Below, one piece after another: positions 1-64,000 of a stretch of DNA of 64,000 nucleotides. Position 1 is the first letter of the stretch. The number at the start of each line of letters is the position of its first letter. The notes beneath the pieces were generated by a model. The model was not told the DNA's origin, made no database searches, and worked only from the letters and a program-made list of their open reading frames with translations. Source of the stretch: Phytophthora colocasiae (Eukaryota > Oomycota > Peronosporomycetes > Peronosporales > Peronosporaceae); the NCBI GenBank assembly GCA_018806915.1, contig JAGKQI010000049.1, forward strand, positions 1,736,001 to 1,800,000, read 5' to 3'. The position numbers were made by a program, and so were the translations under genes.

Positions 1-145
1 TGATGACAGAGATCTTCTCTGTCGGACCGCTGGAAGCAGCAGTGCTAGTGAGCACTGCTGAGGTCGTTGTTCCTGCTGCAGAGGCAGCAGGTGAGGCTTG
101 CGCGTCCGCAGTAGCGGACGGAGACGTGGGCGTTGGCGAGTCCAT
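1..145 (-). CDS. Antisense ORF of GyB, N-terminal 48 codons (partial)
   Basis: This is the beginning of the minus-strand ORF seen complete at 40753-42162. The ATG is the complement of 143-145, and the frame is open to the window edge. The visible part is rich in Ser, Ala, Thr and Pro, with no recognisable domain. It runs opposite to gag-pol, which would lie on the plus strand to the left. Its frame is intact here as in the other copy. Confidence 0.6.
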   Translation of the reverse strand, partial: MDSPTPTSPSATADAQASPAASAAGTTTSAVLTSTAASSGPTEKISVI

Positions 146-246
146 TGCGAAATGAACTCGGATTTCTCTTGGGAACTTGACGGTCTTGTCAAGTTCTGTT
201 GATTGACGTATCGAGACCGATACGTCGAATCTTAACGGGGGGATGG

Positions 247-705
247 TGTAACGGGGTTACACGTACAAGTGGTAGTACCACTTGTAACTCTAACAGTTAG
301 GATAACTGTTAGAGGTTGGAAATGGGCCTCAGACCTTGGTGTGCTGTACACACCAAAGGATACATGGGCGAACCACATTATTGGGTGGTTCGCGTGTATT
401 TGTGCATATTATTGGTAGAAAGTAACGGATTTCTACCAATCACTGAGCAGAGTTTCTGCCAACCACACGTTGGAAGACCCTTTAGAAATAGATAACAAAA
501 GTTTTAGGAGGTCCATACTTGGCTTATGCCAAATTCAATAACAGTTCTCATTTTACGGTATTTTGCAGTTTAATTTAGTTATATTTGATTTAATTATACT
601 TATTTAAATAAGTATACTTAAATTAAGTCTATTCTAATTGCACGCTTCCTCATATACGTAAGCGCACGTGTACGTCACCTAATAGGTCTAGGTAGACCCA
701 TTACA
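247..705 (+). repeat. 3' LTR of GyB copy 1 (459 bp)
   Basis: The LTR starts TGTAACGGGG and ends ATTACA, giving the usual TG...CA ends. By eye it differs from the 3' LTR at 42263-42722 at about seven positions, while the two LTRs of the complete element differ from each other at about two. It consists largely of consecutive hairpins, including a 12-bp stem CTCTAACAGTTA with a 3-nt loop and the palindrome around TATACTTATTTAAATAAG near 596-618. Confidence 0.92.
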
Positions 706-754
706 GTGTTGCTGTCAGTATCTCGTCATGCCTTTCTTACCCACTCACAAACTA

Positions 755-1592
755 CACCTTTGCCCGTCCAGTTTGAGACTGTATCCAAGCAATCAAGGAT
801 GAACAATTTTGGGGTAAATCACCGCGGTATTTTGGGTAGTACCACTATCAAATTTATCGAGCAAACATGGAAATACTGCAACCAGTTTGGGACTTCAACG
901 CGCCAAGCAACCACTGCGCCGATAGTTTGGTTAGCCTGCATGAGTTCCCGCCTTTTCCTGCCGAGGTTTTCGAGCCTGCAGCGTGCTGCCCTCTTCGGAC
1001 ACGCGCCAAGGTCGGCTAGTCCAGCGATAATTTCCAAATCTTCTCCGGTCGACGCAGATGCCCTCTCAAGCCCGCCTCCCGAAACATACTGTCGCTGAGA
1101 AGCAGCGCGTCCTCGAGGTTCACAGAGCAGGCCGAGCTGATTGGCTAATGGTAGCAGCTAGCAATGGGGTTCCTCGCTCTACAGCGTACGCTCTTGTTGA
1201 GCTGATAACAAGCAACGTGGTGGAGCACGCAGGTCGGTGACGAAAGTGACAAGGCCGACAAAGATGGTGCTCAGTTGACAATTTCAGAGCGTCAAATCGA
1301 GCGCGCTGCCCAGGCAAGCATAAAGTATGTGACACCGACTTTGGTAGCTAACATGGAGTTGCGTGCCCGTGACGCTGTGAACGCTGCCGAGGACATGGGG
1401 AACATGTGCTACGGAGAGTAAAATCCCATCTTGTTGCCGCGACCGTCCCGCTTGGTTGCGGTATTTCTAAGTTTGCTTGATGATTTCGCTCTTTATTTTT
1501 CAATACCACTCTTTTTCTTCGTAATATTCGGTTTTATTACCGCGCCTGTCCACTTTGCTTGAAAGTATTCTCAAACTGGACGGGCAAAGGTG
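755..1592 (+). mobile_element. Tc1/mariner-like element, internally deleted (838 bp)
   Basis: The ends are perfect 24-bp inverted repeats beginning CACCTTTGCCCGTCC (755-778 and 1569-1592). They are flanked by TA on both sides (753-754, 1593-1594). The empty site is visible in copy 2, where the same sequence runs through a single TA at 42770-42771. TA target, TIRs and an N-terminal helix-turn-helix fragment point to Tc1/mariner. At 838 bp it is shorter than an autonomous element, so it is a deletion derivative. It lies inside the pogo-transposase remnant. Confidence 0.9.
1058..1421 (+). pseudogene. Remnant of mariner-type transposase (HTH fragment)
   Basis: The first 60 codons from ATG 1058 contain a helix-turn-helix-like stretch (EKQRVLEV...GVPRSTAYALV), typical of the DNA-binding N-terminus of Tc1/mariner transposases. 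A stop follows at 1238-1240. A second open stretch in another frame runs to TAA at 1419-1421 and may be the C-terminal end left after an internal deletion. The catalytic DDE/D domain is absent, so the product could not catalyse transposition. The family assignment rests on the HTH pattern and the element's ends. Confidence 0.55.
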
Positions 1593-1739
1593 TACAGCTA
1601 CCGACGGCATAGCCAGCCATTCACTAGCACTGTCTACAGGCGTGCATCTGTACTATATCAGCAACGCTCATTCAGCAAAGTGCCATCAAGAATTCCCATG
1701 ACATTGGCATCTACAAGACGTTCAAGGGCCTACTCTACA

Positions 1740-2902
1740 TCTCTACTCTCTAGGCTAGTGCGGCGTCTGTGTGTCCGTTGTGTGTCTGTTCAACGTCTTA
1801 GCGCATAAACCTGCGTAGCTACCTGTCTCTCCATTTTGTACATGTACGTATTCTATACTGTATTTTCCCATGGTGTAGCCTATCCCTATGTTCTAGACTG
1901 CTCTCAGGAATGCCAAAATTACAAATATAGCCCACTAATGATAACCCTCTCAATGGCCTCTGATTGGTCCGCACACCAGGCCACAAAATTTTCATTGGAC
2001 AAAATTAAGCTAAGTACGATTAAAATGCTTTGATAAGTACGAGCTCGCATCTTTTACAGACCGGTGATTGGCTAAAATGCATCCTACCGAGCGAAGCGAA
2101 GGTACCTCGGCCAACCGGCGCGCGCCGAAGGTGTGGCGCCGATGGTGAGTAGTGGGGCGAACTGGAACAGTGAGCCCCACGGGTTTCAACCAAACACATA
2201 CAAACCGCCCGCAAAAGCGGGCGGCACTCGGTTAGTCCTAAGAAATGAGGAGAGCATGGTGTCCGTCTGTCCGTCCGTCCGTCACACGGATCACCATATC
2301 GATTTTAGCCAATTATATGTTTTAAATATTTTTAACCAATTAGTTGCTGCCGAGCGCAGCGAAGGCGGCTACAAAGCACTTTTCAGCTAATTTTGCTTTT
2401 TATTTACTTTTTACTTTATTTGTTTTTACTTTTATACTTTTTGTGAAGCGAAGGTTCCTCGGCCAACCGGCGCGCGCCGAAGGTGTGGCGCCGATGGTGT
2501 GTAGTGGGGCGAACTGGAACAGTGAGCCCCACGGGTTTCAACCAAACACATACAAACCGCCCGCAAAAGCGGGCGGCACTCGGCTATCGTAAAAAATGAG
2601 GAGAGCATGGTGTCCGTCCGTCAAACGGATCACCATATCGATTTTAGCCAATTATATGTTTTAAATATTTTTAACCAATTAGTTGCTGCCGAGCGCAGCA
2701 AAGGCGGCTACAAAGCACTTTTCAGCTAATTTTGCTTTTTATTTACTTTTTACTTTATTTGTTTTTACTTTTATACGCCAACCGGCGCGCGCCGAAGGTG
2801 TGGCGCCGATGGTGAGTAGTGGGGCGAACTGGAACAGTGAGCCCTACGGGTTTCAACCAAACACATACAAACCGCCCGCAAAAGCGGGCGGCACTCGGCT
2901 AG
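1740..2902 (+). repeat. Higher-order Helitron block, first copy (three units)
   Basis: This block contains one long and two short Helitron units and is repeated almost identically at 2903-4092. Its 5' end reads TACTCTCTAGG, as at 42917. Later units read TACCCTCTAGG, so this first end is the ancestral array border shared by both segment copies. Confidence 0.85.
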
Positions 2903-4092
2903 TCTCTACCCTCTAGGCTAGTGCCGTGTCTGTGTGTCTGTGTGTCTGTGCGTCTGTGTGTCCGTTGTGTCCGTTGTGTGTCTGTTCAACGTCATAGCGC
3001 ATAAACCTGCGTAGCTACCTGTCTCTCCATTTTGTACATGTACGTATTCTATACTGTATTTTCCCATGGTGTAGCCTATCCCTATGTTCTAGACTGCTCT
3101 CAGGAATGCCAAAATTACAAATATAGCCCACTAATGATAACCCTCTCAATGGCCTCTGATTGGTCCGCACACCAGGCCACAAAATTTTCATTGGACAAAA
3201 TTAAGCTAAGTACGATTAAAATGCTTTGATAAGTACGAGCTCGCATCTTTTACAGACCGGTGATTGGCTAAAATGCATCCTACCGAGCGAAGCGAAGGTA
3301 CCTCGGCCAACCGGCGCGCGCCGAAGGTGTGGCGCCGATGGTGAGTAGTGGGGCGAACTGGAACAGTGAGCCCCACGGGTTTCAACCAAACACATACAAA
3401 CCGCCCGCAAAAGCGGGCGGCACTCGGTTAGTCCTAAGAAATGAGGAGAGCATGGTGTCCGTCTGTCCGTCCGTCCGTCACACGGATCACCATATCGATT
3501 TTAGCCAATTATATGTTTTAAATATTCTTAACCAATTAGTTGCTGCCGAGCGCAGCAAAGGCGGCTAAACACTTCAGCTAATTTTGCTTTTTATTTACTT
3601 TTACTTTATTTGTTTTTACTTTTATACTTTTTGTGAAGCGAAGGTTCCTCGGCCAACCGGCGCGCGCCGAAGGTGTGGCGCCGATGGTGTGTAGTGGGGC
3701 GAACTGGAACAGTGAGCCCCACGGGTTTCAACCAAACACATACAAACCGCCCGCAAAAGCGGGCGGCACTCGGCTATCGTAAAAAATGAGGAGAGCATGG
3801 TGTCCGTCCGTCAAACGGATCACCATATCGATTTTAGCCAATTATATGTTTTAAATATTTTTAACCAATTAGTTGCTGCCGAGCGCAGCAAAGGCGGCTA
3901 CAAAGCACTTTTCAGCTAATTTTGCTTTTTATTTACTTTTTACTTTATTTGTTTTTACTTTTATACGCCAACCGGCGCGCGCCGAAGGTGTGGCGCCGAT
4001 GGTGAGTAGTGGGGCGAACTGGAACAGTGAGCCCTACGGGTTTCAACCAAACACATACAAACCGCCCGCAAAAGCGGGCGGCACTCGGCTAG
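2903..4092 (+). repeat. Higher-order Helitron block, second copy
   Basis: This is a tandem repeat of 1740-2902. The main differences are an expanded TGTGTCTG run near its 5' end and a few small indels around 3555-3600. It joins the previous block exactly at CTAG followed by TCTCTACCC, as expected for head-to-tail Helitron tandems or unequal crossing-over between units. Confidence 0.85.
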
Positions 4093-4621
4093 TCTCTACC
4101 CTCTAGGCTAGTGCCGTGTCTGTGTGTCTGTGTGTCTGTGCGTCTGTGTGTCCGTTGTGTCCGTTGTGTGTCTGTTCAACGTCATAGCGCATAAACCTGC
4201 GTAGCTACCTGTCTCTCCATTTTGTACATGTACGTATTCTATACTGTATTTTCCCATGGTTTAGCCTATCCCTATGTTCTAGACTGCTCTCAGGAATGCC
4301 AAAATTACAAATATAGCCCACTAATGATAACCCTCTCAATGGCCTCTGATTGGTCCGCACAACCGGCCACAAAATTTTCATTGGACAAAATTAAGCTAAG
4401 TACGATAAAAATGCTTTGATAAGTACGAGTTCGCAGCTTTTACAGACCGGTGATTGGCTAAAATGCATCCTACCGAGCGAAGCGAAGGTACCTCGGCCAA
4501 CCGGCGCGCGCCGAAGGTGTGGCGCCGATGGTGAGTAGTGGGGCGAACTGGAACAGTGAGCCCCACGGGTTTCAACCAAACACATACACACCGCCAGCAA
4601 AAGCGGGCGGCACTCGGCTAG

Positions 4622-5381
4622 TCCTAAAAAATGAGGAGAGCATGGTGTCTGTCTGTCTGTCACACGAATCACCATATCGATTTTAGCCAATTATATGTTT
4701 TAAATATTTGTAACCAATATGTTGCAGCGAAGGCGGCTAAAAAGCACTTCAGCTAATTTTGCTTTTTATTTCAATTTTATTTTTTCTTTAATATTTGTTT
4801 TTACTCTTTGTTATAACCGAATTATTTTGCTTTAAGGTTTTTATTTGTTTGTTTTACTCTCTTCGTGCTGTTTACTTTCCCCCACTGCTACTTTTGTGTC
4901 ACGCGTGCCTCGAGAGCAGAGCGACGTCATTGAAGTGTTCTTCGCCGCGAAGGTGAAAGCGGGAATCGAATCGGATGAATGATTTTCATGTGCGTGCAAA
5001 CAGGAAGTCAAAAAGATGTATAGGGAAGCAGGTGTTTAAAAAGTTATGTGTAAAGCTAACCTGAAAACTACCCTTTATCGTGTGGTACAAAATAACTTTT
5101 ACGCTGTAACAATAATTCGCTGTAAACCCTTTTAAATAGCATATCTCAAAACGAATTCTAGCCTACATGGCTGTGCATCGAGTGTTTGGAATGTGGATTC
5201 CTGGTTCGACCCCTTCGGGAAATACTTTTTTCAAACATAATATTTAAAGTTCGACAAATATTAAACGTTAAAATTAAAACTGAAAATCTTTTTGAAGTGC
5301 TTTTTATAAATCAAAATTTTACTGACCAATAAAACCAGCGAAGCGGAGCCCTGCAACCCAAACACCGCCGCGCCCGGCTAG
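4622..5381 (+). mobile_element. Relic Helitron-like element
   Basis: The stretch begins TCCTAAAAAATGAGG, the 5' signature of the short units upstream. It ends in GCGCCCGGCTAG at 5370-5381, a degenerate form of the hairpin plus CTAG terminus. The interior is AT-rich and has no coding sequence. An equivalent stretch is at 57534-58292. It looks like an old non-autonomous Helitron against which the younger arrays were stacked. Confidence 0.5.
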
Positions 5382-5779
5382 TAGAGATCAACGCGTGGAA
5401 GAAGAGCGACAACGTCGAGTACACTCGCTTCGGCAACCCGCGGCTGCAACAAAATGGCTGGTCACCACAGCTGGGTTGTGTTGAGTTACTGCAAGGATAC
5501 TATCGGGTTAGACTCTATTCGGGTAGAGGGTATTAACCAGGAATTTCCGTTACTTCTGGCAATTTCAAGACGTTGAGGAGATTGCCCGTCCAACATTTTT
5601 TTGGGTTATGAGAGACACAGCATTTCACTCATTATAGACCATCTTTTCTCCGGACTTGTGGATCAAATTTGAAAATGACCCGTTGGTAGAACTAAAAACA
5701 AACACACTACGTCGAATGTTGCAACTCGGGCTCAGATAAAGGTTGTCTAGGTTTTGAAGGATTCTCTATTTATGTTATT
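5382..5779. other. Unassigned spacer shared by both segment copies
   Basis: About 400 bp with no convincing gene. A plus-strand frame is open for about 45 codons near 5385-5530 and could be an exon remnant, but I do not recognise it. The stretch is repeated at 58293-58690. There it runs uninterrupted into the sequence found here at 8028, which defines the empty site of the Helitron at 5780-8027. Confidence 0.5.
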
Positions 5780-6216
5780 TCCCGCCACCTAAAATCATAA
5801 CGTGTCTGTCTGTCCGTCAGTCCGTCACGCCCCTCTCTACCGGACTGAGCCTCTCGGTTAGCATTTTTTTTTCGAGACATTTCTATACACTTTTCTCCCA
5901 TCCAACCAACTGCACCTACCTTATTGACTGGAACCTTCTTTCCAGAAATTACAAAACTAGCACTGTCCACGTAATTATTCGGACTTATCTGGATTCGAAC
6001 CTAATCGGATTTTCGAACCTAATAGAACGAACTTAATCGAATCGAACCTAAGAAACCGTGACGAGGAAGTCTGGCGCATAGCAGAGTATAAGTGCCTGAC
6101 GTGGCTGGCGGAGTATCTGATTTCGAACGAAAAAAACGCTACATACGTATGGACTTCCTGGTCTCGAAACGTACAGCGACGTTTCTGACGAAGTCGCACG
6201 CCAGTCTGCGGATCCT

Positions 6217-7863
6217 ATGGATATTGTCGCGCAGGAGGTAGCCGCGTACGATCCAGACGACCTTGAGAGAACTGCGACGCTTGCGGATCGGATAAACCAG
6301 AACCAGAAAGACATTTTTGACCAAGTCATCGAAGCTGTAAACCGCCCATTCGGTGGACAGAAGCTGGTTTTTGTGGACGGCCCGGGTGGAACTGGTAAAT
6401 CGTTCTTGCTGGAGCAGATACTAGCTCATGTCCGTCTACAGAGAAAGGTGGCGATAGCAGTGGCTTCCAGTGGAATCGCAGCGACGTTGTTGACAGGAGG
6501 ACACACAGCACATTCTAACATTTCGGATTCCGCTTAAACTGTCCGAGTGTTCAACATGTAGTCTGACTTGGCAGAGCCAGAAGGCAGAACGGATCCGCAA
6601 GGCAAGTTTAATCATCTGGGATGAAGCTCCTATGATGAATCGAGCGTGTTTCGAAGCTGTGGATCGGTCGTTCCGGGATATTATGAAGAACGAGTTGGAG
6701 CCATTCGGAGGCAAGGTCATGGTTTTCAGTGGAGACCATCGACAGATCCTGCCTGTGTTGAAGGATGCTACTCGGGCAGAAACGCTGGATGCTTGCTTCA
6801 AGTCTTCCGCACTGTGGAGCCATCTACGACAAGTGCGTCTGACGGAGAATATGCGTGTTCAGACGGCTCCAGACCCAGCAAGCGCCGCTGAATTGGCAGA
6901 GTTTTCCGACTTCTTGCTTCAGATTGGGGAGGGTCGATATCCAGTCAACTCCGATATCAGTGAGAACGACATATGCCTTCCACTCGACATGTGCATCATA
7001 CCAGGCACACGAGGGGATGATCGATGGGATGACGAAGAAACCAAAGATAACGAAGACATGGAAGCACCTCCAAACTTCAATCTCCTACCGCCAATGGAAA
7101 CATCTGCTGATCAAGAAGTTGATGATCCGGATGAGAACAGGCGGAAGCGCAACGTCAACGCGCTTATTGATGCAGTGTATCCTGATGTTGGAGACGACAA
7201 TCTTCCGGATGACTACTTCGTTGAACGAGCCATTTTGGCACCAATGAACACAAGTGTGAGGCGAATCAACGACATGGTCTCGGAACGTCTATCAGGAGAA
7301 ACAAAAGAGTACCTCTCTGTTGACAGTCTCGAAGGTGTTGCGGATCCAACATGTTTGAGCCAGAGTTCTTGAGCTCACTGAATTTCTCTGGTATTCAGCC
7401 ACACCGGATTGTATTGAAAGTTGGAACTCCGATCATCAGGATTCGCAACCTGAACAGCGACGCAGGGTTGTGCAATGGAACACGACTTCGAGTGGTGTCA
7501 CTGCGTGAGCGAAGCATTGAAGCTACGATTATGACTGGGCCGTTCAAGGGAAAGCGCGTATTCATTCCGCGCATCATCTTCTACAATGAAGATGACGACA
7601 AGGAATTCCCGTTCAAGCTTCGGCGAAAACAGTTTCCTGTGGTTCCGGCATTTGCGATGACAATCAACAAGGCCCAAGGACAGTCTATCCACGTGGGGAT
7701 CTACCTCGAGTCCCCTGTGTTCGCGCATGGACAGTTGTATGTCGCGTTGTCGAGGGTGACTTCACGGAAGGCGATCAAGATAGCCGTGGACCCGGAAGCT
7801 ATCGACGAGGACGGGAACGTACACACCAAGAACATTGTCTATCGGGAGATCTTCGAGTTCTAA
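6217..7863 (+). pseudogene. Helitron Pif1-like helicase domain, frameshifted
   Basis: Superfamily 1 (Pif1/RecD2-like) helicase motifs occur in order: Walker A GPGGTGKS near 6382, Walker B-like LIIWDEAP near 6610, FSGDHRQILP near 6725, LTENMR near 6839, TINKAQGQS near 7660 and VALSRVTS near 7742. In a Helitron this domain unwinds DNA for rolling-circle transfer. Two single-base frameshifts, near 6515 and near 7345, split it into three frames. The same frame is open upstream of 6217 to about 6127. The N-terminal Rep region is absent, so this is the C-terminal half of a RepHel protein and not active as it stands. Confidence 0.85.
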
Positions 7864-7991
7864 GTGCATTTTTTTATGAATAAAATTTCTTACTTTCATG
7901 TGGAAAATCCTTGAATCATGTAATATTTTTAATTTCCCTGGTCTTTATGAACCTTACCCAAACTACTGGGACCAACTACATGTATGCCCAC

Positions 7992-8010
7992 GCGCCCGCG
8001 TAGCGGGCGC
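7992..8010 (+). other. 3' terminal hairpin of the helicase Helitron
   Basis: A perfect 8-bp stem GCGCCCGC / GCGGGCGC with loop GTA lies 17 bp before the element's 3' border. Helitrons use such a hairpin as the termination signal of rolling-circle transfer. The downstream end reads CTACCAG and not the CTAG seen in the other Helitrons here, so it may belong to a different subfamily. Confidence 0.7.
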
Positions 8011-8127
8011 CCAGAGCGCTACCAGTTTAACTAAACATGATAAAGGTTGTCTAGAAACAGGTTGTAGAAACCCATTGCGATCTTTGAGGAAGTGCTCTGC
8101 TTGGAGATACGGACAATTAGCAGTTTA

Positions 8128-9047
8128 CAGTGCGCGCCAAATCGATAGGACCCCCCCTGAATATGCCCATAACTCAGTCAGTTTTTATCATTTTAAGTTG
8201 CGGTTTTGACAGTAGATCCATAACACGGTAAGAAAGGACCTACGGGTGTTTGTTTTAGCGTTTTTGCACCCTAAAGTATGGCTCCCATACAAAAAACTGT
8301 TTTTTGCCAAACGACACAATTTAGGACCCCCATGCTTCAATACAAATCCCTATACTAAATAAAACCCGCTCAAAATGATATGACTGGGGATTTGTATGGG
8401 GACATGTTCTAAACCTCTGTAGAGTGAAGGTGAGTGCAGGTATCATGGCTCTGAATTACACAAGACATTGATAATAGATAAGTGCATATTTGGTAGAGAA
8501 GGCCATAACCATTGGCAGAGAGTTACAAAGTAATTGCTGGCACTTTAACAGTCAGTTTTGTAGATTGTCATTTAGTGGCTGTTTTTTAGCAAATCATAGT
8601 CAAAATGCGTTCAAATGTTAGACACAAAATAATAATGTCGATTCCTTGCATAAGAACTCTCTAAAGCATATATGATCTCTACCAAATATGCACTTATCTA
8701 TTATCAATGTCTTGTGTAATTCAGAGCCATGATACCTGCACTCACCTTCACTCTACAGAGGTTTAGAACATGTCCCCATACAAATCCCCAGTCATATCAT
8801 TTTGAGCGGGTTTTATTTAGTATAGGGATTTGTATTGAAGCATGGGGGTCCTAAATTGTGTCGTTTGGCAAAAAACAGTTTTTTGTATGGGAGCCATACT
8901 TTAGGGTGCAAAAACGCTAAAACAAACACCCGTAGGTCCTTTCTTACCGTGTTATGGATCTACTGTCAAAACCGCAACTTAAAATGATAAAAACTGACTG
9001 AGTTATGGGCATATTCAGGGGGGGTCCTATCGATTTGGCGCGCACTG
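8128..9047. mobile_element. 920-bp foldback element with 372-bp inverted arms
   Basis: Positions 8128-8499 and 8676-9047 are reverse complements over 372 bp with no mismatch that I can see, around a 176-bp spacer. Ends are CAGTGCGCGCC and TA flanks both sides (8126-8127, 9048-9049). Copy 2 has the uninserted site near 58789. TA target and CAGTG ends fit a Tc1/mariner-type non-autonomous (MITE or foldback) element. No coding sequence is present. The nearly perfect arms suggest recent origin or ongoing arm correction. Confidence 0.9.
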
Positions 9048-9048
9048 T

Positions 9049-9126
9049 ACGCTGCGCTGGTATTAATAGCTTACGGCACGCTGCGCTGGTAGCTTATGGC
9101 ACGCTGCGCTGGTAGCTTACGCTGCA
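9049..9126 (+). repeat. Short tandem repeat (GCTGCGCTGGTAGCTTA type)
   Basis: Three imperfect copies of a roughly 23-bp unit containing GCTGCGCTGGTA(G/T) and CTTA. The same array is at about 58789-58867 in copy 2, so it predates the duplication. It lies upstream of the S33 promoter; a regulatory role is possible but not shown. Confidence 0.7.
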
Positions 9127-9168
9127 CACAACACACACGGCGTGCAGCATAAACTGGTAATGCATGTA

Positions 9169-9654
9169 CAGGTTTCCCCGCCTAATTTGCAAGGGTCGGA
9201 CCAAGAAAATTTGCCAGGATGCAAAATCTGCACAGGTAACACATAAACGCAGCAACTACTGAATTAGTGTAAACTTTATTAGTTTGAGGTCGCGTGGCTT
9301 CTCTCGTGCTATCTCGTATGCTGGAATAAACTTGTCCTCTTCAAGTCTGTGCAGTTGTTCATCTCTATCAAGGCGCACGTACACTTTCTTCTTGCTGGAT
9401 GGCATGTTGATAATTGATGAATGAGGCTTATCAGCGCTAGCACAGCATATTGCAACAAATAATGTTCATTCTCAGCCTTTCGTTTACCACCGTAATGGAG
9501 CAACTTGTACTTGTCAAATGCATTCCCGCGTTCCTTCTAGATTACATCTATCTCAGTACATTGGAGAATCTGTCTCAGCAAATCGCATCCGCATCTGCAC
9601 GTCGTCATCAAGGTATATTGCTTGACACAGTTGCAAATTAGGCGGGGAAACCTG
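9169..9654. mobile_element. 486-bp TIR element with TA target
   Basis: Perfect 24-bp inverted ends beginning CAGGTTTCCCCGCC (9169-9192 and 9631-9654) are flanked by TA (9167-9168, 9655-9656). It is absent from copy 2, where the flanks are joined near 58895 with a small extra deletion. A 49-codon ORF on the minus strand (9405 to 9256) is rich in Arg, Glu and Lys and may be a transposase remnant, but I cannot identify it. It is probably a non-autonomous Tc1/mariner-type element. Confidence 0.8.
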
Positions 9655-9704
9655 TACTAGTAGCCCGTAACTCCAGCCGCCGTATCATATACATGTACAG
9701 TACT

Positions 9705-9718
9705 TCATTTCACATTCC
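9705..9718 (+). promoter_or_regulatory. Oomycete-type core promoter (Inr plus FPR) of the S33 gene
   Basis: TCATTTC (9705-9711) overlaps CACATTCC (9711-9718), about 50 bp before the ATG at 9766. This fits the oomycete initiator plus flanking promoter region module. The same sequence stands before the second copy at 58937-58950. Confidence 0.65.
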
Positions 9719-9765
9719 TGAATCCACCACCTACCAGCGACATCGAATCAAGAAGCTACTCCAAG

Positions 9766-11580
9766 ATGCGGTTCTACCACGCCATTCTCCTGGCAGCCAT
9801 AGCCGTATCATCAATCACCGCCAAGTCAAGCAAGACATCCATCCAATGGAAATCCTGTCCCAAACTCACTGTCACATCTCAAACTCCTGTGAGCAGTGGC
9901 AGTGGAAGCTCAGATGCAGACGCGGAGTGTGCTGTTTATGATGCTCCTCGTTGCTACCCTGGCATTTGTGAGATTCCCAAAGACATCGACCCCACCATTG
10001 AAGTCTTCGTGAAACGCTACCCAGCAACCGTTGGCAACCCAAAGACCGCACCAAATGTCTGGCTTCTCGAAGGAGGGCCGGGTTTTTCCTCCGTTCTGAT
10101 GGAGCCGACAGCAATTGATCTCCAGGAGAAGTTGGGAGGGTCTTTCAACATGTATCTCATCGATCATCGCGGTACTGGGCGCAGTACGAGACTCTCCTGT
10201 TCAACAGCATCGAATCTCAAGTTTTCTAATTTTAAGAGTGATGCCCAAGCTTTCAGTGTTGGCAAATGTGGTGAGGAGTTGGCTACCAAGTATGGAGACG
10301 TGGCAATGTTTTCAACGACAAGTGTTGCTAAGGACATCGCCAGTTTCATGGGTGAACATACCAACGGAGAAGATACCATCGTCTTCGGGCGGGACTATGG
10401 TGCAGTGTTAGGAGAACGCCTGATGCATTTTAACCCGCCTGAAGTCACTGGATACGTTTTTGACGGCATTGCCACGACGGCATGGACCAGCGAGTACCCT
10501 TGGGACACAGGCTATGACGACGTCGCAGATACGTTTTTGGCCCTGACCCAGGAAGATGAGGAGATTACCGCCCGCTTCAAGAAGAAAGGGTTGGCAGGGG
10601 CGATCAAGCGCCTAATCGCTCAGTTCGACAAGAACCCGGAGTCAGCTTGCGCGGTCATCATCAATTCGCTATTCAACAGTACCAATGCTGGTAAAGTTGA
10701 ACCCGAACCACCGTCGTTCTTGCTCCGAAGCACGCTGGGAGCGATGCTAATAGACTCTGAGATGCGGAAGATGATTCCGCCGATGGTGTATCGTTTGAAT
10801 CGATGTGCGGACCAAGATCTCGATGTTTTGAAGCACTTCACGCAATTTATTCAGAATGTTCAGAACATCATCAATGCTGACACTGAGGACACCATCAGTG
10901 CTGACTTTGAGGACTACCAGTCGCTGTTGCTCAACCTCGTCATCTATTATTCCGAGATGTGGCAAATGTCCCCATTATCGATGGCGGAGGTCAAGAAGCG
11001 CTATGCCGACGTCTTGCTATCCAACATTGGTCTCTACTCCTCAATGGAGCTCTACTGCGCCTACTCCATGGAGAAATCCAAGCCCTGTAACAAGTTCAAG
11101 TCCGGGAAATACGATGGCACTCCAATCCTGTACGACCACGATGAATATTGGAACAAAAGAGCCACTATTCCGACTCAAGCCAGCGTCTTGTTGCTCAGTA
11201 GCAAGCTTGATGGGCAGACGACGAACAAGAATGCTGAACATCTTCTGAATGCTCTTAAAGGCAACAAAAAGGAGCTCATCGCGTTCGAACATGCCACCCA
11301 AGGGACGATTGTGTCAACGCCGTTGATTCCCGGTGACCCCAAAAGTCCTGTTTGCGGAATGGAATTGCTCGTGTCGTACATCAAAAACGGAGGAAACCTG
11401 AAACGGATGGATAAGTCGTGCGTGAAAAAGATGCCCCCGTTCAACATGACCATTCCGGCAGATCTCCTCAAGGCCTTCCTAGCCACGGATGACGCGTACG
11501 ATGGCAAATTCAATGAGAGCCTGTCCAAACAACCCGGCAGCAAGCCGTCCGACGAGCAGTCAGGAGATCAGTCGGCTTAG
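9766..11580 (+). CDS. Secreted S33-type alpha/beta hydrolase lacking the nucleophile Ser
   Basis: A 604-aa single-exon gene. Residues 1-19 form a signal peptide (hydrophobic ILLAAIAVSS, cut near A19), so the product is likely secreted. Family landmarks of S33/TAP-like peptidases are present: the oxyanion segment GGPG at 103-106, DHRGTGRS at 133-140, a late Asp in SKLDGQT (about 475) and His in FEHATQGT (about 506). The nucleophile elbow, normally GxSxG, reads GRDYG (208-212), with GAC for residue 210 at 10393-10395. It is therefore probably not a serine hydrolase unless it uses another residue. The Lys/Ser-rich tail is disordered. A broken second copy is at 58998. Confidence 0.9.
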   Translation: MRFYHAILLAAIAVSSITAKSSKTSIQWKSCPKLTVTSQTPVSSGSGSSDADAECAVYDAPRCYPGICEIPKDIDPTIEVFVKRYPATVGNPKTAPNVWLLEGGPGFSSVLMEPTAIDLQEKLGGSFNMYLIDHRGTGRSTRLSCSTASNLKFSNFKSDAQAFSVGKCGEELATKYGDVAMFSTTSVAKDIASFMGEHTNGEDTIVFGRDYGAVLGERLMHFNPPEVTGYVFDGIATTAWTSEYPWDTGYDDVADTFLALTQEDEEITARFKKKGLAGAIKRLIAQFDKNPESACAVIINSLFNSTNAGKVEPEPPSFLLRSTLGAMLIDSEMRKMIPPMVYRLNRCADQDLDVLKHFTQFIQNVQNIINADTEDTISADFEDYQSLLLNLVIYYSEMWQMSPLSMAEVKKRYADVLLSNIGLYSSMELYCAYSMEKSKPCNKFKSGKYDGTPILYDHDEYWNKRATIPTQASVLLLSSKLDGQTTNKNAEHLLNALKGNKKELIAFEHATQGTIVSTPLIPGDPKSPVCGMELLVSYIKNGGNLKRMDKSCVKKMPPFNMTIPADLLKAFLATDDAYDGKFNESLSKQPGSKPSDEQSGDQSA

Positions 11581-11665
11581 AAACCCCGATATGCCTGGTT
11601 CATGAATTCCAGCACGGACTTGTCGGTCGATATCAGTACTGAGAGCGGCTAGAAGCACTTTGAGA

Positions 11666-11671
11666 AATAAA
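11666..11671 (+). terminator. Poly(A) signal of the S33 gene
   Basis: AATAAA lies 86 bp after the stop codon at 11580, in the 169-bp gap between this gene and the convergent CRN pseudogene. Confidence 0.45.
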
Positions 11672-11749
11672 GCGTCACATTCACACCCTTATCCGCTAGG
11701 CCCAATTAGGGCAGATTCATTAAAGATTGAGAAGTGGTGTAGGCTAGTT

Positions 11750-13368
11750 TCATTTGAAGTTTTCCATTGCTTCAAAACACTTTTCCTCAGTACCTGCTAC
11801 CTGTTCACACAGCTTTTCCAAACGTGCGAGAGCATCTTCCGCCGAGTAACCTCTATCCAGCGCGGACAGGAGATACGCTCTCATTTCACCCATATGAGCA
11901 GGCAAGTCATACATTTCTTTCAACAGATCCCCCAATTCGTACAGATCATGCTCGAATCGCAGAAGCTGGCCCTCCCAAGGATGGTTCCAGTCGATTGTAT
12001 GCTTCCCTGACGGCCACGACTCATCCATGTCGAGCAACATCCAATAACTGGATCTACGGTACGATGGAGGAACGAGTGTAATATTCTGCCATCGAACATC
12101 ACCGTGACAATACCCAGTCGAGTGCCAATATTTCAAAGCCGTTAGGATATCTCGGACGCACGCGCAAGTTTCATCTTCTGATGGTTTCCTCATGTCACCA
12201 AGTGGAGATAGCCGCACTGCCAAACTCCTCGTCGTCACCCTCACGTTCTCCACAGTCTGTAGATGTGTCTCTGAACTGCCCTTATTTTCGCTCAGTGTCT
12301 CCAGAGTCTTGTATATCTTGGCGAGTCGGTCGAGGTCGTCCGTGCTGATATGATGGCTCCGTGTAATTGTCCGTTCAACCATATTATCCAACAACTCGAT
12401 CTTCCTCTTCCCGTTATCATTCGGACAGAACGGAATTACACCAAACGAAGCTGTTCGGTGCGCCAGGTTTCTCATCTGATCTAGTAAAAATGCTAGATTG
12501 TAAAATACTTTCAGTGCAAGTGCTTTCTCCGAGAAAATATCACACTTGAGTATTGGCGTTGGGCTACCCCACCCGTCAATTTTTTCAATCGCAAGAAATT
12601 GAATGTCAGAGCCAGAAGTTGCATAACCCAAAACGTACGGCAGATCCGCGTACAATAGGGTACTCCAGCCCCTCATCTTTTGCAGTAAGTTGCCAACGGA
12701 TGCTGCCATTGATACCACAGAACTCTGTTCTTCACCACGCAGCAGCACAACACAATCACGCTGGAGAATATAGTTTGGTCAACTGAAGGTAAAATCGTTT
12801 CTGCTGTGTCGGCGGCATTTCTTCGTGTTAGAACTGCGTAGCCTTTGTCGAGATACAGATTGGTGATCACTGACAGTAGAATCTCGTAATACTTCCGCCA
12901 TGATCCCACCGATGCATCGGTTCCCGGGTGAAATTTGCGTTGGCATTGGTCGAGAAAATAATCCATCGCCGACTCCAGATCAGGACACGAAAGGAGTGGG
13001 GCATTTGGATCAAATATGTCCTTAGCTTCTTTCGAATCTCTCAGTGTCAGCCTGAACGGAAGGGGTCTTTCGAGAAGGTCCCTGAGGTCCTTTACAGGAG
13101 GCAATGACTGCAATTGCATCTTTGAGAGATTCCATAGCTGTGCCATTGACGTTTTCTCCTCGAGCCTTTGCCGTTTTACAGCATACGGAACCACCACTAG
13201 CGCGTGAAGCACACCGTTGGTCGGGGCATGTTCAAATAACCCCCAAAGTTTTTATGTTGGATCGAGCTCCTTGTCTTCTAGTGTCAGATCTTCGATCGCA
13301 GCAGTTTTCTCGCCTCTCCTCAGCTTCTTCATATCTTCTGAGCAGGACTGCAGCCACTTGCCATCTTT
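11750..13368 (-). pseudogene. CRN (Crinkler) effector gene, 3' part with kinase-like domain
   Basis: Reading down from 13368, the frame gives a DWL-type segment (DGKWLQ..., about 13363-13255), a TAA stop at 13254-13252, then HALVVVP near 13207, the landmark that closes CRN N-terminal regions. A C-terminal domain follows. After a frameshift near 12770 it continues to 11750 with protein-kinase signatures HGDVRWQN (about 12105) and LLDMDES (about 12035), like the kinase-type CRN C-termini. CRN proteins are effectors of oomycete pathogens that act in host nuclei. This copy is broken by a MULE insertion at its 5' side, one stop here and one frameshift. The 5' part is at 16486-16659. Confidence 0.85.
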
Positions 13369-16300
13369 AAAATAATATTAATATCTGTTGCACAGGTACT
13401 GAATGACCTGTTGCCTATGCGATCTGCTGAATTGCTGTTGCGAACCATGAATACCTGTTGCGAACCTAACACAACACGAATTCAATAACGAAAAGTTGTA
13501 CATGCAATTGTAGGGATGATTCTCGGATGTCGCGGAGGATACATGTACTCCAACTTGCTCCAAGTGGAAGCTGCTATATATTTGTAAGTGTTTATCGGCG
13601 ATGGTACACGCTCAGCAAAAGTGTTTTCTACGACACCTTCATATCACGAGCTCGTCGTATTGCGTGTACAAGTTCCTCAACCTTGTACTCGGCTCTGTCT
13701 CCATCGACAAATTGCAGTCCATACGTAGACACCGTCTTGGGGTGAAAGCCGACAAGCTGCAACTTGTCCAACTCGGTGGTCTGGAACTGTTGTGCCGCCG
13801 TCAACAACATCAAATTCATCGATAATTGGCCACTTCAATGGCCTTCCAGGCTCTTTAGTGAAAAGATTGATCAATCGGTCGACGTCGTACAGTATGCATC
13901 AGTTACTGTCGTCTCGCTATAAACTACTTGGTAACGATCGTGGACGCCCCAGTTGGGCGTGCATTGGGATCGACTCCAGTGCACGCTCAATGTCAAATTT
14001 CTTCAGCAAGTGCAGCGACGCAATAATGTGAGCACATACCCATCCAGAATGCATATACCTCCTGTATGTGCATGATAGCGTACTGCGGATAGATCGAATC
14101 TAAATATCCAGTGTCAGCAATACAACCAGCGACAAAGCAAATTGAAAAAAACTTACCTCTGCAAACAACCACTTCGATCTGATTGGTAGGGGCTTCATCT
14201 CGACCAACAGTCTGTCATTTACTGTCACTTGATGAAGCGATAAGAAGATGGCCTGTATTTCATCGATTGGGACCTCATCACCCATCCATCCTCGCAAAGA
14301 CCGCTGAAACCTAAGACAAAATAGCAGTAAGAGCATGATCAAATAAAGTTAGCATCTCGCGCGTACCTTTCGGTTCGTGCTGCAGACACCGTCGCTCCTG
14401 CAAGGTTCTTAACGTGTACCATTGAAGCCGTACTGTTAAAAAATATCCGCACTGGGCGTTGTGTGGCTTTTGCTTTGACAACCCGATGATTCCGTGGGTC
14501 GACCAAAAAGTCTTTTGCCATCATGACTGCAGCGAGAGGTAATGGGCCTGCATAATGTAGTTAGTTGCGAATATCGATCAAGAAACAGCAAGTCATTACG
14601 ACATACCTTCTGCGTAGTGACATTGACATCCAGAAGATAAATTAGTTGCGTCATACAGTAGAACCCAAGGCAAAACCGAGTTTAACACGGAGATCGTCGG
14701 GGCCTTTTTGTAGTCGGTTACTATGACCTTAATGACACGATGGTGACTTTCAATTGGTTGCTGGGTAGGCAAGAATCCCGGTATTGACGAACTTCTGACA
14801 CTCCAACGCTCCCAGCGTGGATTCAAATACACAGACTGAAGCCAATCTGCCAAAGCAAATTCTTTCGAATCTCTCCACTCCTTCAATACACGCTTTGATA
14901 GAGCTCGGAATTGCCTCAACGAGCGTGAATCGTGCAACATACGGAGGTGTGGCTGCAAATGGTCCTTGATAAAGTTGTTTGAGGCCGCCAACTTTGTTTG
15001 TTTTCGAGAGTGACGAAGCAGGTGCTCCCAACAGGTTAGAATTTCAATCTCTGGCCAGATTATTTCGAGAGCTGAAGCGATGGCATCTGAATGGTCGATA
15101 CTGGCGCTACGAACTGGCACTTCCACGTCGAAAAATACCTTGGCATACTTAGTTAAAGCTCGAAGCATCTTTTCGTAAGCAAATGTGCTTTCCGTCCGCA
15201 CGAACATATACAACCACGGCCGAAATCGTTGAACAAAGCCCGAATCCGTCACTTCCACTGATATACCTCCGCAATCAACGAGAGTCCATCCACCGAAATG
15301 GATACGGTACGTTCCATCTGTAGACAGCACCAAGTCAGGCCCTTGGTCACATACAGCCCGGCGAACATTAGAAAACAAAGTCCGTGTAGTGACAAGCATG
15401 CCCATTGAGAAGACCTGGCGAACACCGTCAGAAAATGTGTGTTCAAAGTCATCTAGAGCGATTGGCGCATTCATCTCAGCTAAGTTGTCTTTAAGTACAC
15501 TTTGATAGTTTTCGCGGCCTTGACACAGCCTACGCGCATTCCACTGCCTCATCGCTGCAAAATTTGTCATCTCCCACCCCCCGTTTGCCTGTTTCTTCAA
15601 TTATGCTCTCCTGTTCTCCATTTTTCGAACAACTGGTACATGCAACAGCATATTAGGGTCGCGCATGTACTTGAACAGGAGCATATTTCTTACTCTGCCG
15701 GCGGACATTCCCAAACGTAACAAAGAATCAATCTCTGGTTTCAACACCGGTGAAATTCCACGGGCTGGACGACGGGCGATACCACCTCAGTGCTGACCTC
15801 GCTGTAGTAGCTGGTATCGAAATGAGTTCTCATTGGCACGGTGGATAGCCAACTTAATGCGGTGGTTGCAACCAACGTGCGAACGACATTGATACACCTT
15901 CCCCAGTACAAACGGGGACAAGTAGCGAGTCTGATATGTGTAGACGAATCCATTTAAGCCGTGAAGGCTTTGTTCTGCTTCGGTCTGTGTGGTGTAGTAG
16001 CCAATATTGGTGTAAATCGACTTCTCGGTTGCAACAAATGCATGGTCACTCGTATGTCCACTATCACTTTCGAAATCTAGCGAACAGTCGTCTGAGTCAG
16101 AGTCTTCCTTTGAATTTTGTGGTGGGGCAGAAATGTCGTGGTCGCTGGTAGAATCGGAAGTTGGACGGTCACTTCTCTTTCATTGCCGGACAAGTCGGCT
16201 ATCGAGGACATGAAACCGTACTTTGCTAAGCTGATGTCGCTGTTCTAGGTGTTGCACTTCGTCGTGATGAGTGTGGTCGCGCAAATGTGTGGTGTAGCGC

Positions 16301-16485
16301 CCAGTAAGACGAAGTTAATGGCAGCTAGTGCTGAAAACGAGTGGTGGCAGCTTCAGCACTGAATCCCTGTTGTGGTAAGGGTTCTAATCGAGACAACAGA
16401 TTTTACCGTACTAGCAACAGGGATTCAGCAAAATAGGTGGTCAACAGGTGGTCAGCAGATGAACAACAGATATTAATTAGCAGCC
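13369..16485 (-). mobile_element. MULE transposon inserted in the CRN gene (3.1 kb)
   Basis: The insertion is flanked by the 9-bp direct repeat GCCATCTTT (13360-13368 and 16486-16494), the target-duplication length of Mutator-like elements. The ends carry inverted ATTAATATCTGTTG (about 13377-13390 and the complement at 16464-16477), with several more CTGTTG-containing subrepeats inward on both sides. The outermost 7-8 bp do not match well. It encodes a multi-exon MULE transposase on the minus strand, now with stop codons. Confidence 0.85.
13628..16179 (-). pseudogene. MULE transposase with FLYWCH-like and SWIM-like zinc motifs
   Basis: Exon 1 runs from 16179 to 14607 with an acidic N-terminus, a FLYWCH/GCM-like zinc segment (YQCRSHVGCNHR near 15870) and the MULE catalytic region (LSTDGTYRIHFGG near 15310, SIDHSD near 15100, CWEH near 15030). 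In-frame TGA (15789-15787) and TAA (15603-15601) break it. Three clean introns keep the frame: 14606-14548 (GTATGT...CTAAC...CAG), 14366-14311 (GTACGC...TAG) and 14156-14100 (GTAAGT...TAG). Exon 4 holds a SWIM-like C...C-x-H motif (WVCAHIIA near 14030), then TAG at 13919-13917. A C-terminal remnant continues to 13628 after a frameshift. Confidence 0.85.
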
Positions 16486-16659
16486 GCCATCTTTCTCCGC
16501 CAGGAAGAGCTGCAGCTTTGAGGGTTCGACATCCTTTAACGTGATCGGAAACAGCGCCATGATATCCTTCAGCAACTTAAAGACTGACGTACCATCGTTA
16601 ATCTCCACCTAAACCACGCTTCTTAGTTCGCCAACGAGTGCACAGCATATCTTCGGCAT
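16486..16659 (-). pseudogene. CRN effector gene, 5' part with LFLAK-like motif
   Basis: From the ATG at 16659-16657 the frame gives a short ubiquitin-like start (VGE, then VEINDGTSVFKLL) and LQLFLAEKDG, a match to the LxLFLAK motif of CRN N-termini, ending at the MULE border. Codon 17 is TAG (16611-16609). Removing one 9-bp repeat and the MULE would join KDG directly to the KWL of the 3' part in the same frame. This supports one ancestral gene on the minus strand. With the TAG, the later TAA and the frameshift it is not functional. Confidence 0.8.
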
Positions 16660-16798
16660 ATTTGACGGAATCTGAAATGACAACTTGAAGCCAATGGCTT
16701 CAATTTATTTCAAAGAAAAGCACACTTTCGGATTCCTGCAATGTACACAAAAAAGTAGAAGGGGAAGTGTCGAGCCATTAAGCGTTTTAATGGAATGA

Positions 16799-18483
16799 TG
16801 TCGCGAAGTCGGTGAAACTTTGGTCGCGGAGCTGGGGCGTTTAGTGAACCCTAGTTATACGACTACTGAAAAGGGGTTTTCAGAGTCGTACAACGGTAGG
16901 TTGGCGTGTGGTACCTTGCGGTATCCTCGTGGGTTCGTTGTCTTCGGAAATATGACCCTCGCCGGAGTTTGAGAATGTGTTGTGAAGAGAAGTTGGGGTT
17001 CCCTTGGAGTCTGGTGTCGGTATTCAGGAAATCCTTCCAGGAGCGTTCGGGAGTCGGAATCTCTGGAAACCAAGATGGTTTCCAGGAAGTCGGCGGTCGA
17101 AAAGAGGTTAATATACCAGAGAAAGTCTGAAATCGGTGTCTGAATATCACAAATCCAGAACCGAGATACCTGACTTTCAGAGATAAACAACCAATATACA
17201 GAGTTCGAAAATATACAAATATATACAGCCGTTCTTATTCTTTCTAGGCCCTTGAACGGTGGGCTAACACTCCAGGTCAACTAGGGACTTGCTACCAGAC
17301 ACCTGGTCTGTCTGGTATCCCTTTACGTTCGCGCACCACCCTCTAGTATAGAGGGAAAATATAAACCAATACAATCGGCTATATATAACAGTCTACCTTG
17401 CACTCTGAAAACGACTGTCTAGTTTCCAGAGCCTGTCCAAACGAGCAATATGAAATGGGCTACCGCTAGAGACAAAACAAACGACCCAACTAGGATATGG
17501 AATAGGCGGGTTCTCTCAGGTCTCTACGTTACCTGATCTCCGCCTAAGGGGATTGGAAAGGCGAGAGATCACACGGCACCAAACCTTGACGTGGCCTTGC
17601 AGGCAGAAATACAACGACTTCTGGGCTACACGGCAAATTGAACTCTGTTTATCGTTTATCTTCCTCATAACTATCATATATCTCTGGTAACTCTCTTCTT
17701 CTTGTCGTCTTTTGCGTCCTTTATGCAGTCAGTCTTCATATCTCAGGTATTCTTGGTCTTTGTATACATCTGGTACTTTGACTTGGTCTCAGTATGCAGG
17801 CTGTGCAGCCGATCTCGATGGGTTGACAAGTAGAGACGTCATTACGGGGGATGTGCAGGTCAGTAATCACTTGAATGCGTGACTTGAACTTGGGTTCACT
17901 TGGTTTCAGTATGGTATTGGATCTTCGGTGGTTTCAGAGTCTGGTATCCTGGTTTTCAGAGTCTGATATCACTTGGTTTTCAGAGTCGTAGTCACTCAGA
18001 GTTAGAGATACCAGAGTCTTGAGTAAGAAACCAGAGTACGGAGCACCAATGCTTCAACGTATATGAAGATCTTGAGGGTTGCGCGGGTGCGCGGCGTCCG
18101 GCGCGCGATACTTGGTCTTTGCGGGTATATATTGTGAATCCTTGAACCATCCATCGTCGCGCTGGACGGTAACGGGATGAGGTCTCTCAGAGATACGTTC
18201 TTCTGAGAGACTTTCCGCCAGAACTTAGTCACTCATCGTTGGGGAAAGTCCGGTGACCAGACAGAGTGTAGTTGACCTTCAGAGTTGTGCACACTCTGAA
18301 GTACACTTCTGGTCCTTTGGGCCCCTTTACAGTCAGGCGAAGGTTTATCCACAATCTTCCACAGATGTCGCACGGGTACGGCCACGTCCCAAAGTCCCTT
18401 TCGCTTATAACCCATAGTATAACCAATCACATCATAACGTAATATCCACCTGTCGCTCGAAAATCGGAATTAACATCATGTCA
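16799..18483 (-). repeat. 3' LTR of GyA (1685 bp)
   Basis: In element orientation it starts TGACATGATG and ends TTCGCGACA. It has a run of TTTTCAGAGTC words at 17927-17985. Compared with the 5' LTR it has an extra 22 bp at about 17931-17960, consistent with slippage between these words. Confidence 0.95.
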
Positions 18484-18496
18484 ACCGCCCCTCCTG
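18484..18496 (-). other. Polypurine tract of GyA
   Basis: On the minus strand the 13 bases before the 3' LTR read AGGAGGGGCGGT-like purines, the expected primer for plus-strand synthesis in element orientation. Confidence 0.6.
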
Positions 18497-18538
18497 GTCA
18501 CGATCCATCAGTGCGGAACTTTCTCCAAGCTGTGTATC

Positions 18539-19966
18539 ATGGCCAGGCCTATCAAACATTCTGATAGACGGTTTTCAGAGCGTAGCGTAGCTGCAACTCT
18601 TTGCCAGTTGCCTGTTTTTCAGAGTCTCTGGTGTCCTGTCGCACAATCTGATTCTCTCAGACTCAGAAACTTGAACTTGACTCGCCCAACAGGCGATCAT
18701 TTTCAAACCTCCGTCCTTTCGCTCATGACTGAGGAAACAAACACTTCCCTGAGCTCAAACGCCCCAGCGAGTGGGGTGGCAGGCGACGCCACAGGTACTT
18801 ATCCTGCTTCGGCAACTGCCAGTATAGCGCAGGGTGGAGATGTTGGTTCAGCCACATCGCCAGGTGGCAGCTCGAGCGCCCCAGCCCTCACATCCCAATC
18901 TAAAAGCCCACGGGTCGATGGTTCGGTTAAGAACCTCCCTGGTGATGGCATGGACTCGGCCGGTTCAAGCGATTCTTCCCCGGCGGATGCACCGAGTGGT
19001 CCCAATCCTGAGTTCACTGAGGACACTCCTGGGGTCTTCAGGTCACGGACTTTCGGCGCTCCGAGACTCCTATCCACGGAAGAGGTCGATCGATTGTTCA
19101 CCCAAGGTCTGGTGACGAGTGCGGAAGTTCCAGTCACGACATTGGGGGACTCTGACATTCCACAGAGCTACATCGCTCCCCACATTGAACCGGAAGGACG
19201 CGCTTTTCTGGTGAGCACACCCGCCCGAGCCGAGGATTTCAGAAGGGGGCGTCACATCGCGAACGCTTACGGTGGCCCTTGTGTGCTTGTGGGGTATGAG
19301 GCATTTACCGACGAGGATCTTCAAGAGTTGGAACGCGTGATCCCAAGTTTCGATCCCGCCGAAGTCGTATCTCCTCATGCTCAGGCCCCAAATGCGCGTA
19401 TCCTGGATGCTGTGACTTCGTCAGTTGAGGTTCGTCGGGAGCTGGCTTCTCTGCTGTCTCATCTCCCCCCTACTCGCCTTGCGGAGAGAGTCTTCCGGAC
19501 AGCAGGATGTCTGAAACTCATGGCTACAGCTCACCGTCGCCTCCGAGAACGCGTTGGTTCTCAGAACGGCGTCGCTTTGATTGATGCAGCGGCGGCCCGG
19601 TCCGAGTGCGAAGAGATCAAGCGCGAGTGGGTACTCAACTACCAGTACTGGAAGCATGAGCTTCAAAGCGCGCAGCAAGATGTTGACATCGTGGGGAATC
19701 GCATGAATTCCGAGATTCAAGACCTCAAGGCCCACTATCAGGATCAAGTGGAGGCTCTGAAGTCGGACAAGGCAGCTTTGAAGTCTCAAGTTGCCGATCT
19801 TCAAGCACAAGTCTCGATTCTGAAGTCGCGTCCTGAGGTCAAGCCCACAGATCCATGGGGGTTCTCAGAGTTCTTACAAGAGAACTCTGAAATCTCTGGT
19901 AATTGGGATCGGCTTCATGACCTTCTGGTGTCATATCAAGAGGACACTATCGTCCCTGATAACTGA
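18539..19966 (+). CDS. Antisense ORF a of GyA (475 aa, coiled coil)
   Basis: This ORF lies between pol and the 3' LTR of GyA and runs opposite to gag-pol. Residues about 60-160 are Ser/Ala/Gly/Pro-rich and disordered. Residues about 330-440 form a likely coiled coil with many Gln, Lys, Glu and Leu. No enzymatic motif was seen. Stop at 19964-19966. A short open frame (19982-20179) and ORF b follow in shifted frames, so a and b may be pieces of one longer antisense gene. A nearer in-frame Met at 18727 (MTEETN) could be the start. Function unknown. Confidence 0.6.
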   Translation: MARPIKHSDRRFSERSVAATLCQLPVFQSLWCPVAQSDSLRLRNLNLTRPTGDHFQTSVLSLMTEETNTSLSSNAPASGVAGDATGTYPASATASIAQGGDVGSATSPGGSSSAPALTSQSKSPRVDGSVKNLPGDGMDSAGSSDSSPADAPSGPNPEFTEDTPGVFRSRTFGAPRLLSTEEVDRLFTQGLVTSAEVPVTTLGDSDIPQSYIAPHIEPEGRAFLVSTPARAEDFRRGRHIANAYGGPCVLVGYEAFTDEDLQELERVIPSFDPAEVVSPHAQAPNARILDAVTSSVEVRRELASLLSHLPPTRLAERVFRTAGCLKLMATAHRRLRERVGSQNGVALIDAAAARSECEEIKREWVLNYQYWKHELQSAQQDVDIVGNRMNSEIQDLKAHYQDQVEALKSDKAALKSQVADLQAQVSILKSRPEVKPTDPWGFSEFLQENSEISGNWDRLHDLLVSYQEDTIVPDN

Positions 19967-19981
19967 ACGACTATCATCAGT

Positions 19982-21855
19982 GTGACAGCCTTGGACGCGC
20001 GAAAGAAACCCGTTCCTGACTTCAAGAAACGGCTTTCTGAAGAACATGCTCGTCAGGCTGCCGAGAAAGCTGCAAAGGATACCAGAGTTCTGGATCTCAC
20101 CCGTCCAAGTGCTGAGGCCTCGGAGTCCAAGAGTGAGAGTCCACGGTATCTGTCATACCCATCGAAGCCCAGATTCTGAAATCATCTCCGAAGCGGCCGT
20201 TCAAGTGGGACCTCAAGAATTTGCAGCGTCGTCCTTCCGGACACAAGCCCGTCGAAGACTCGGTGCTTTCGGCGAATGCAGGTTCCAAGGTGGCAAAGTC
20301 TGAAGTGCACAAGAGGCTCCCTGGTAACGTGGTCTGGAAAAAAGTCCGCCCTGACCTCCGCCAAGCTCTGCTGTCTGGGATCAAGTATGATAAGGCCATG
20401 GAGTGGTTAGCGTCTGACAAGGAAGCTCACAGCCTCTTCAGCAGTCCGGTTTTTGTCCAGATGTTGGTGAGTCTGGTATTTTCCCGTCGTCTGGATTCCA
20501 CTCCTTGGGCCAAATACGTCCCTGAGGTCTACTACCAGATGGCTGATGAGGTGGTGGATCGTCACATCTCGGCTGGTACTGAGCCTGCGGCCTGGGGTGA
20601 CCTGGATGGTCACGTGAATTACCCGGAGAGTGATGTTGAGTCCACCGCCGATGACCCCAAGGACGACCCTGATTACAAAGATTCTGGTGTGGTCGAGTGT
20701 GGAGACGAAGATGACGACGGGAGCTCAGATGACGGTGCGTCTGACGACAGCGATTCCGAGAGCGACAAGTCTGAAGACAAGAAGTCTCAAGATAAGAAGT
20801 CTGGGAGCAAGAAGTCTGGGGACAAGAAGTCCGGGAGCAAGAAGTCTAGAGACAAGAAGTCTGATGACCACCCACGTCCTGGCTCCAAGCGTCCCCGGGA
20901 CTCTGATGACGACTCAGACTCTGATGATGGACCTATCATCCCCACCAAGAAGTCCAAGAGAAGTATCGCATCCGTAAAAGCCCACACCAGTCCCAAGTCT
21001 CGCCCGAAATCCACCAGTGGAAGTGGGTCGAAGTCCAAGGGTTCTTCAGGGAAGGCACGTAGTCTGGTATCCAAGCCCTACAATTCTCTGACGGTCAAGG
21101 AGCTCCAGGTGGTGGAAACACCAGACTGTGAGGCATCCTCCTGGTTGTACTATGGCATCAGAGTACAGCGAGTGAGCTCCACTAGGACCACCACTGGCCA
21201 GACATTGGGTTTCCCAGACTACGAGGTACATAAGCACTCATGTGCCATCCTCAAGAAGCGCTGGGACTCTGAGCGGTACTGTGCGGTCATCCGCAAGAAG
21301 CGCGCCCCTTGGGAAGTCATGTTCGACAACAGATTCTCAGAATTTTACTTCCACAAGCGGGACGAACTGGGACCCATGGTGTTGGCTGACGTAGAAGACA
21401 TTGTGCGCAGCATGAAGAAGCACGCCCAAGCCTTCTGGGAGCGAACGCATTGGGTGACCATGGATGTTGAGGCTGACGACAAGTCTGCGGAGCTGCACAA
21501 GTACCGGTCCATGCGCCGAGCCGCCATGATTCGTCAGCATAACGCCCTCATCCGAAAGGTCCTGGGGCACAAAGATTTCCCAGAGTCGTTGCTTTCAGAG
21601 CCTGGCATCTGGGTTGTCCCAGACAAGTCCTGCCCTTGGATCTGGCAAGATCCCAGAGTCGCAGAGCTCGGGGGTCCCAAGCGTCTGAGTCTGGAGGCGT
21701 AACTGGGTGACTTGGACGCTATTGAGCCTGCTCGGATGCAATGGGCCACGGTGAATGTGGACGAAGAGTGGCTCCAGTACGTCCCCGCTGACGTCAAGAA
21801 GGATCATATGACACCTACGGAGCGTTCCCAGAACCCGATATCCCTTCGCTACTGA
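19982..21855 (+). CDS. Antisense ORF b of GyA (K/S/D-rich, nuclear-type)
   Basis: The main frame is 20221-21702 (493 aa), open upstream to about 20135. An adjoining piece at 19982-20179 in another frame shows a frameshift. It contains a helical segment (about residues 35-110), an acidic stretch, a run of KKSG/DKKS repeats (about 185-220), KRPRDSDDDSDSDD and PTKKSKR as likely nuclear signals, then a longer folded-looking C-terminal region rich in Trp and Tyr. After TAA at 21700-21702 the same frame stays open to TGA at 21853-21855, so that TAA may be a recent stop. No known domain recognised. The KRPR plus acidic pattern resembles the antisense ORF of GyB. Confidence 0.5.
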
Positions 21856-22244
21856 AGTTCAGGTGTCCACCATGGTGCCCACGGGAAGGCCGCATTTTTT
21901 TTCGAGAAGCCAAATAGTTGTCTGCATTTGTGACGTAAACCCCTGGCCTCAGTGTAGCTTCCTAATCCCTTAATCTTTCAATATCATTCCCCGTAATCAC
22001 ACTTCTTCTCATCATCTCATTGTTCATAACCTCGTATTCTCCAGCACTTAATTCTCTACAAACTCACTTCCATATTCACATTCACACAGTCGTTTTATAT
22101 AAGCAGTAACATGGTCGATCACGTATCCAAACGCACGAATTTCAGAAATAGGTCTCTGAAAACACGCACTCAGGCTACCACACTCTAAAAGTCAATGTCT
22201 GAAATCCTTCAGATATCAGACTTCCAGATGTGTTTTCAGAGTTA
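21856..22244. other. Spacer between antisense ORFs and pol 3' end of GyA
   Basis: About 390 bp, AT-rich near 21960-22090, with no gene. Both converging transcription units would end here. It contains TCAGAG and TTCAGA words but I see no clear poly(A) signal pair. Confidence 0.4.
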
Positions 22245-23512
22245 TTAGACTCTGGGGTGATCGTCTCCAGCCTGCATCGCCTGAAAACGGGCTCGTGCTC
22301 GTGCACTCTGGTTGAATTCGTAAAGTAATGCTCCACAGTTCAACTTCGATAACGGTAACCACTCAGTTTCATCGTAACCTTTCCACTTAATCAGATATTC
22401 GCGCAGGCGTCTGGACGTCCTGGTACGCTTGTTCCAGCGGGTGTCCAGAATCTTCTCCACTTCATACTCGTCATTTTCAGTATCAGGTTCCTAACTATCT
22501 TCTGGTAACAGGGCGGCGTCAAAATCATCATCTTCTGGAATCTGGAGTTCCACCGTGGGTCGTCTGGGGAACAGAGCCCTTGGCTTCAGACGGCTCACAT
22601 GCACCCAGGGGTTCACGCGGTAGCCGGTATCTTCAACCTTGAGTCGTACTCTGAAATCGTCCAGCATCTCCTCGATCCTGAAGGGTCCGTGCCACATGTG
22701 TGCTAGTTTTCTGCTCAATCCCGTTTGTACCTTAGGGATGTAGAGCCATACGGCGTCGCCTATAGCGAAACCTGACTTCAGACGCTCTGATAACTCGTTC
22801 CGCTTTCTGGTCTGTTCTTGAGACCGGTCACGCTTTGCCTTCTTCTGGAGATCTTCGGCACATGCCAGAACATAGCTATAGTCTCGTTGTATCTTCCTTC
22901 TCCATTCGTACGCTCCTGAGTCGTCGATGGCTTGGGTCCAAGCATAGCGGACACCGTCCCGTGAGCATCCCAACCATGTACCAGGTAGAAAGGCGTTTCC
23001 AGACGGGTGGCATCGAATGACGTATTCAGGGCAAACATCAGACGTTCGGCGTGATCATCCCAGTCACTTTGATCAGCTTCAGAGATATATGCTTTAATCG
23101 CACGCACCACAGTCTGTACTGATCTCTCTTGCTGGCCGTTGGCTTGAGGCCGGTATCCTAGAGTAGCTCGTTGTCTGCTACCCAAAAGTTCCCTGAAACA
23201 CTTGAACACCTCACTCATAAAGCGAGGATCTTGATCATGACGAATCAGAGAGCTAGCTCCAAAGTTTCTGAAAACGCGCTCCTCATAAGCCTCTGCTACA
23301 TCCTGAGCAGTGGTGACACTCATTGGCTTGCACATCACGTATCCTGAAAACATATCCTGGAACAGCAAGAGAAATATGTTTCCACGTGCTGATTTCGGCA
23401 TGTGGGTCACAAAATCCATAGACACCACTTCAAATGGCCGGCTGGGCTCAATATTTCCAGGGGACGGTCCAGGATTGGGGGTCGCCCCTTGCCACTGGCA
23501 CAGTCCACGCAT
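22245..23512 (-). pseudogene. GyA integrase core, GPY/F-like module and chromodomain, broken
   Basis: This continues the long pol ORF after a frameshift near 23480. The integrase core shows VVSMDFVTHMP (first Asp), RHDQDPRFMS (second Asp) and NGQQERSVQT (Glu). A second frameshift near 22975 leads to a GPY/F-like segment (MWHGPFRI, VHVSRLKP). An in-frame TAG at 22493-22491 precedes a chromodomain-like tail (EKILDTRW...YLIKWKGYDETEWLP) ending at 22245. The chromodomain would direct integration to modified chromatin. With two frameshifts and a stop, integrase from this copy is inactive. Confidence 0.85.
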
Positions 23513-26500
23513 TCCTTCACAAATCTCTCCACATCCGCATACATACCCAACCAGTAAAACTCCGAACTCAGCTTCTCAAAGGTTCTCCTGATTCCTTGAT
23601 GTCCACCTTGGTAGTCTTCATGAGCATAGTGTAACAGGTCTGGATACAAGTCTCTGGGAACCACCAGTCTGAGTTCGTCAACATTGTCCCGGGGCCGCTC
23701 TCGAGTAGCGCGACTCAGGCGATATAGTACATTTCTAGAATCCAGAACGAAGTCCTCAGCAACTCTGGCAAGTTTCCTGACTCGGGGTCGTGGTAAATCT
23801 CCCACGTCGCCTTTCAGAAACTTCATGAGTTCAACCAAGTACGGGTCCTGGCTCTGATGCGCCTTGATCCGTCGCCAGCGTTCTGCCTGGAACTCCAAAG
23901 GCCCCAAAGGTTCTCGTTCGTCATCATCCTCAGGCAGATTAGCGTCAGGCGGAGCTTGAGCACGGGTTACAGCAATCAATACTCTGACCGATCGAGGCAG
24001 GGGTGCGGATTCCGGACCAGGAGCATCTTCAGACCCTGGAGACGCATTATGATTTTCAGAGTCTGGTATCTTTGACTCTTGAGCTTCCATGTTCGGGACG
24101 GGGCGAGGCTTCATCAGTCTCTCATGAACCTTGGATACCAGTCGCAGGTGCATAAGTTCATCCTCATCTTGTACTCGCCAAGCTTCCCCAAGGGTCAAAG
24201 TCTTCGAGGTCAGGTAATCTGCCGCTTGGTTGAACTCGCGCTTCACATGTACCAACTTCAGAGTCTGAAACTTGGTTTTCAGAGACTCAAATTCGGCTAA
24301 CCTCCGTTGCAAGTTAGGCTGATTGCAGTTGATCAGTCCCTGAGCCTGTTGTATCGCGATGCGTGAGTCTCCCACAACCACCAGCTCCTGTATTTCGTGC
24401 TCGAGCGCCATCTTCAGACCATAATTCAGGCCACAGTATTCTGAATCGTTCACCGTGACGTCCGACAGGGGGAATCCTCGGGCGTCTAGAACACTCCACC
24501 CCGGGAGTTCCCAGAGTATACACCCACAGCTTCCTAGACGAGTAGACGTCTTTGCGGCACCATCAAAACTCAGAACATAACCCTGATAATCTGCTTCCAA
24601 CATTTCCACACTGATAGGAACTGGCGGCTTGACTCGTCCCTTGACTGGGATCAGATTTTCAGAGACTTCGTCCAGATGCTCCCGGGGGGTAATGCCTGCG
24701 CCGAGTATAGCTGGGAGTCCGTCTTCATCACGCTGAATCCGGCGAATCTCCAAGTTCCACTGCGACAACTTCAGACCCCACTTGACATTTCTGCCGTCGG
24801 TGGAACTCGATGTCAGCAACCATTTCAGGACAGAGTATCTGGTATAAACCACAATCACCGGACTTGACTCCACCAGAGCTCTGAAGTTTTCCAAAACTCT
24901 GAGGATCGCAATCACTTCCTTCTCAGCGATATGATACCTGAGTTCGGCGTCGTTCAGGACACGACCCGTGAACCGGACCGGGTGTATTATTCCCTCATAT
25001 TCTTGTCCCAAGACTGCTGAAGCAGCCCAAGGGTTCGCATGCGGAATGACAACAAACGGTCTGGTTCGGTCTGGATGTCGGAGTAGTGGGGTAGAGACTA
25101 TCTTGCGTTTCAGAATCTCGAATGCCTCTTTCGCACGAGTCAGGTCTCGTCCAGCACGAATCTGCTCGTCTGTCAACTCATAGAGAGTAGCAGCGATCAC
25201 CGGTAAATCCTCAATAAACTTGTTGTAATAATTGAGGCTTCCCATGAAACTCTGTACTCCCTTCAACGTAGACGAAAATGGCAGTTCTTCAACTCCTTTG
25301 ACAATCTTGGGCGTTGCCCTCAGACCCTCGGCACTGATTTCGTGGGATAGGTACGGTATCGACAACTTCCCGAACTCGCTTTTGGGCAAACTCACAGAAA
25401 TGTTCCAATAGCGAAGTCTGAAAAGCAGGGCGTTCAAGTCGTCACATAATTGGTCCCAAGTCGGTGCTCCATGTGCGATGTCGTCGATGTATGAACTCCT
25501 CCCCAGGACTGGGCCCATGCATGTGGGGACGGGGATATTCCTCTGAAAGACGGTCATATGGCTTGTGAGTGCTGGCATCTCTGAAATCGGAGTATGGTTC
25601 TCAGAGTCTGAAAGATGCTTCTCAGAGTCCTGAGGCTGGAGTTGTAGGAATTCCAGAACCTCCACATCAACTTCAGCTTCTTCTTCTGGTGACAGTCTCA
25701 CGAATCCCCACAGGCAATTGTCCAACATAGCCTGATACACAAGAAGGGCATTCTTCAGACCAAACGGCATCCTTACCCACTGAAAATGCCCAAACGGGCA
25801 GATGAAGGCTGATATCAGCCGTGCACGCTCCGTCATCCTGATCGCCCAGAAACCGCTAGCCATATCCAGACTCATGAACCACATAGCAGCCTCAAAACCG
25901 ATTAGGAGGTCGTCAATAAGAGGTAGAGGGTAGCGCGACAGTTGAATGAAGCCATTCACAATGCGATAGTCGATGCACATTCGTATGTCAACACCATTCT
26001 TCTTGAGAACGATCACAATAGGAGATGCCCACGGGGAGTTAGAGTACTCGATCAAACCAGTTTCCAGGAGTTTCTTTAGAAGTTCGTATACCTTCAGCAT
26101 GAGATGAGGAGCGACGGATCTCGGACGTTGAGCTACCGGTTTGGCATCTCCCACATCCAGATCACAGACCACGCCCCTTGCCGGTGCGGGTGCTGCATTG
26201 CCATCTCCCAGGAATATTTTCCTGTGGTGCCTCAGAATATCACGCAGTTTCTTCTCCATTTCTGGGGACGTCTTTCCCGGCTCTCCAACATCAGCGCTAT
26301 CAATATCACACTCTGGTGTCAACTCTTCCAGTTCTGGTAGCATGACCAATTGATCGCGTAATTGGGCAAGGAGTTCTGTGCCTTCCCGCATATACACACC
26401 TGGCTCCAAGTCTAATTCTTCGCTCGAAACGTTCATACACCGCTCGTATTCCACTCGTAACTTTTCTATCGGCGTTCCAGGCATCCCCTGAATGGGGATA

Positions 26501-27864
26501 TCCCAAGATTCATCCATTAAGTCGAAATCATCCGCGGGTAACTCAGGGGTCTGAGGGTCACCTAAGAGACACTCAGGCTTTGAGTCAAGGACGTCATCGT
26601 CGATAGTAACAGACGGGTCACCAGGGTTTGTATGTGAAGTACTTTCAGAGAACGTTTCCAAATCTCTGGTATCTGTACTGATGTCCGCACTTCCCGTTGA
26701 TTCACCATAACAACCATCCTCCGTCTGGGTGAATGCGTCCAGGGCGAAGCGTACTCGTTTCACGGTCGGTGGTGACTCTGGTTTCACGAACTGCACTCGA
26801 GCGTTATCAAACCTTGGACGTTGCAGTATTTCAGTCGGCCATGGGTAGTCTGGGCGATCTACACACGGGGGTTGCGGCATCAGAGCCTCTAACTCCGCCT
26901 CTCTCTTCATACGTTTCTTAGTCTCTGGTGACGGGGTGCTTTCCAGAATCAGAACTTCCCAGTCACGATAAGCAGCGGAACCTGGACGCACGAAACGTCC
27001 ATGCCTTGGGAAGAAACCATATTCCACGATCCTCGCAACATCGGAGAGTTCATTGACCCACGTGTTCTTATCAGAGATATTTACCACGCGAGCCGCATAG
27101 ATCAGCTGGGTAACCCAGCGATCACCGCGTCCGGCCCACACGACTTCCCTCTGGGGGTTCGTTGGGCCATAGTCAATTCGGACAATAAACTCCTCACCCG
27201 GACTCAGAAGGACAGCCTCGCTGGGTCTAACCGACCTGTTACGACCAATGTGATCACCAGGTTCCCAATTACACATCATCACCACTACCTCGTCTGGTAA
27301 CGACACCAGACCTTCACGAGCACTAATTCTCACTCCCGCAGCAAACATAAAACCCATTCCCAGAAGCACGTCAATTCCTTCACCGATATTCGCGACCCAA
27401 ACATCCACAATATATACCACTCTTGGCCCAAGCGTCAATTTGATCTCAGCGCTGGCACCAATATATGTTGGAACACCACCCATTCCAGACACCTTGGTCT
27501 GCTTATGCGACTTAAGTCTGAGTCCGAGCTTACGCGCAAAGTCGTAACTCAGAATATTTATGGTCGCACCAGTATCCAAGAGAATCTTGGTCCGATGGTC
27601 ATTCACAGCACCATACACCATCACCACATCCCTCTTTGACCGATCAGGGTACTTATCCTCCCACCAGCCATAACACTCGCCATCCTTCAACCTGAACGAC
27701 ACTGTGTCGTCTGGTGTCTGGTCGGTGTCTTCGGTGATCTCAGGTAACTCGTTCCCTGAGTTTCCCGAAGGTATGGTCGATTCTTGGGCAAAAGTAGTCA
27801 TGTATTGTTGAATGTTATCTTGAGTTTTTCTCAGCTCTGGTCCTACACACACTAGAACACACAA
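23407..27864 (-). CDS. GyA pol: protease, reverse transcriptase, two RNase H domains, integrase zinc finger
   Basis: A 1485-aa ORF. Aspartic protease ILLDTGATI is at about residues 94-102. Reverse transcriptase follows at about 590-850, with WVRMPFGLKNA and the catalytic YIDD (about 790). The first RNase H region (about 930-1050) is degenerate: the usual DAS is HAN and YTDH is YTRY. A second, cellular/archaeal-type RNase H follows (about 1095-1230) with intact FDGAA, SEY, GDS and NQAADYL. The integrase HHCC finger (HEDYQGGHQG...CVDC) ends the frame before a frameshift. Extra RNase H domains are known in plant Tat and some oomycete Gypsy lineages. Confidence 0.93.
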   Translation of the reverse strand: MCVLVCVGPELRKTQDNIQQYMTTFAQESTIPSGNSGNELPEITEDTDQTPDDTVSFRLKDGECYGWWEDKYPDRSKRDVVMVYGAVNDHRTKILLDTGATINILSYDFARKLGLRLKSHKQTKVSGMGGVPTYIGASAEIKLTLGPRVVYIVDVWVANIGEGIDVLLGMGFMFAAGVRISAREGLVSLPDEVVVMMCNWEPGDHIGRNRSVRPSEAVLLSPGEEFIVRIDYGPTNPQREVVWAGRGDRWVTQLIYAARVVNISDKNTWVNELSDVARIVEYGFFPRHGRFVRPGSAAYRDWEVLILESTPSPETKKRMKREAELEALMPQPPCVDRPDYPWPTEILQRPRFDNARVQFVKPESPPTVKRVRFALDAFTQTEDGCYGESTGSADISTDTRDLETFSESTSHTNPGDPSVTIDDDVLDSKPECLLGDPQTPELPADDFDLMDESWDIPIQGMPGTPIEKLRVEYERCMNVSSEELDLEPGVYMREGTELLAQLRDQLVMLPELEELTPECDIDSADVGEPGKTSPEMEKKLRDILRHHRKIFLGDGNAAPAPARGVVCDLDVGDAKPVAQRPRSVAPHLMLKVYELLKKLLETGLIEYSNSPWASPIVIVLKKNGVDIRMCIDYRIVNGFIQLSRYPLPLIDDLLIGFEAAMWFMSLDMASGFWAIRMTERARLISAFICPFGHFQWVRMPFGLKNALLVYQAMLDNCLWGFVRLSPEEEAEVDVEVLEFLQLQPQDSEKHLSDSENHTPISEMPALTSHMTVFQRNIPVPTCMGPVLGRSSYIDDIAHGAPTWDQLCDDLNALLFRLRYWNISVSLPKSEFGKLSIPYLSHEISAEGLRATPKIVKGVEELPFSSTLKGVQSFMGSLNYYNKFIEDLPVIAATLYELTDEQIRAGRDLTRAKEAFEILKRKIVSTPLLRHPDRTRPFVVIPHANPWAASAVLGQEYEGIIHPVRFTGRVLNDAELRYHIAEKEVIAILRVLENFRALVESSPVIVVYTRYSVLKWLLTSSSTDGRNVKWGLKLSQWNLEIRRIQRDEDGLPAILGAGITPREHLDEVSENLIPVKGRVKPPVPISVEMLEADYQGYVLSFDGAAKTSTRLGSCGCILWELPGWSVLDARGFPLSDVTVNDSEYCGLNYGLKMALEHEIQELVVVGDSRIAIQQAQGLINCNQPNLQRRLAEFESLKTKFQTLKLVHVKREFNQAADYLTSKTLTLGEAWRVQDEDELMHLRLVSKVHERLMKPRPVPNMEAQESKIPDSENHNASPGSEDAPGPESAPLPRSVRVLIAVTRAQAPPDANLPEDDDEREPLGPLEFQAERWRRIKAHQSQDPYLVELMKFLKGDVGDLPRPRVRKLARVAEDFVLDSRNVLYRLSRATRERPRDNVDELRLVVPRDLYPDLLHYAHEDYQGGHQGIRRTFEKLSSEFYWLGMYADVERFVKECVDCASGKGRPPILDRPLEILSPAGHLKWCLWIL

Positions 27865-27917
27865 CTCTGGGGTAACGCCATGCCCGGCGCGTTTCGGATC
27901 CCCATCCGACGGGCATA

Positions 27918-30900
27918 TTAGTTTAACGGCTTCCCAGAGTCTGCCTCATCACCCAGGCGTTTCTCCCGTAGGTGGTTTGGCATGTCCTTGAGTGCACCTT
28001 GTCGAGCGAGTTGCTTGAGTGCTTCCAGAGTTTTCAGATCTTCACAGTGTTTTCCAGGGTGTACTTTTCCGCATACTTCACAGGGGGGCACCCGACACAT
28101 TCGACTCGGGTGTCCCTTCTCCTGACATCGGTCACACGTGACGTCTCTCCAGCAATCTTCCTCTGAGTGTCCTGAGCGTTGACACTTTTCACAGAACTTG
28201 TTCCAGTAGCCACTATTTTCATGACGCCTCTGGTGGAATCCTTGACCTGACGATCCCGACGGGGACTGGGGCGGCGGACGCCATCCCATGTTATCCATCA
28301 CTCGATATACTTCATTCGTCAGAGTCTGCGTCCAATCTGCACTTGGTGGAGCCTTTGAATTGTTTGAAGATGCTTGCGCAGTACTCTCATCACGGGTAGA
28401 CTCTGAAGTCGCACTTGGAGGTCTGGAATCACCCGTCTGATCTCTGGTATCCTGATTGGATTTCAGAGATTCCTTATGATTTTCAGAGTTTTCAGAGTCA
28501 TAGTCTTCCGAATCCATATCTCTTGCGACATACGTCCGATGCACACGCTTGGGCTTGAACTGTCCTCGCGGAATATTGTCAGCCCGGAAATCTCGAGACT
28601 TGGCAGGGGTCATCTCTTGGTCACCAGTTCGCCACACATCTTCATCTTGCTGCAACGCATATTCCAAGTCTGAAATTCGTCGAAATCTCTGACCTTGTAG
28701 CGACGTTTTCAGGCGTGCATGCTTAAGTTTCGTGATGAATCGCAGTACATGCTTCTCAAGACGCTTGGACGACTTCCGGAAATCGATGTCAGCTTTTCCA
28801 GCGGCAAAATTAAGTCGGTAGAAAAATTCAAGCGGGGTCTCAGAGTCTTTCATAGTCATAGTGAAGTATCTCTCAGAATACGATGACCGAGCTTTGCAAA
28901 AACGTTTCTTGAACTCTGAAGACAGCTCTTTCCAGTCACGGGACACACTTTTGGGAAGCTGGTTAAACCAGTCTCGCGCAGAAACAGGGAGCTTCAACTT
29001 AAGTTCCTGGATGCGCGTCTTAGTCGACCAACCTCCTTGAGAAGCCATATTCGTAAACCGCTCCCACCAGTGGACACGTTCCCTGAGGGTAGCTCTGGGG
29101 TCAAATTCTCCAAGGTTGTTCGAATTCATGAACGGCCTTAGCGTCAGAAGTGTGGTTCCGGCTTGCGCTTGAGTTGCTGCCGTCAAATTCACCACTTCAC
29201 CTGGCTCCGAGCTCTCCGATGACGAGCTCGCAGAGTCTGAACTTGAATCGTCAGAGTCTCCACCAGAGTCTGGCGCTCTATCATGACGCTTCGCTATGCG
29301 AGACGCTCTTCGATCTCCATTAGGCCGTCTAGCTTCAGTTCTCTGCGGCGGATCTCGTCTCGGAGTAGGCGCACGTCTGGTATCACCCTTGGTCTCTGTC
29401 ACCGGGGTCGCTTGAGTCACCTGGGTGGCCGTAGCAGTAGTAGCGCCGCCATTCCTCTCCGCCTTCACTCGCTTCGTTCCCGTGCTTCGTGCAGGGGTGC
29501 CTTGCTGTAAGGTTGCAACCTCTCGAGATTCCGTCTTGAGAGCCGGTGAATGTGACATGGGTTCAACCCCAACCCTTCTTGCGTCACTTCTGATTTCCGA
29601 CCCGGATACTGGATACATAGTTGCAACTTCAGGGTTGCCGGTATGTAACACTTGGTTTGAAGTTGCTGAATCAGGGTGACCGACCCTTCGCGCCTCTTGA
29701 ATTTGGGATAATGTCGCTCGAAGGTTTCTCAACTGACCGGCTTGGAACCGTTGCATGTTCTGAGAACTTTCTTTCTCCCTGTCGCGCTCGGCTTCCATGA
29801 CTTTCATTTGCTGCTGTAAGGCTTCCATTTGAGAAATCCAGTCTCGTTTCATCTCGTCAGTCGCACGCGCACGTTCGGCTTCGGTCTCGGCCTCTTTCTG
29901 TCGCCAGCGTTCAGCAAACACTGATTCCAGACGTTGGTTTTCAGAGTTCTGGAGCTCCGTTTTCAGAGTTTCCAACTCTGCCGCGCTGCGATCCCTAAGC
30001 TTGTTTTCAGATACCAGACTTCTGCGTTCTTCAGCGTCGTCGGCACGTCTCTCAGCCTCCAGCCTCGCGTTTTCCGACTTCAACAAGCGCTCGGTGAGCG
30101 TCTGAATTTCGCGCCTTGCCTCCAAGTCACGTTGCTCTCGACGACGATCGCGTTCCATGGACTCCAAGCGTTCTCGGGCCAAGAACTCCATCTGCGCTTG
30201 CTCCATCCGGCTTTGCCACTCCTGCTGTTGCCTCATGACGTTCAACTCGATCTGGGCAGGCCCTGATCTCTGAGAACTTCGAGCTTCAGACTTCGTACGA
30301 CTCGACGCGATGGAACTCAAGTGTCGGGACGGTGGTCTCGGAAGGTCTTCACTCTTCACACTTTGGCGGTGGCTCTGGTGACTTTCGCTTCGGGTGGAGA
30401 CAGATACAGGCGGAATCTCCGGAGTCAATTGTCTGAAATCCCGTGAAGAACTTCCGACAGACACCTGGTTTCCAGACTTCGAGTCCGGCACTTCTGGTTT
30501 CTCTTCCGGCATGTCGACATCTTCGAACTCTGGTTTCACTGGTAGCAGCGTTCGCGTCACTTGGATCCCCATGCCTTCAGAGACTGTTCCTCCTACATCA
30601 GCGCCTTGAGCGATTAACGCCAGACTTCCTGTAGGCAGCGGCATATGTGATGCCGCCCCTCGACTCATGGACATCAAGGACGAGTCCGTAGAGCTTCCGC
30701 GTGAAGTCTGGAATCCCGACGACTGATCATCCGAGGTCCCAATGACACTGGGAATTGGCACGTCCGACATCCGAGTCTGAGAGGTGCTGTGATCTTCGGA
30801 CATTGGATTTTCAGACTCCGGTCGCGTGTTATCAGAGCGATTCTCGTACTGCGGCAGTGAAGACAGCGATGGCGTCGATAAAGCTGACGGTGTCGACGGG

Positions 30901-31403
30901 ATTTGTGGGCGCGGCGGTCTCTGCTGTAAGCGCTTGGACTGCGGCGGCTCGTCACTGCTGAAACCATCAGAACTGTGCGTCACTCGGAGTCCGGTCACCC
31001 GGAGTCGCATGATCAGTCGTTGTCCTTGTAGGTCAGCATCTTTGTCAGGCAATACACTGTCTGCTTCGTTCTTGCTTGTTGTGTCTTCTCGCTTCATGCT
31101 TTCTGGGAGTCGGCAAATTTGTAACCTGGCGGTCACTGTAGCCCACTCAACCAATTCCACTGCGAGTCGACTCTGAAGTTCGGACGCCACACTGCGTATT
31201 TGAGACCCAACGACGGCTGACGCCTGCGTCCGAGACCAGGTTGGGAGGAGGTTCTGGAATTCGAAACCTGCCTCGTACAACATTGTCTGAAGAACAGCCA
31301 CACACTCCGGTGCTGTCAACGTGCTCATCGGAATCTCAACATAAGATAGGTCTTGGATCCAACCAAAACCATGACGCTTCACGTGAAACTCTGAGATCCA
31401 CAT
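27918..31403 (-). CDS. GyA gag-like protein with three zinc knuckles (1161 aa)
   Basis: The long N-terminal half is disordered and Ser/Pro-rich. A coiled coil with many Arg, Glu and Gln spans about residues 385-590. The capsid-like Gag core begins near 740 (WWERFTNMASQGGW, then DWFNQLP). Three CCHC-type knuckles lie at about 1071-1120: CEKCQRSGHSEEDC, CDRCQEKGHPSRMC and CEVCGKVHPGKHC. Several SUMO-acceptor-like motifs occur in the first 700 residues (VKPE, VKSE, LKTE, VKAE). It is intact and separated from pol by 53 bp with a frame change. It would package element RNA. Confidence 0.9.
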   Translation of the reverse strand: MWISEFHVKRHGFGWIQDLSYVEIPMSTLTAPECVAVLQTMLYEAGFEFQNLLPTWSRTQASAVVGSQIRSVASELQSRLAVELVEWATVTARLQICRLPESMKREDTTSKNEADSVLPDKDADLQGQRLIMRLRVTGLRVTHSSDGFSSDEPPQSKRLQQRPPRPQIPSTPSALSTPSLSSLPQYENRSDNTRPESENPMSEDHSTSQTRMSDVPIPSVIGTSDDQSSGFQTSRGSSTDSSLMSMSRGAASHMPLPTGSLALIAQGADVGGTVSEGMGIQVTRTLLPVKPEFEDVDMPEEKPEVPDSKSGNQVSVGSSSRDFRQLTPEIPPVSVSTRSESHQSHRQSVKSEDLPRPPSRHLSSIASSRTKSEARSSQRSGPAQIELNVMRQQQEWQSRMEQAQMEFLARERLESMERDRRREQRDLEARREIQTLTERLLKSENARLEAERRADDAEERRSLVSENKLRDRSAAELETLKTELQNSENQRLESVFAERWRQKEAETEAERARATDEMKRDWISQMEALQQQMKVMEAERDREKESSQNMQRFQAGQLRNLRATLSQIQEARRVGHPDSATSNQVLHTGNPEVATMYPVSGSEIRSDARRVGVEPMSHSPALKTESREVATLQQGTPARSTGTKRVKAERNGGATTATATQVTQATPVTETKGDTRRAPTPRRDPPQRTEARRPNGDRRASRIAKRHDRAPDSGGDSDDSSSDSASSSSESSEPGEVVNLTAATQAQAGTTLLTLRPFMNSNNLGEFDPRATLRERVHWWERFTNMASQGGWSTKTRIQELKLKLPVSARDWFNQLPKSVSRDWKELSSEFKKRFCKARSSYSERYFTMTMKDSETPLEFFYRLNFAAGKADIDFRKSSKRLEKHVLRFITKLKHARLKTSLQGQRFRRISDLEYALQQDEDVWRTGDQEMTPAKSRDFRADNIPRGQFKPKRVHRTYVARDMDSEDYDSENSENHKESLKSNQDTRDQTGDSRPPSATSESTRDESTAQASSNNSKAPPSADWTQTLTNEVYRVMDNMGWRPPPQSPSGSSGQGFHQRRHENSGYWNKFCEKCQRSGHSEEDCWRDVTCDRCQEKGHPSRMCRVPPCEVCGKVHPGKHCEDLKTLEALKQLARQGALKDMPNHLREKRLGDEADSGKPLN

Positions 31404-31430
31404 ATCCTCAGGGAAGACAGAGGAACATCG

Positions 31431-32228
31431 TCATTTGATGTAGTCGCCGGTCGCTGCAGCAGCCTTCTGGAAAGCATCAGCACTAGGCTTCATCGTCGGC
31501 CACATATACTCGACGCTTGGCGGGACGACCTTGCCTGTGTCCATATCTCTCCAGCGGCGGAACTCACGGCGCACATACCTCAGAGCTCGTTCCCCGTCAA
31601 GCGAATCAGCCCTCCCAGACTCATCAGACGGTGTCTTCAGAGACTCTTCAGACTTGATCGCCATGGCGTCAGACATTGGTGCGTCTTCAGACTTTGGGGA
31701 CCGTGGAACATGTTCTTCAGAGAGTCCGGGCTCTGGTTTCACTTCATCCACGGACTGGCCGGAAGTTGCCGAATCTGAACACAGATCGATCACTTCCGGG
31801 GACTCAACCATATCGGCGCCTGCCTCAGACGCCTCATCACCACCCTCGCGGGCAGCGGTCGCCTCGTCACCAGAAGCTTCGACTTCTGACAGGCCTTCAG
31901 AACCTTGTTCACCAGGGACAGCAGGTGTCTCTTGAGCTTCTGGTTCCTCAGCAGGCTGGTCTTCGACCGCCGGTTCTGGGGCGCTCACATTCTCAGCTGC
32001 CTTCTTCTCTCGCGCAGCTTTCCTCTTCTCGCGGGCCGCCTTCTGGATAGCATCCAAGTCTGGTTGCTCCTCAGGCGACAAACCTTGTAGACGCTTGGAT
32101 TGACGTGTCGGAATACTCCGACCACGACCACGGCGTCCTCCTCTCGTAGATCCTGGTGTAGCCATCTCGAATATAGACGCTCGACAGGAAACTTTCTCTT
32201 CTTGTTTTCTCAATTCCGGTGATATCAC
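31431..32228 (-). CDS. GyA leader ORF upstream of gag (265 aa)
   Basis: This is the first sense ORF after the 5' LTR. It starts at 32228; a second Met at about 32165 begins a basic stretch (GGRRGRGRSIPTRQSKR). The middle is acidic and Ala/Glu-rich. VIDLCSDS looks like a SUMO-interaction motif, followed by VKPE and IKSE acceptor-like sites. The C-terminus has a short folded-looking segment (YVRREFRRWRDMDTG). No known domain. It is an accessory protein of this retrotransposon lineage, function unknown. Confidence 0.6.
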   Translation of the reverse strand: MISPELRKQEEKVSCRASIFEMATPGSTRGGRRGRGRSIPTRQSKRLQGLSPEEQPDLDAIQKAAREKRKAAREKKAAENVSAPEPAVEDQPAEEPEAQETPAVPGEQGSEGLSEVEASGDEATAAREGGDEASEAGADMVESPEVIDLCSDSATSGQSVDEVKPEPGLSEEHVPRSPKSEDAPMSDAMAIKSEESLKTPSDESGRADSLDGERALRYVRREFRRWRDMDTGKVVPPSVEYMWPTMKPSADAFQKAAAATGDYIK

Positions 32229-32238
32229 GATTCCAAAG

Positions 32239-32256
32239 ATCCGGGCACGCGCACCA
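32239..32256 (-). other. Primer-binding site of GyA
   Basis: Two bases inside the 5' LTR, the minus strand reads TGGTGCGCGTGCCCGGAT, starting with TGG as expected for pairing with a tRNA 3' CCA end. The tRNA was not identified. Confidence 0.65.
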
Positions 32257-32258
32257 GT

Positions 32259-33921
32259 TGTCGCGAAGTCGGTGAAACTTTGGTCGCGGAGCAGGGGCGT
32301 TTAGTGAACCCTAGTTATACGACTACTGAAAAGGGGTTTTCAGAGTCGTACAACGGTAGGTTGGCGTGTGGTACCTTGCGGTATCCTCGTGGTTTCGTTG
32401 TCTTCGGAAATATGACCCTCGCCGGAGTCTGAGAATGTGTTGTGAAGAGAAGTTGGGGTTCCCTTGGAGTCTGGTGTCGGTATTCAGGAAATCCTTCCAG
32501 GAGCGTTCGGGAGTCGGAATCTCTGGAAACCAAGATGGTTTCCAGGAAGTCGGCGGTCGAAAAGAGGTTAATATACCAGAGAAAGTCTGAAATCGGTGTC
32601 TGAATATCACAAATCCAGAACCGAGATACCTGACTTTCAGAGATAAACAACCAATATACAGAGTTCGAAAATATACAAATATATACAGCCGTTCTTATTC
32701 TTTCTAGGCCCTTGAACGGTGGGCTAACACTCCAGGTCAACTAGGGACTTGCTACCAGACACCTGGTCTGTCTGGTATCCCTTTACATTCGCGCACCACC
32801 CTCTAGTATAGAGGAAAAATATAAACCAATACAATCGGCTATATATAACAGTCTACCTTGCACTCTGAAAACGACTGTCTAGTTTCCAGAGCCTGTCCAA
32901 ACGAGCAATATGAAATGGGCTACCGCTAGAGACAAAACAAACGACCCAACTAGGATATGGAATAGGCGGGTCCTCTCAGGTCTCTACGTTACCTGATCTC
33001 CGCCTAAGGGGATTGGAAAGGCGAGAGATCACACGGCACCAAACCTTGACGTGGCCTTGCAGGCAGAAATACAACGACTTCTGGGCTACACGGCAAATTG
33101 AACTCTGTTTATCGTTTATCTTCCTCATAACTATCATATATCTCTGGTAACTCTCTTCTTCTTGTCGTCTTTTGCGTCCTTTATGCAGTCAGTCTTCATA
33201 TCTCAGGTATTCTTGGTCTTTGTATACATCTGGTACTTTGACTTGGTCTCAGTATGCAGGCTGTGCAGCCGATCTCGATGGGTTGACAAGTAGAGACGTC
33301 ATTACGGGGGATGTGCAGGTCAGTAATCACTTGAATGCGTGACTTGAACTTGGGTTCACTTGGTTTCAGTATGGTATTGGATCTTCGGTGGTTTCAGAGT
33401 CTGATATCACTTGGTTTTCAGAGTCGTAGTCACTCAGAGTTAGAGATACCAGAGTCTTGAGTAAGAAACCAGAGTACGGAGCACCAATGCTTCAACGTAT
33501 ATGAAGATCTTGAGGGTTGCGCGGGTGCGCGGCGTCCGGCGCGCGATACTTGGTCTTTGCGGGTATATATTGTGAATCCTGGAACCATCCATCGTCGCGC
33601 TGGACGGTAACGGGATGAGGTCTCTCAGAGATACGTTCTTCTGAGAGACTTTCCGCCGGACCTTAGTCCCTCATCGTTGGGGAAAGTCCGGTGACCAGAC
33701 AGAGTGTAGTTGACCTTCAGAGTTGTGCACACTCTGAAGTACACTTCTGGTCCTTTGGGCCCCTTTACAGTCAGGCGAAGGTTTATCCACAATCTTCCAC
33801 AGATGTCGCACGGGTACGGCCACGTCCCAAAGTCCCTTTCGCTTATAACCCATAGTATAACCAATCACATCATAACGTAATATCCACCTGTCGCTCGAAA
33901 ATCGGAATTAACATCATGTCA
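32259..33921 (-). repeat. 5' LTR of GyA (1663 bp)
   Basis: It matches 16799-18483 except for about a dozen substitutions and a 22-bp gap. It holds the promoter of the element on the minus strand, although no specific core promoter was identified. Confidence 0.95.
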
Positions 33922-34296
33922 ATGAAGTGCACGAAACGCATCAGTGTGAATGGGCGCAGTTACTATCGAAAAACCCATGAAGACTGGGCGACACCCTTCG
34001 AAGAAGGTACTCTTTGCGAAACTGTTTAGGATTACAGTAGCTGTGTGCGAAGGATACGAGGCAAATGCTACCGCTGTGTGACTGATCCGGAGTACCTGTC
34101 CTGCATGATGGAGCACGACCGACGTTTTCGCGAGCGCTACTGTAATCCTAAACAGTTTCGCAAAGAGTACCTTCGCGACCAGGTTCTGAACCGTCTAAGT
34201 GAGCTCTACGGTGACTGCGACGTGAATAAAGATTATGAATGTAGAGGAATACAGTACCATGTCGACCACATCGTCGAAGCCCAGCAGTTAAGTTAG
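33922..34296 (+). pseudogene. Small cysteine-rich ORF with HNH-like tail, split by GyA
   Basis: One frame runs from the GyA border at 33922 to 34296 with a single TAG at 34027-34029. The frame also continues to the left of GyA (about 16759-16798), giving a C-x10-C pair (KCRAIKRF...MKC) reminiscent of short Cys motifs in DUF5763-type proteins. Downstream are more Cys residues and HVDHIVEAQ, resembling an HNH nuclease core. The product is unrecognised. The TAG falls inside one arm of a 38-bp inverted repeat, suggesting that event broke the gene. Confidence 0.4.
34003..34174. repeat. 38-bp perfect inverted repeat with 96-bp loop
   Basis: Positions 34003-34040 and 34137-34174 are exact reverse complements (38 bp). 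Both arms lie inside the same small ORF. There are no TIR-like ends or target repeats, so it is not an obvious transposon; a templated inversion during repair or replication is a plausible origin. Confidence 0.9.
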
Positions 34297-34358
34297 CGGA
34301 AATTCCCGATTAATACCCCTCGCGAAATCCCAAAAGGTTACTCTGTATTGTCGAAAGG

Positions 34359-34566
34359 TTACTCGTCGATCAGGGCAGTATCATCAAGAGCGTCGTGTAG
34401 CTCGTCCCGATTAAAGTTTCCCACGTCCTCAGGGTCCTCGTGGTCTTCGTCAGCGGCTTCCCAGCTTGTACGGAATCGCTCACCGTAGACGTCATGCTTC
34501 GCAACATGCCAGTCCAGGTAGCTGTCTGAACGAGCCAGCGGCAGCGATGGAGTTGATGACAGTGTT
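34359..34566 (-). pseudogene. C-terminal tail of a pogo/Tigger-like transposase, cut by GyB
   Basis: On the minus strand, sequence left of GyB continues a frame from the other side of the insertion (42723-42785). Together they give a W-V-x3-A-W...T-V-x2-S pattern close to the C-terminus of DDE_1 (pogo, Tigger, jerky) transposases. A neighbouring frame ends in an acidic D/E-rich tail with TAA at 34361-34359. The target duplication gtgtt (34562-34566) is part of this sequence. Only a short signature is conserved, so the family call is tentative. Confidence 0.4.
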
Positions 34567-35026
34567 TGTAACGGGGTTACACGTACAAGTGGTTGTACCA
34601 CTTGTAACTCTAACAGTTAGGATAACTGTTAGAGGTTGGAAATGGGCCTCAGACCCTGGTGTGCTGTACACACCAAAGGATACATGAGCGAACCACATTA
34701 TTGGGTGGTTCGTGTGCATTTGTGCATATTATTGGTAGAAAGTAACGGATTTCTACCAATCACTGAGCAGAGTTTCTGCCAACCACACGTTGGCAGACCC
34801 TTTAGAAATAGATAACAAACAGTTTTAGGAGGTCCATAATTGGCTTATGCCAAATTCAATAACAGTTCTCATTTTACGGTATTTTGCAGTTTAATTTAGT
34901 TATATTTGATTTAATTATACTTATTTAAATAAGAATACTTAAATTAAGTCTATTCTAATTGCACGCTTCCTCATATACGTAAGCGCACGTGTACGTCACC
35001 TAATAGGTCTAGGTAGACCCATTACA
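34567..35026 (+). repeat. 5' LTR of GyB (460 bp)
   Basis: It starts TGTAACGGGG and ends ATTACA. It is almost entirely made of adjacent hairpins, then an AT-rich stretch (34840-34960) that may hold the core promoter. Confidence 0.95.
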
Positions 35027-35028
35027 CC

Positions 35029-35046
35029 TGGTAGCACTTAGTAGTC
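35029..35046 (+). other. Primer-binding site of GyB
   Basis: TGGTAGCACTTAGTAGTC begins two bases after the 5' LTR and fits a tRNA 3' end ending in CCA. The tRNA was not identified. Confidence 0.6.
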
Positions 35047-35075
35047 CGTCCCACGACCGACTGCTGTTCGTTCGT

Positions 35076-36046
35076 ATGGAGTCATACGAACGCGGGGTAG
35101 AGAACTCCCCAATGGATGAGGGATCTGCTGGGACCCCTCAAATGTCCGTGACGCGCACGGACTGCGCCCACCTGTCTGATCCAGAGTGGGAGGCTCTCCA
35201 AAGACTCTCGCGAGTCATTGGAGAGGCAGCGGTAGCTACGATGCTTCGTACGCTATCGCCGACAGAGCAACACGGTGTTGCTCTGGGGTACATTGTTAAG
35301 GAGCAACGAGATGTTGCTGCCTCGGTGGCTTCCCCTAAGCCAAACTCTACGTGAGTACCTACACGGGGAAGGAGGACGAGACCCTCCTTCGGTGGCTTGT
35401 CGAACTCGACACAGCCGTTGCGGCTCGACGTATCGTCGATCCGATGTCGAAGGTCGCGTTCGCCATGTCATGTCTTGGCGGATGTGCGAGGAGTTGGGCC
35501 TATAGGCGCCGACTCTCGGACCCTACGTGCTTCAGCACGTACGAAGTGTTCAAAGAGGAGCTCAAGCTTGCGTTTGAGCCCCCGAAGAACGAGTTCAGAT
35601 CGAGAGCGGAGTTTCTCGATCTGCAACAGGGCAAGGATGATGTTCACACCTTTGCCCAGCGTGCTCGATAATTGGTATCGAACATAGTGGCCAACCCGAT
35701 CGACGAGGCGACCAAGGTCGTCACGTTCATGAAGGGACTACGAGATGGTCCCGTCAAAACATATCTCTTCCGAGAGTATCCGAATACTCTCGAGGAGGCG
35801 ATCAGCCTTGCAATGCAAGAGGGGTTTAGCCGGCGTCAAGCTAAACTCCATGCGAACGCGCCGAAGCCGGCGCGTCCTGTTGTGAAGACGGGAGGTCCGG
35901 AACCTATGGATCTCTCGAGTGCTACGACTGCTGGTCAACAGCAGCGTGGATACGGCAAGGTTCGATGTTACAAGTGTAGTAACATCGGTCACTATGCACG
36001 TGAGTGCACAGCGGGCGGGCGTTCAAAAAACGCCAAGAACCAGTAG
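35076..36046 (+). pseudogene. GyB gag, broken
   Basis: It starts at ATG 35076. A frameshift near 35345 moves to a second frame carrying the Gag capsid-like region (ETLLRWLVELDTAV, then FAMSCLGGCARSWAY). An in-frame TAA at 35669-35671 interrupts it before the rest and the zinc knuckle CYKCSNIGHYAREC (about 35969-36010). It ends at TAG 36044-36046 and overlaps pol, which is in the -1 frame. It would coat element RNA if intact. Confidence 0.85.
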
Positions 36047-39000
36047 GCGCGGGGCGTCCTACTGGTGATGCAGTCTCGCGTGTCGAGCTTGGACACGCGA
36101 CGATGAGGACTGCTGCCCCCAGCGAAAAGGTTTCTCGCTGTAAGCTGCAAGATGACAAGCCAAACCTTGTCATCCTGAACGTGATGTCGAAGAGAGTGAA
36201 CTCTCTTCGTGCCCTAGTGGACTCGGGCGCGTCGAACAACTTTGTTCGACATGGAAGTCTTTGAAGGCTTGACTTCGAAGAGGCCGACACGCCTCGCGGC
36301 GTGTTGGAGGTGCGGTTGGCAACAGGTGCCACCGTGAGGACTGAGAAGCGCGTAGTCCGTGTGCGCTTCTCTTACAAACGAAGGACGTTTGTAGAAGATC
36401 TTATCGTCTTGGATCTAGACGATAAGTTCGACTTGGTATTAGGCATGCTGTGGCTTGCACGGCATGACCCGGTGATCAACTGGGAGAAGCGTACGCTCGT
36501 ACGCTTCAACAACACATGCGCGACAGAGAGCGATGGCCCTGTCAGTGCTGCACATGCACCGGCCGGTGCATGTGAATCCCCAGTTGAGGCAGCAGCGGCC
36601 GCCGCTGCCTCCGATCGCCGCCGGCGACCATCAACGACTCCGGGAGTCGTTGTGAGAAAATGTGTGTCGACTCAGAAATCTGAGCCGAAGGGTCGCGGTC
36701 ACATGAGTGATGGTCAGGTGAATGCGATTCACCTAAGAGAAGGTAAAATACCGGTATTACCGGTATCCTTGGAGGTAGTTCAAGCCTCCAAGGGTCGCGC
36801 CGACGACGTCGCGTCAACTCTGGGAGTTGACGAAGCAAATAATATTCGGGGAACCGAAAGGCGTGCGTCAGCTCTGGGAGCTGACGCCACTGGCGCGTCG
36901 CTGCTAGTTCCGGGAACTAGCGATCGTGCGTCAGCTCTGGGAGCTGACGATATGTGTACAAGCGAACACTCGCTAGCGCAGGAAGCTAGCGAGAGCACGT
37001 CGACTCCGGGAGTCGACGATGCGGTTGCTTCATCCGCTCCGGGAGCAGATGGAGGCGCAGCGGTTCAGGGAACCGACTGCGCGGCAGGAGGTGCTGGCGG
37101 TTGCAAACGTCCAGCACCCGAACAACCTGCGTGCTCACGTGCAGCAGCGCTGCACGCGATGAGCGGCACTCAAGCAGGGCTTGATAGTGCGAGTCAGCGG
37201 AAGGAATCCGCTGACGATTGCGATAACGTCCCGTCCAAGGTGCTATGCCTTGGACGTGGAGCACCTGGAGCCGGGCTCCACGGTAGACCTTCGCGGCGCA
37301 AGCTCAGGGAGCTGCGCGAGTCTCAGTCTGGGACTGAGACGGGTGTATCTGCAGTGCAGACACCGAGTGTCGAGACGTTGAACGTCTTGACACGTACTGG
37401 TACTGGGTTACAGTACCAGAGGATGCGGTTGGAGAATCCGCCGACGAGTGCGTCGGCGTTGACCGCACTTCCAACGATGAGTTGGAAGCGCTTCGCGCGA
37501 GACTTGTACGATGGACGCATCGAACAAATTTGCATTCTCTCGGATATCGAGAGAGTGGGTCGCGAAGCCGAAGAGCTGAAGCAGCTCGTCGTCGATGGGA
37601 TCACTGAGGGTGATGACTCCCTCAGTGCGAAGACTAAGAAGCAGCGCTTCGAAGAGCAGAGTTGGGACTCGTTGAGGTCGAGTCCCTATTACGAGATTCT
37701 GCGGGAGTACAAGGATGTACTCCCGGACGAGATTCCTTCGGAGCTTCCGAAGGACAAGGGCGTACAGCACGAGATTGATCTCGTGCCGGGCACGAAGTAC
37801 TGTGTTACACGGCAGTGGCCACTGCCGCGTGAACAAGTGCAAGCGATCGACGACTTCTTTGAAAGTCGTCGTCTTGCAGGTCAAGTGCGGGAGTCAAAGT
37901 CCCCGCACAGTGCCCCAACGTTCTGTGTTAAGAAACCACAGGGCGGCTGGCGCATCGTTCATGCGTACAACAAGTTGAACGATGCGACGATACCGGCGCA
38001 GACGCCGATACCGCGAAAAGATGTTATCATCGATTCGATGGCCTTGAGCACTATCTTCAGTGCTCTAGATCTGCGTGATGGATTCTACCAAATCCTCATG
38101 CGTGAGAGGGGCATCCCTCTCACAGCGGTAAGCACTCCAAGCGGCATGCTTTGGGAGTGGCTCGTCATGCCACAGGGGCTTAAGAACGCCCCTGCGACGT
38201 TCAATAGATGTGTGACACATCTATTGCGCTCGGTGCGCGACTTCGCACCGAGCTACTTCGACGACGTGTTCATCCACAGCCGGGCTGTGAACGGGAAGAC
38301 GGACATTGAGATGCACAAGGTGCATCTCCGGAAGCTGCTAGAGCTTATGAGGAAACATAAGCTCTATGCGAACCTGAAGAAGTGCATCTTCGGGGCGAGC
38401 GAGATACCCGTGCTGGGGTGTCTTGTGGGGAAAGACGGCGTGCGTCCTGACCCAGAGAAGGCCAGAGTGATCAATGAATGGCCCACGCCATCCAATGTGA
38501 AGGAACTGAGGCAGTTCCTTGGGCTTGCCACGTACTTGTGCAAGTACGTGGACAACTATGCGGGCAAGATTCGCCCGTTGTCACAGCTTCTTAAGAAAGA
38601 AGCTGAGTGGATTTGGACGACCGAGTGCGAGGATGCATTCGGTGCAGTCAAGCAGGGCTTGACTGAAGCGCCGATCTTGGCCGTGGCGGACCAAGATCGT
38701 CCATTCCACGTAGTGTGCGATGCATCCGACTTTGCAATCGGATGTGCATTGATGCAACACGATCACGAAGGGCGTGATCGTGTAGTCTACTATCAATCGC
38801 GTCAGCTGAAGCCAGCTGAGCGTAACTATCCCGTACATGACAAGGAGCTCCTTGCCATGAAGTATGCACTCGCAAAGTTCCGAGTGTATCTACTTGGGAG
38901 TAGACCGTTCGTGGTCTATACAGACCACGCATCATTGCGTACGGCGATTAAGTCGCCGCACATCTCGCAACGTATGGCGAGATGGTTGTCCTTCTTCGCG

Positions 39001-40146
39001 GAGTACAACTTCCGGATGGAGTACAAACCCGGAAGACTCAATGTAGTGGCCGACGCGTTATCGCGTCGACCTGACTATGCGGAGACGGTCGACGCCAACG
39101 CTGTTGGCGTCGTGAGGACAAGTGTGCCGTCGTCAACGTTGATTGACGACGTGAAGAACGCGTATGCAAGGGATGCAGACGCGAAGGGGCTGCTGGAGTT
39201 CCTCGCAGCACCTTCCGACGTGGCACGTCGGAAGCTAACCCCTCATCTTTGAGCTCGTGTACACCGCTATCGTGTACACAAAGGCCTACTGTTGTAAAGT
39301 GCAGTAGACGACAATGCGGATCGCATTGTCGTTCCGAATGATCATGACCTCCGGTTGAGGATCATGTTCGAGTATCACGATGCCCCCACGGCAGGGCATC
39401 CGGGTCGTGAGAAGACATACACTCTTCTCACGCGTGACTTCTACTGGCACCACCAGTACAAGTGGGTGCGCAAGTACGTACGTGCTTGCGAGGTTTGTCA
39501 ACGCGTGAAGCCTGCGCAGTTCTCGCAGGCTCCTCTTCAATCACTACCGACTCCGTCGGAGTGTTGGCAGTCCATGTCCATGGACTTTGTCTTCGGTCTT
39601 CCGCCTGACAGCAAGCGGAGGACGGGCATCGTTGTCTTTGTGGACCGATTCAGCAAGATGGTTCATCTTGCTGCCGTTCCGGCTACTGTTACAGCCGCGC
39701 AGACTGCGCGACTGTTTGTTGACATGGTGTTCAAACACCATGGCATGCCGCTCGACATTGTGTCGGACCCTGATCCACGCTTCACAGCGCGGTTCTGGCA
39801 AGAAGTGTTTACACTTCTTGGTTCACAGCTATCAATGTCGACTGCGGATCATCCGCAGACGGACGGACAGACCGAACGTGTCAACCGTGTACTGGGTGAC
39901 ACGCTGAAGAGCTACGCTCACTCGTTCCCTCATTGGAGCGAGTGCTTGCCGATGGCAGAGTTTGCCATCAACAACTCGGTGCATGCCTCGACAGGGCATA
40001 CACCGTTCTACGTGAATGCCATGAGGCATCCACGATTGCCGAGCATGCTCGGCGGGGTAGCTTCCTCCTTAAGTGGGGGGGATCTACGGTTGCGTCCGAA
40101 CAACCGCAGAATACAACTGATAGCAGCACACTATCAGCTGCGGTGA
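36004..40146 (+). pseudogene. GyB pol: protease, reverse transcriptase, RNase H, integrase
   Basis: One frame is kept for over 4 kb but contains TGA at 36262-36264, TGA at 39250-39252 and TAA at 39295-39297. Protease has LVDSGASNNF (about 36222). A hairpin-rich linker spans about 36600-37400. RT shows GLKNAPATFN and SYFDD (about 38251), a YFDD form of the YxDD site. RNase H has CDASDFA, DKELLA and YTDHASL. Integrase has the HHCC finger (HPGREKTY...CEVCQRV) and core residues in MDFVFGLP, SDPDPRF and TERVNRV. A frameshift near 40140 ends this frame. Confidence 0.92.
36632..37075. repeat. Cluster of hairpins sharing a CTCYGGGAG-type centre
   Basis: At least eight stems in about 440 bp have the same kind of centre: GACTCCGGGAGTC (twice), CAACTCTGGGAGTTG, CAGCTCTGGGAGCTG (twice), AGTTCCGGGAACT, GCTCCGGGAGC and GGTTCAGGGAACC. 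They lie in the protease-RT linker, which encodes repeated Ser/Ala-Leu/Pro-Gly-Val/Ala-Asp units. The arms differ between copies but stay self-complementary. Confidence 0.85.
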
Positions 40147-41108
40147 CGCGTGCGACGTCTCGTTCTAGCAGGAACGAGCGCGCGATGTCTGTGCCGGGCA
40201 CAGACGCGAGAGATGATAGCGAGCAGGCAGGGCCTGCTGCTGACAAGGGCGACAAGCTGAAAGGATTCAGCTCGGGTGCGCTAGACTTTGTCCAGCGAAG
40301 ACAAGCCGTCATACGGTTTGTCCAGGATGCTATCGCAGCTTCTGTCGATCGACAGAAGCTGAACGCTGATACTGTTGGTAGAGGCAACACAAATGAATTC
40401 GAAAGGGTTCATTAGTTTTGTTAGCTACACAAAACCTACCTAGACATGCAGTGTCTGACTTTGGAGCAAGCAAACTTGCTCCAAGATTCATTGGGCCGTT
40501 CAAAGTACTTGAACGGCGCGGCAACGCGTACCGGCTGGACATACCGTCCAGCATGAGGCTCCACCCGACCTTCTACGTCGGGCGGTTGAAGCCGTACGTG
40601 CAGCACGGACTACCTAGGGCTGGTAGTCCGACTGAGGAGTGCGAGAGGCCTGGAAGGCCTTCTCGAGACCGTCGACACGGTCGATCAACCGGTTCACTCT
40701 CGTCCCAAGACCGGACGAGAGGTTCGAGGCAGTCTGAGCTGCCTCGCAGACCTCAGCACGGAGGACACGAACCTCCTGCTTCCAGAGCAGCGATCTCAGC
40801 GCTCTGTGTCTGCTCCAGCGCAGCAACTCGATCGTGCAGGGCACGATCGTCATGGTCATAGCGTTGACCATGCGGAGGGAGTGTTCCCACCCCCTCCGCC
40901 GCCGTTGCGCGACGCGCGTGGAGCGATCCGCTGGATTGTTGAGCGGATTGTGGCTCATAAGAGAACGAAATCTCAAGGGGTTCGTTTTCGTATTCGTTGG
41001 AGAGGATTTCCTCCCCATCGAGATACATGGGAGCCGCGGAACGTCCTGATGGAGGACGTTCCGGAAATGGTGAGGGCGTACGAAGCCCACCATAACTTGC
41101 AGGGGTAA
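40129..41108 (+). pseudogene. GyB integrase C-terminus, GPY/F module and chromodomain
   Basis: The frame after 40129 reads an integrase C-terminal helix (DAIAASVDRQKLNAD). A frameshift near 40415 leads to GPFKVLERRGNAYRLDIP, the GPY/F-type module, with HPTFYVGRLKPY. A third frame ends in a chromodomain (IRWIVERIVAHKR, then FRIRWRGFPPHRDTWEP, about 40918-41045). The chromodomain part overlaps the antisense ORF on the other strand. Frameshifts make this copy inactive. Confidence 0.85.
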
Positions 41109-42162
41109 ACCCTGCACGAGGAGTGCTGCGGTCAGCCACAGCACTCGGAGCTTCGCGTGGCACAATACGACCACGGAGCTCCTTGATGTGATCGGGTACA
41201 CGGACGACCGTGTACCCCAGGAGGTCACTTTCAGTGAAACGTGTTGCCAACCCTTGGCAACACGGGCAGGGTGTGCCAAAGGGAACGGCACATGGGATCC
41301 CCGCTTCCATGGACTGATCATGGAGGCGTTCACACTTACCACGCGTAGTGTAAGTGTAGTAGCGATCGCGAGCCGCAGCAACGCGCTCGCGATATGCCTT
41401 CGGGCCTTTGTTGAAGTTTTCAACAAAGGCGTTCCACGACTGACAAAGTGCCTGCCACTCTGGCACTTTGCTCTTGCGCGAAGTCTTCTTCGCTGCATAG
41501 TATCGGAGCTCGTGGAAGAGTTCGATATAGTAGTCGCGTCTTTGAGTCTCGGACTCAAAGACAACCTTAGCGGCGACGTCGTCGTCGTTGATACTGTTGC
41601 ATGAGTACAACAGTATCGGGTTCGGTGGTGAACTAGCACCGAACCGGTCATGGATTTCTGCCTTAGTAGGCATCCATGGTGTGCGCACTGGCGGATCAGT
41701 GCGCGGGGCAGTGAGCGCCCTCGACATGGGGGACGCTTCATCATCACTGCGCGGACGCTTCGAGCTTGAAGCGTCCGAGGCCTCATGACGAGGTCGTCGA
41801 GATCCCACGGTTGGGTCTGACGTGTCTTCGGACGAAGACACGGGAGCGGGAGCCTTGACATCAACCTCCCCCTCCTCGACATCCTCCTCGTAGTCGAGGA
41901 TGTCTTCGTAGTCCTCTCCAAAGAGTTCTTTGAGAGGGACAGCAGGATTCTTAATCTCTGCTAGAGAAGAAGACTTCTTCTTCTTCTCATGCTTCTCCTT
42001 ATGGAGAGCATGGTACTTGATGACAGAGATCTTCTCTGTCGGACCGCTGGAAGCAGCAGTGCTAGTGAGCACTGCTGAGGTCGTTGTTCCTGCTGCAGAG
42101 GCAGCAGGTGAGGCTTGCGCGTCCGCAGTAGCGGACGGAGACGTGGGCGTTGGCGAGTCCAT
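40753..42162 (-). CDS. Antisense ORF of GyB (469 aa, intact)
   Basis: An uninterrupted frame runs from the ATG at 42162 to 40753, opposite to pol and overlapping the chromodomain at its 3' end. It has a Ser/Thr/Ala-rich N-terminus, a Lys run (KEKHEKKKKSSS), an acidic stretch (EDILDYEEDVEEGEVD), KRPRSDDEA, a helical middle region (RRDYYIELFHELRYYAAKK, then WNAFVENF), a possible zinc site CPCC and a Gln/Ala-rich end. No known family recognised. It stays open while gag and pol are broken, and its start is also open in copy 1. Confidence 0.6.
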   Translation of the reverse strand: MDSPTPTSPSATADAQASPAASAAGTTTSAVLTSTAASSGPTEKISVIKYHALHKEKHEKKKKSSSLAEIKNPAVPLKELFGEDYEDILDYEEDVEEGEVDVKAPAPVSSSEDTSDPTVGSRRPRHEASDASSSKRPRSDDEASPMSRALTAPRTDPPVRTPWMPTKAEIHDRFGASSPPNPILLYSCNSINDDDVAAKVVFESETQRRDYYIELFHELRYYAAKKTSRKSKVPEWQALCQSWNAFVENFNKGPKAYRERVAAARDRYYTYTTRGKCERLHDQSMEAGIPCAVPFGTPCPCCQGLATRFTESDLLGYTVVRVPDHIKELRGRIVPREAPSAVADRSTPRAGFTPASYGGLRTPSPFPERPPSGRSAAPMYLDGEEILSNEYENEPLEISFSYEPQSAQQSSGSLHARRATAAEGVGTLPPHGQRYDHDDRALHDRVAALEQTQSAEIAALEAGGSCPPC

Positions 42163-42250
42163 TGCGAAATGAACTCGGATTTCTCTCGGGACTTGACGGT
42201 CTTGTCAAGTTCTGTTGATTGACGTATCGAGACCGATACGTCGAATCTTA

Positions 42251-42262
42251 ACGGGGGGATGG
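42251..42262 (+). other. Polypurine tract of GyB
   Basis: ACGGGGGGATGG lies directly before the 3' LTR. The same tract is at about 235-246 in copy 1. Confidence 0.7.
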
Positions 42263-42722
42263 TGTAACGGGGTTACACGTACAAGTGGTTGTACCACTTG
42301 TAACTCTAACAGTTAGGATAACTGTTAGAGGTTGGAAATGGGCCTCAGACCTTGGTGTGCTGTACACACCAAAGGATACATGAGCGAACCACATTATTGG
42401 GTGGTTCGTGTGTATTTGTGCATATTATTGGTAGAAAGTAACGGATTTCTACCAATCACTGAGCAGAGTTTCTGCCAACCACACGTTGGCAGACCCTTTA
42501 GAAATAGATAACAAACAGTTTTAGGAGGTCCATAATTGGCTTATGCCAAATTCAATAACAGTTCTCATTTTACGGTATTTTGCAGTTTAATTTAGTTATA
42601 TTTGATTTAATTATACTTATTTAAATAAGAATACTTAAATTAAGTCTATTCTAATTGCACGCTTCCTCATATACGTAAGCGCACGTGTACGTCACCTAAT
42701 AGGTCTAGGTAGACCCATTACA
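42263..42722 (+). repeat. 3' LTR of GyB (460 bp)
   Basis: It differs from the 5' LTR at about two positions and from the copy 1 LTR (247-705) at about seven. Confidence 0.95.
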
Positions 42723-42785
42723 GTGTTGCTGTCAGTATCTCGCCATGCCTTTCTTACCCACTCACAAACTACAGCTACCGACGGC
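42723..42785 (-). pseudogene. Pogo/Tigger-like transposase fragment, right of GyB
   Basis: On the minus strand this reads VCEWVRKAWRDTDSN and continues across GyB into 34566-34500. The W-V...A-W spacing is that of the last conserved block of DDE_1 transposases. The equivalent in copy 1 (706-754 and from 1593) is split by the mariner-like element. Rightward to 42916 no clear coding remains. Confidence 0.4.
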
Positions 42786-43144
42786 ATAGCCAGCCATTCA
42801 CTAGCACTGTCTACAGGCGTGCATCTGTACTATATCAGCAACGCTCATTCAGCAAAGTGCCATCAAGAATTCCCATGACATTGGCATCTACAAGACATTC
42901 AAGGGCCTACTCTACATCTCTACTCTCTAGGCTAGTGCCGTGTCTGTGTGTCCGTTGTGTGAGTGTTCAACGTCTTAGCGCATAAACCTGCGTAGCTACC
43001 TGTCTCTCCATTTTGTACATGTAGGTATTCTATACTGTATTTTCCCATGGTGTAGCCTATCCCTATGTTCTAGACTGGTCTCAGGAATGCCAAAATTACA
43101 AATATAGCCCACTAATGATAACCCTCGCAATGGCCTCTGATTGG

Positions 43145-44034
43145 TCGATTTAAATTCTAGAATTCTTTCATTCCAAAACGCAAACGGCGTCAGCAGCGAC
43201 AGAGGACATTACGCGAACGGCGCGGCGGCTAGCGAGGACAGGAGTGATCGAGCGGCGCAGCCAGCCTAGGAATACTCGGTAAGTACCTATATAAACATAA
43301 TACAGCTATTAAATCTTTACGGTGTCGGGTGTTCCGCCTTGTGGGAGAACTGGTACCACATTGGGGCAACTGGGAGCTGGTGTGTACAAAATTAAGGGTG
43401 GGCTGGAGCCTGCGGAGGACTCTGACAGGTCCTCTGCGGGGCTTGAGGGAGGGTTGCAGTGGGTGCCACGCCACGGCCATTCTGACCGAGACCCCTCTCG
43501 AGCGCACAGACGCCGGGCAGTCCACCCCGAATCTACAATATTGCCCATTTAAGTAAGTAAGCCATCCCTGCGGGTACTTTGGTGAAAATTGAAATTTGGG
43601 TACTGTAGCTTTTGCGCCCAAATCCATGACCTTCCCATTTTTTGGGATAAAAAGGTTGCAGCTGGCCACCCTTCGCCGTTCCTGTCTCAGTTCTGCCTCT
43701 CTATTGCTCTTCGGAGCCCCGACCCTGAGACGCCCATGTTCGCCCGCCAGCGGCATGGGAAGCCTCATACCAATCCGGGGTCCTGGGGTGGATCCATGTG
43801 GCGATAAAAGCCGGCTTGGCCGGGCCGCCCACCTCAGCCTTGGGCCAGTGGTCGTGTGAGACCGGCACATGTTATGGAGACATTTCATGCTGCTTACCGT
43901 GTCAGGGGCAGAACGGCATGCGCTGCATGTTCATTTTCACCTATCAAGAATTAGTTTACAGTTAAAATACAATTATTCAGTGTTAGACCGTTGTATAACG
44001 CTGCTTCCTTTGTGCTTTTTTGCGAGGGAAGGCT
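43145..44034 (+). other. Long leader of Helitron H1, no recognised gene
   Basis: About 890 bp between the common 5' end and the Rep start codon, repeated at about 47856-48742 and 52563-53451. A GTAAGT donor-like site near 43279 and an AATACAG acceptor-like site near 43299 could mark a leader intron. Minus-strand open frames here differ in length between copies through indels, so I do not call them genes. Confidence 0.4.
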
Positions 44035-47000
44035 ATGGCTCCCGTCAGGGTCGACACGAAGCGGGATAGGTACGTAAAATTAATGTTTCGTGCTGTTGGA
44101 AGTCTTCTAACAGTCTACTGTGTAGAGACGACCGTCGAGGACAGCTGCAGCATCGTTTAGACGAAGCGGAGCGCGTGAACGCAACTCCAGCAGAGGATGA
44201 ATCACCTACTGCAAAGCGACGACGGATCAACAGAAGGAAGCAGGCACGCAACCGTTTTTCGAGGGCTTCGCGAGAATTGGAACTACTCAGTCAGCAGGTA
44301 AACAACGTTTCGGTTTCAGGCGACCCCATTGTAGCCCCTGTAGATGCACCGGTGGTTCCTCCGACAGGAACAACCATGGCCCCCACTACGAATCCATCCA
44401 GTGCTGCGGCGCTTAGGATGAGTGACGCAGAGAGAGCCAGGCTGCGGCGGGCAAACATGAGCTCTTCCCAACGCGAACGTACGCGGCAACGGAATGCCGA
44501 ACGCCAGCGGCAACGGAGAGCTCAACGAAGTGCTGAACAAGTGGTAGCAGATCGCGAAAGAAACCGACTTGAACAGCAAAATCGTCGGGGCCTTCAGGGT
44601 CAGATTGGTCTTGATATTGCCAGTGAGCGCCAAGCGCAAATACGCTCCCAACTTTCCCAAGAAGACCGAGACATCGAACGAGAACGAAACACAGAAACAA
44701 GAGCCATTCGTCGTTCCCAGCAAGACGAGAATGAACGTAAGGAGGAGCGCGAAGCAAATGCTGTGGTTCAGGCATCCCGACGTGCCCGTCAGACGGATGA
44801 GGAGCGTGCGGCAGAGCGAGAACGGGACCGAGAGCGTCACGCCATTAGAAGGGCATTACAAACGGAGGAAGAGCGCGAAGAAGAGCGCGAGCGTGTTCGA
44901 GAACGTCGACGTATCACTCGCCATCGAAAAGCACTTGTAAACCATGAAGATTTCCGCCCGTCGATGGTCACAGGTCCAGATGTTGATGAAGACACCAGAC
45001 GCCACCGGCTGCACTCCCACTACGGTGTGCGGTCACTGTAACGCGTGGAAGTGGCCTGGTGAAAGCGAGTCTGCCTGCTGTATCGAGGGGAAAGTCAGAC
45101 TACCACCTCTGGCCCCAGCTCCAGACGAACTTCTCCAGCTTTACGGAGACCCCAATTTTCGAAAGCAGATACGGGCGTACAACCAGGCGTTTGCCTTTAC
45201 GTCTATCGGTGCTTCAAACCCGACCACGGGTAGGTTTCAGAACGTCAACCAGGCCAACAGCGTCGCGGGTGAACGTGGCGTATACTCCTACCGAATTCAA
45301 GGTGCTATGGGCCACTACATGGGTTCGTTGTTGCCATACATTGATCGTCGAACTGGCCAAAGGACTCAGCCCAAGTTTGCGCAGATCTATATCGTCGATC
45401 CGGACATGGAGCGCCGAGCTGAGAGACGTATGGGGATTTTCGCAGACCTGGACCCTGTGGCTTTGTTAGACATCGAGCGGGTGATGCAAAGGTACAACCC
45501 GTTCGCTCAGCAGTTTCTCACGTTTGGCGAAAGGGTGCGTCAAAGCGATATGCAGCAGCCAATCGACTTGGTGTTCCGTCTGAGAAACAATCGCTTCCAG
45601 ACCTCGAACGGAAAAATCTGCCGACGGTTTCTGAAGTGGCCGTCACTATGATTGAAGACGGCAACCTCGCACAGCCTCGCGATCTCTTGGTATATACAAA
45701 GACAGAAATCTCATGCGTCTCTGGGAAACAAACGCCAACTACGACCCCCTTCAGTACCCGCTACTTCTTCCGTATGGAGAATTGGGGTGGACGTATACGG
45801 ATACGTACGAAGGTGATGTGGTGCGCAGGGACAAACGCGAAATGGCTCTACGTGAGCACGTCGCGTATCGACTCTTCCAAAAGGACGATGACCGATCAGC
45901 TCTACATAAAGGGGGCCGCCTTTTCCAACAGTATTGTGTGGACCAGAGAGCCAAATGCGAGCAAGAAGAACTTCGCTGGATAGCAACTCACCAGAAGGAG
46001 ATCCGTGCTTACCAGTACAATGGACTGCGAGATGCGTACCTGAGCGAAGCTATGGAAGAGGCTAGGACTATCCTGCGCGATGGCGAAGGACTCTTGGCGG
46101 AATATGATCGTGACACTGGAGAGCTGGCTCACCCCGACCGAGCCCGAAACAGGCACTTTCTCAATCAGGTTGGGAAGAAGATCATCTTACCGTCTTCTCA
46201 CTCAGGGAGCCCACGTCAGATGTATCAATCGTACCAAGACTCGATGGCAATCGTTAGGGAGTACGGCAAGCCAGATATCTTCGACACGATGACTTGCAAT
46301 CCAAAGTGGGAAGAGATCCAAGAGCAGATTCGCGATCCTAACCAGAGCGCCCAAGACCGCCCAGACATCGTCGCGAGAGTATGGCAGCAAAAGCTGGCTG
46401 CTCATTTAAAAGACTTAGACGAGGGTGTGCTTGGGCGGGTTTCCGCTCGGATTTACGTGGTAGATTTTCAAAAGCGTGGACTTCCTCATGCGCACATCAT
46501 TGTCATATTGGCGGACGAGGACAAACCACGCACGAGGCAGATTATTGACAAGATTGTATCGGCGGAAGTACCGGATCCTGACACCAACCCTGGCCTTTAT
46601 GAAACGGTCATGACGAATATGATGCACGGGCCCTGTGGCGCGGCGAATCCATCGTGTGTCTGTATGAAGGATGGCAAGTGTACAAAGGGCTACCCGAAAC
46701 CGTTCGTGGATACAACGCGGGTGAGCGAAGACGGTTTCCCGCAGTACAGACGCCGACGACGATCGGAAGGATTTTTTACATTCAATGGAAGACGGTACGA
46801 CAATGCTACGCTGAATCAGTGGGTGGTGCCATACAACCCATACTTTTCATACAAGTACAACTGCCACATCAACATTGAAATCTGCACAGCACTGTCGGTG
46901 GTGAAGTATCTCTACAAGTACGTGTACAAGGGATCCGACAGAGCTGTGATTACAGTGGAGACGGTGCAAGACGAAGGTAATATCGACAGACGGGAACCCA

Positions 47001-47611
47001 ACGAGATCATCCGATACTTAAGCGCGAGGTACATCTCTCCCATTGAGGCGTGTATGCGTCTCCTCGGGCACGTTGTGCAAGGGAAGTCCCATGCGGTTTT
47101 CCAGCTCACGGTCCACCTCGAAGGTGAGCAGATGGTGGTATTCCGCGAGACCGAAGATCCGGAACGCGTCATGGATCGTAGTGAGCGCACCAAGCTTACT
47201 GCCTTCTTCGACATATGTGCGAGTAGAGCGCCCGAAGACCAGGTAGCCAAGACAATTGTGTATCAGGATGTGCCGAAGTACTTTAGATGGGACAAACACA
47301 AGATATGGGTCCGCCGCAAAAAGTATCAAGCTGCACTAGGAGGGATGATTCACGTGTCTCCGCGAGATGAGGAGAGGTTCTACTTACGCGTCTTGCTATG
47401 CCATCGCAAAGGAGAAGAAGGAGATCACTGCATTTTTCATAACAACAAATACATGTTCACTGTGCATATGAAACACTGTGTATGTTTTTGTCCCCTCCGA
47501 GCGAAGCGAAGGCAGGGGCTACAGAGTAGTAGGGCGAGCTGGAACAGCGAGCACTACGGGTTGGGACCTAACACATACACACCGCCCGCAAAGCGGGCGG
47601 CACTCGGCTAG
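44035..47611 (+). pseudogene. Helitron H1 Rep-type protein, several frameshifts
   Basis: The start is ATG 44035. A 44-nt intron (44070-44113, GTACGT...TAACAG) joins exon 1 to the main frame. Order: nuclear-signal-like KRRRINRRKQ, a long Arg/Glu/Gln-rich coiled coil, a zinc site (CGHCNAW...CC), the Helitron_like_N region, HUH motif GLPHAHIIV (about 46480) and Y2 motif YLYKYVYKG (about 46906). Compared with H2 it has an extra base near 45011, two near 45590-45630 and a lost base near 45700. The frame ends at the TAG of the element's terminal CTAG. Confidence 0.88.
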
Positions 47612-50600
47612 TCTCTACCCTCTAGGCTAGTGCCGTGTCTGTGTGTCTGTGCGTCTGTGTGTCCGTTGTGTGTCTGTTCAACGTCATAGTGCATAAACCT
47701 GCGTAGCTACCTGTCTCTCCATTTTGTACATGTAGGCATTCTATACTGTATTTTCCCATGGTGTAGCCTATCCCTATGTTCTAGACTGGTCTCAGGAATG
47801 CCAAAATTACAAATATAGCCCACTAATGATAACCCTCTCAATGGCCTCTGATTGGTCGATTTAATTCTAGAATTCTTTCATTCCAAAACGCAAACGGCGT
47901 CAGCAGCGACAGAGGACATTACGCGAACGGCGCGGCGGCTAGCGAGGACAGGAGTGATCGAGCGGCGCAGCCAGCCTAGGAATACTCGGTAAGTACCTAT
48001 ATAAACATAATACAGCTATTAAATCTTTACGGTGTCGGGTGTTCCGCCTTGTGGGAGAACTGGTACCACATTGGGGCAACTGGGAGCTGGTGTGTACAAA
48101 ATTAAGGGTGGGCTGGAGCCTGCGGAGGACTCTGACAGGTCCTCTGCGGGGCTTGAGGGAGGGTTGCAGTGGGTGCCACGCCACGGCCATTCTGACCGAG
48201 ACCCCTCTCGAGCGCACAGACGCCGGGCAGTCCACCCCGAATCTACAATATTGCCCATTTAAGCAAGTAAGCCATCCCTGCGGGTACTTTGGTGAAAATT
48301 GAAATTTGGGTACTGTAGCTTTTGCGCCCAAGTCCATGCCCGTCCCAGTTTTGGGATAAAAGGTTGCAGCTGGCCACCCTTCGCCGTTCCTGTCTCAGTT
48401 CTGCCTCTCTATTGCTCTTCGGAGCCCCGACCCTGAGACGCCCATGTTCGCCCGCCAGCGGCATGGGAAGCCTCATACCAATCCGGGGTCCTGGGTGGAT
48501 CCATGTGGCGATAAAGCCGGCTTGGCCGGGCCGCCCACCTCAGCCTTGGGCCAGTGGTCGTGTGTGAGACCGGCACATGTTATGGAGACATTTCATGCTG
48601 CTTACCGTGTCAGGGGCAGAACGGTATGCGCTGCATGTTCATTTTCACCTATCAAGAATTAGTTTACAGTTAAAATACAATTATTCAGTGTTAGACCGTT
48701 GTATAACGCTGCTTCCTTTGTGCTTTTTTGCGAGGGAAGGCTATGGCTCCCGTCAGGGTCGACACGAAGCGGGATAGGTACGTAAAATTAATGTTTCGTG
48801 CTGTTGGAAGTCTTCTAACAGTCTACTGTGTAGAGACGACCGTCGAGGACAGCTGCAGCATCGTTTAGACGAAGCGGAGCGCGTGAACGCAACTCCAGCA
48901 GAGGATGAATCACCTACTGCAAAGCGACGACGGATCAACAGAAGGAAGCAGGCACGCAACCGTTTTTCGAGGGCTTCGCGAGAATTGGAACTACTCAGTC
49001 AGCAGGTAAACAACGTTTCGGTTTCAGGCGACCCCATTGTAGCCCCTGTAGATGCACCGGTGGTTCCTCCGACAGGAACAACCATGGCCCCCACTACGAA
49101 TCCATCCAGTGCTGCGGCGCTTAGGATGAGTGACGCAGAGAGAGCCAGGCTGCGGCGGGCAAACATGAGCTCTTCCCAACGCGAACGTACGCGGCAACGG
49201 AATGCCGAACGCCAGCGGCAACGGAGAGCTCAACGAAGTGCTGAACAAGTGGTAGCAGATCGCGAAAGAAACCGACTTGAACAGCAAAATCGTCGGGGCC
49301 TTCAGGGTCAGATTGGTCTTGATATTGCCAGTGAGCGCCAAGCGCAAATACGCTCCCAACTTTCCCAAGAAGACCGAGACATCGAACGAGAACGAAACAC
49401 AGAAACAAGAGCCATTCGTCGTTCCCAGCAAGACGAGAATGAACGTAAGGAGGAGCGCGAAGCAAATGCTGTGGTTCAGGCATCCCGACGTGCCCGTCAG
49501 ACGGATGAGGAGCGTGCGGCAGAGCGAGAACGGGACCGAGAGCGTCACGCCATTAGAAGGGCATTACAAACGGAGGAAGAGCGCGAAGAAGAGCGCGAGC
49601 GTGTTCGAGAACGTCGACGTATCACTCGCCATCGAAAAGCACTTGTAAACCATGAAGATTTCCGCCCGTCGATGGTCACAGGTCCAGATGTTGATGAAGA
49701 CACCAGACGCCACCGGCTGCCTCCCACTACGGTGTGCGGTCACTGTAACGCGTGGAAGTGGCCTGGTGAAAGCGAGTCTGCCTGCTGTATCGAGGGGAAA
49801 GTCAGACTACCACCTCTGGCCCCAGCTCCAGACGAACTTCTCCAGCTTTACGGAGACCCCAATTTTCGAAAGCAGATACGGGCGTACAACCAGGCGTTTG
49901 CCTTTACGTCTATCGGTGCTTCAAACCCGACCACGGGTAGGTTTCAGAACGTCAACCAGGACAACAGCGTCGCGGGTGAACGTGGCGTATACTCCTACCG
50001 AATTCAAGGTGCTATGGGCCACTACATGGGTTCGTTGTTGCCATACATTGATCGTCGAACTGGCCAAAGGACTCAGCCCAAGTTTGCGCAGATCTATATC
50101 GTCGATCCGGACATGGAGCGCCGAGCTGAGAGACGTATGGGGATTTTCGCAGACCTGGACCCTGTGGCTTTGTTAGACATCGAGCGGGTGATGCAAAGGT
50201 ACAACCCGTTCGCTCAGCAGTTTCTCACGTTTGGCGAAAGGGTGCGTCAAAGCGATATGCAGCAGCCAATCGACTTGGTGTTCCGTCTGAGAAACAATCC
50301 TTCCAGACCTCGAACGGAAAATCTGCCGACGGTTTCTGAAGTGGCCGTCACTATGATTGAAGACGGCAACCTCGCACAGCCTCGCGATCTCTTGGTATAT
50401 ACAAAAGACAGAAATCTCATGCGTCTCTGGGAAACAAACGCCAACTACGACCCCCTTCAGTACCCGCTACTTCTTCCGTATGGAGAATTGGGGTGGACGT
50501 ATACGGATACGTACGAAGGTGATGTGGTGCGCAGGGACAAACGCGAAATGGCTCTACGTGAGCACGTCGCGTATCGACTCTTCCAAAAGGACGATGACCG

Positions 50601-52316
50601 ATCAGCTCTACATAAAGGGGGCCGCCTTTTCCAACAGTATTGTGTGGACCAGAGAGCCAAATGCGAGCAAGAAGAACTTCGCTGGATAGCAACTCACCAG
50701 AAGGAGATCCGTGCTTACCAGTACAATGGACTGCGAGATGCGTACCTGAGCGAAGCTATGGAAGAGGCTAGGACTATCCTGCGCGATGGCGAAGGACTCT
50801 TGGCGGAATATGATCGTGACACTGGAGAGCTGGCTCACCCCGACCGAGCCCGAAACAGGCACTTTCTCAATCAGGTTGGGAAGAAGATCATCTTACCGTC
50901 TTCTCACTCAGGGAGCCCGCGTCAGATGTATCAATCGTACCAAGACTCGATGGCAATCGTTAGGGAGTACGGCAAGCCAGATATCTTCGACACGATGACT
51001 TGCAATCCAAAGTGGGAAGAGATCCAAGAGCAGATTCGCGATCCTAACCAGAGCGCCCAAGACCGCCCAGACATCGTCGCGAGAGTATGGCAGCAAAAGC
51101 TGGCTGCTCATTTAAAAGACTTAGACGAGGGTGTGCTTGGGCGGGTTTCCGCTCGGATTTACGTGGTAGATTTTCAAAAGCGTGGACTTCCTCATGCGCA
51201 CATCATTGTCATATTGGCGGACGAGGACAAACCACGCACGAGGCAGATTATTGACAAGATTGTATCGGCGGAAGTACCGGATCCTGACACCAACCCTGGC
51301 CTTTATGAAACGGTCATGACGAATATGATGCACGGGCCCTGTGGCGCGGCGAATCCATCGTGTGTCTGTATGAAGGATGGCAAGTGTACAAAGGGCTACC
51401 CGAAACCGTTCGTGGATACAACGCGGGTGAGCGAAGACGGTTTCCGCAGTACAGACGCCGACGACGATCGGAAGGATTTTTTACATTCAATGGAAGACGG
51501 TACGACAATGCTACGCTGAATCAGTGGGTGGTGCCATACAACCCATACTTTTCATACAAGTACAACTGCCACATCAACATTGAAATCTGCACAGCACTGT
51601 CGGTGGTGAAGTATCTCTACAAGTACGTGTACAAGGGATCCGACAGAGCTGTGATTACAGTGGAGACGGTGCAAGACGAAGGTAATATCGACAGACGGGA
51701 ACCCAACGAGATCATCCGATACTTAAGCGCGAGGTACATCTCTCCCATTGAGGCGTGTATGCGTCTCCTCGGGCACGTTGTGCAAGGGAAGTCCCATGCG
51801 GTTTTCCAGCTCACGGTCCACCTCGAAGGTGAGCAGATGGTGGTATTCCGCGAGACCGAAGATCCGGAACGCGTCATGGATCGTAGTGAGCGCACCAAGC
51901 TTACTGCCTTCTTCGACATATGTGCGAGTAGAGCGCCCGAAGACCAGGTAGCCAAGACAATTGTGTATCAGGATGTGCCGAAGTACTTTAGATGGGACAA
52001 ACACAAGATATGGGTCCGCCGCAAAAAGTATCAAGCTGCACTAGGAGGGATGATTCACGTGTCTCCGCGAGATGAGGAGAGGTTCTACTTACGCGTCTTG
52101 CTATGCCATCGCAAAGGAGAAGAAGGAGATCACTGCATTTTTCATAACAACAAATACATGTTCACTGTGCATATGAAACACTGTGTATGTTTTTGTCCCC
52201 TCCGAGCGAAGCGAAGGCAGGGGCTACAGAGTAGTAGGGCGAGCTGGAACAGCGAGCACTACGGGTTGGGACCTAACACATACACACCGCCCGCAAAGCG
52301 GGCGGCACTCGGCTAG
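47612..52316 (+). mobile_element. Helitron H2 (4.7 kb), tandem copy
   Basis: It follows H1 without spacing (CTAG|TCTCTACCC) and ends in CTAG at 52313-52316. It is nearly identical to H1 and H3, so amplification is recent. Differences are mostly single-base indels. Confidence 0.9.
48743..52316 (+). pseudogene. Helitron H2 Rep-type protein, one frameshift
   Basis: This is the best preserved copy. ATG 48743 and intron 48778-48821 lead into an open frame to about 51444. There one C of a CCC run is missing and the frame moves to the one ending at 52316. HUH (GLPHAHIIV, about 51186) is before the break, and Y2 (YLYKYVYKG, about 51612) is after it. Helicase motifs are absent; the protein stops shortly after RFYLRVLL, where RepHel proteins normally continue towards the helicase. 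Confidence 0.9.
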
Positions 52317-55300
52317 TCTCTACCCTCTAGGCTAGTGCCGTGTCTGTGTGTCTGTGCGTCTGTGTGTCCGTTGTGTGTCTGTTCAACGTCATAGTGCATA
52401 AACCTGCGTAGCTACCTGTCTCTCCATTTTGTACATGTAGGCATTCTATACTGTATTTTCCCATGGTGTAGCCTATCCCTATGTTCTAGACTGGTCTCAG
52501 GAATGCCAAAATTACAAATATAGCCCACTAATGATAACCCTCTCAATGGCCTCTGATTGGTCGATTTAATTCTAGAATTCTTTCATTCCAAAACGCAAAC
52601 GGCGTCAGCAGCGACAGAGGACATTACGCGAACGGCGCGGCGGCTAGCGAGGACAGGAGTGATCGAGCGGCGCAGCCAGCCTAGGAATACTCGGTAAGTA
52701 CCTATATAAACATAATACAGCTATTAAATCTTTACGGTGTCGGGTGTTCCGCCTTGTGGGAGAACTGGTACCACATTGGGGCAACTGGGAGCTGGTGTGT
52801 ACAAAATTAAGGGTGGGCTGGAGCCTGCGGAGGACTCTGACAGGTCCTCTGCGGGGCTTGAGGGAGGGTTGCAGTGGGTGCCACGCCACGGCCATTCTGA
52901 CCGAGACCCCTCTCGAGCGCACAGACGCCGGGCAGTCCACCCCGAATCTACAATATTGCCCATTTAAGCAAGTAAGCCATCCCTGCGGGTACTTTGGTGA
53001 AAATTGAAATTTGGGTACTGTAGCTTTTGCGCCCAAATCCATGACCTTCCCATTTTTTGGGATAAAAAGGTTGCAGCTGGCCACCCTTCGCCGTTCCTGT
53101 CTCAGTTCTGCCTCTCTATTGCTCTTCGGAGCCCCGACCCTGAGACGCCCATGTTCGCCCGCCAGCGGCATGGGAAGCCTCATACCAATCCGGGGTCCTG
53201 GGGTGGATCCATGTGGCGATAAAAGCCGGCTTGGCCGGGCCGCCCACCTCAGCCTTGGGCCAGTGGTCGTGTGTGAGACCGGCACATGTTATGGAGACAT
53301 TTCATGCTGCTTACCGTGTCAGGGGCAGAACGGTATGCGCTGCATGTTCATTTTCACCTATCAAGAATTAGTTTACAGTTAAAATACAATTATTCAGTGT
53401 TAGACCGTTGTATAACGCTGCTTCCTTTGTGCTTTTTTGCGAGGGAAGGCTATGGCTCCCGTCAGGGTCGACACGAAGCGGGATAGGTACGTAAAATTAA
53501 TGTTTCGTGCTGTTGGAAGTCTTCTAACAGTCTACTGTGTAGAGACGACCGTCGAGGACAGCTGCAGCATCGTTTAGACGAAGCGGAGCGCGTGAACGCA
53601 ACTCCAGCAGAGGATGAATCACCTACTGCAAAGCGACGACGGATCAACAGAAGGAAGCAGGCACGCAACCGTTTTTCGAGGGCTTCGCGAGAATTGGAAC
53701 TACTCAGTCAGCAGGTAAACAACGTTTCGGTTTCAGGCGACCCCATTGTAGCCCCTGTAGATGCACCGGTGGTTCCTCCGACAGGAACAACCATGCCCCC
53801 ACTACGAATCCATCCAGTGCTGCGGCGCTTAGGATGAGTGACGCAGAGAGAGCCAGGCTGCGGCGGGCAAACATGAGCTCTTCCCAACGCGAACGTACGC
53901 GGCAACGGAATGCCGAACGCCAGCGGCAACGGAGAGCTCAACGAAGTGCTGAACAAGTGGTAGCAGATCGCGAAAGAAACCGACTTGAACAGCAAAATCG
54001 TCGGGGCCTTCAGGGTCAGATTGGTCTTGATATTGCCAGTGAGCGCCAAGCGCAAATACGCTCCCAACTTTCCCAAGAAGACCGAGACATCGAACGAGAA
54101 CGAAACACAGAAACAAGAGCCATTCGTCGTTCCCAGCAAGACGAGAATGAACGTAAGGAGGAGCGCGAAGCAAATGCTGTGGTTCAGGCATCCCGACGTG
54201 CCCGTCAGACGGATGAGGAGCGTGCGGCAGAGCGAGAACGGGACCGAGAGCGTCACGCCATTAGAAGGGCATTACAAACGGAGGAAGAGCGCGAAGAAGA
54301 GCGCGAGCGTGTTCGAGAACGTCGACGTATCACTCGCCATCGAAAAGCACTTGTAAACCATGAAGATTTCCGCCCGTCGATGGTCACAGGTCCAGATGTT
54401 GATGAAGACACCAGACGCCACCGGCTGCCTCCCACTACGGTGTGCGGTCACTGTAACGCGTGGAAGTGGCCTGGTGAAAGCGAGTCTGCCTGCTGTATCG
54501 AGGGGAAAGTCAGACTACCACCTCTGGCCCCAGCTCCAGACGAACTTCTCCAGCTTTACGGAGACCCCAATTTTCGAAAGCAGATACGGGCGTACAACCA
54601 GGCGTTTGCCTTTACGTCTATCGGTGCTTCAAACCCGACCACGGGTAGGTTTCAGAACGTCAACCAGGACAACAGCGTCGCGGGTGAACGTGGCGTATAC
54701 TCCTACCGAATTCAAGGTGCTATGGGCCACTACATGGGTTCGTTGTTGCCATACATTGATCGTCGAACTGGCCAAAGGACTCAGCCCAAGTTTGCGCAGA
54801 TCTATATCGTCGATCCGGACATGGAGCGCCGAGCTGAGAGACGTATGGGGATTTTCGCAGACCTGGACCCTGTGGCTTTGTTAGACATCGAGCGGGTGAT
54901 GCAAAGGTACAACCCGTTCGCTCAGCAGTTTCTCACGTTTGGCGAAAGGGTGCGTCAAAGCGATATGCAGCAGCCAATCGACTTGGTGTTCCGTCTGAGA
55001 AACAATCCTTCCAGACCTCGAACGGAAAATCTGCCGACGGTTTCTGAAGTGGCCGTCACTATGATTGAAGACGGCAACCTCGCACAGCCTCGCGATCTCT
55101 TGGTATATACAAAAGACAGAAATCTCATGCGTCTCTGGGAAACAAACGCCAACTACGACCCCCTTCAGTACCCGCTACTTCTTCCGTATGGAGAATTGGG
55201 GTGGACGTATACGGATACGTACGAAGGTGATGTGGTGCGCAGGGACAAACGCGAAATGGCTCTACGTGAGCACGTCGCGTATCGACTCTTCCAAAAGGAC

Positions 55301-57021
55301 GATGACCGATCAGCTCTACATAAAGGGGGCCGCCTTTTCCAACAGTATTGTGTGGACCAGAGAGCCAAATGCGAGCAAGAAGAACTTCGCTGGATAGCAA
55401 CTCACCAGAAGGAGATCCGTGCTTACCAGTACAATGGACTGCGAGATGCGTACCTGAGCGAAGCTATGGAAGAGGCTAGGACTATCCTGCGCGATGGCGA
55501 AGGACTCTTGGCGGAATATGATCGTGACACTGGAGAGCTGGCTCACCCCGACCGAGCCCGAAACAGGCACTTTCTCAATCAGGTTGGGAAGAAGATCATC
55601 TTACCGTCTTCTCACTCAGGGAGCCCGCGTCAGATGTATCAATCGTACCAAGACTCGATGGCAATCGTTAGGAGTACGGCAAGCCAGATATCTTCGACAC
55701 GATGACTTGCAATCCAAAGTGGGAAGAGATCCAAGAGCAGATTCGCGATCCTAACCAGAGCGCCCAAGACCGCCCAGACATCGTCGCGAGTATGGCAGCA
55801 AAGCTGGCTGCTCATTTAAAAGACTTAGACGAGGGTGTGCTTGGGCGGGTTTCCGCTCGGATTTACGTGGTAGATTTTCAAAAGCGTGGACTTCCTCATG
55901 CGCACATCATTGTCATATTGGCGGACGAGGACAAACCACGCACGAGGCAGATTATTGACAAGATTGTATCGGCGGAAGTACCGGATCCTGACACCAACCC
56001 TGGCCTTTATGAAACGGTCATGACGAATATGATGCACGGGCCCTGTGGCGCGGCGAATCCATCGTGTGTCTGTATGAAGGATGGCAAGTGTACAAAGGGC
56101 TACCCGAAACCGTTCGTGGATACAACGCGGGTGAGCGAAGACGGTTTCCCGCAGTACAGACGCCGACGACGATCGGAAGGATTTTTTACATTCAATGGAA
56201 GACGGTACGACAATGCTACGCTGAATCAGTGGGTGGTGCCATACAACCCATACTTTTCATACAAGTACAACTGCCACATCAACATTGAAATCTGCACAGC
56301 ACTGTCGGTGGTGAAGTATCTCTACAAGTACGTGTACAAGGGATCCGACAGAGCTGTGATTACAGTGGAGACGGTGCAAGACGAAGGTAATATCGACAGA
56401 CGGGAACCCAACGAGATCATCCGATACTTAAGCGCGAGGTACATCTCTCCCATTGAGGCGTGTATGCGTCTCCTCGGGCACGTAGTGCAAGGGAAGTCCC
56501 ATGCGGTTTTCCAGCTCACGGTCCACCTCGAAGGTGAGCAGATGGTGGTATTCCGCGAGACCGAAGATCCGGAACGCGTCATGGATCGTAGTGAGCGCAC
56601 CAAGCTTACTGCCTTCTTCGACATATGTGCGAGTAGAGCGCCCGAAGACCAGGTAGCCAAGACAATTGTGTATCAGGATGTGCCGAAGTACTTTAGATGG
56701 GACAAACACAAGATATGGGTCCGCCGCAAAAAGTATCAAGCTGCACTAGGAGGGATGATTCACGTGTCTCCGCGAGATGAGGAGAGGTTCTACTTACGCG
56801 TCTTGCTATGCCATCGCAAAGGAGAAGAAGGAGATCACTGCATTTTTCATAACAACAAATACATGTTCACTGTGCATATGAAACACTGTGTATGTTTTTG
56901 TCCCCTCCGAGCGAAGCGAAGGAACGTCCTACGGAGTAGAGGGGCGAGCTGGAACAGCGAGCACTACGGGTTGGGACCTAACACATACACACCGCCCGCA
57001 AAGCGGGCGGCACTCGGCTAG
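52317..57021 (+). mobile_element. Helitron H3 (4.7 kb), tandem copy
   Basis: Third unit of the array, ending in CTAG at 57018-57021. Near its 3' end (about 56923-56945) it differs from H1 and H2 (GGAACGTCCTACGGAGTAG), a private change. Confidence 0.9.
53452..57021 (+). pseudogene. Helitron H3 Rep-type protein, two frameshifts
   Basis: ATG 53452 and intron 53487-53530 are as in the other copies. A lost G near 53793 and another near 55671 break the frame, and 3 nt are missing near 55790-55803. The main open pieces are 53834-55705 and 55702-57021. Domains are as in H2: coiled coil, zinc site, HUH (about 55892) and Y2 (about 56318). The breaks are at different places in each of the three copies. 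Confidence 0.88.
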
Positions 57022-57533
57022 TCTCTACCCTCTAGGCTAGTGCCGTGTCTGTGTGTCTGTGCGTCTGTGTGTCCGTTGTGTGTCTGTTCAACGTCATAGT
57101 GCATAAACCTGCGTAGCTACCTGTCTCTCCATTTTGTACATGTAGGCATTCTATACTGTATTTTCCCATGGTTTAGCCTATCCCTATGTTCTAGACTGCT
57201 CTCAGGAATGCCAAAATTACAAATATAGCCCACTAATGATAACCCTCTCAATGGCCTCTGATTGGTCCGCAGACCCGGCCACAAAATTTTCATTGGACAA
57301 AATTAAGCTAAGTACGATAAAAATGCTTTGATAAGTACGAGGTCGCAGCTTTTACAGACCGGTGATTGGCTAAAATGCATCTTACCGAGCGAAGCGAAGG
57401 TACCTCGGCCAACCGGCGCGCGCCGAAGGTGTGGCGCCGATGGTGAGTAGTGGGGCGAACTGGAACAGTGAGCCCCACGGGTTTCAACCAAACACATACA
57501 CACCGCCAGCAAAAGCGGGCGGCACTCGGCTAG
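57022..57533 (+). mobile_element. Small non-autonomous Helitron (512 bp)
   Basis: It corresponds to 4093-4621 in copy 1, with the same start TCTCTACCC, the CCGCCAGC hairpin variant and the CTAG end. It is the last unit of the array in both segment copies, so it predates the duplication. Confidence 0.85.
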
Positions 57534-58292
57534 TCCTAAAAAATGAGGAGAGCATGGTGTCTGTCTGTCTGTCACACGAATCACCATATCGATTTTAGCC
57601 AATTATATGTTTTAAATATTTTTAACCAATTAGTTGCAGCGAAGGCGGCTAAAAAGCACTTCAGCTAATTTTGCTTTTTATTTCAATTTTATTTTTTCTT
57701 TAATATTTAAAATTGTTTTTACTTTTTGTTATAACCGAATTATTTTGCTTTAAGGTTTTTATTTGTTTGTTTTACTCTCTTCGTGCTGTTTACTTTCCCC
57801 CACTGCTACTTTTGTGTCACGCGTGCCTCGAGAGCAGAGCGACGTCATTGAAGTGTTCTTCGCCGCGAAGGTGAAAGCGGGAATCGAATCGGATGAATGA
57901 TTTTCATGTGCGTGCAAACAGGAAGTCAAAAAGATGTATAGGGAAGCAGGTGTTTAAAAAGTTATGTGTAAAGCTAACTACCCTTTATCGTGTGGTACAA
58001 AATAACTTTTACGCTGTAACAATAATTCGCTGTAAACCCTTTTAAATAGCATATCTCAAAACGAATTCTAGCCTACATGGCTGTGCATCGAGTGTTTGGA
58101 ATGTGGATTCCTGGTTCGACCCCCTTCGGGAAATACTTTTTTCAAACATAATATTTAAAGTTCGACAAATATTAAACGTTAAAATTAAAACTGAAAATCT
58201 TTTTGAAGTGCTTTTTATAAATCAAAATTTTACTGACCAATAAAACCAGCGAAGCGGAGCCCTGCAACCCAAACACCGCCGCGCCCGGCTAG
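57534..58292 (+). mobile_element. Relic Helitron-like element, copy 2
   Basis: Equivalent of 4622-5381, from TCCTAAAAAATGAGG to GGCTAG at 58289-58292. Small indels separate the copies. No coding sequence. Confidence 0.5.
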
Positions 58293-58936
58293 TAGAGATC
58301 AACGCGTGGAAGAAGAGCGACAACGTCGAGTACACTCGCTTCGGCAACCCGCGGCTGCAACAAAATGGCTGGTCACCACAGCTGGGTTGTGTTGAGTTAC
58401 TGCAAGGATACTATCGGGTTAGACTCTATTCGGGTAGAGGGTATTAACCAGGAATTTCCGTTACTTCTGGCAATTTCAAGACGTTGAGGAGATTGCCCGT
58501 CCAACATTTTTTTGGGTTATGAGAGACACAGCATTTCACTCATTATAGACCATCTTTTCTCCGGACTTGTGGATCAAATTTGAAAATGACCCGTTGGTAG
58601 AACTAAAAACAAACACACTACGTCGAATGTTGCAACTCGGGCTCAGATAAAGGTTGTCTAGGTTTTGAAGGATTCTCTATTTATGTTATTTAACTAACCA
58701 TGATAAAGGTTGTCTAGAAACAGGTTGTAGAAACCCATTGCGATCTTCGAGGAAGTGCTCTGCTTGGAGATACGGACAATTAGCAGTTTACGCTGCGCTG
58801 GTATTAATAGCTTACGGCACGCTGCGCTGGTAGCTTATGGCACGCTGCGCTGGTAGCTTACGCTGCACACAACACACACGGCGTGCGGTAATGCATGTAG
58901 CCCGTAACTCCAGCCGCCGTATCATATACATGTACT
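58293..58936. other. Spacer upstream of the second S33 copy
   Basis: It matches 5382-5779, then 8028-8127 and 9048-9168, without the insertions found there. It contains the 23-bp tandem repeat at about 58789-58867. No gene seen. Confidence 0.5.
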
Positions 58937-58950
58937 TCATTTCACATTCC
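58937..58950 (+). promoter_or_regulatory. Inr/FPR-like core promoter of the second S33 copy
   Basis: TCATTTC and CACATTCC are identical to 9705-9718, about 50 bp before ATG 58998, so the pseudogene may still be transcribed. Confidence 0.55.
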
Positions 58951-58997
58951 TGAATCCACCACCTACCAGCGACATCGAATCAAGAAGCTACTCCAAG

Positions 58998-59432
58998 ATG
59001 CGGTTCTACCATGCCATTCTCCTGGCAGCCATAGCCGTATCATCAATCACCGCCAAGTCAAGCAAGACATCCATCCAATGGAAATCCTGTCCCGAACTCA
59101 CTGTCACATCTCAAACTCCTGTGAGCAGTGGCAGTGGAAGCTCAGATGCAGACGCGGAGTGTGCTGTTTATGATGCTCCTCGTTGCTACCCTGGCATTTG
59201 TGAGACCCCCAAAGACATCGACCCCACCATTGAAGTCTTTGGAAACGCTACCCAGCAACCGTTGGCAACCCAAAGACCGCACCAAATGTCTGGCTTCTCG
59301 AAGGAGGGCCGGGTCTTTCCTCCGTTCTGATGGAGCCGACAGCAATTGATCTCCAGGAGAAGTTGGGAGGGTCTTTCAACATGTATCTCATCGATCATCG
59401 CGGTACTGGGCGCAGTACGAGACTCTCCTGTT
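58998..59432 (+). pseudogene. Second S33-type hydrolase copy, frameshifted and cut by Copia
   Basis: The first 81 codons match the gene at 9766, including the signal peptide. One base is missing near 59240 (TTTGGAAAC against TTCGTGAAAC), which shifts the frame before the GGPG motif. The sequence still aligns to codon 145, where a Copia LTR begins at 59433. No nucleophile region is left in the window. The rest of the gene may lie beyond the Copia element. Confidence 0.9.
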
Positions 59433-59719
59433 TGTTGTGAATTACTGATTATCTTGTTGTTTTGAAGCTGCAGATACAAGTGAGCTTTTATCCCTAAGGT
59501 TTTATGCCGTAGAGCTTTTGTCCTACAGGGTTTTTGCCAACTTGTTGTAGTTAGTCTTGGGACATGTGAGAGAAGAAAAACGTGAAATTGGAGTGGCCTC
59601 ACTCTCAAAGAAATATACTCAGCAGCAGCAAGCAGCTTTCCACCTACTACGTCTCTTCTAGTCTTCTGGTACTTGTTGAGCTATTGAGCTATCAAGGAAA
59701 CGCACTACCTCAATTTACA
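59433..59719 (+). repeat. 5' LTR of the Copia element (287 bp)
   Basis: It starts TGTTGTGAATTAC and ends ATTTACA, placed by the host gene break on the left and the PBS on the right. The 3' LTR is outside, so the boundaries rest on this context. Confidence 0.75.
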
Positions 59720-59721
59720 AG

Positions 59722-59740
59722 TGGTTATGAGCCCAAATTC
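59722..59740 (+). other. Copia primer-binding site, half-tRNA-iMet type
   Basis: TGGTTATGAGCCCAAATTC is complementary to the anticodon arm of initiator tRNA-Met (GGGCTCATAACC), the internal primer used by many Copia elements. Confidence 0.75.
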
Positions 59741-59771
59741 TTCTTGGTAACTCATCAGCAACACTGAAATC

Positions 59772-62093
59772 ATGAGTACGAGTGGAGATAAAAAGAAGAG
59801 CGAGCAGAAGGAGCTAAAAGAAGAAAAGAAGCCCGCGCACCCGCCATTTGATGGTCAGGACTTCGAGGTTTGGATTGAAAGAATTAGATTGAAGTTGGAG
59901 CGCAAGAATCTGTGGAGATATTGCGAGAAGGAAATCAATGAACCCGATGAATCAAAAGCAGATGACCATGCAAAGTGGCAGAAAGAGTCAGCACGTGCGA
60001 AGGAGCTGATCTATGATGGAATGACTGATAAAATTATGAAGACAGTGAAATTTGAGCCTTCCGCGTTTCGGGTGATTGAGAGATTAAAACAGAGATTCGT
60101 TGGTAAGACGTATTTCAAGTATGCTGCTGAAATGACGCAATTAAGACAGCTTCGACTTCAGGAGAATGGAAATGTGGCAGATCATTTGGGTGAAGTCCGT
60201 CGGTTAATGGACCGAATTGCATTGCTGGGCAAACCTTTGGATGATTATGAGAAACCAGCTTTGTTGATTGGTACTCTTCCTGGAAACTATGAAAATGTCG
60301 TGGAGACTTTTCTTGCGAGCCACACTTCCCGTGATGTTAACGACCCGCCGAACTATGAACAATTGGAGCATGCGCTGGAAGTCGCATGTGATAGGCGACA
60401 AAGCAGAAAGTTGGAAGGAAAGGCCGAAGACTCTGCGTTATACGGTGGTTCCGGCCGAGGCCGAGGACGAGGACGTGGTCGAGGCCGAGGGCGTGGTCGC
60501 GGATTTGATGGTGGACGAGGAAACCGCGGTCGTGGTGGAAACCGTGGAAGAGGAAGAGGTTTTGGTAATGGTGGCCGTGGTGCTGGACGAGGAGACGGAG
60601 GTGGCCGCTGTGGTCACAGTAGCAGTGGATGTTTCCATTGTGGAGAAGGTTCTCATCATGTTTTTCAATGTCCACATCTGGGGAAACGCCCACCTAGTGA
60701 TACTCAAAGAGAAGAACCTCAGAATAAACATGCAAAGTCTGGAGGAAATTCACAAGGAAAGAAAGCTGCAGCTAAAGGCCATTACACTGGTGATGAAGAC
60801 AGTGATAATAGTGCGTACATGGTTACTGCATTTTTGAAACACCCGGCAAATATTTTGAAGTTAGCTCGCAAGCGCTGGTACTTGGATTCTGAAGCGACAA
60901 GTCATATTACTAACCAGAAAATTGATTTTGTTTCGTTCACTCCGATGAGTGCACTTGTTCGTGTTGGAGGTGAAAACTGGCTGAATGTCGCTGGCGTTGG
61001 AACAGTGAAGAAAGCAATTCAAACGTCAAGTGGTAGACGTACCATGTTATTACATGGCGTGCGTTATGTACCAGAACTTCAGTGCAGCTTGTTCTCAGTG
61101 CGACGACAGACAGAAAGGGGGTTATTTGATGAGGAGAAGGTGAAAATTCACTTCGACGATGAGTACTGTGCAGAAGTAAAGTTCCAGCAGGGAAGCGCAT
61201 TTGCACATATTGATGAAACCAACCTGTATTGTTTGAAGTTGGAATCCCCTGCAACTTTGGCCATGGTAGCGGCGTCTGATGGTGATCAGAATGTGAGGCA
61301 GTGGCATACAAGACTAGGCCACCCTGGACGTAGTGTATTCAATGCGCTGTTTCGGCATTCTGACTGGCCGCTGAGTGCTGTTGATCTGAGAGTGGATGGA
61401 TCATTTAGCTGTGAATCATGTGTGAAAGGCAAGATGACGAGAAAGAGTTTTCACTCAGTTAAAGGCGCATCAAGTCGTGAATGGTTAGTTGAAGAACGCG
61501 TTCACGTGGATGTCTGGGGTCCATACGCAATCGAGTCATATTCTGGAAAGAGATATTTTGCTCTTTTCGTTGATGATGCTAGTAGATTCTCGACCCTATA
61601 CCTGTTGAAGGAGAGATCTGAAATCTACGAGATGTTTGAACGGTACTACGAGAGTGTCAAGACACAGCTGAAAGTCAGAATGAAATCACTTCGATATGAC
61701 AATGCGCGCGAGCTCATTTCTCTTGCGGAACAGTGTAAACAGAATTATGGAATTGAGTGTTCACCAACAATTAAGCACACTCCAGAACAAAATGGAGTTG
61801 CGGAGAGAATGATTCGTACTGTGACGGAACGCATGCGGTGTTTGTTGGCGCATTTTGATTTACCCCAAGCGTTGTGGGCTGAGGCTGCTGTGACAGCTGT
61901 CTACTGCATCAACATCGTCCCGAACTTGCAGAGAGGAATGGAGGTGCCATATTCAGTGTGGTTTCGGGAGACACCTGAATACTCTAGACTTCGGACGTTT
62001 GGTTGTGCAGTCCTGTCGTATGTTGACAAGTGTGAGCGCAAGAAAATGGATCCTAAAGCACGAGAAGCAGTGTTTGTGGGGTACTCACGATAA
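59772..62093 (+). pseudogene. Copia gag-protease-integrase (773 aa), protease site altered
   Basis: Gag (about residues 1-220) with FDGQDFEVWIERI at the start is followed by an Arg-Gly repeat run (about 228-280) and a zinc knuckle CFHCGEGSHHVFQC. The protease site reads LDSEATSH where Copia elements have DSGATSH, so Gly is replaced by Glu and activity is doubtful. Integrase has WHTRLGHPG...CESCVKGK (HHCC) and core residues in VDVWGPY, LRYDNARE and PEQNGVAERM. The frame ends at TAA 62091-62093 after VFVGYSR, just before the usual link to reverse transcriptase. Confidence 0.9.
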
Positions 62094-62922
62094 AGAAGAG
62101 GTTATCGTCTTCTCGATAGCAAGACATTACAGCCACACAGCCATCTTCTATGAAACTAAGCCAAGGCGGATTTTGGTTGGATCTGGAAGTACTCCAGTTG
62201 CCAATGTTCCTACGTCTAAGTATTTAGACATTGATGCAGCAACTATGCAGAACATCCCGTCACTATTGCGCGAAGCACAAGAGGATGGTAAGAGTGAGAA
62301 AGAGTGCAGAACTGGTGGGGCTGATAACTTCGTCGAGAATAAGAAGCTGCAACACGAACGGAAACGAAAATGCCACCCCAGTGAGGAATCTGTACCACGG
62401 AAAAGCAGGAAGAAAGTGAATTCAGCAAATGCTGAGAGCGTTGAGCCTGATGGGAACGCACTTAAGGAGACTCAAAGAAAGAAGCGACCTGCACCACCTC
62501 ACAAGCAGAAAGGAAAACAGAAGCGACGGTGTGTGGAGCCGTTGGAAGAGTCTGAAAGTGAGGGTAGTGGGCGGTGTATGACACCGGCACCGAAGCAAGG
62601 TGGTAGTGGGCGGTGTGTGACACCGACTGCCAACCGAGGTGGTCAATTTACAGAGTCGAAGAGATCTCAAATCCCTGCTACTGGTGAAACCAGCAAATTA
62701 GAGAAACCCAGAGAAGATGATGACTCCAACAAAACGAAAAGTGATGGAACACCGGCATCTCAAAGAAGTTCTGGCAAGTCCAGAAAGACTGGATGTGTGG
62801 AGTATCGTCCAGTGGATGAGCAACGAGTATCTATACATGTTGGGATAACGATTATTGTTGCTAACCTATCACTGCCTGTAGGAGTGCTGGGAGTGCTGTG
62901 CGGGGACAACGAACGTGTCTAA
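62094..62922 (+). pseudogene. Copia linker region after integrase, shifted frame
   Basis: An open frame (61999-62922) takes over after the integrase stop. It is Lys/Ser/Pro/Glu-rich, with two near-repeats around GSGRCMTP and GSGRCVTP. This is the usual low-complexity linker between Copia integrase and reverse transcriptase. It ends at TAA 62920-62922 without reaching RT motifs. Confidence 0.65.
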
Positions 62923-62929
62923 GGCAGCT

Positions 62930-63600
62930 AGCGGCGCGTGGCCTGCTCGAGGAAGTGAAGGCATGTGCGGCAACGTCGAGAAGGCGTATGCCAAGGAACT
63001 GACGGCGTGTGCGGGAACGTCGTGGTGGCGTTGGAGTTGGAGCCTGTCCGAGTGGATGGAGTGAACGCCGGAACACGAGTGTGTCCGATGATCCAGCTCT
63101 TTCTCTTACCTTAATACGTGGCGTCATGGAGCTGTGCTCCGACTGGATGGGGGGTAGCACCTCTGGTAAAGCAACGTGTGCGTACATGAGTACGAGACGC
63201 AACGTCGAGTGACGTGAGCGAGTGCGAGCAGCATCGTCGGGTGGCGAGTGCAGAACAAGATGAAGTGCAGATCTTGAGGCAACGCCGTGTGGCGTGTGTG
63301 AGAGCAACGTCGAGTGACGTGTGCAGTACAAGTGAGGCACGCAGTGACGTCGAGTGACGTATGCAGTGCAAGGTGAAGTCGAGTGACGTGTGTGAGTGCA
63401 TGTGCTTGGGGAAACGTCGAGTGACGCGAGCAAGTGTAGTACAAGTGCGTCCAGTGACGTGTACAAGTAGAAGAACAATGGCAGCGTCGTGTGATGCGGG
63501 CAAGACGTACCAGTAGTACGTGGAGTAACGTCATGGAGACGAGTACAAGTGAAGACGCAGCGGTAGATGACGAGTGCAAGCTCAAGTTGCAGCATCATGG
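62930..63600 (+). repeat. Degenerate tandem repeat in place of Copia reverse transcriptase
   Basis: About 670 bp with at least ten copies of a core close to AACGTCGAGTGACGTGTG at irregular 25-60 bp spacing (for example near 62973, 63201, 63304, 63346, 63376, 63413 and 63448). AGTGCA/AGTACAAGTG words lie between. No RT motif is present in any frame. It seems to be minisatellite-like filler that replaced the RT domain. Confidence 0.7.
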
Positions 63601-63621
63601 AGATGTGTGTAAAAAGAACTG

Positions 63622-64000
63622 ATGAAAGACAAGCCTTACCGAGCTGTGATAGGAAGTTTGATGTACCTCATGTTAGGGACACGGCCGGATCTCGCGTATA
63701 TGGTGCGAGAGTGTAGTCAATATTTGGAAAATCCTGGAATTTTACATTGGAGAGCGGCAAAACGTGGTCTTCGCTATTTGAAGGAAACATTGGACATGGG
63801 TTTACGTCTTGGAGGTGTTCAAGACGCTCGACGACTAGTTCGACATCTTGTCTTTTGCAGATGCTGATTTTGCGAATCGCGTTGATGATCGAAAGTCGGT
63901 GGCTGGATATTTGACTCAATTTTGTGGAAGTACAATTTCATGGTGCAGTCAGACAGAAAGAACAGTAGCTTTGCACACTTGTGAAGCTGAGTATATGGCA
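63622..64000 (+). pseudogene. Copia RT thumb/RNase H remnant
   Basis: The first frame (63622-63867) reads the conserved start of this region (YRAVIGSLMYLMLGTRPDLAY, then LRYLKET). A frameshift near 63815 leads to ADADFANRVDDRKSVAGYL and CEAEYMA, which contain RNase H catalytic Asp and Glu positions. The frame runs out of the window. It proves that the RT-RNase H unit was once present. Confidence 0.9.

Follow-up and report, generated by a model that had tools for sequence, protein, structure and literature searches.

A Ty3/gypsy retrotransposon of Phytophthora colocasiae saturated with short, perfect inverted repeats

Folding of RNA along a whole genome is a topic mostly of RNA virus research, where its cause is unsettled. 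A 64-kb stretch of the oomycete Phytophthora colocasiae (here the window, meaning the whole of the DNA analysed) raises the question of what fills an LTR retrotransposon with short hairpins, and what keeps them there. An earlier note had reported such hairpins along one whole element and had offered two causes, either selection for ordered structure on both strands or template switching by the reverse transcriptase (RT), using synonymous sites.

The element and its copies

GyB is an 8,156-bp Ty3/gypsy element at 34567-42722 of the window (Table 1). Its LTRs differ at 2 of 460 positions, the target-site duplication GTGTT lies on both sides (34562-34566 and 42723-42727), and Pfam matches along 36301-40146 follow the gypsy order of protease, RT, RNase H and integrase. 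One frame of the leader-gag region contains CYKCSNIGHYAREC, which we take to be zinc-knuckle-like. The second integrase-region ORF (39933-40415; the first is 39355-40146) has no Pfam match, and neither has the antisense ORF. In the antisense ORF, variants common to at least two copies occupy 20/468, 17/469 and 44/468 sites at codon positions 1, 2 and 3 (p=8e-5), and this excess at third positions suggests that the ORF is coding, which in turn makes an antisense transcript plausible.

GyB is multicopy, with at least 40 LTR matches at 99% or more, two of them the window's own (40 scored of 657 candidates). Nor are the stems confined to 34567-42722; the window opens with ~620 nt that form the tail of a same-family copy with the same stems, and the RT of that copy is found at G000:C50:1731911-1732900. 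Among the best 120 of 2729 matches, the RT region is 71-93% identical to Phytophthora, Globisporangium and Peronospora proteins, with homologues in P. ramorum, P. cinnamomi, P. sojae, P. cactorum, Globisporangium and Peronospora. At the DNA level, the viral and genome contigs searched yielded no relative from another organism. GyB is a recently active Ty3/gypsy family of this oomycete, and its clade has at least four lineages. In its LTRs, target-site duplication and PR-RT-RH-IN order it resembles other oomycete Ty3/gypsy elements; the words 'hairpin' and 'inverted repeat' are absent from a text describing oomycete retrotransposons (PMC5348765). Plant Retand elements likewise have antisense ORFs in the stretch from pol to the 3' LTR, but 97% of Retand clusters have TRP28 there, and the word 'hairpin' does not occur in that paper (PMC11963269).

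Table 1. Features of GyB and of the second copy (window positions)
Feature	Position	Strand	Basis or remarks
Second GyB copy, 3' end, same stems	1..616	+	left edge of window
5' LTR, 460 bp, TG...CA	34567..35026	+	LTR pair comparison
Perfect stems in 5' LTR (examples)	34584-34606, 34608-34634, 34731-34760, 34775-34797		
5' leader and gag region	35027..36300	+	13 stems of at least 8 bp
pol ORF: protease (RVP_2), linker, RT, RNase H	36301..39252	+	Pfam; 51 stems of at least 8 bp
Perfect palindrome, 12-bp arms, loop 0, inside pol ORF (example)	36551..36574		
Linker repeats: STLGVD 36814; SALGAD 36868, 36931; STPGVD 37000; SAPGAD 37033	36814..37050	+	
RT domain	37927-38421	+	Pfam
12-bp stem, RT coding region (example)	38202..38226		
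RNase H domain	38614-39006	+	Pfam
Integrase (H2C2 zinc finger and rve core)	39355..40415	+	Pfam; two overlapping ORFs
Stems in integrase region (examples)	39799-39820, 40336-40361		the latter with 13-bp arm
Antisense ORF, 469 aa	40753..42162	-	25 stems of at least 8 bp
12-bp stem, antisense ORF (example)	41404..41430		
Polypurine-tract-like AACGGGGGGATGG, adjoining 3' LTR	42250..42262	+	sequence
3' LTR	42263..42722	+	LTR pair

Number, size and placement of the stems

The sequence of GyB is saturated with short inverted repeats that are Watson-Crick-perfect. Counting as a stem any perfect inverted repeat with a loop of 0-15 in 34567-42722, the element has 153, 118, 85, 41, 18 and 6 stems with arms of at least 7, 8, 9, 10, 11 and 12 bp, against means of 6.5, 1.5, 0.4, 0.1, 0.05 and 0.005 in 200 dinucleotide shuffles (maxima 13, 6, 3, 2, 1 and 1). 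The hairpin excess reported by the earlier note is thereby confirmed. Codon-preserving (synonymous) shuffles, a comparison that the note had named, also fell far below the real counts (300 per ORF, arms of at least 8 bp). Their mean was 1.8 (maximum 7) against 51 stems in the PR-RT-RH ORF, 0.4 (3) against 8 in the integrase ORF 39355-40146, 0.4 (2) against 3 in ORF 39933-40415, and 1.05 (4) against 25 in the antisense ORF.

Stems do run through every part of the element, at 10.2-21.7 per kb in the 5' LTR, leader-gag, PR/linker, RT-RH, IN and 3' antisense regions. The regular spacing of 25-45 bp that had been described is rejected; the 105 non-overlapping stems of at least 8 bp, which cover 2,465 of 7,696 nt, lie on average 73 ± 47 nt apart from centre to centre, a nearly random spacing. 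With chance-driven short arms set aside, arm length peaks at 9 bp, at about 200 times chance. AT-rich stems are longer (rho -0.31, p 3e-4), which is what a stability criterion would give, and loop size peaks at 3 nt, as in single-strand hairpins.

The use of synonymous sites holds only in part. Stems in the pol ORF show no preference for codon phase (22/19/19), so that a purely synonymous origin is rejected, and amino acids of the PR-RT linker change together with the pairing of the DNA. Four of the five linker repeats are perfect hairpins and the fifth has one A·C mismatch; within them T occurs together with V, and A with A, as the pairing of the DNA requires.

Turnover of stems and maintenance of pairing

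All members of the GyB clade examined carry stems (2.6-14.5 per kb), and the other gypsy loci examined in the same genome, like the flanks, are without stem enrichment (29 stems in 40.7 kb of non-GyB flank at 30 genomic LTR loci). GyA, described before as hairpin-free, is so in its coding region, with no stem of at least 8 bp in its two ORFs (7.9 kb), but its LTRs have four stems of 9-10 bp each. Two loci considered as intermediate families, L064 and L065, were rejected as such, both being GyB copies (L065 only partly alignable). Lineages whose DNA is 55-65% identical have stems at the same place for 7 of 92 sites; most single stems are replaced between lineages, and density stays well above chance.

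Pairing is nevertheless kept between closer copies. Among GyB2 copies at 90% identity, ten directed comparisons, which are non-independent, gave too few broken pairs in eight cases and no deficit in two. None of 97 pairs was broken from L051 to L041 (19.1 expected), 3 of 105 from L048 to L041 (19.1 expected) and 11 of 155 from L041 to L048 (28.1 expected), the last with 5 double Watson-Crick changes against 0.73 expected (P=0.0005). An excess of double changes was significant in three of the ten and not in the other seven. GyB2 retains its pairing through sites that stay unchanged and, partly, through compensatory change. Compensation between arms, which the earlier note had proposed to look for, is thus found in some close comparisons, but distant relatives lack stems at the same places.

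Within GyB, variant counts leave out the duplicate stretches L001 and L014 (the window's own element) and L077 (the same element as L059). At RT third-codon sites, variants present in at least three GyB stretches fall at 2 of 226 sites in stems against 26 of 493 outside (p=0.003), a deficit that also appears when tested against singletons (p=0.039). Shared variants in stems and outside did not differ significantly in the LTR (1/302 vs 3/618), leader-gag (8/309 vs 39/965) or 3' region (21/787 vs 39/1886), nor with regions pooled, either per site (35/2069 vs 111/4957, p=0.17; p=0.04 with the three duplicate stretches still included) or as shared against singleton variants (p=0.75).

Stems of GyB5 and GyB5b differ more than their surroundings do (17/110 vs 128/2113 sites). 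Much of this difference sits in a poorly aligned linker. Private amino-acid changes are more frequent in GyB5 stems than outside (5/17 vs 10/280, p=7e-4), a placement at the least-conserved amino acids that is also expected from a mutational process. Raised amino-acid change in stems was rejected as a general trait, the results being mixed and significant in GyB5 alone of four families (GyB 14/96 vs 19/219, p=0.16; GyB2 1/26 vs 11/268, p=1; GyB3 1/31 vs 45/297, p=0.10).

Strand symmetry, likely causes and significance

Pairing in the GyB clade shows no preference for the sense strand. Stems with one mismatch, pooled over four families, comprise 11 A·C, 10 G·T and 11 others, beside 116 perfect stems of at least 9 bp. 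Folding energy exceeds that of shuffles by 34% on the sense and 41% on the antisense strand of GyB (21 fragments), by 27.5% and 30.9% in GyB3, 6.8% and 7.8% in GyB2, and 5.7% and 3.8% in GyB5; the excess thus spans 4-41% over the four hairpin-bearing lineages and is weaker in GyB2 and GyB5 (4-8%). The corresponding values are -4.7% and -6.0% in the hairpin-free gypsy element L063 and 1.1% and 2.6% in GyA. All 76 sense windows of 150 nt in GyB have z of -1.2 or lower, and 83-86% of predicted pairs span at most 40 nt, against 52% in a shuffle.

The closest known parallel is offered by the genome-scale ordered RNA structure (GORS) of positive-strand RNA viruses such as coronaviruses and hepatitis C virus. 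The source (PMC7642675) describes hundreds of consecutive stem-loops in coding sequence, whose pairings are poorly conserved from one relative to another although the total structure persists ('simple maintenance of pairing') and whose paired sites are less diverse. GyB is similar in folding well beyond composition-matched shuffles along its whole length and in the persistence of excess energy across lineages that have few stem sites in common. Lower diversity at paired sites is matched by the RT third-codon sites and by the few broken pairs of GyB2, and is not significant in the other regions or when pooled. Differences are that GORS belong to the genomic strand of positive-strand RNA viruses, whereas GyB is an LTR retrotransposon with an antisense strand at least as structured, and that GyB has perfect stems, most often with 9-bp arms, in which G·U pairs are few. 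The same source puts excess folding energy at about 15% in SARS-CoV-2 and 23.4% in the highest coronavirus, values below those of GyB in a comparison that is rough, since fragment steps and shuffles differ.

Pairing tends to be kept while the hairpins move, which suggests that a pressure not recognised before acts on GyB in its single-stranded stages. Our best reading, with a probability of slightly over one half, is selection that makes each of the two single strands fold locally, GORS-like but stronger and symmetric. Clade sequence would be under a standing constraint for local folding, exerted through selection on the genomic RNA, an antisense transcript and the minus-strand cDNA, and each single strand would immediately fold up as hairpins. 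Their likeliest function would be that of a shield that keeps sense and antisense from annealing, and it would also hide the strands from host RNA-silencing enzymes or nucleases. Template switching at hairpins may occasionally supply stems, which selection would then keep. The earlier proposal that order is selected on both strands agrees with most of the measurements, namely conserved pairing with some compensation in GyB2, few shared variants at RT third-codon sites in stems, G·T tolerated no better than A·C, and folding of both GyB strands far beyond shuffles. Among GyB copies, the deficit of shared variants is clear at RT third-codon sites only.

Template switching as the main cause is rather unlikely. 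Here RT (or host replication) would build and repair the stems, with nascent DNA folding back on a weak inverted repeat, using itself as template and then returning, so that quasi-palindromes become perfect stems and protein selection only filters them. This reading would account for stems that are perfect, strand-symmetric, rarely imperfect and indifferent to codon phase, and for GyB5 stems at the more changeable sites. Precedent exists, as template switching has been reported to create and maintain hairpins (PMC8794818) and quasi-palindrome mutations in yeast involve perfect repeats of 5-9 bp, a size that the GyB stems match (PMC3820800). As far as the available parts of both papers describe, such mutation yields perfect inverted repeats of this size, compensatory pairs and loop inversions, but it concerns RNA genes, microRNA loci and yeast reporters, none of them an element saturated by it. 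Its signature hardly appears in the GyB copies examined: of 233 substitution clusters tested over 61 GyB stretches and the window, none gave rise to a local inverted repeat (substitutions only, matches of at least 8 nt, a few clusters counted twice via duplicate stretches). Loops of at least 3 nt gave 138 reverse-complement pairs over 297 stem arms, of which 137 were loci on opposite strands, leaving one real loop inversion (L056 vs L065), beside one inversion with deletion at a hairpin of L055. At three stems that one GyB2 lineage has and another lacks, the two lineages differ by clusters of 4-6 changes, which could be gain or loss. No significant or consistent asymmetry separates a source from a target arm, and free copying between arms predicts paired change at about the neutral rate, whereas RT third-codon stem sites have about sixfold fewer shared variants.

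Selection on the sense genomic RNA only (for packaging, translation control or RNase resistance), the usual assumption for ordered RNA structure in viruses, is quite improbable. The sense strand of GyB is indeed far better folded than shuffles (mean z -4.43 per 150 nt), and in GyB3 stems with 1-3 G·T outnumber those with 1-3 A·C (14 vs 4). Sense-only selection is insufficient because the pairing is Watson-Crick and strand-symmetric, with G·T not favoured over A·C overall, and because the GyB antisense folds at least as well, with a mean z of -4.96 (p=0.006) and an advantage of 2.3 kcal after composition correction (p=2e-4, overlapping windows); the difference between strands is significant in GyB only, and not in GyB2 or GyB3. 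G·U also makes up a smaller share of predicted pairs in GyB than in a shuffle (0.07 vs 0.11).

Recognition or cruciform sites in double-stranded DNA, serving chromatin, integration or recombination, would explain strand symmetry and Watson-Crick perfection, but stem positions are mostly unconserved between lineages, a common stem motif is not apparent by eye and the loop peak is that of single-strand hairpins, all of which makes this reading hard to credit. That the stems arise from base composition, codon bias, simple repeats or a faulty assembly has a negligible probability, as no evidence for it was found, dinucleotide and synonymous shuffles rule out composition and codon bias, just 7 minor tandem-repeat rows reach a score of 30, and the same stems recur in copies on many contigs.

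Among the best matches in the open-access literature searched, no report of a hairpin-saturated LTR retrotransposon was found. It is about an even chance that both complementary strands (the RNA and first cDNA strand, or antisense RNA) are forced into a string of perfect hairpins, with structure conserved and stems interchangeable. This would be a strand-symmetric fold code laid over LTRs and coding sequence, dictating amino acids of the linker, whether as a silencing cloak or as the imprint of a self-copying RT. If true, no stronger local folding along a whole genome is known to us, and the open-access searches found none described before in an LTR retrotransposon. The GyB clade offers a natural comparison, since its effect is larger than in RNA viruses, its stems are perfect, their turnover can be measured and families without hairpins share the nucleus, and in it small RNAs, antisense transcription, integration and reverse transcription can be compared between hairpin-bearing and hairpin-free families. 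The clade also makes it possible to ask whether RNA structure along an entire genome can be built by template switching.

The hairpin excess of the GyB element

GyB, the hairpin-rich element of the window, is a Ty3/gypsy retrotransposon, with every feature tested fitting this membership. Its protein matches come from Phytophthora and its kin, making the genome most probably that of a Phytophthora, and its LTRs, 460 bp each, differ at 2 sites. A search of the genome (92.5 Mb, 105 contigs), with 40 of 657 candidates scored, returned at least 40 LTR matches that are ≥99% identical, a number that counts the two LTRs of the window itself.

Features of the GyB element (PR, protease; RT, reverse transcriptase; RH, RNase H)
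Feature	Position	Strand	Remarks
Ty3/gypsy element, complete	34567-42722		LTRs, GTGTT target duplication, polypurine tract, gag region
PR-RT-RH ORF	36301-39252		
Integrase ORFs	39355-40415		
Antisense ORF, 469 aa	40753-42162	(-)	No Pfam match

Counted as perfect inverted repeats with loops of 0–15 nt, GyB holds 118 stems with arms of at least 8 bp and 41 of at least 10 bp, against means of 1.5 and 0.1 in 200 dinucleotide shuffles. Synonymous shuffling gave 1.8 stems for the pol ORF (300 shuffles, maximum 7) and 1.05 for the antisense ORF (maximum 4), where 51 and 25 are found, and stem density is 14.5/kb in GyB vs 0.71/kb in the flanks (29 stems in 40.7 kb). The earlier note's hairpin excess is thereby borne out; its spacing of one stem every 25–45 bp is not, the mean being 73 nt and near random. 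Its description of the neighbouring gypsy element GyA as hairpin-free holds for the ORFs (0 stems ≥8 bp) but not for the LTRs (16799-18484 and 32259-33922; 1.69 kb, 98.1% alike), which carry four perfect 9–10 bp stems each. Elsewhere in the window there are nine occurrences of the hairpin CCGCCCGC-aaa(a)-GCGGGCGG: six in 2205-4081 and three in 47582-57010, the latter 4,705 bp apart in a pattern like repeated units.

Stems make up 32% of the GyB sequence. Arms of 5–6 bp are the most frequent, matching chance, with a second peak at 9 bp, ~200-fold above chance; loop size peaks at 3 nt, and stems rich in AT tend to be longer (rho -0.31, p=3e-4; within coding sequence -0.26, p=0.02). Five repeats of the PR-RT linker, namely STLGVD, SALGAD (twice), STPGVD and SAPGAD, are themselves encoded by hairpins, of which four are perfect and the fifth has a mismatch; in 5/5 T occurs together with V and A together with A, as base pairing demands. 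Hairpin-coding repeat units lie across this linker (36530-37100; also in loci L059/L057), the most divergent part between GyB subfamilies, apparently through duplication.

Persistence and turnover of stems

In a Pfam search for RNase H across the same genome, 150 of 2684 candidates were scored and 30 taken as loci. Nine GyB loci carry 26–45 stems ≥8 bp per 3.3 kb, and eight of the sister family GyB2 (~73% amino-acid identity) carry 11–18; 13 gypsy loci outside the clade carry 0–1. By RT identity these 13 comprise the lone L031 and one clade of four subgroups 80–89% alike, with GyA a third outgroup. Two further lineages, GyB3 (67%) and GyB5 (70–72%), have 5.8 and 2.6–3.7 stems per kb. Only 7 of 92 stem sites are common between the four lineages (DNA identity 55–65%), and hence the trait persists while most stems get replaced. 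The GyB3 loci (L066-L068) are most clearly enriched in shorter stems of 6–8 bp (seen in L066), yet reach a folding excess of 27–31%, so that the preferred arm length seems lineage-dependent.

Within GyB2 (86–96% identity), the fate of pairs was set against simulations whose substitution rates came from unpaired sites. Broken pairs numbered 3/105 from copy L048 to L041 (expected 19.1), 11/155 in the reverse direction (expected 28.1) and 0/97 from L051 to L041 (expected 19.1); the deficit is significant in 8/10 directed comparisons, which are not independent, and in neither direction between L048 and L051 (96% alike). Complementary changes, proposed earlier as a check, were in excess in 3/10 comparisons (5, 6 and 3 double changes; for L041 to L048, 5 Watson-Crick vs 0.73 expected, P=0.0005) but not significantly in the other seven (0–3). 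Compensated arms include GTTACCAGC/GCTGGTAAC vs GTTGCCGGC/GCCGGCAAC and GCTGACC/GGTCAGC vs GCTGACT/AGTCAGC. As counter-evidence, the differences between GyB5 and GyB5b are denser inside stems (17/110 sites) than outside (128/2113), much of this in poorly aligned linker.

In a set of 58 GyB stretches plus the window, RT third-codon variants common to at least three number 2/226 in stems vs 26/493 outside (p=0.003), with 27 and 77 singletons, respectively. Stems and surroundings do not differ significantly in the LTR, leader-gag and 3' region, nor with regions pooled (35/2069 vs 111/4957, p=0.17). In the antisense ORF, variants common to at least two fall at codon positions 1/2/3 in 20/17/44 of 468/469/468 sites (p=8e-5), and those common to at least three in 7/13/24 (p=0.003). 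This third-position excess makes an antisense transcript plausible. Two GyB2 loci (L061, L062) also have antisense open frames in the interval from pol to the 3' LTR, 353 and 335 codons long when measured stop to stop, with no tblastn similarity to the GyB antisense ORF.

Strand symmetry and the origin of the stems

Selection on a sense RNA is expected to favour G·U pairs. Pooled over the four families, alongside 116 perfect stems ≥9 bp, single internal mismatches are A·C in 11 stems, G·T in 10 and other in 11; GyB3 alone tilts to G·T (14 vs 4 A·C stems with 1–3 such pairs). In 350-nt fragments against dinucleotide shuffles, the folding excess on sense and antisense strands is 34.3% and 41.2% in GyB, 27.5% and 30.9% in GyB3, 6.8% and 7.8% in GyB2, 5.7% and 3.8% in GyB5, 1.1% and 2.6% in GyA, and -4.7% and -6.0% in a hairpin-free gypsy element. 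In 150-nt windows the GyB antisense strand is significantly the stabler, and GyB2 and GyB3 show no significant strand difference. For coronaviruses, PMC7642675 reports ~15% in SARS-CoV-2 and 23.4% in the virus that scores highest, under settings that differ from those for GyB. Like genome-scale ordered RNA structure, the GyB clade keeps structure while swapping pairings, but it differs in element kind, perfection and symmetry. Among the open-access papers listed, none showed a hairpin-saturated LTR retrotransposon.

Watson-Crick, strand-symmetric stems can reflect two forces, selection for folding of both strands or arm-to-arm copying, the two options of the earlier note. Template switching copies between hairpin arms, according to PMC8794818 and PMC3820800, and possible traces occur here: one real 3-nt loop inversion (137 further reverse-complement loop pairs arise from loci on opposite strands) and, in locus L055, a hairpin at which an inversion is combined with a deletion. 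L055 has lost ~0.5 kb, and its junction hairpin (matching 39799-39820, element orientation) is inverted, the trace expected from fold-back template switching. However, 0/233 substitution clusters create an inverted repeat, and free arm copying predicts paired change at the neutral rate in stem sites, where third-codon RT positions have ~six times fewer shared variants. On these last two observations, the favoured explanation is selection on the local folding of each single strand, with template switching supplying stems occasionally. We infer that, if formed on both transcripts or on minus-strand cDNA, hairpins would impede annealing and the action of silencing enzymes and nucleases.
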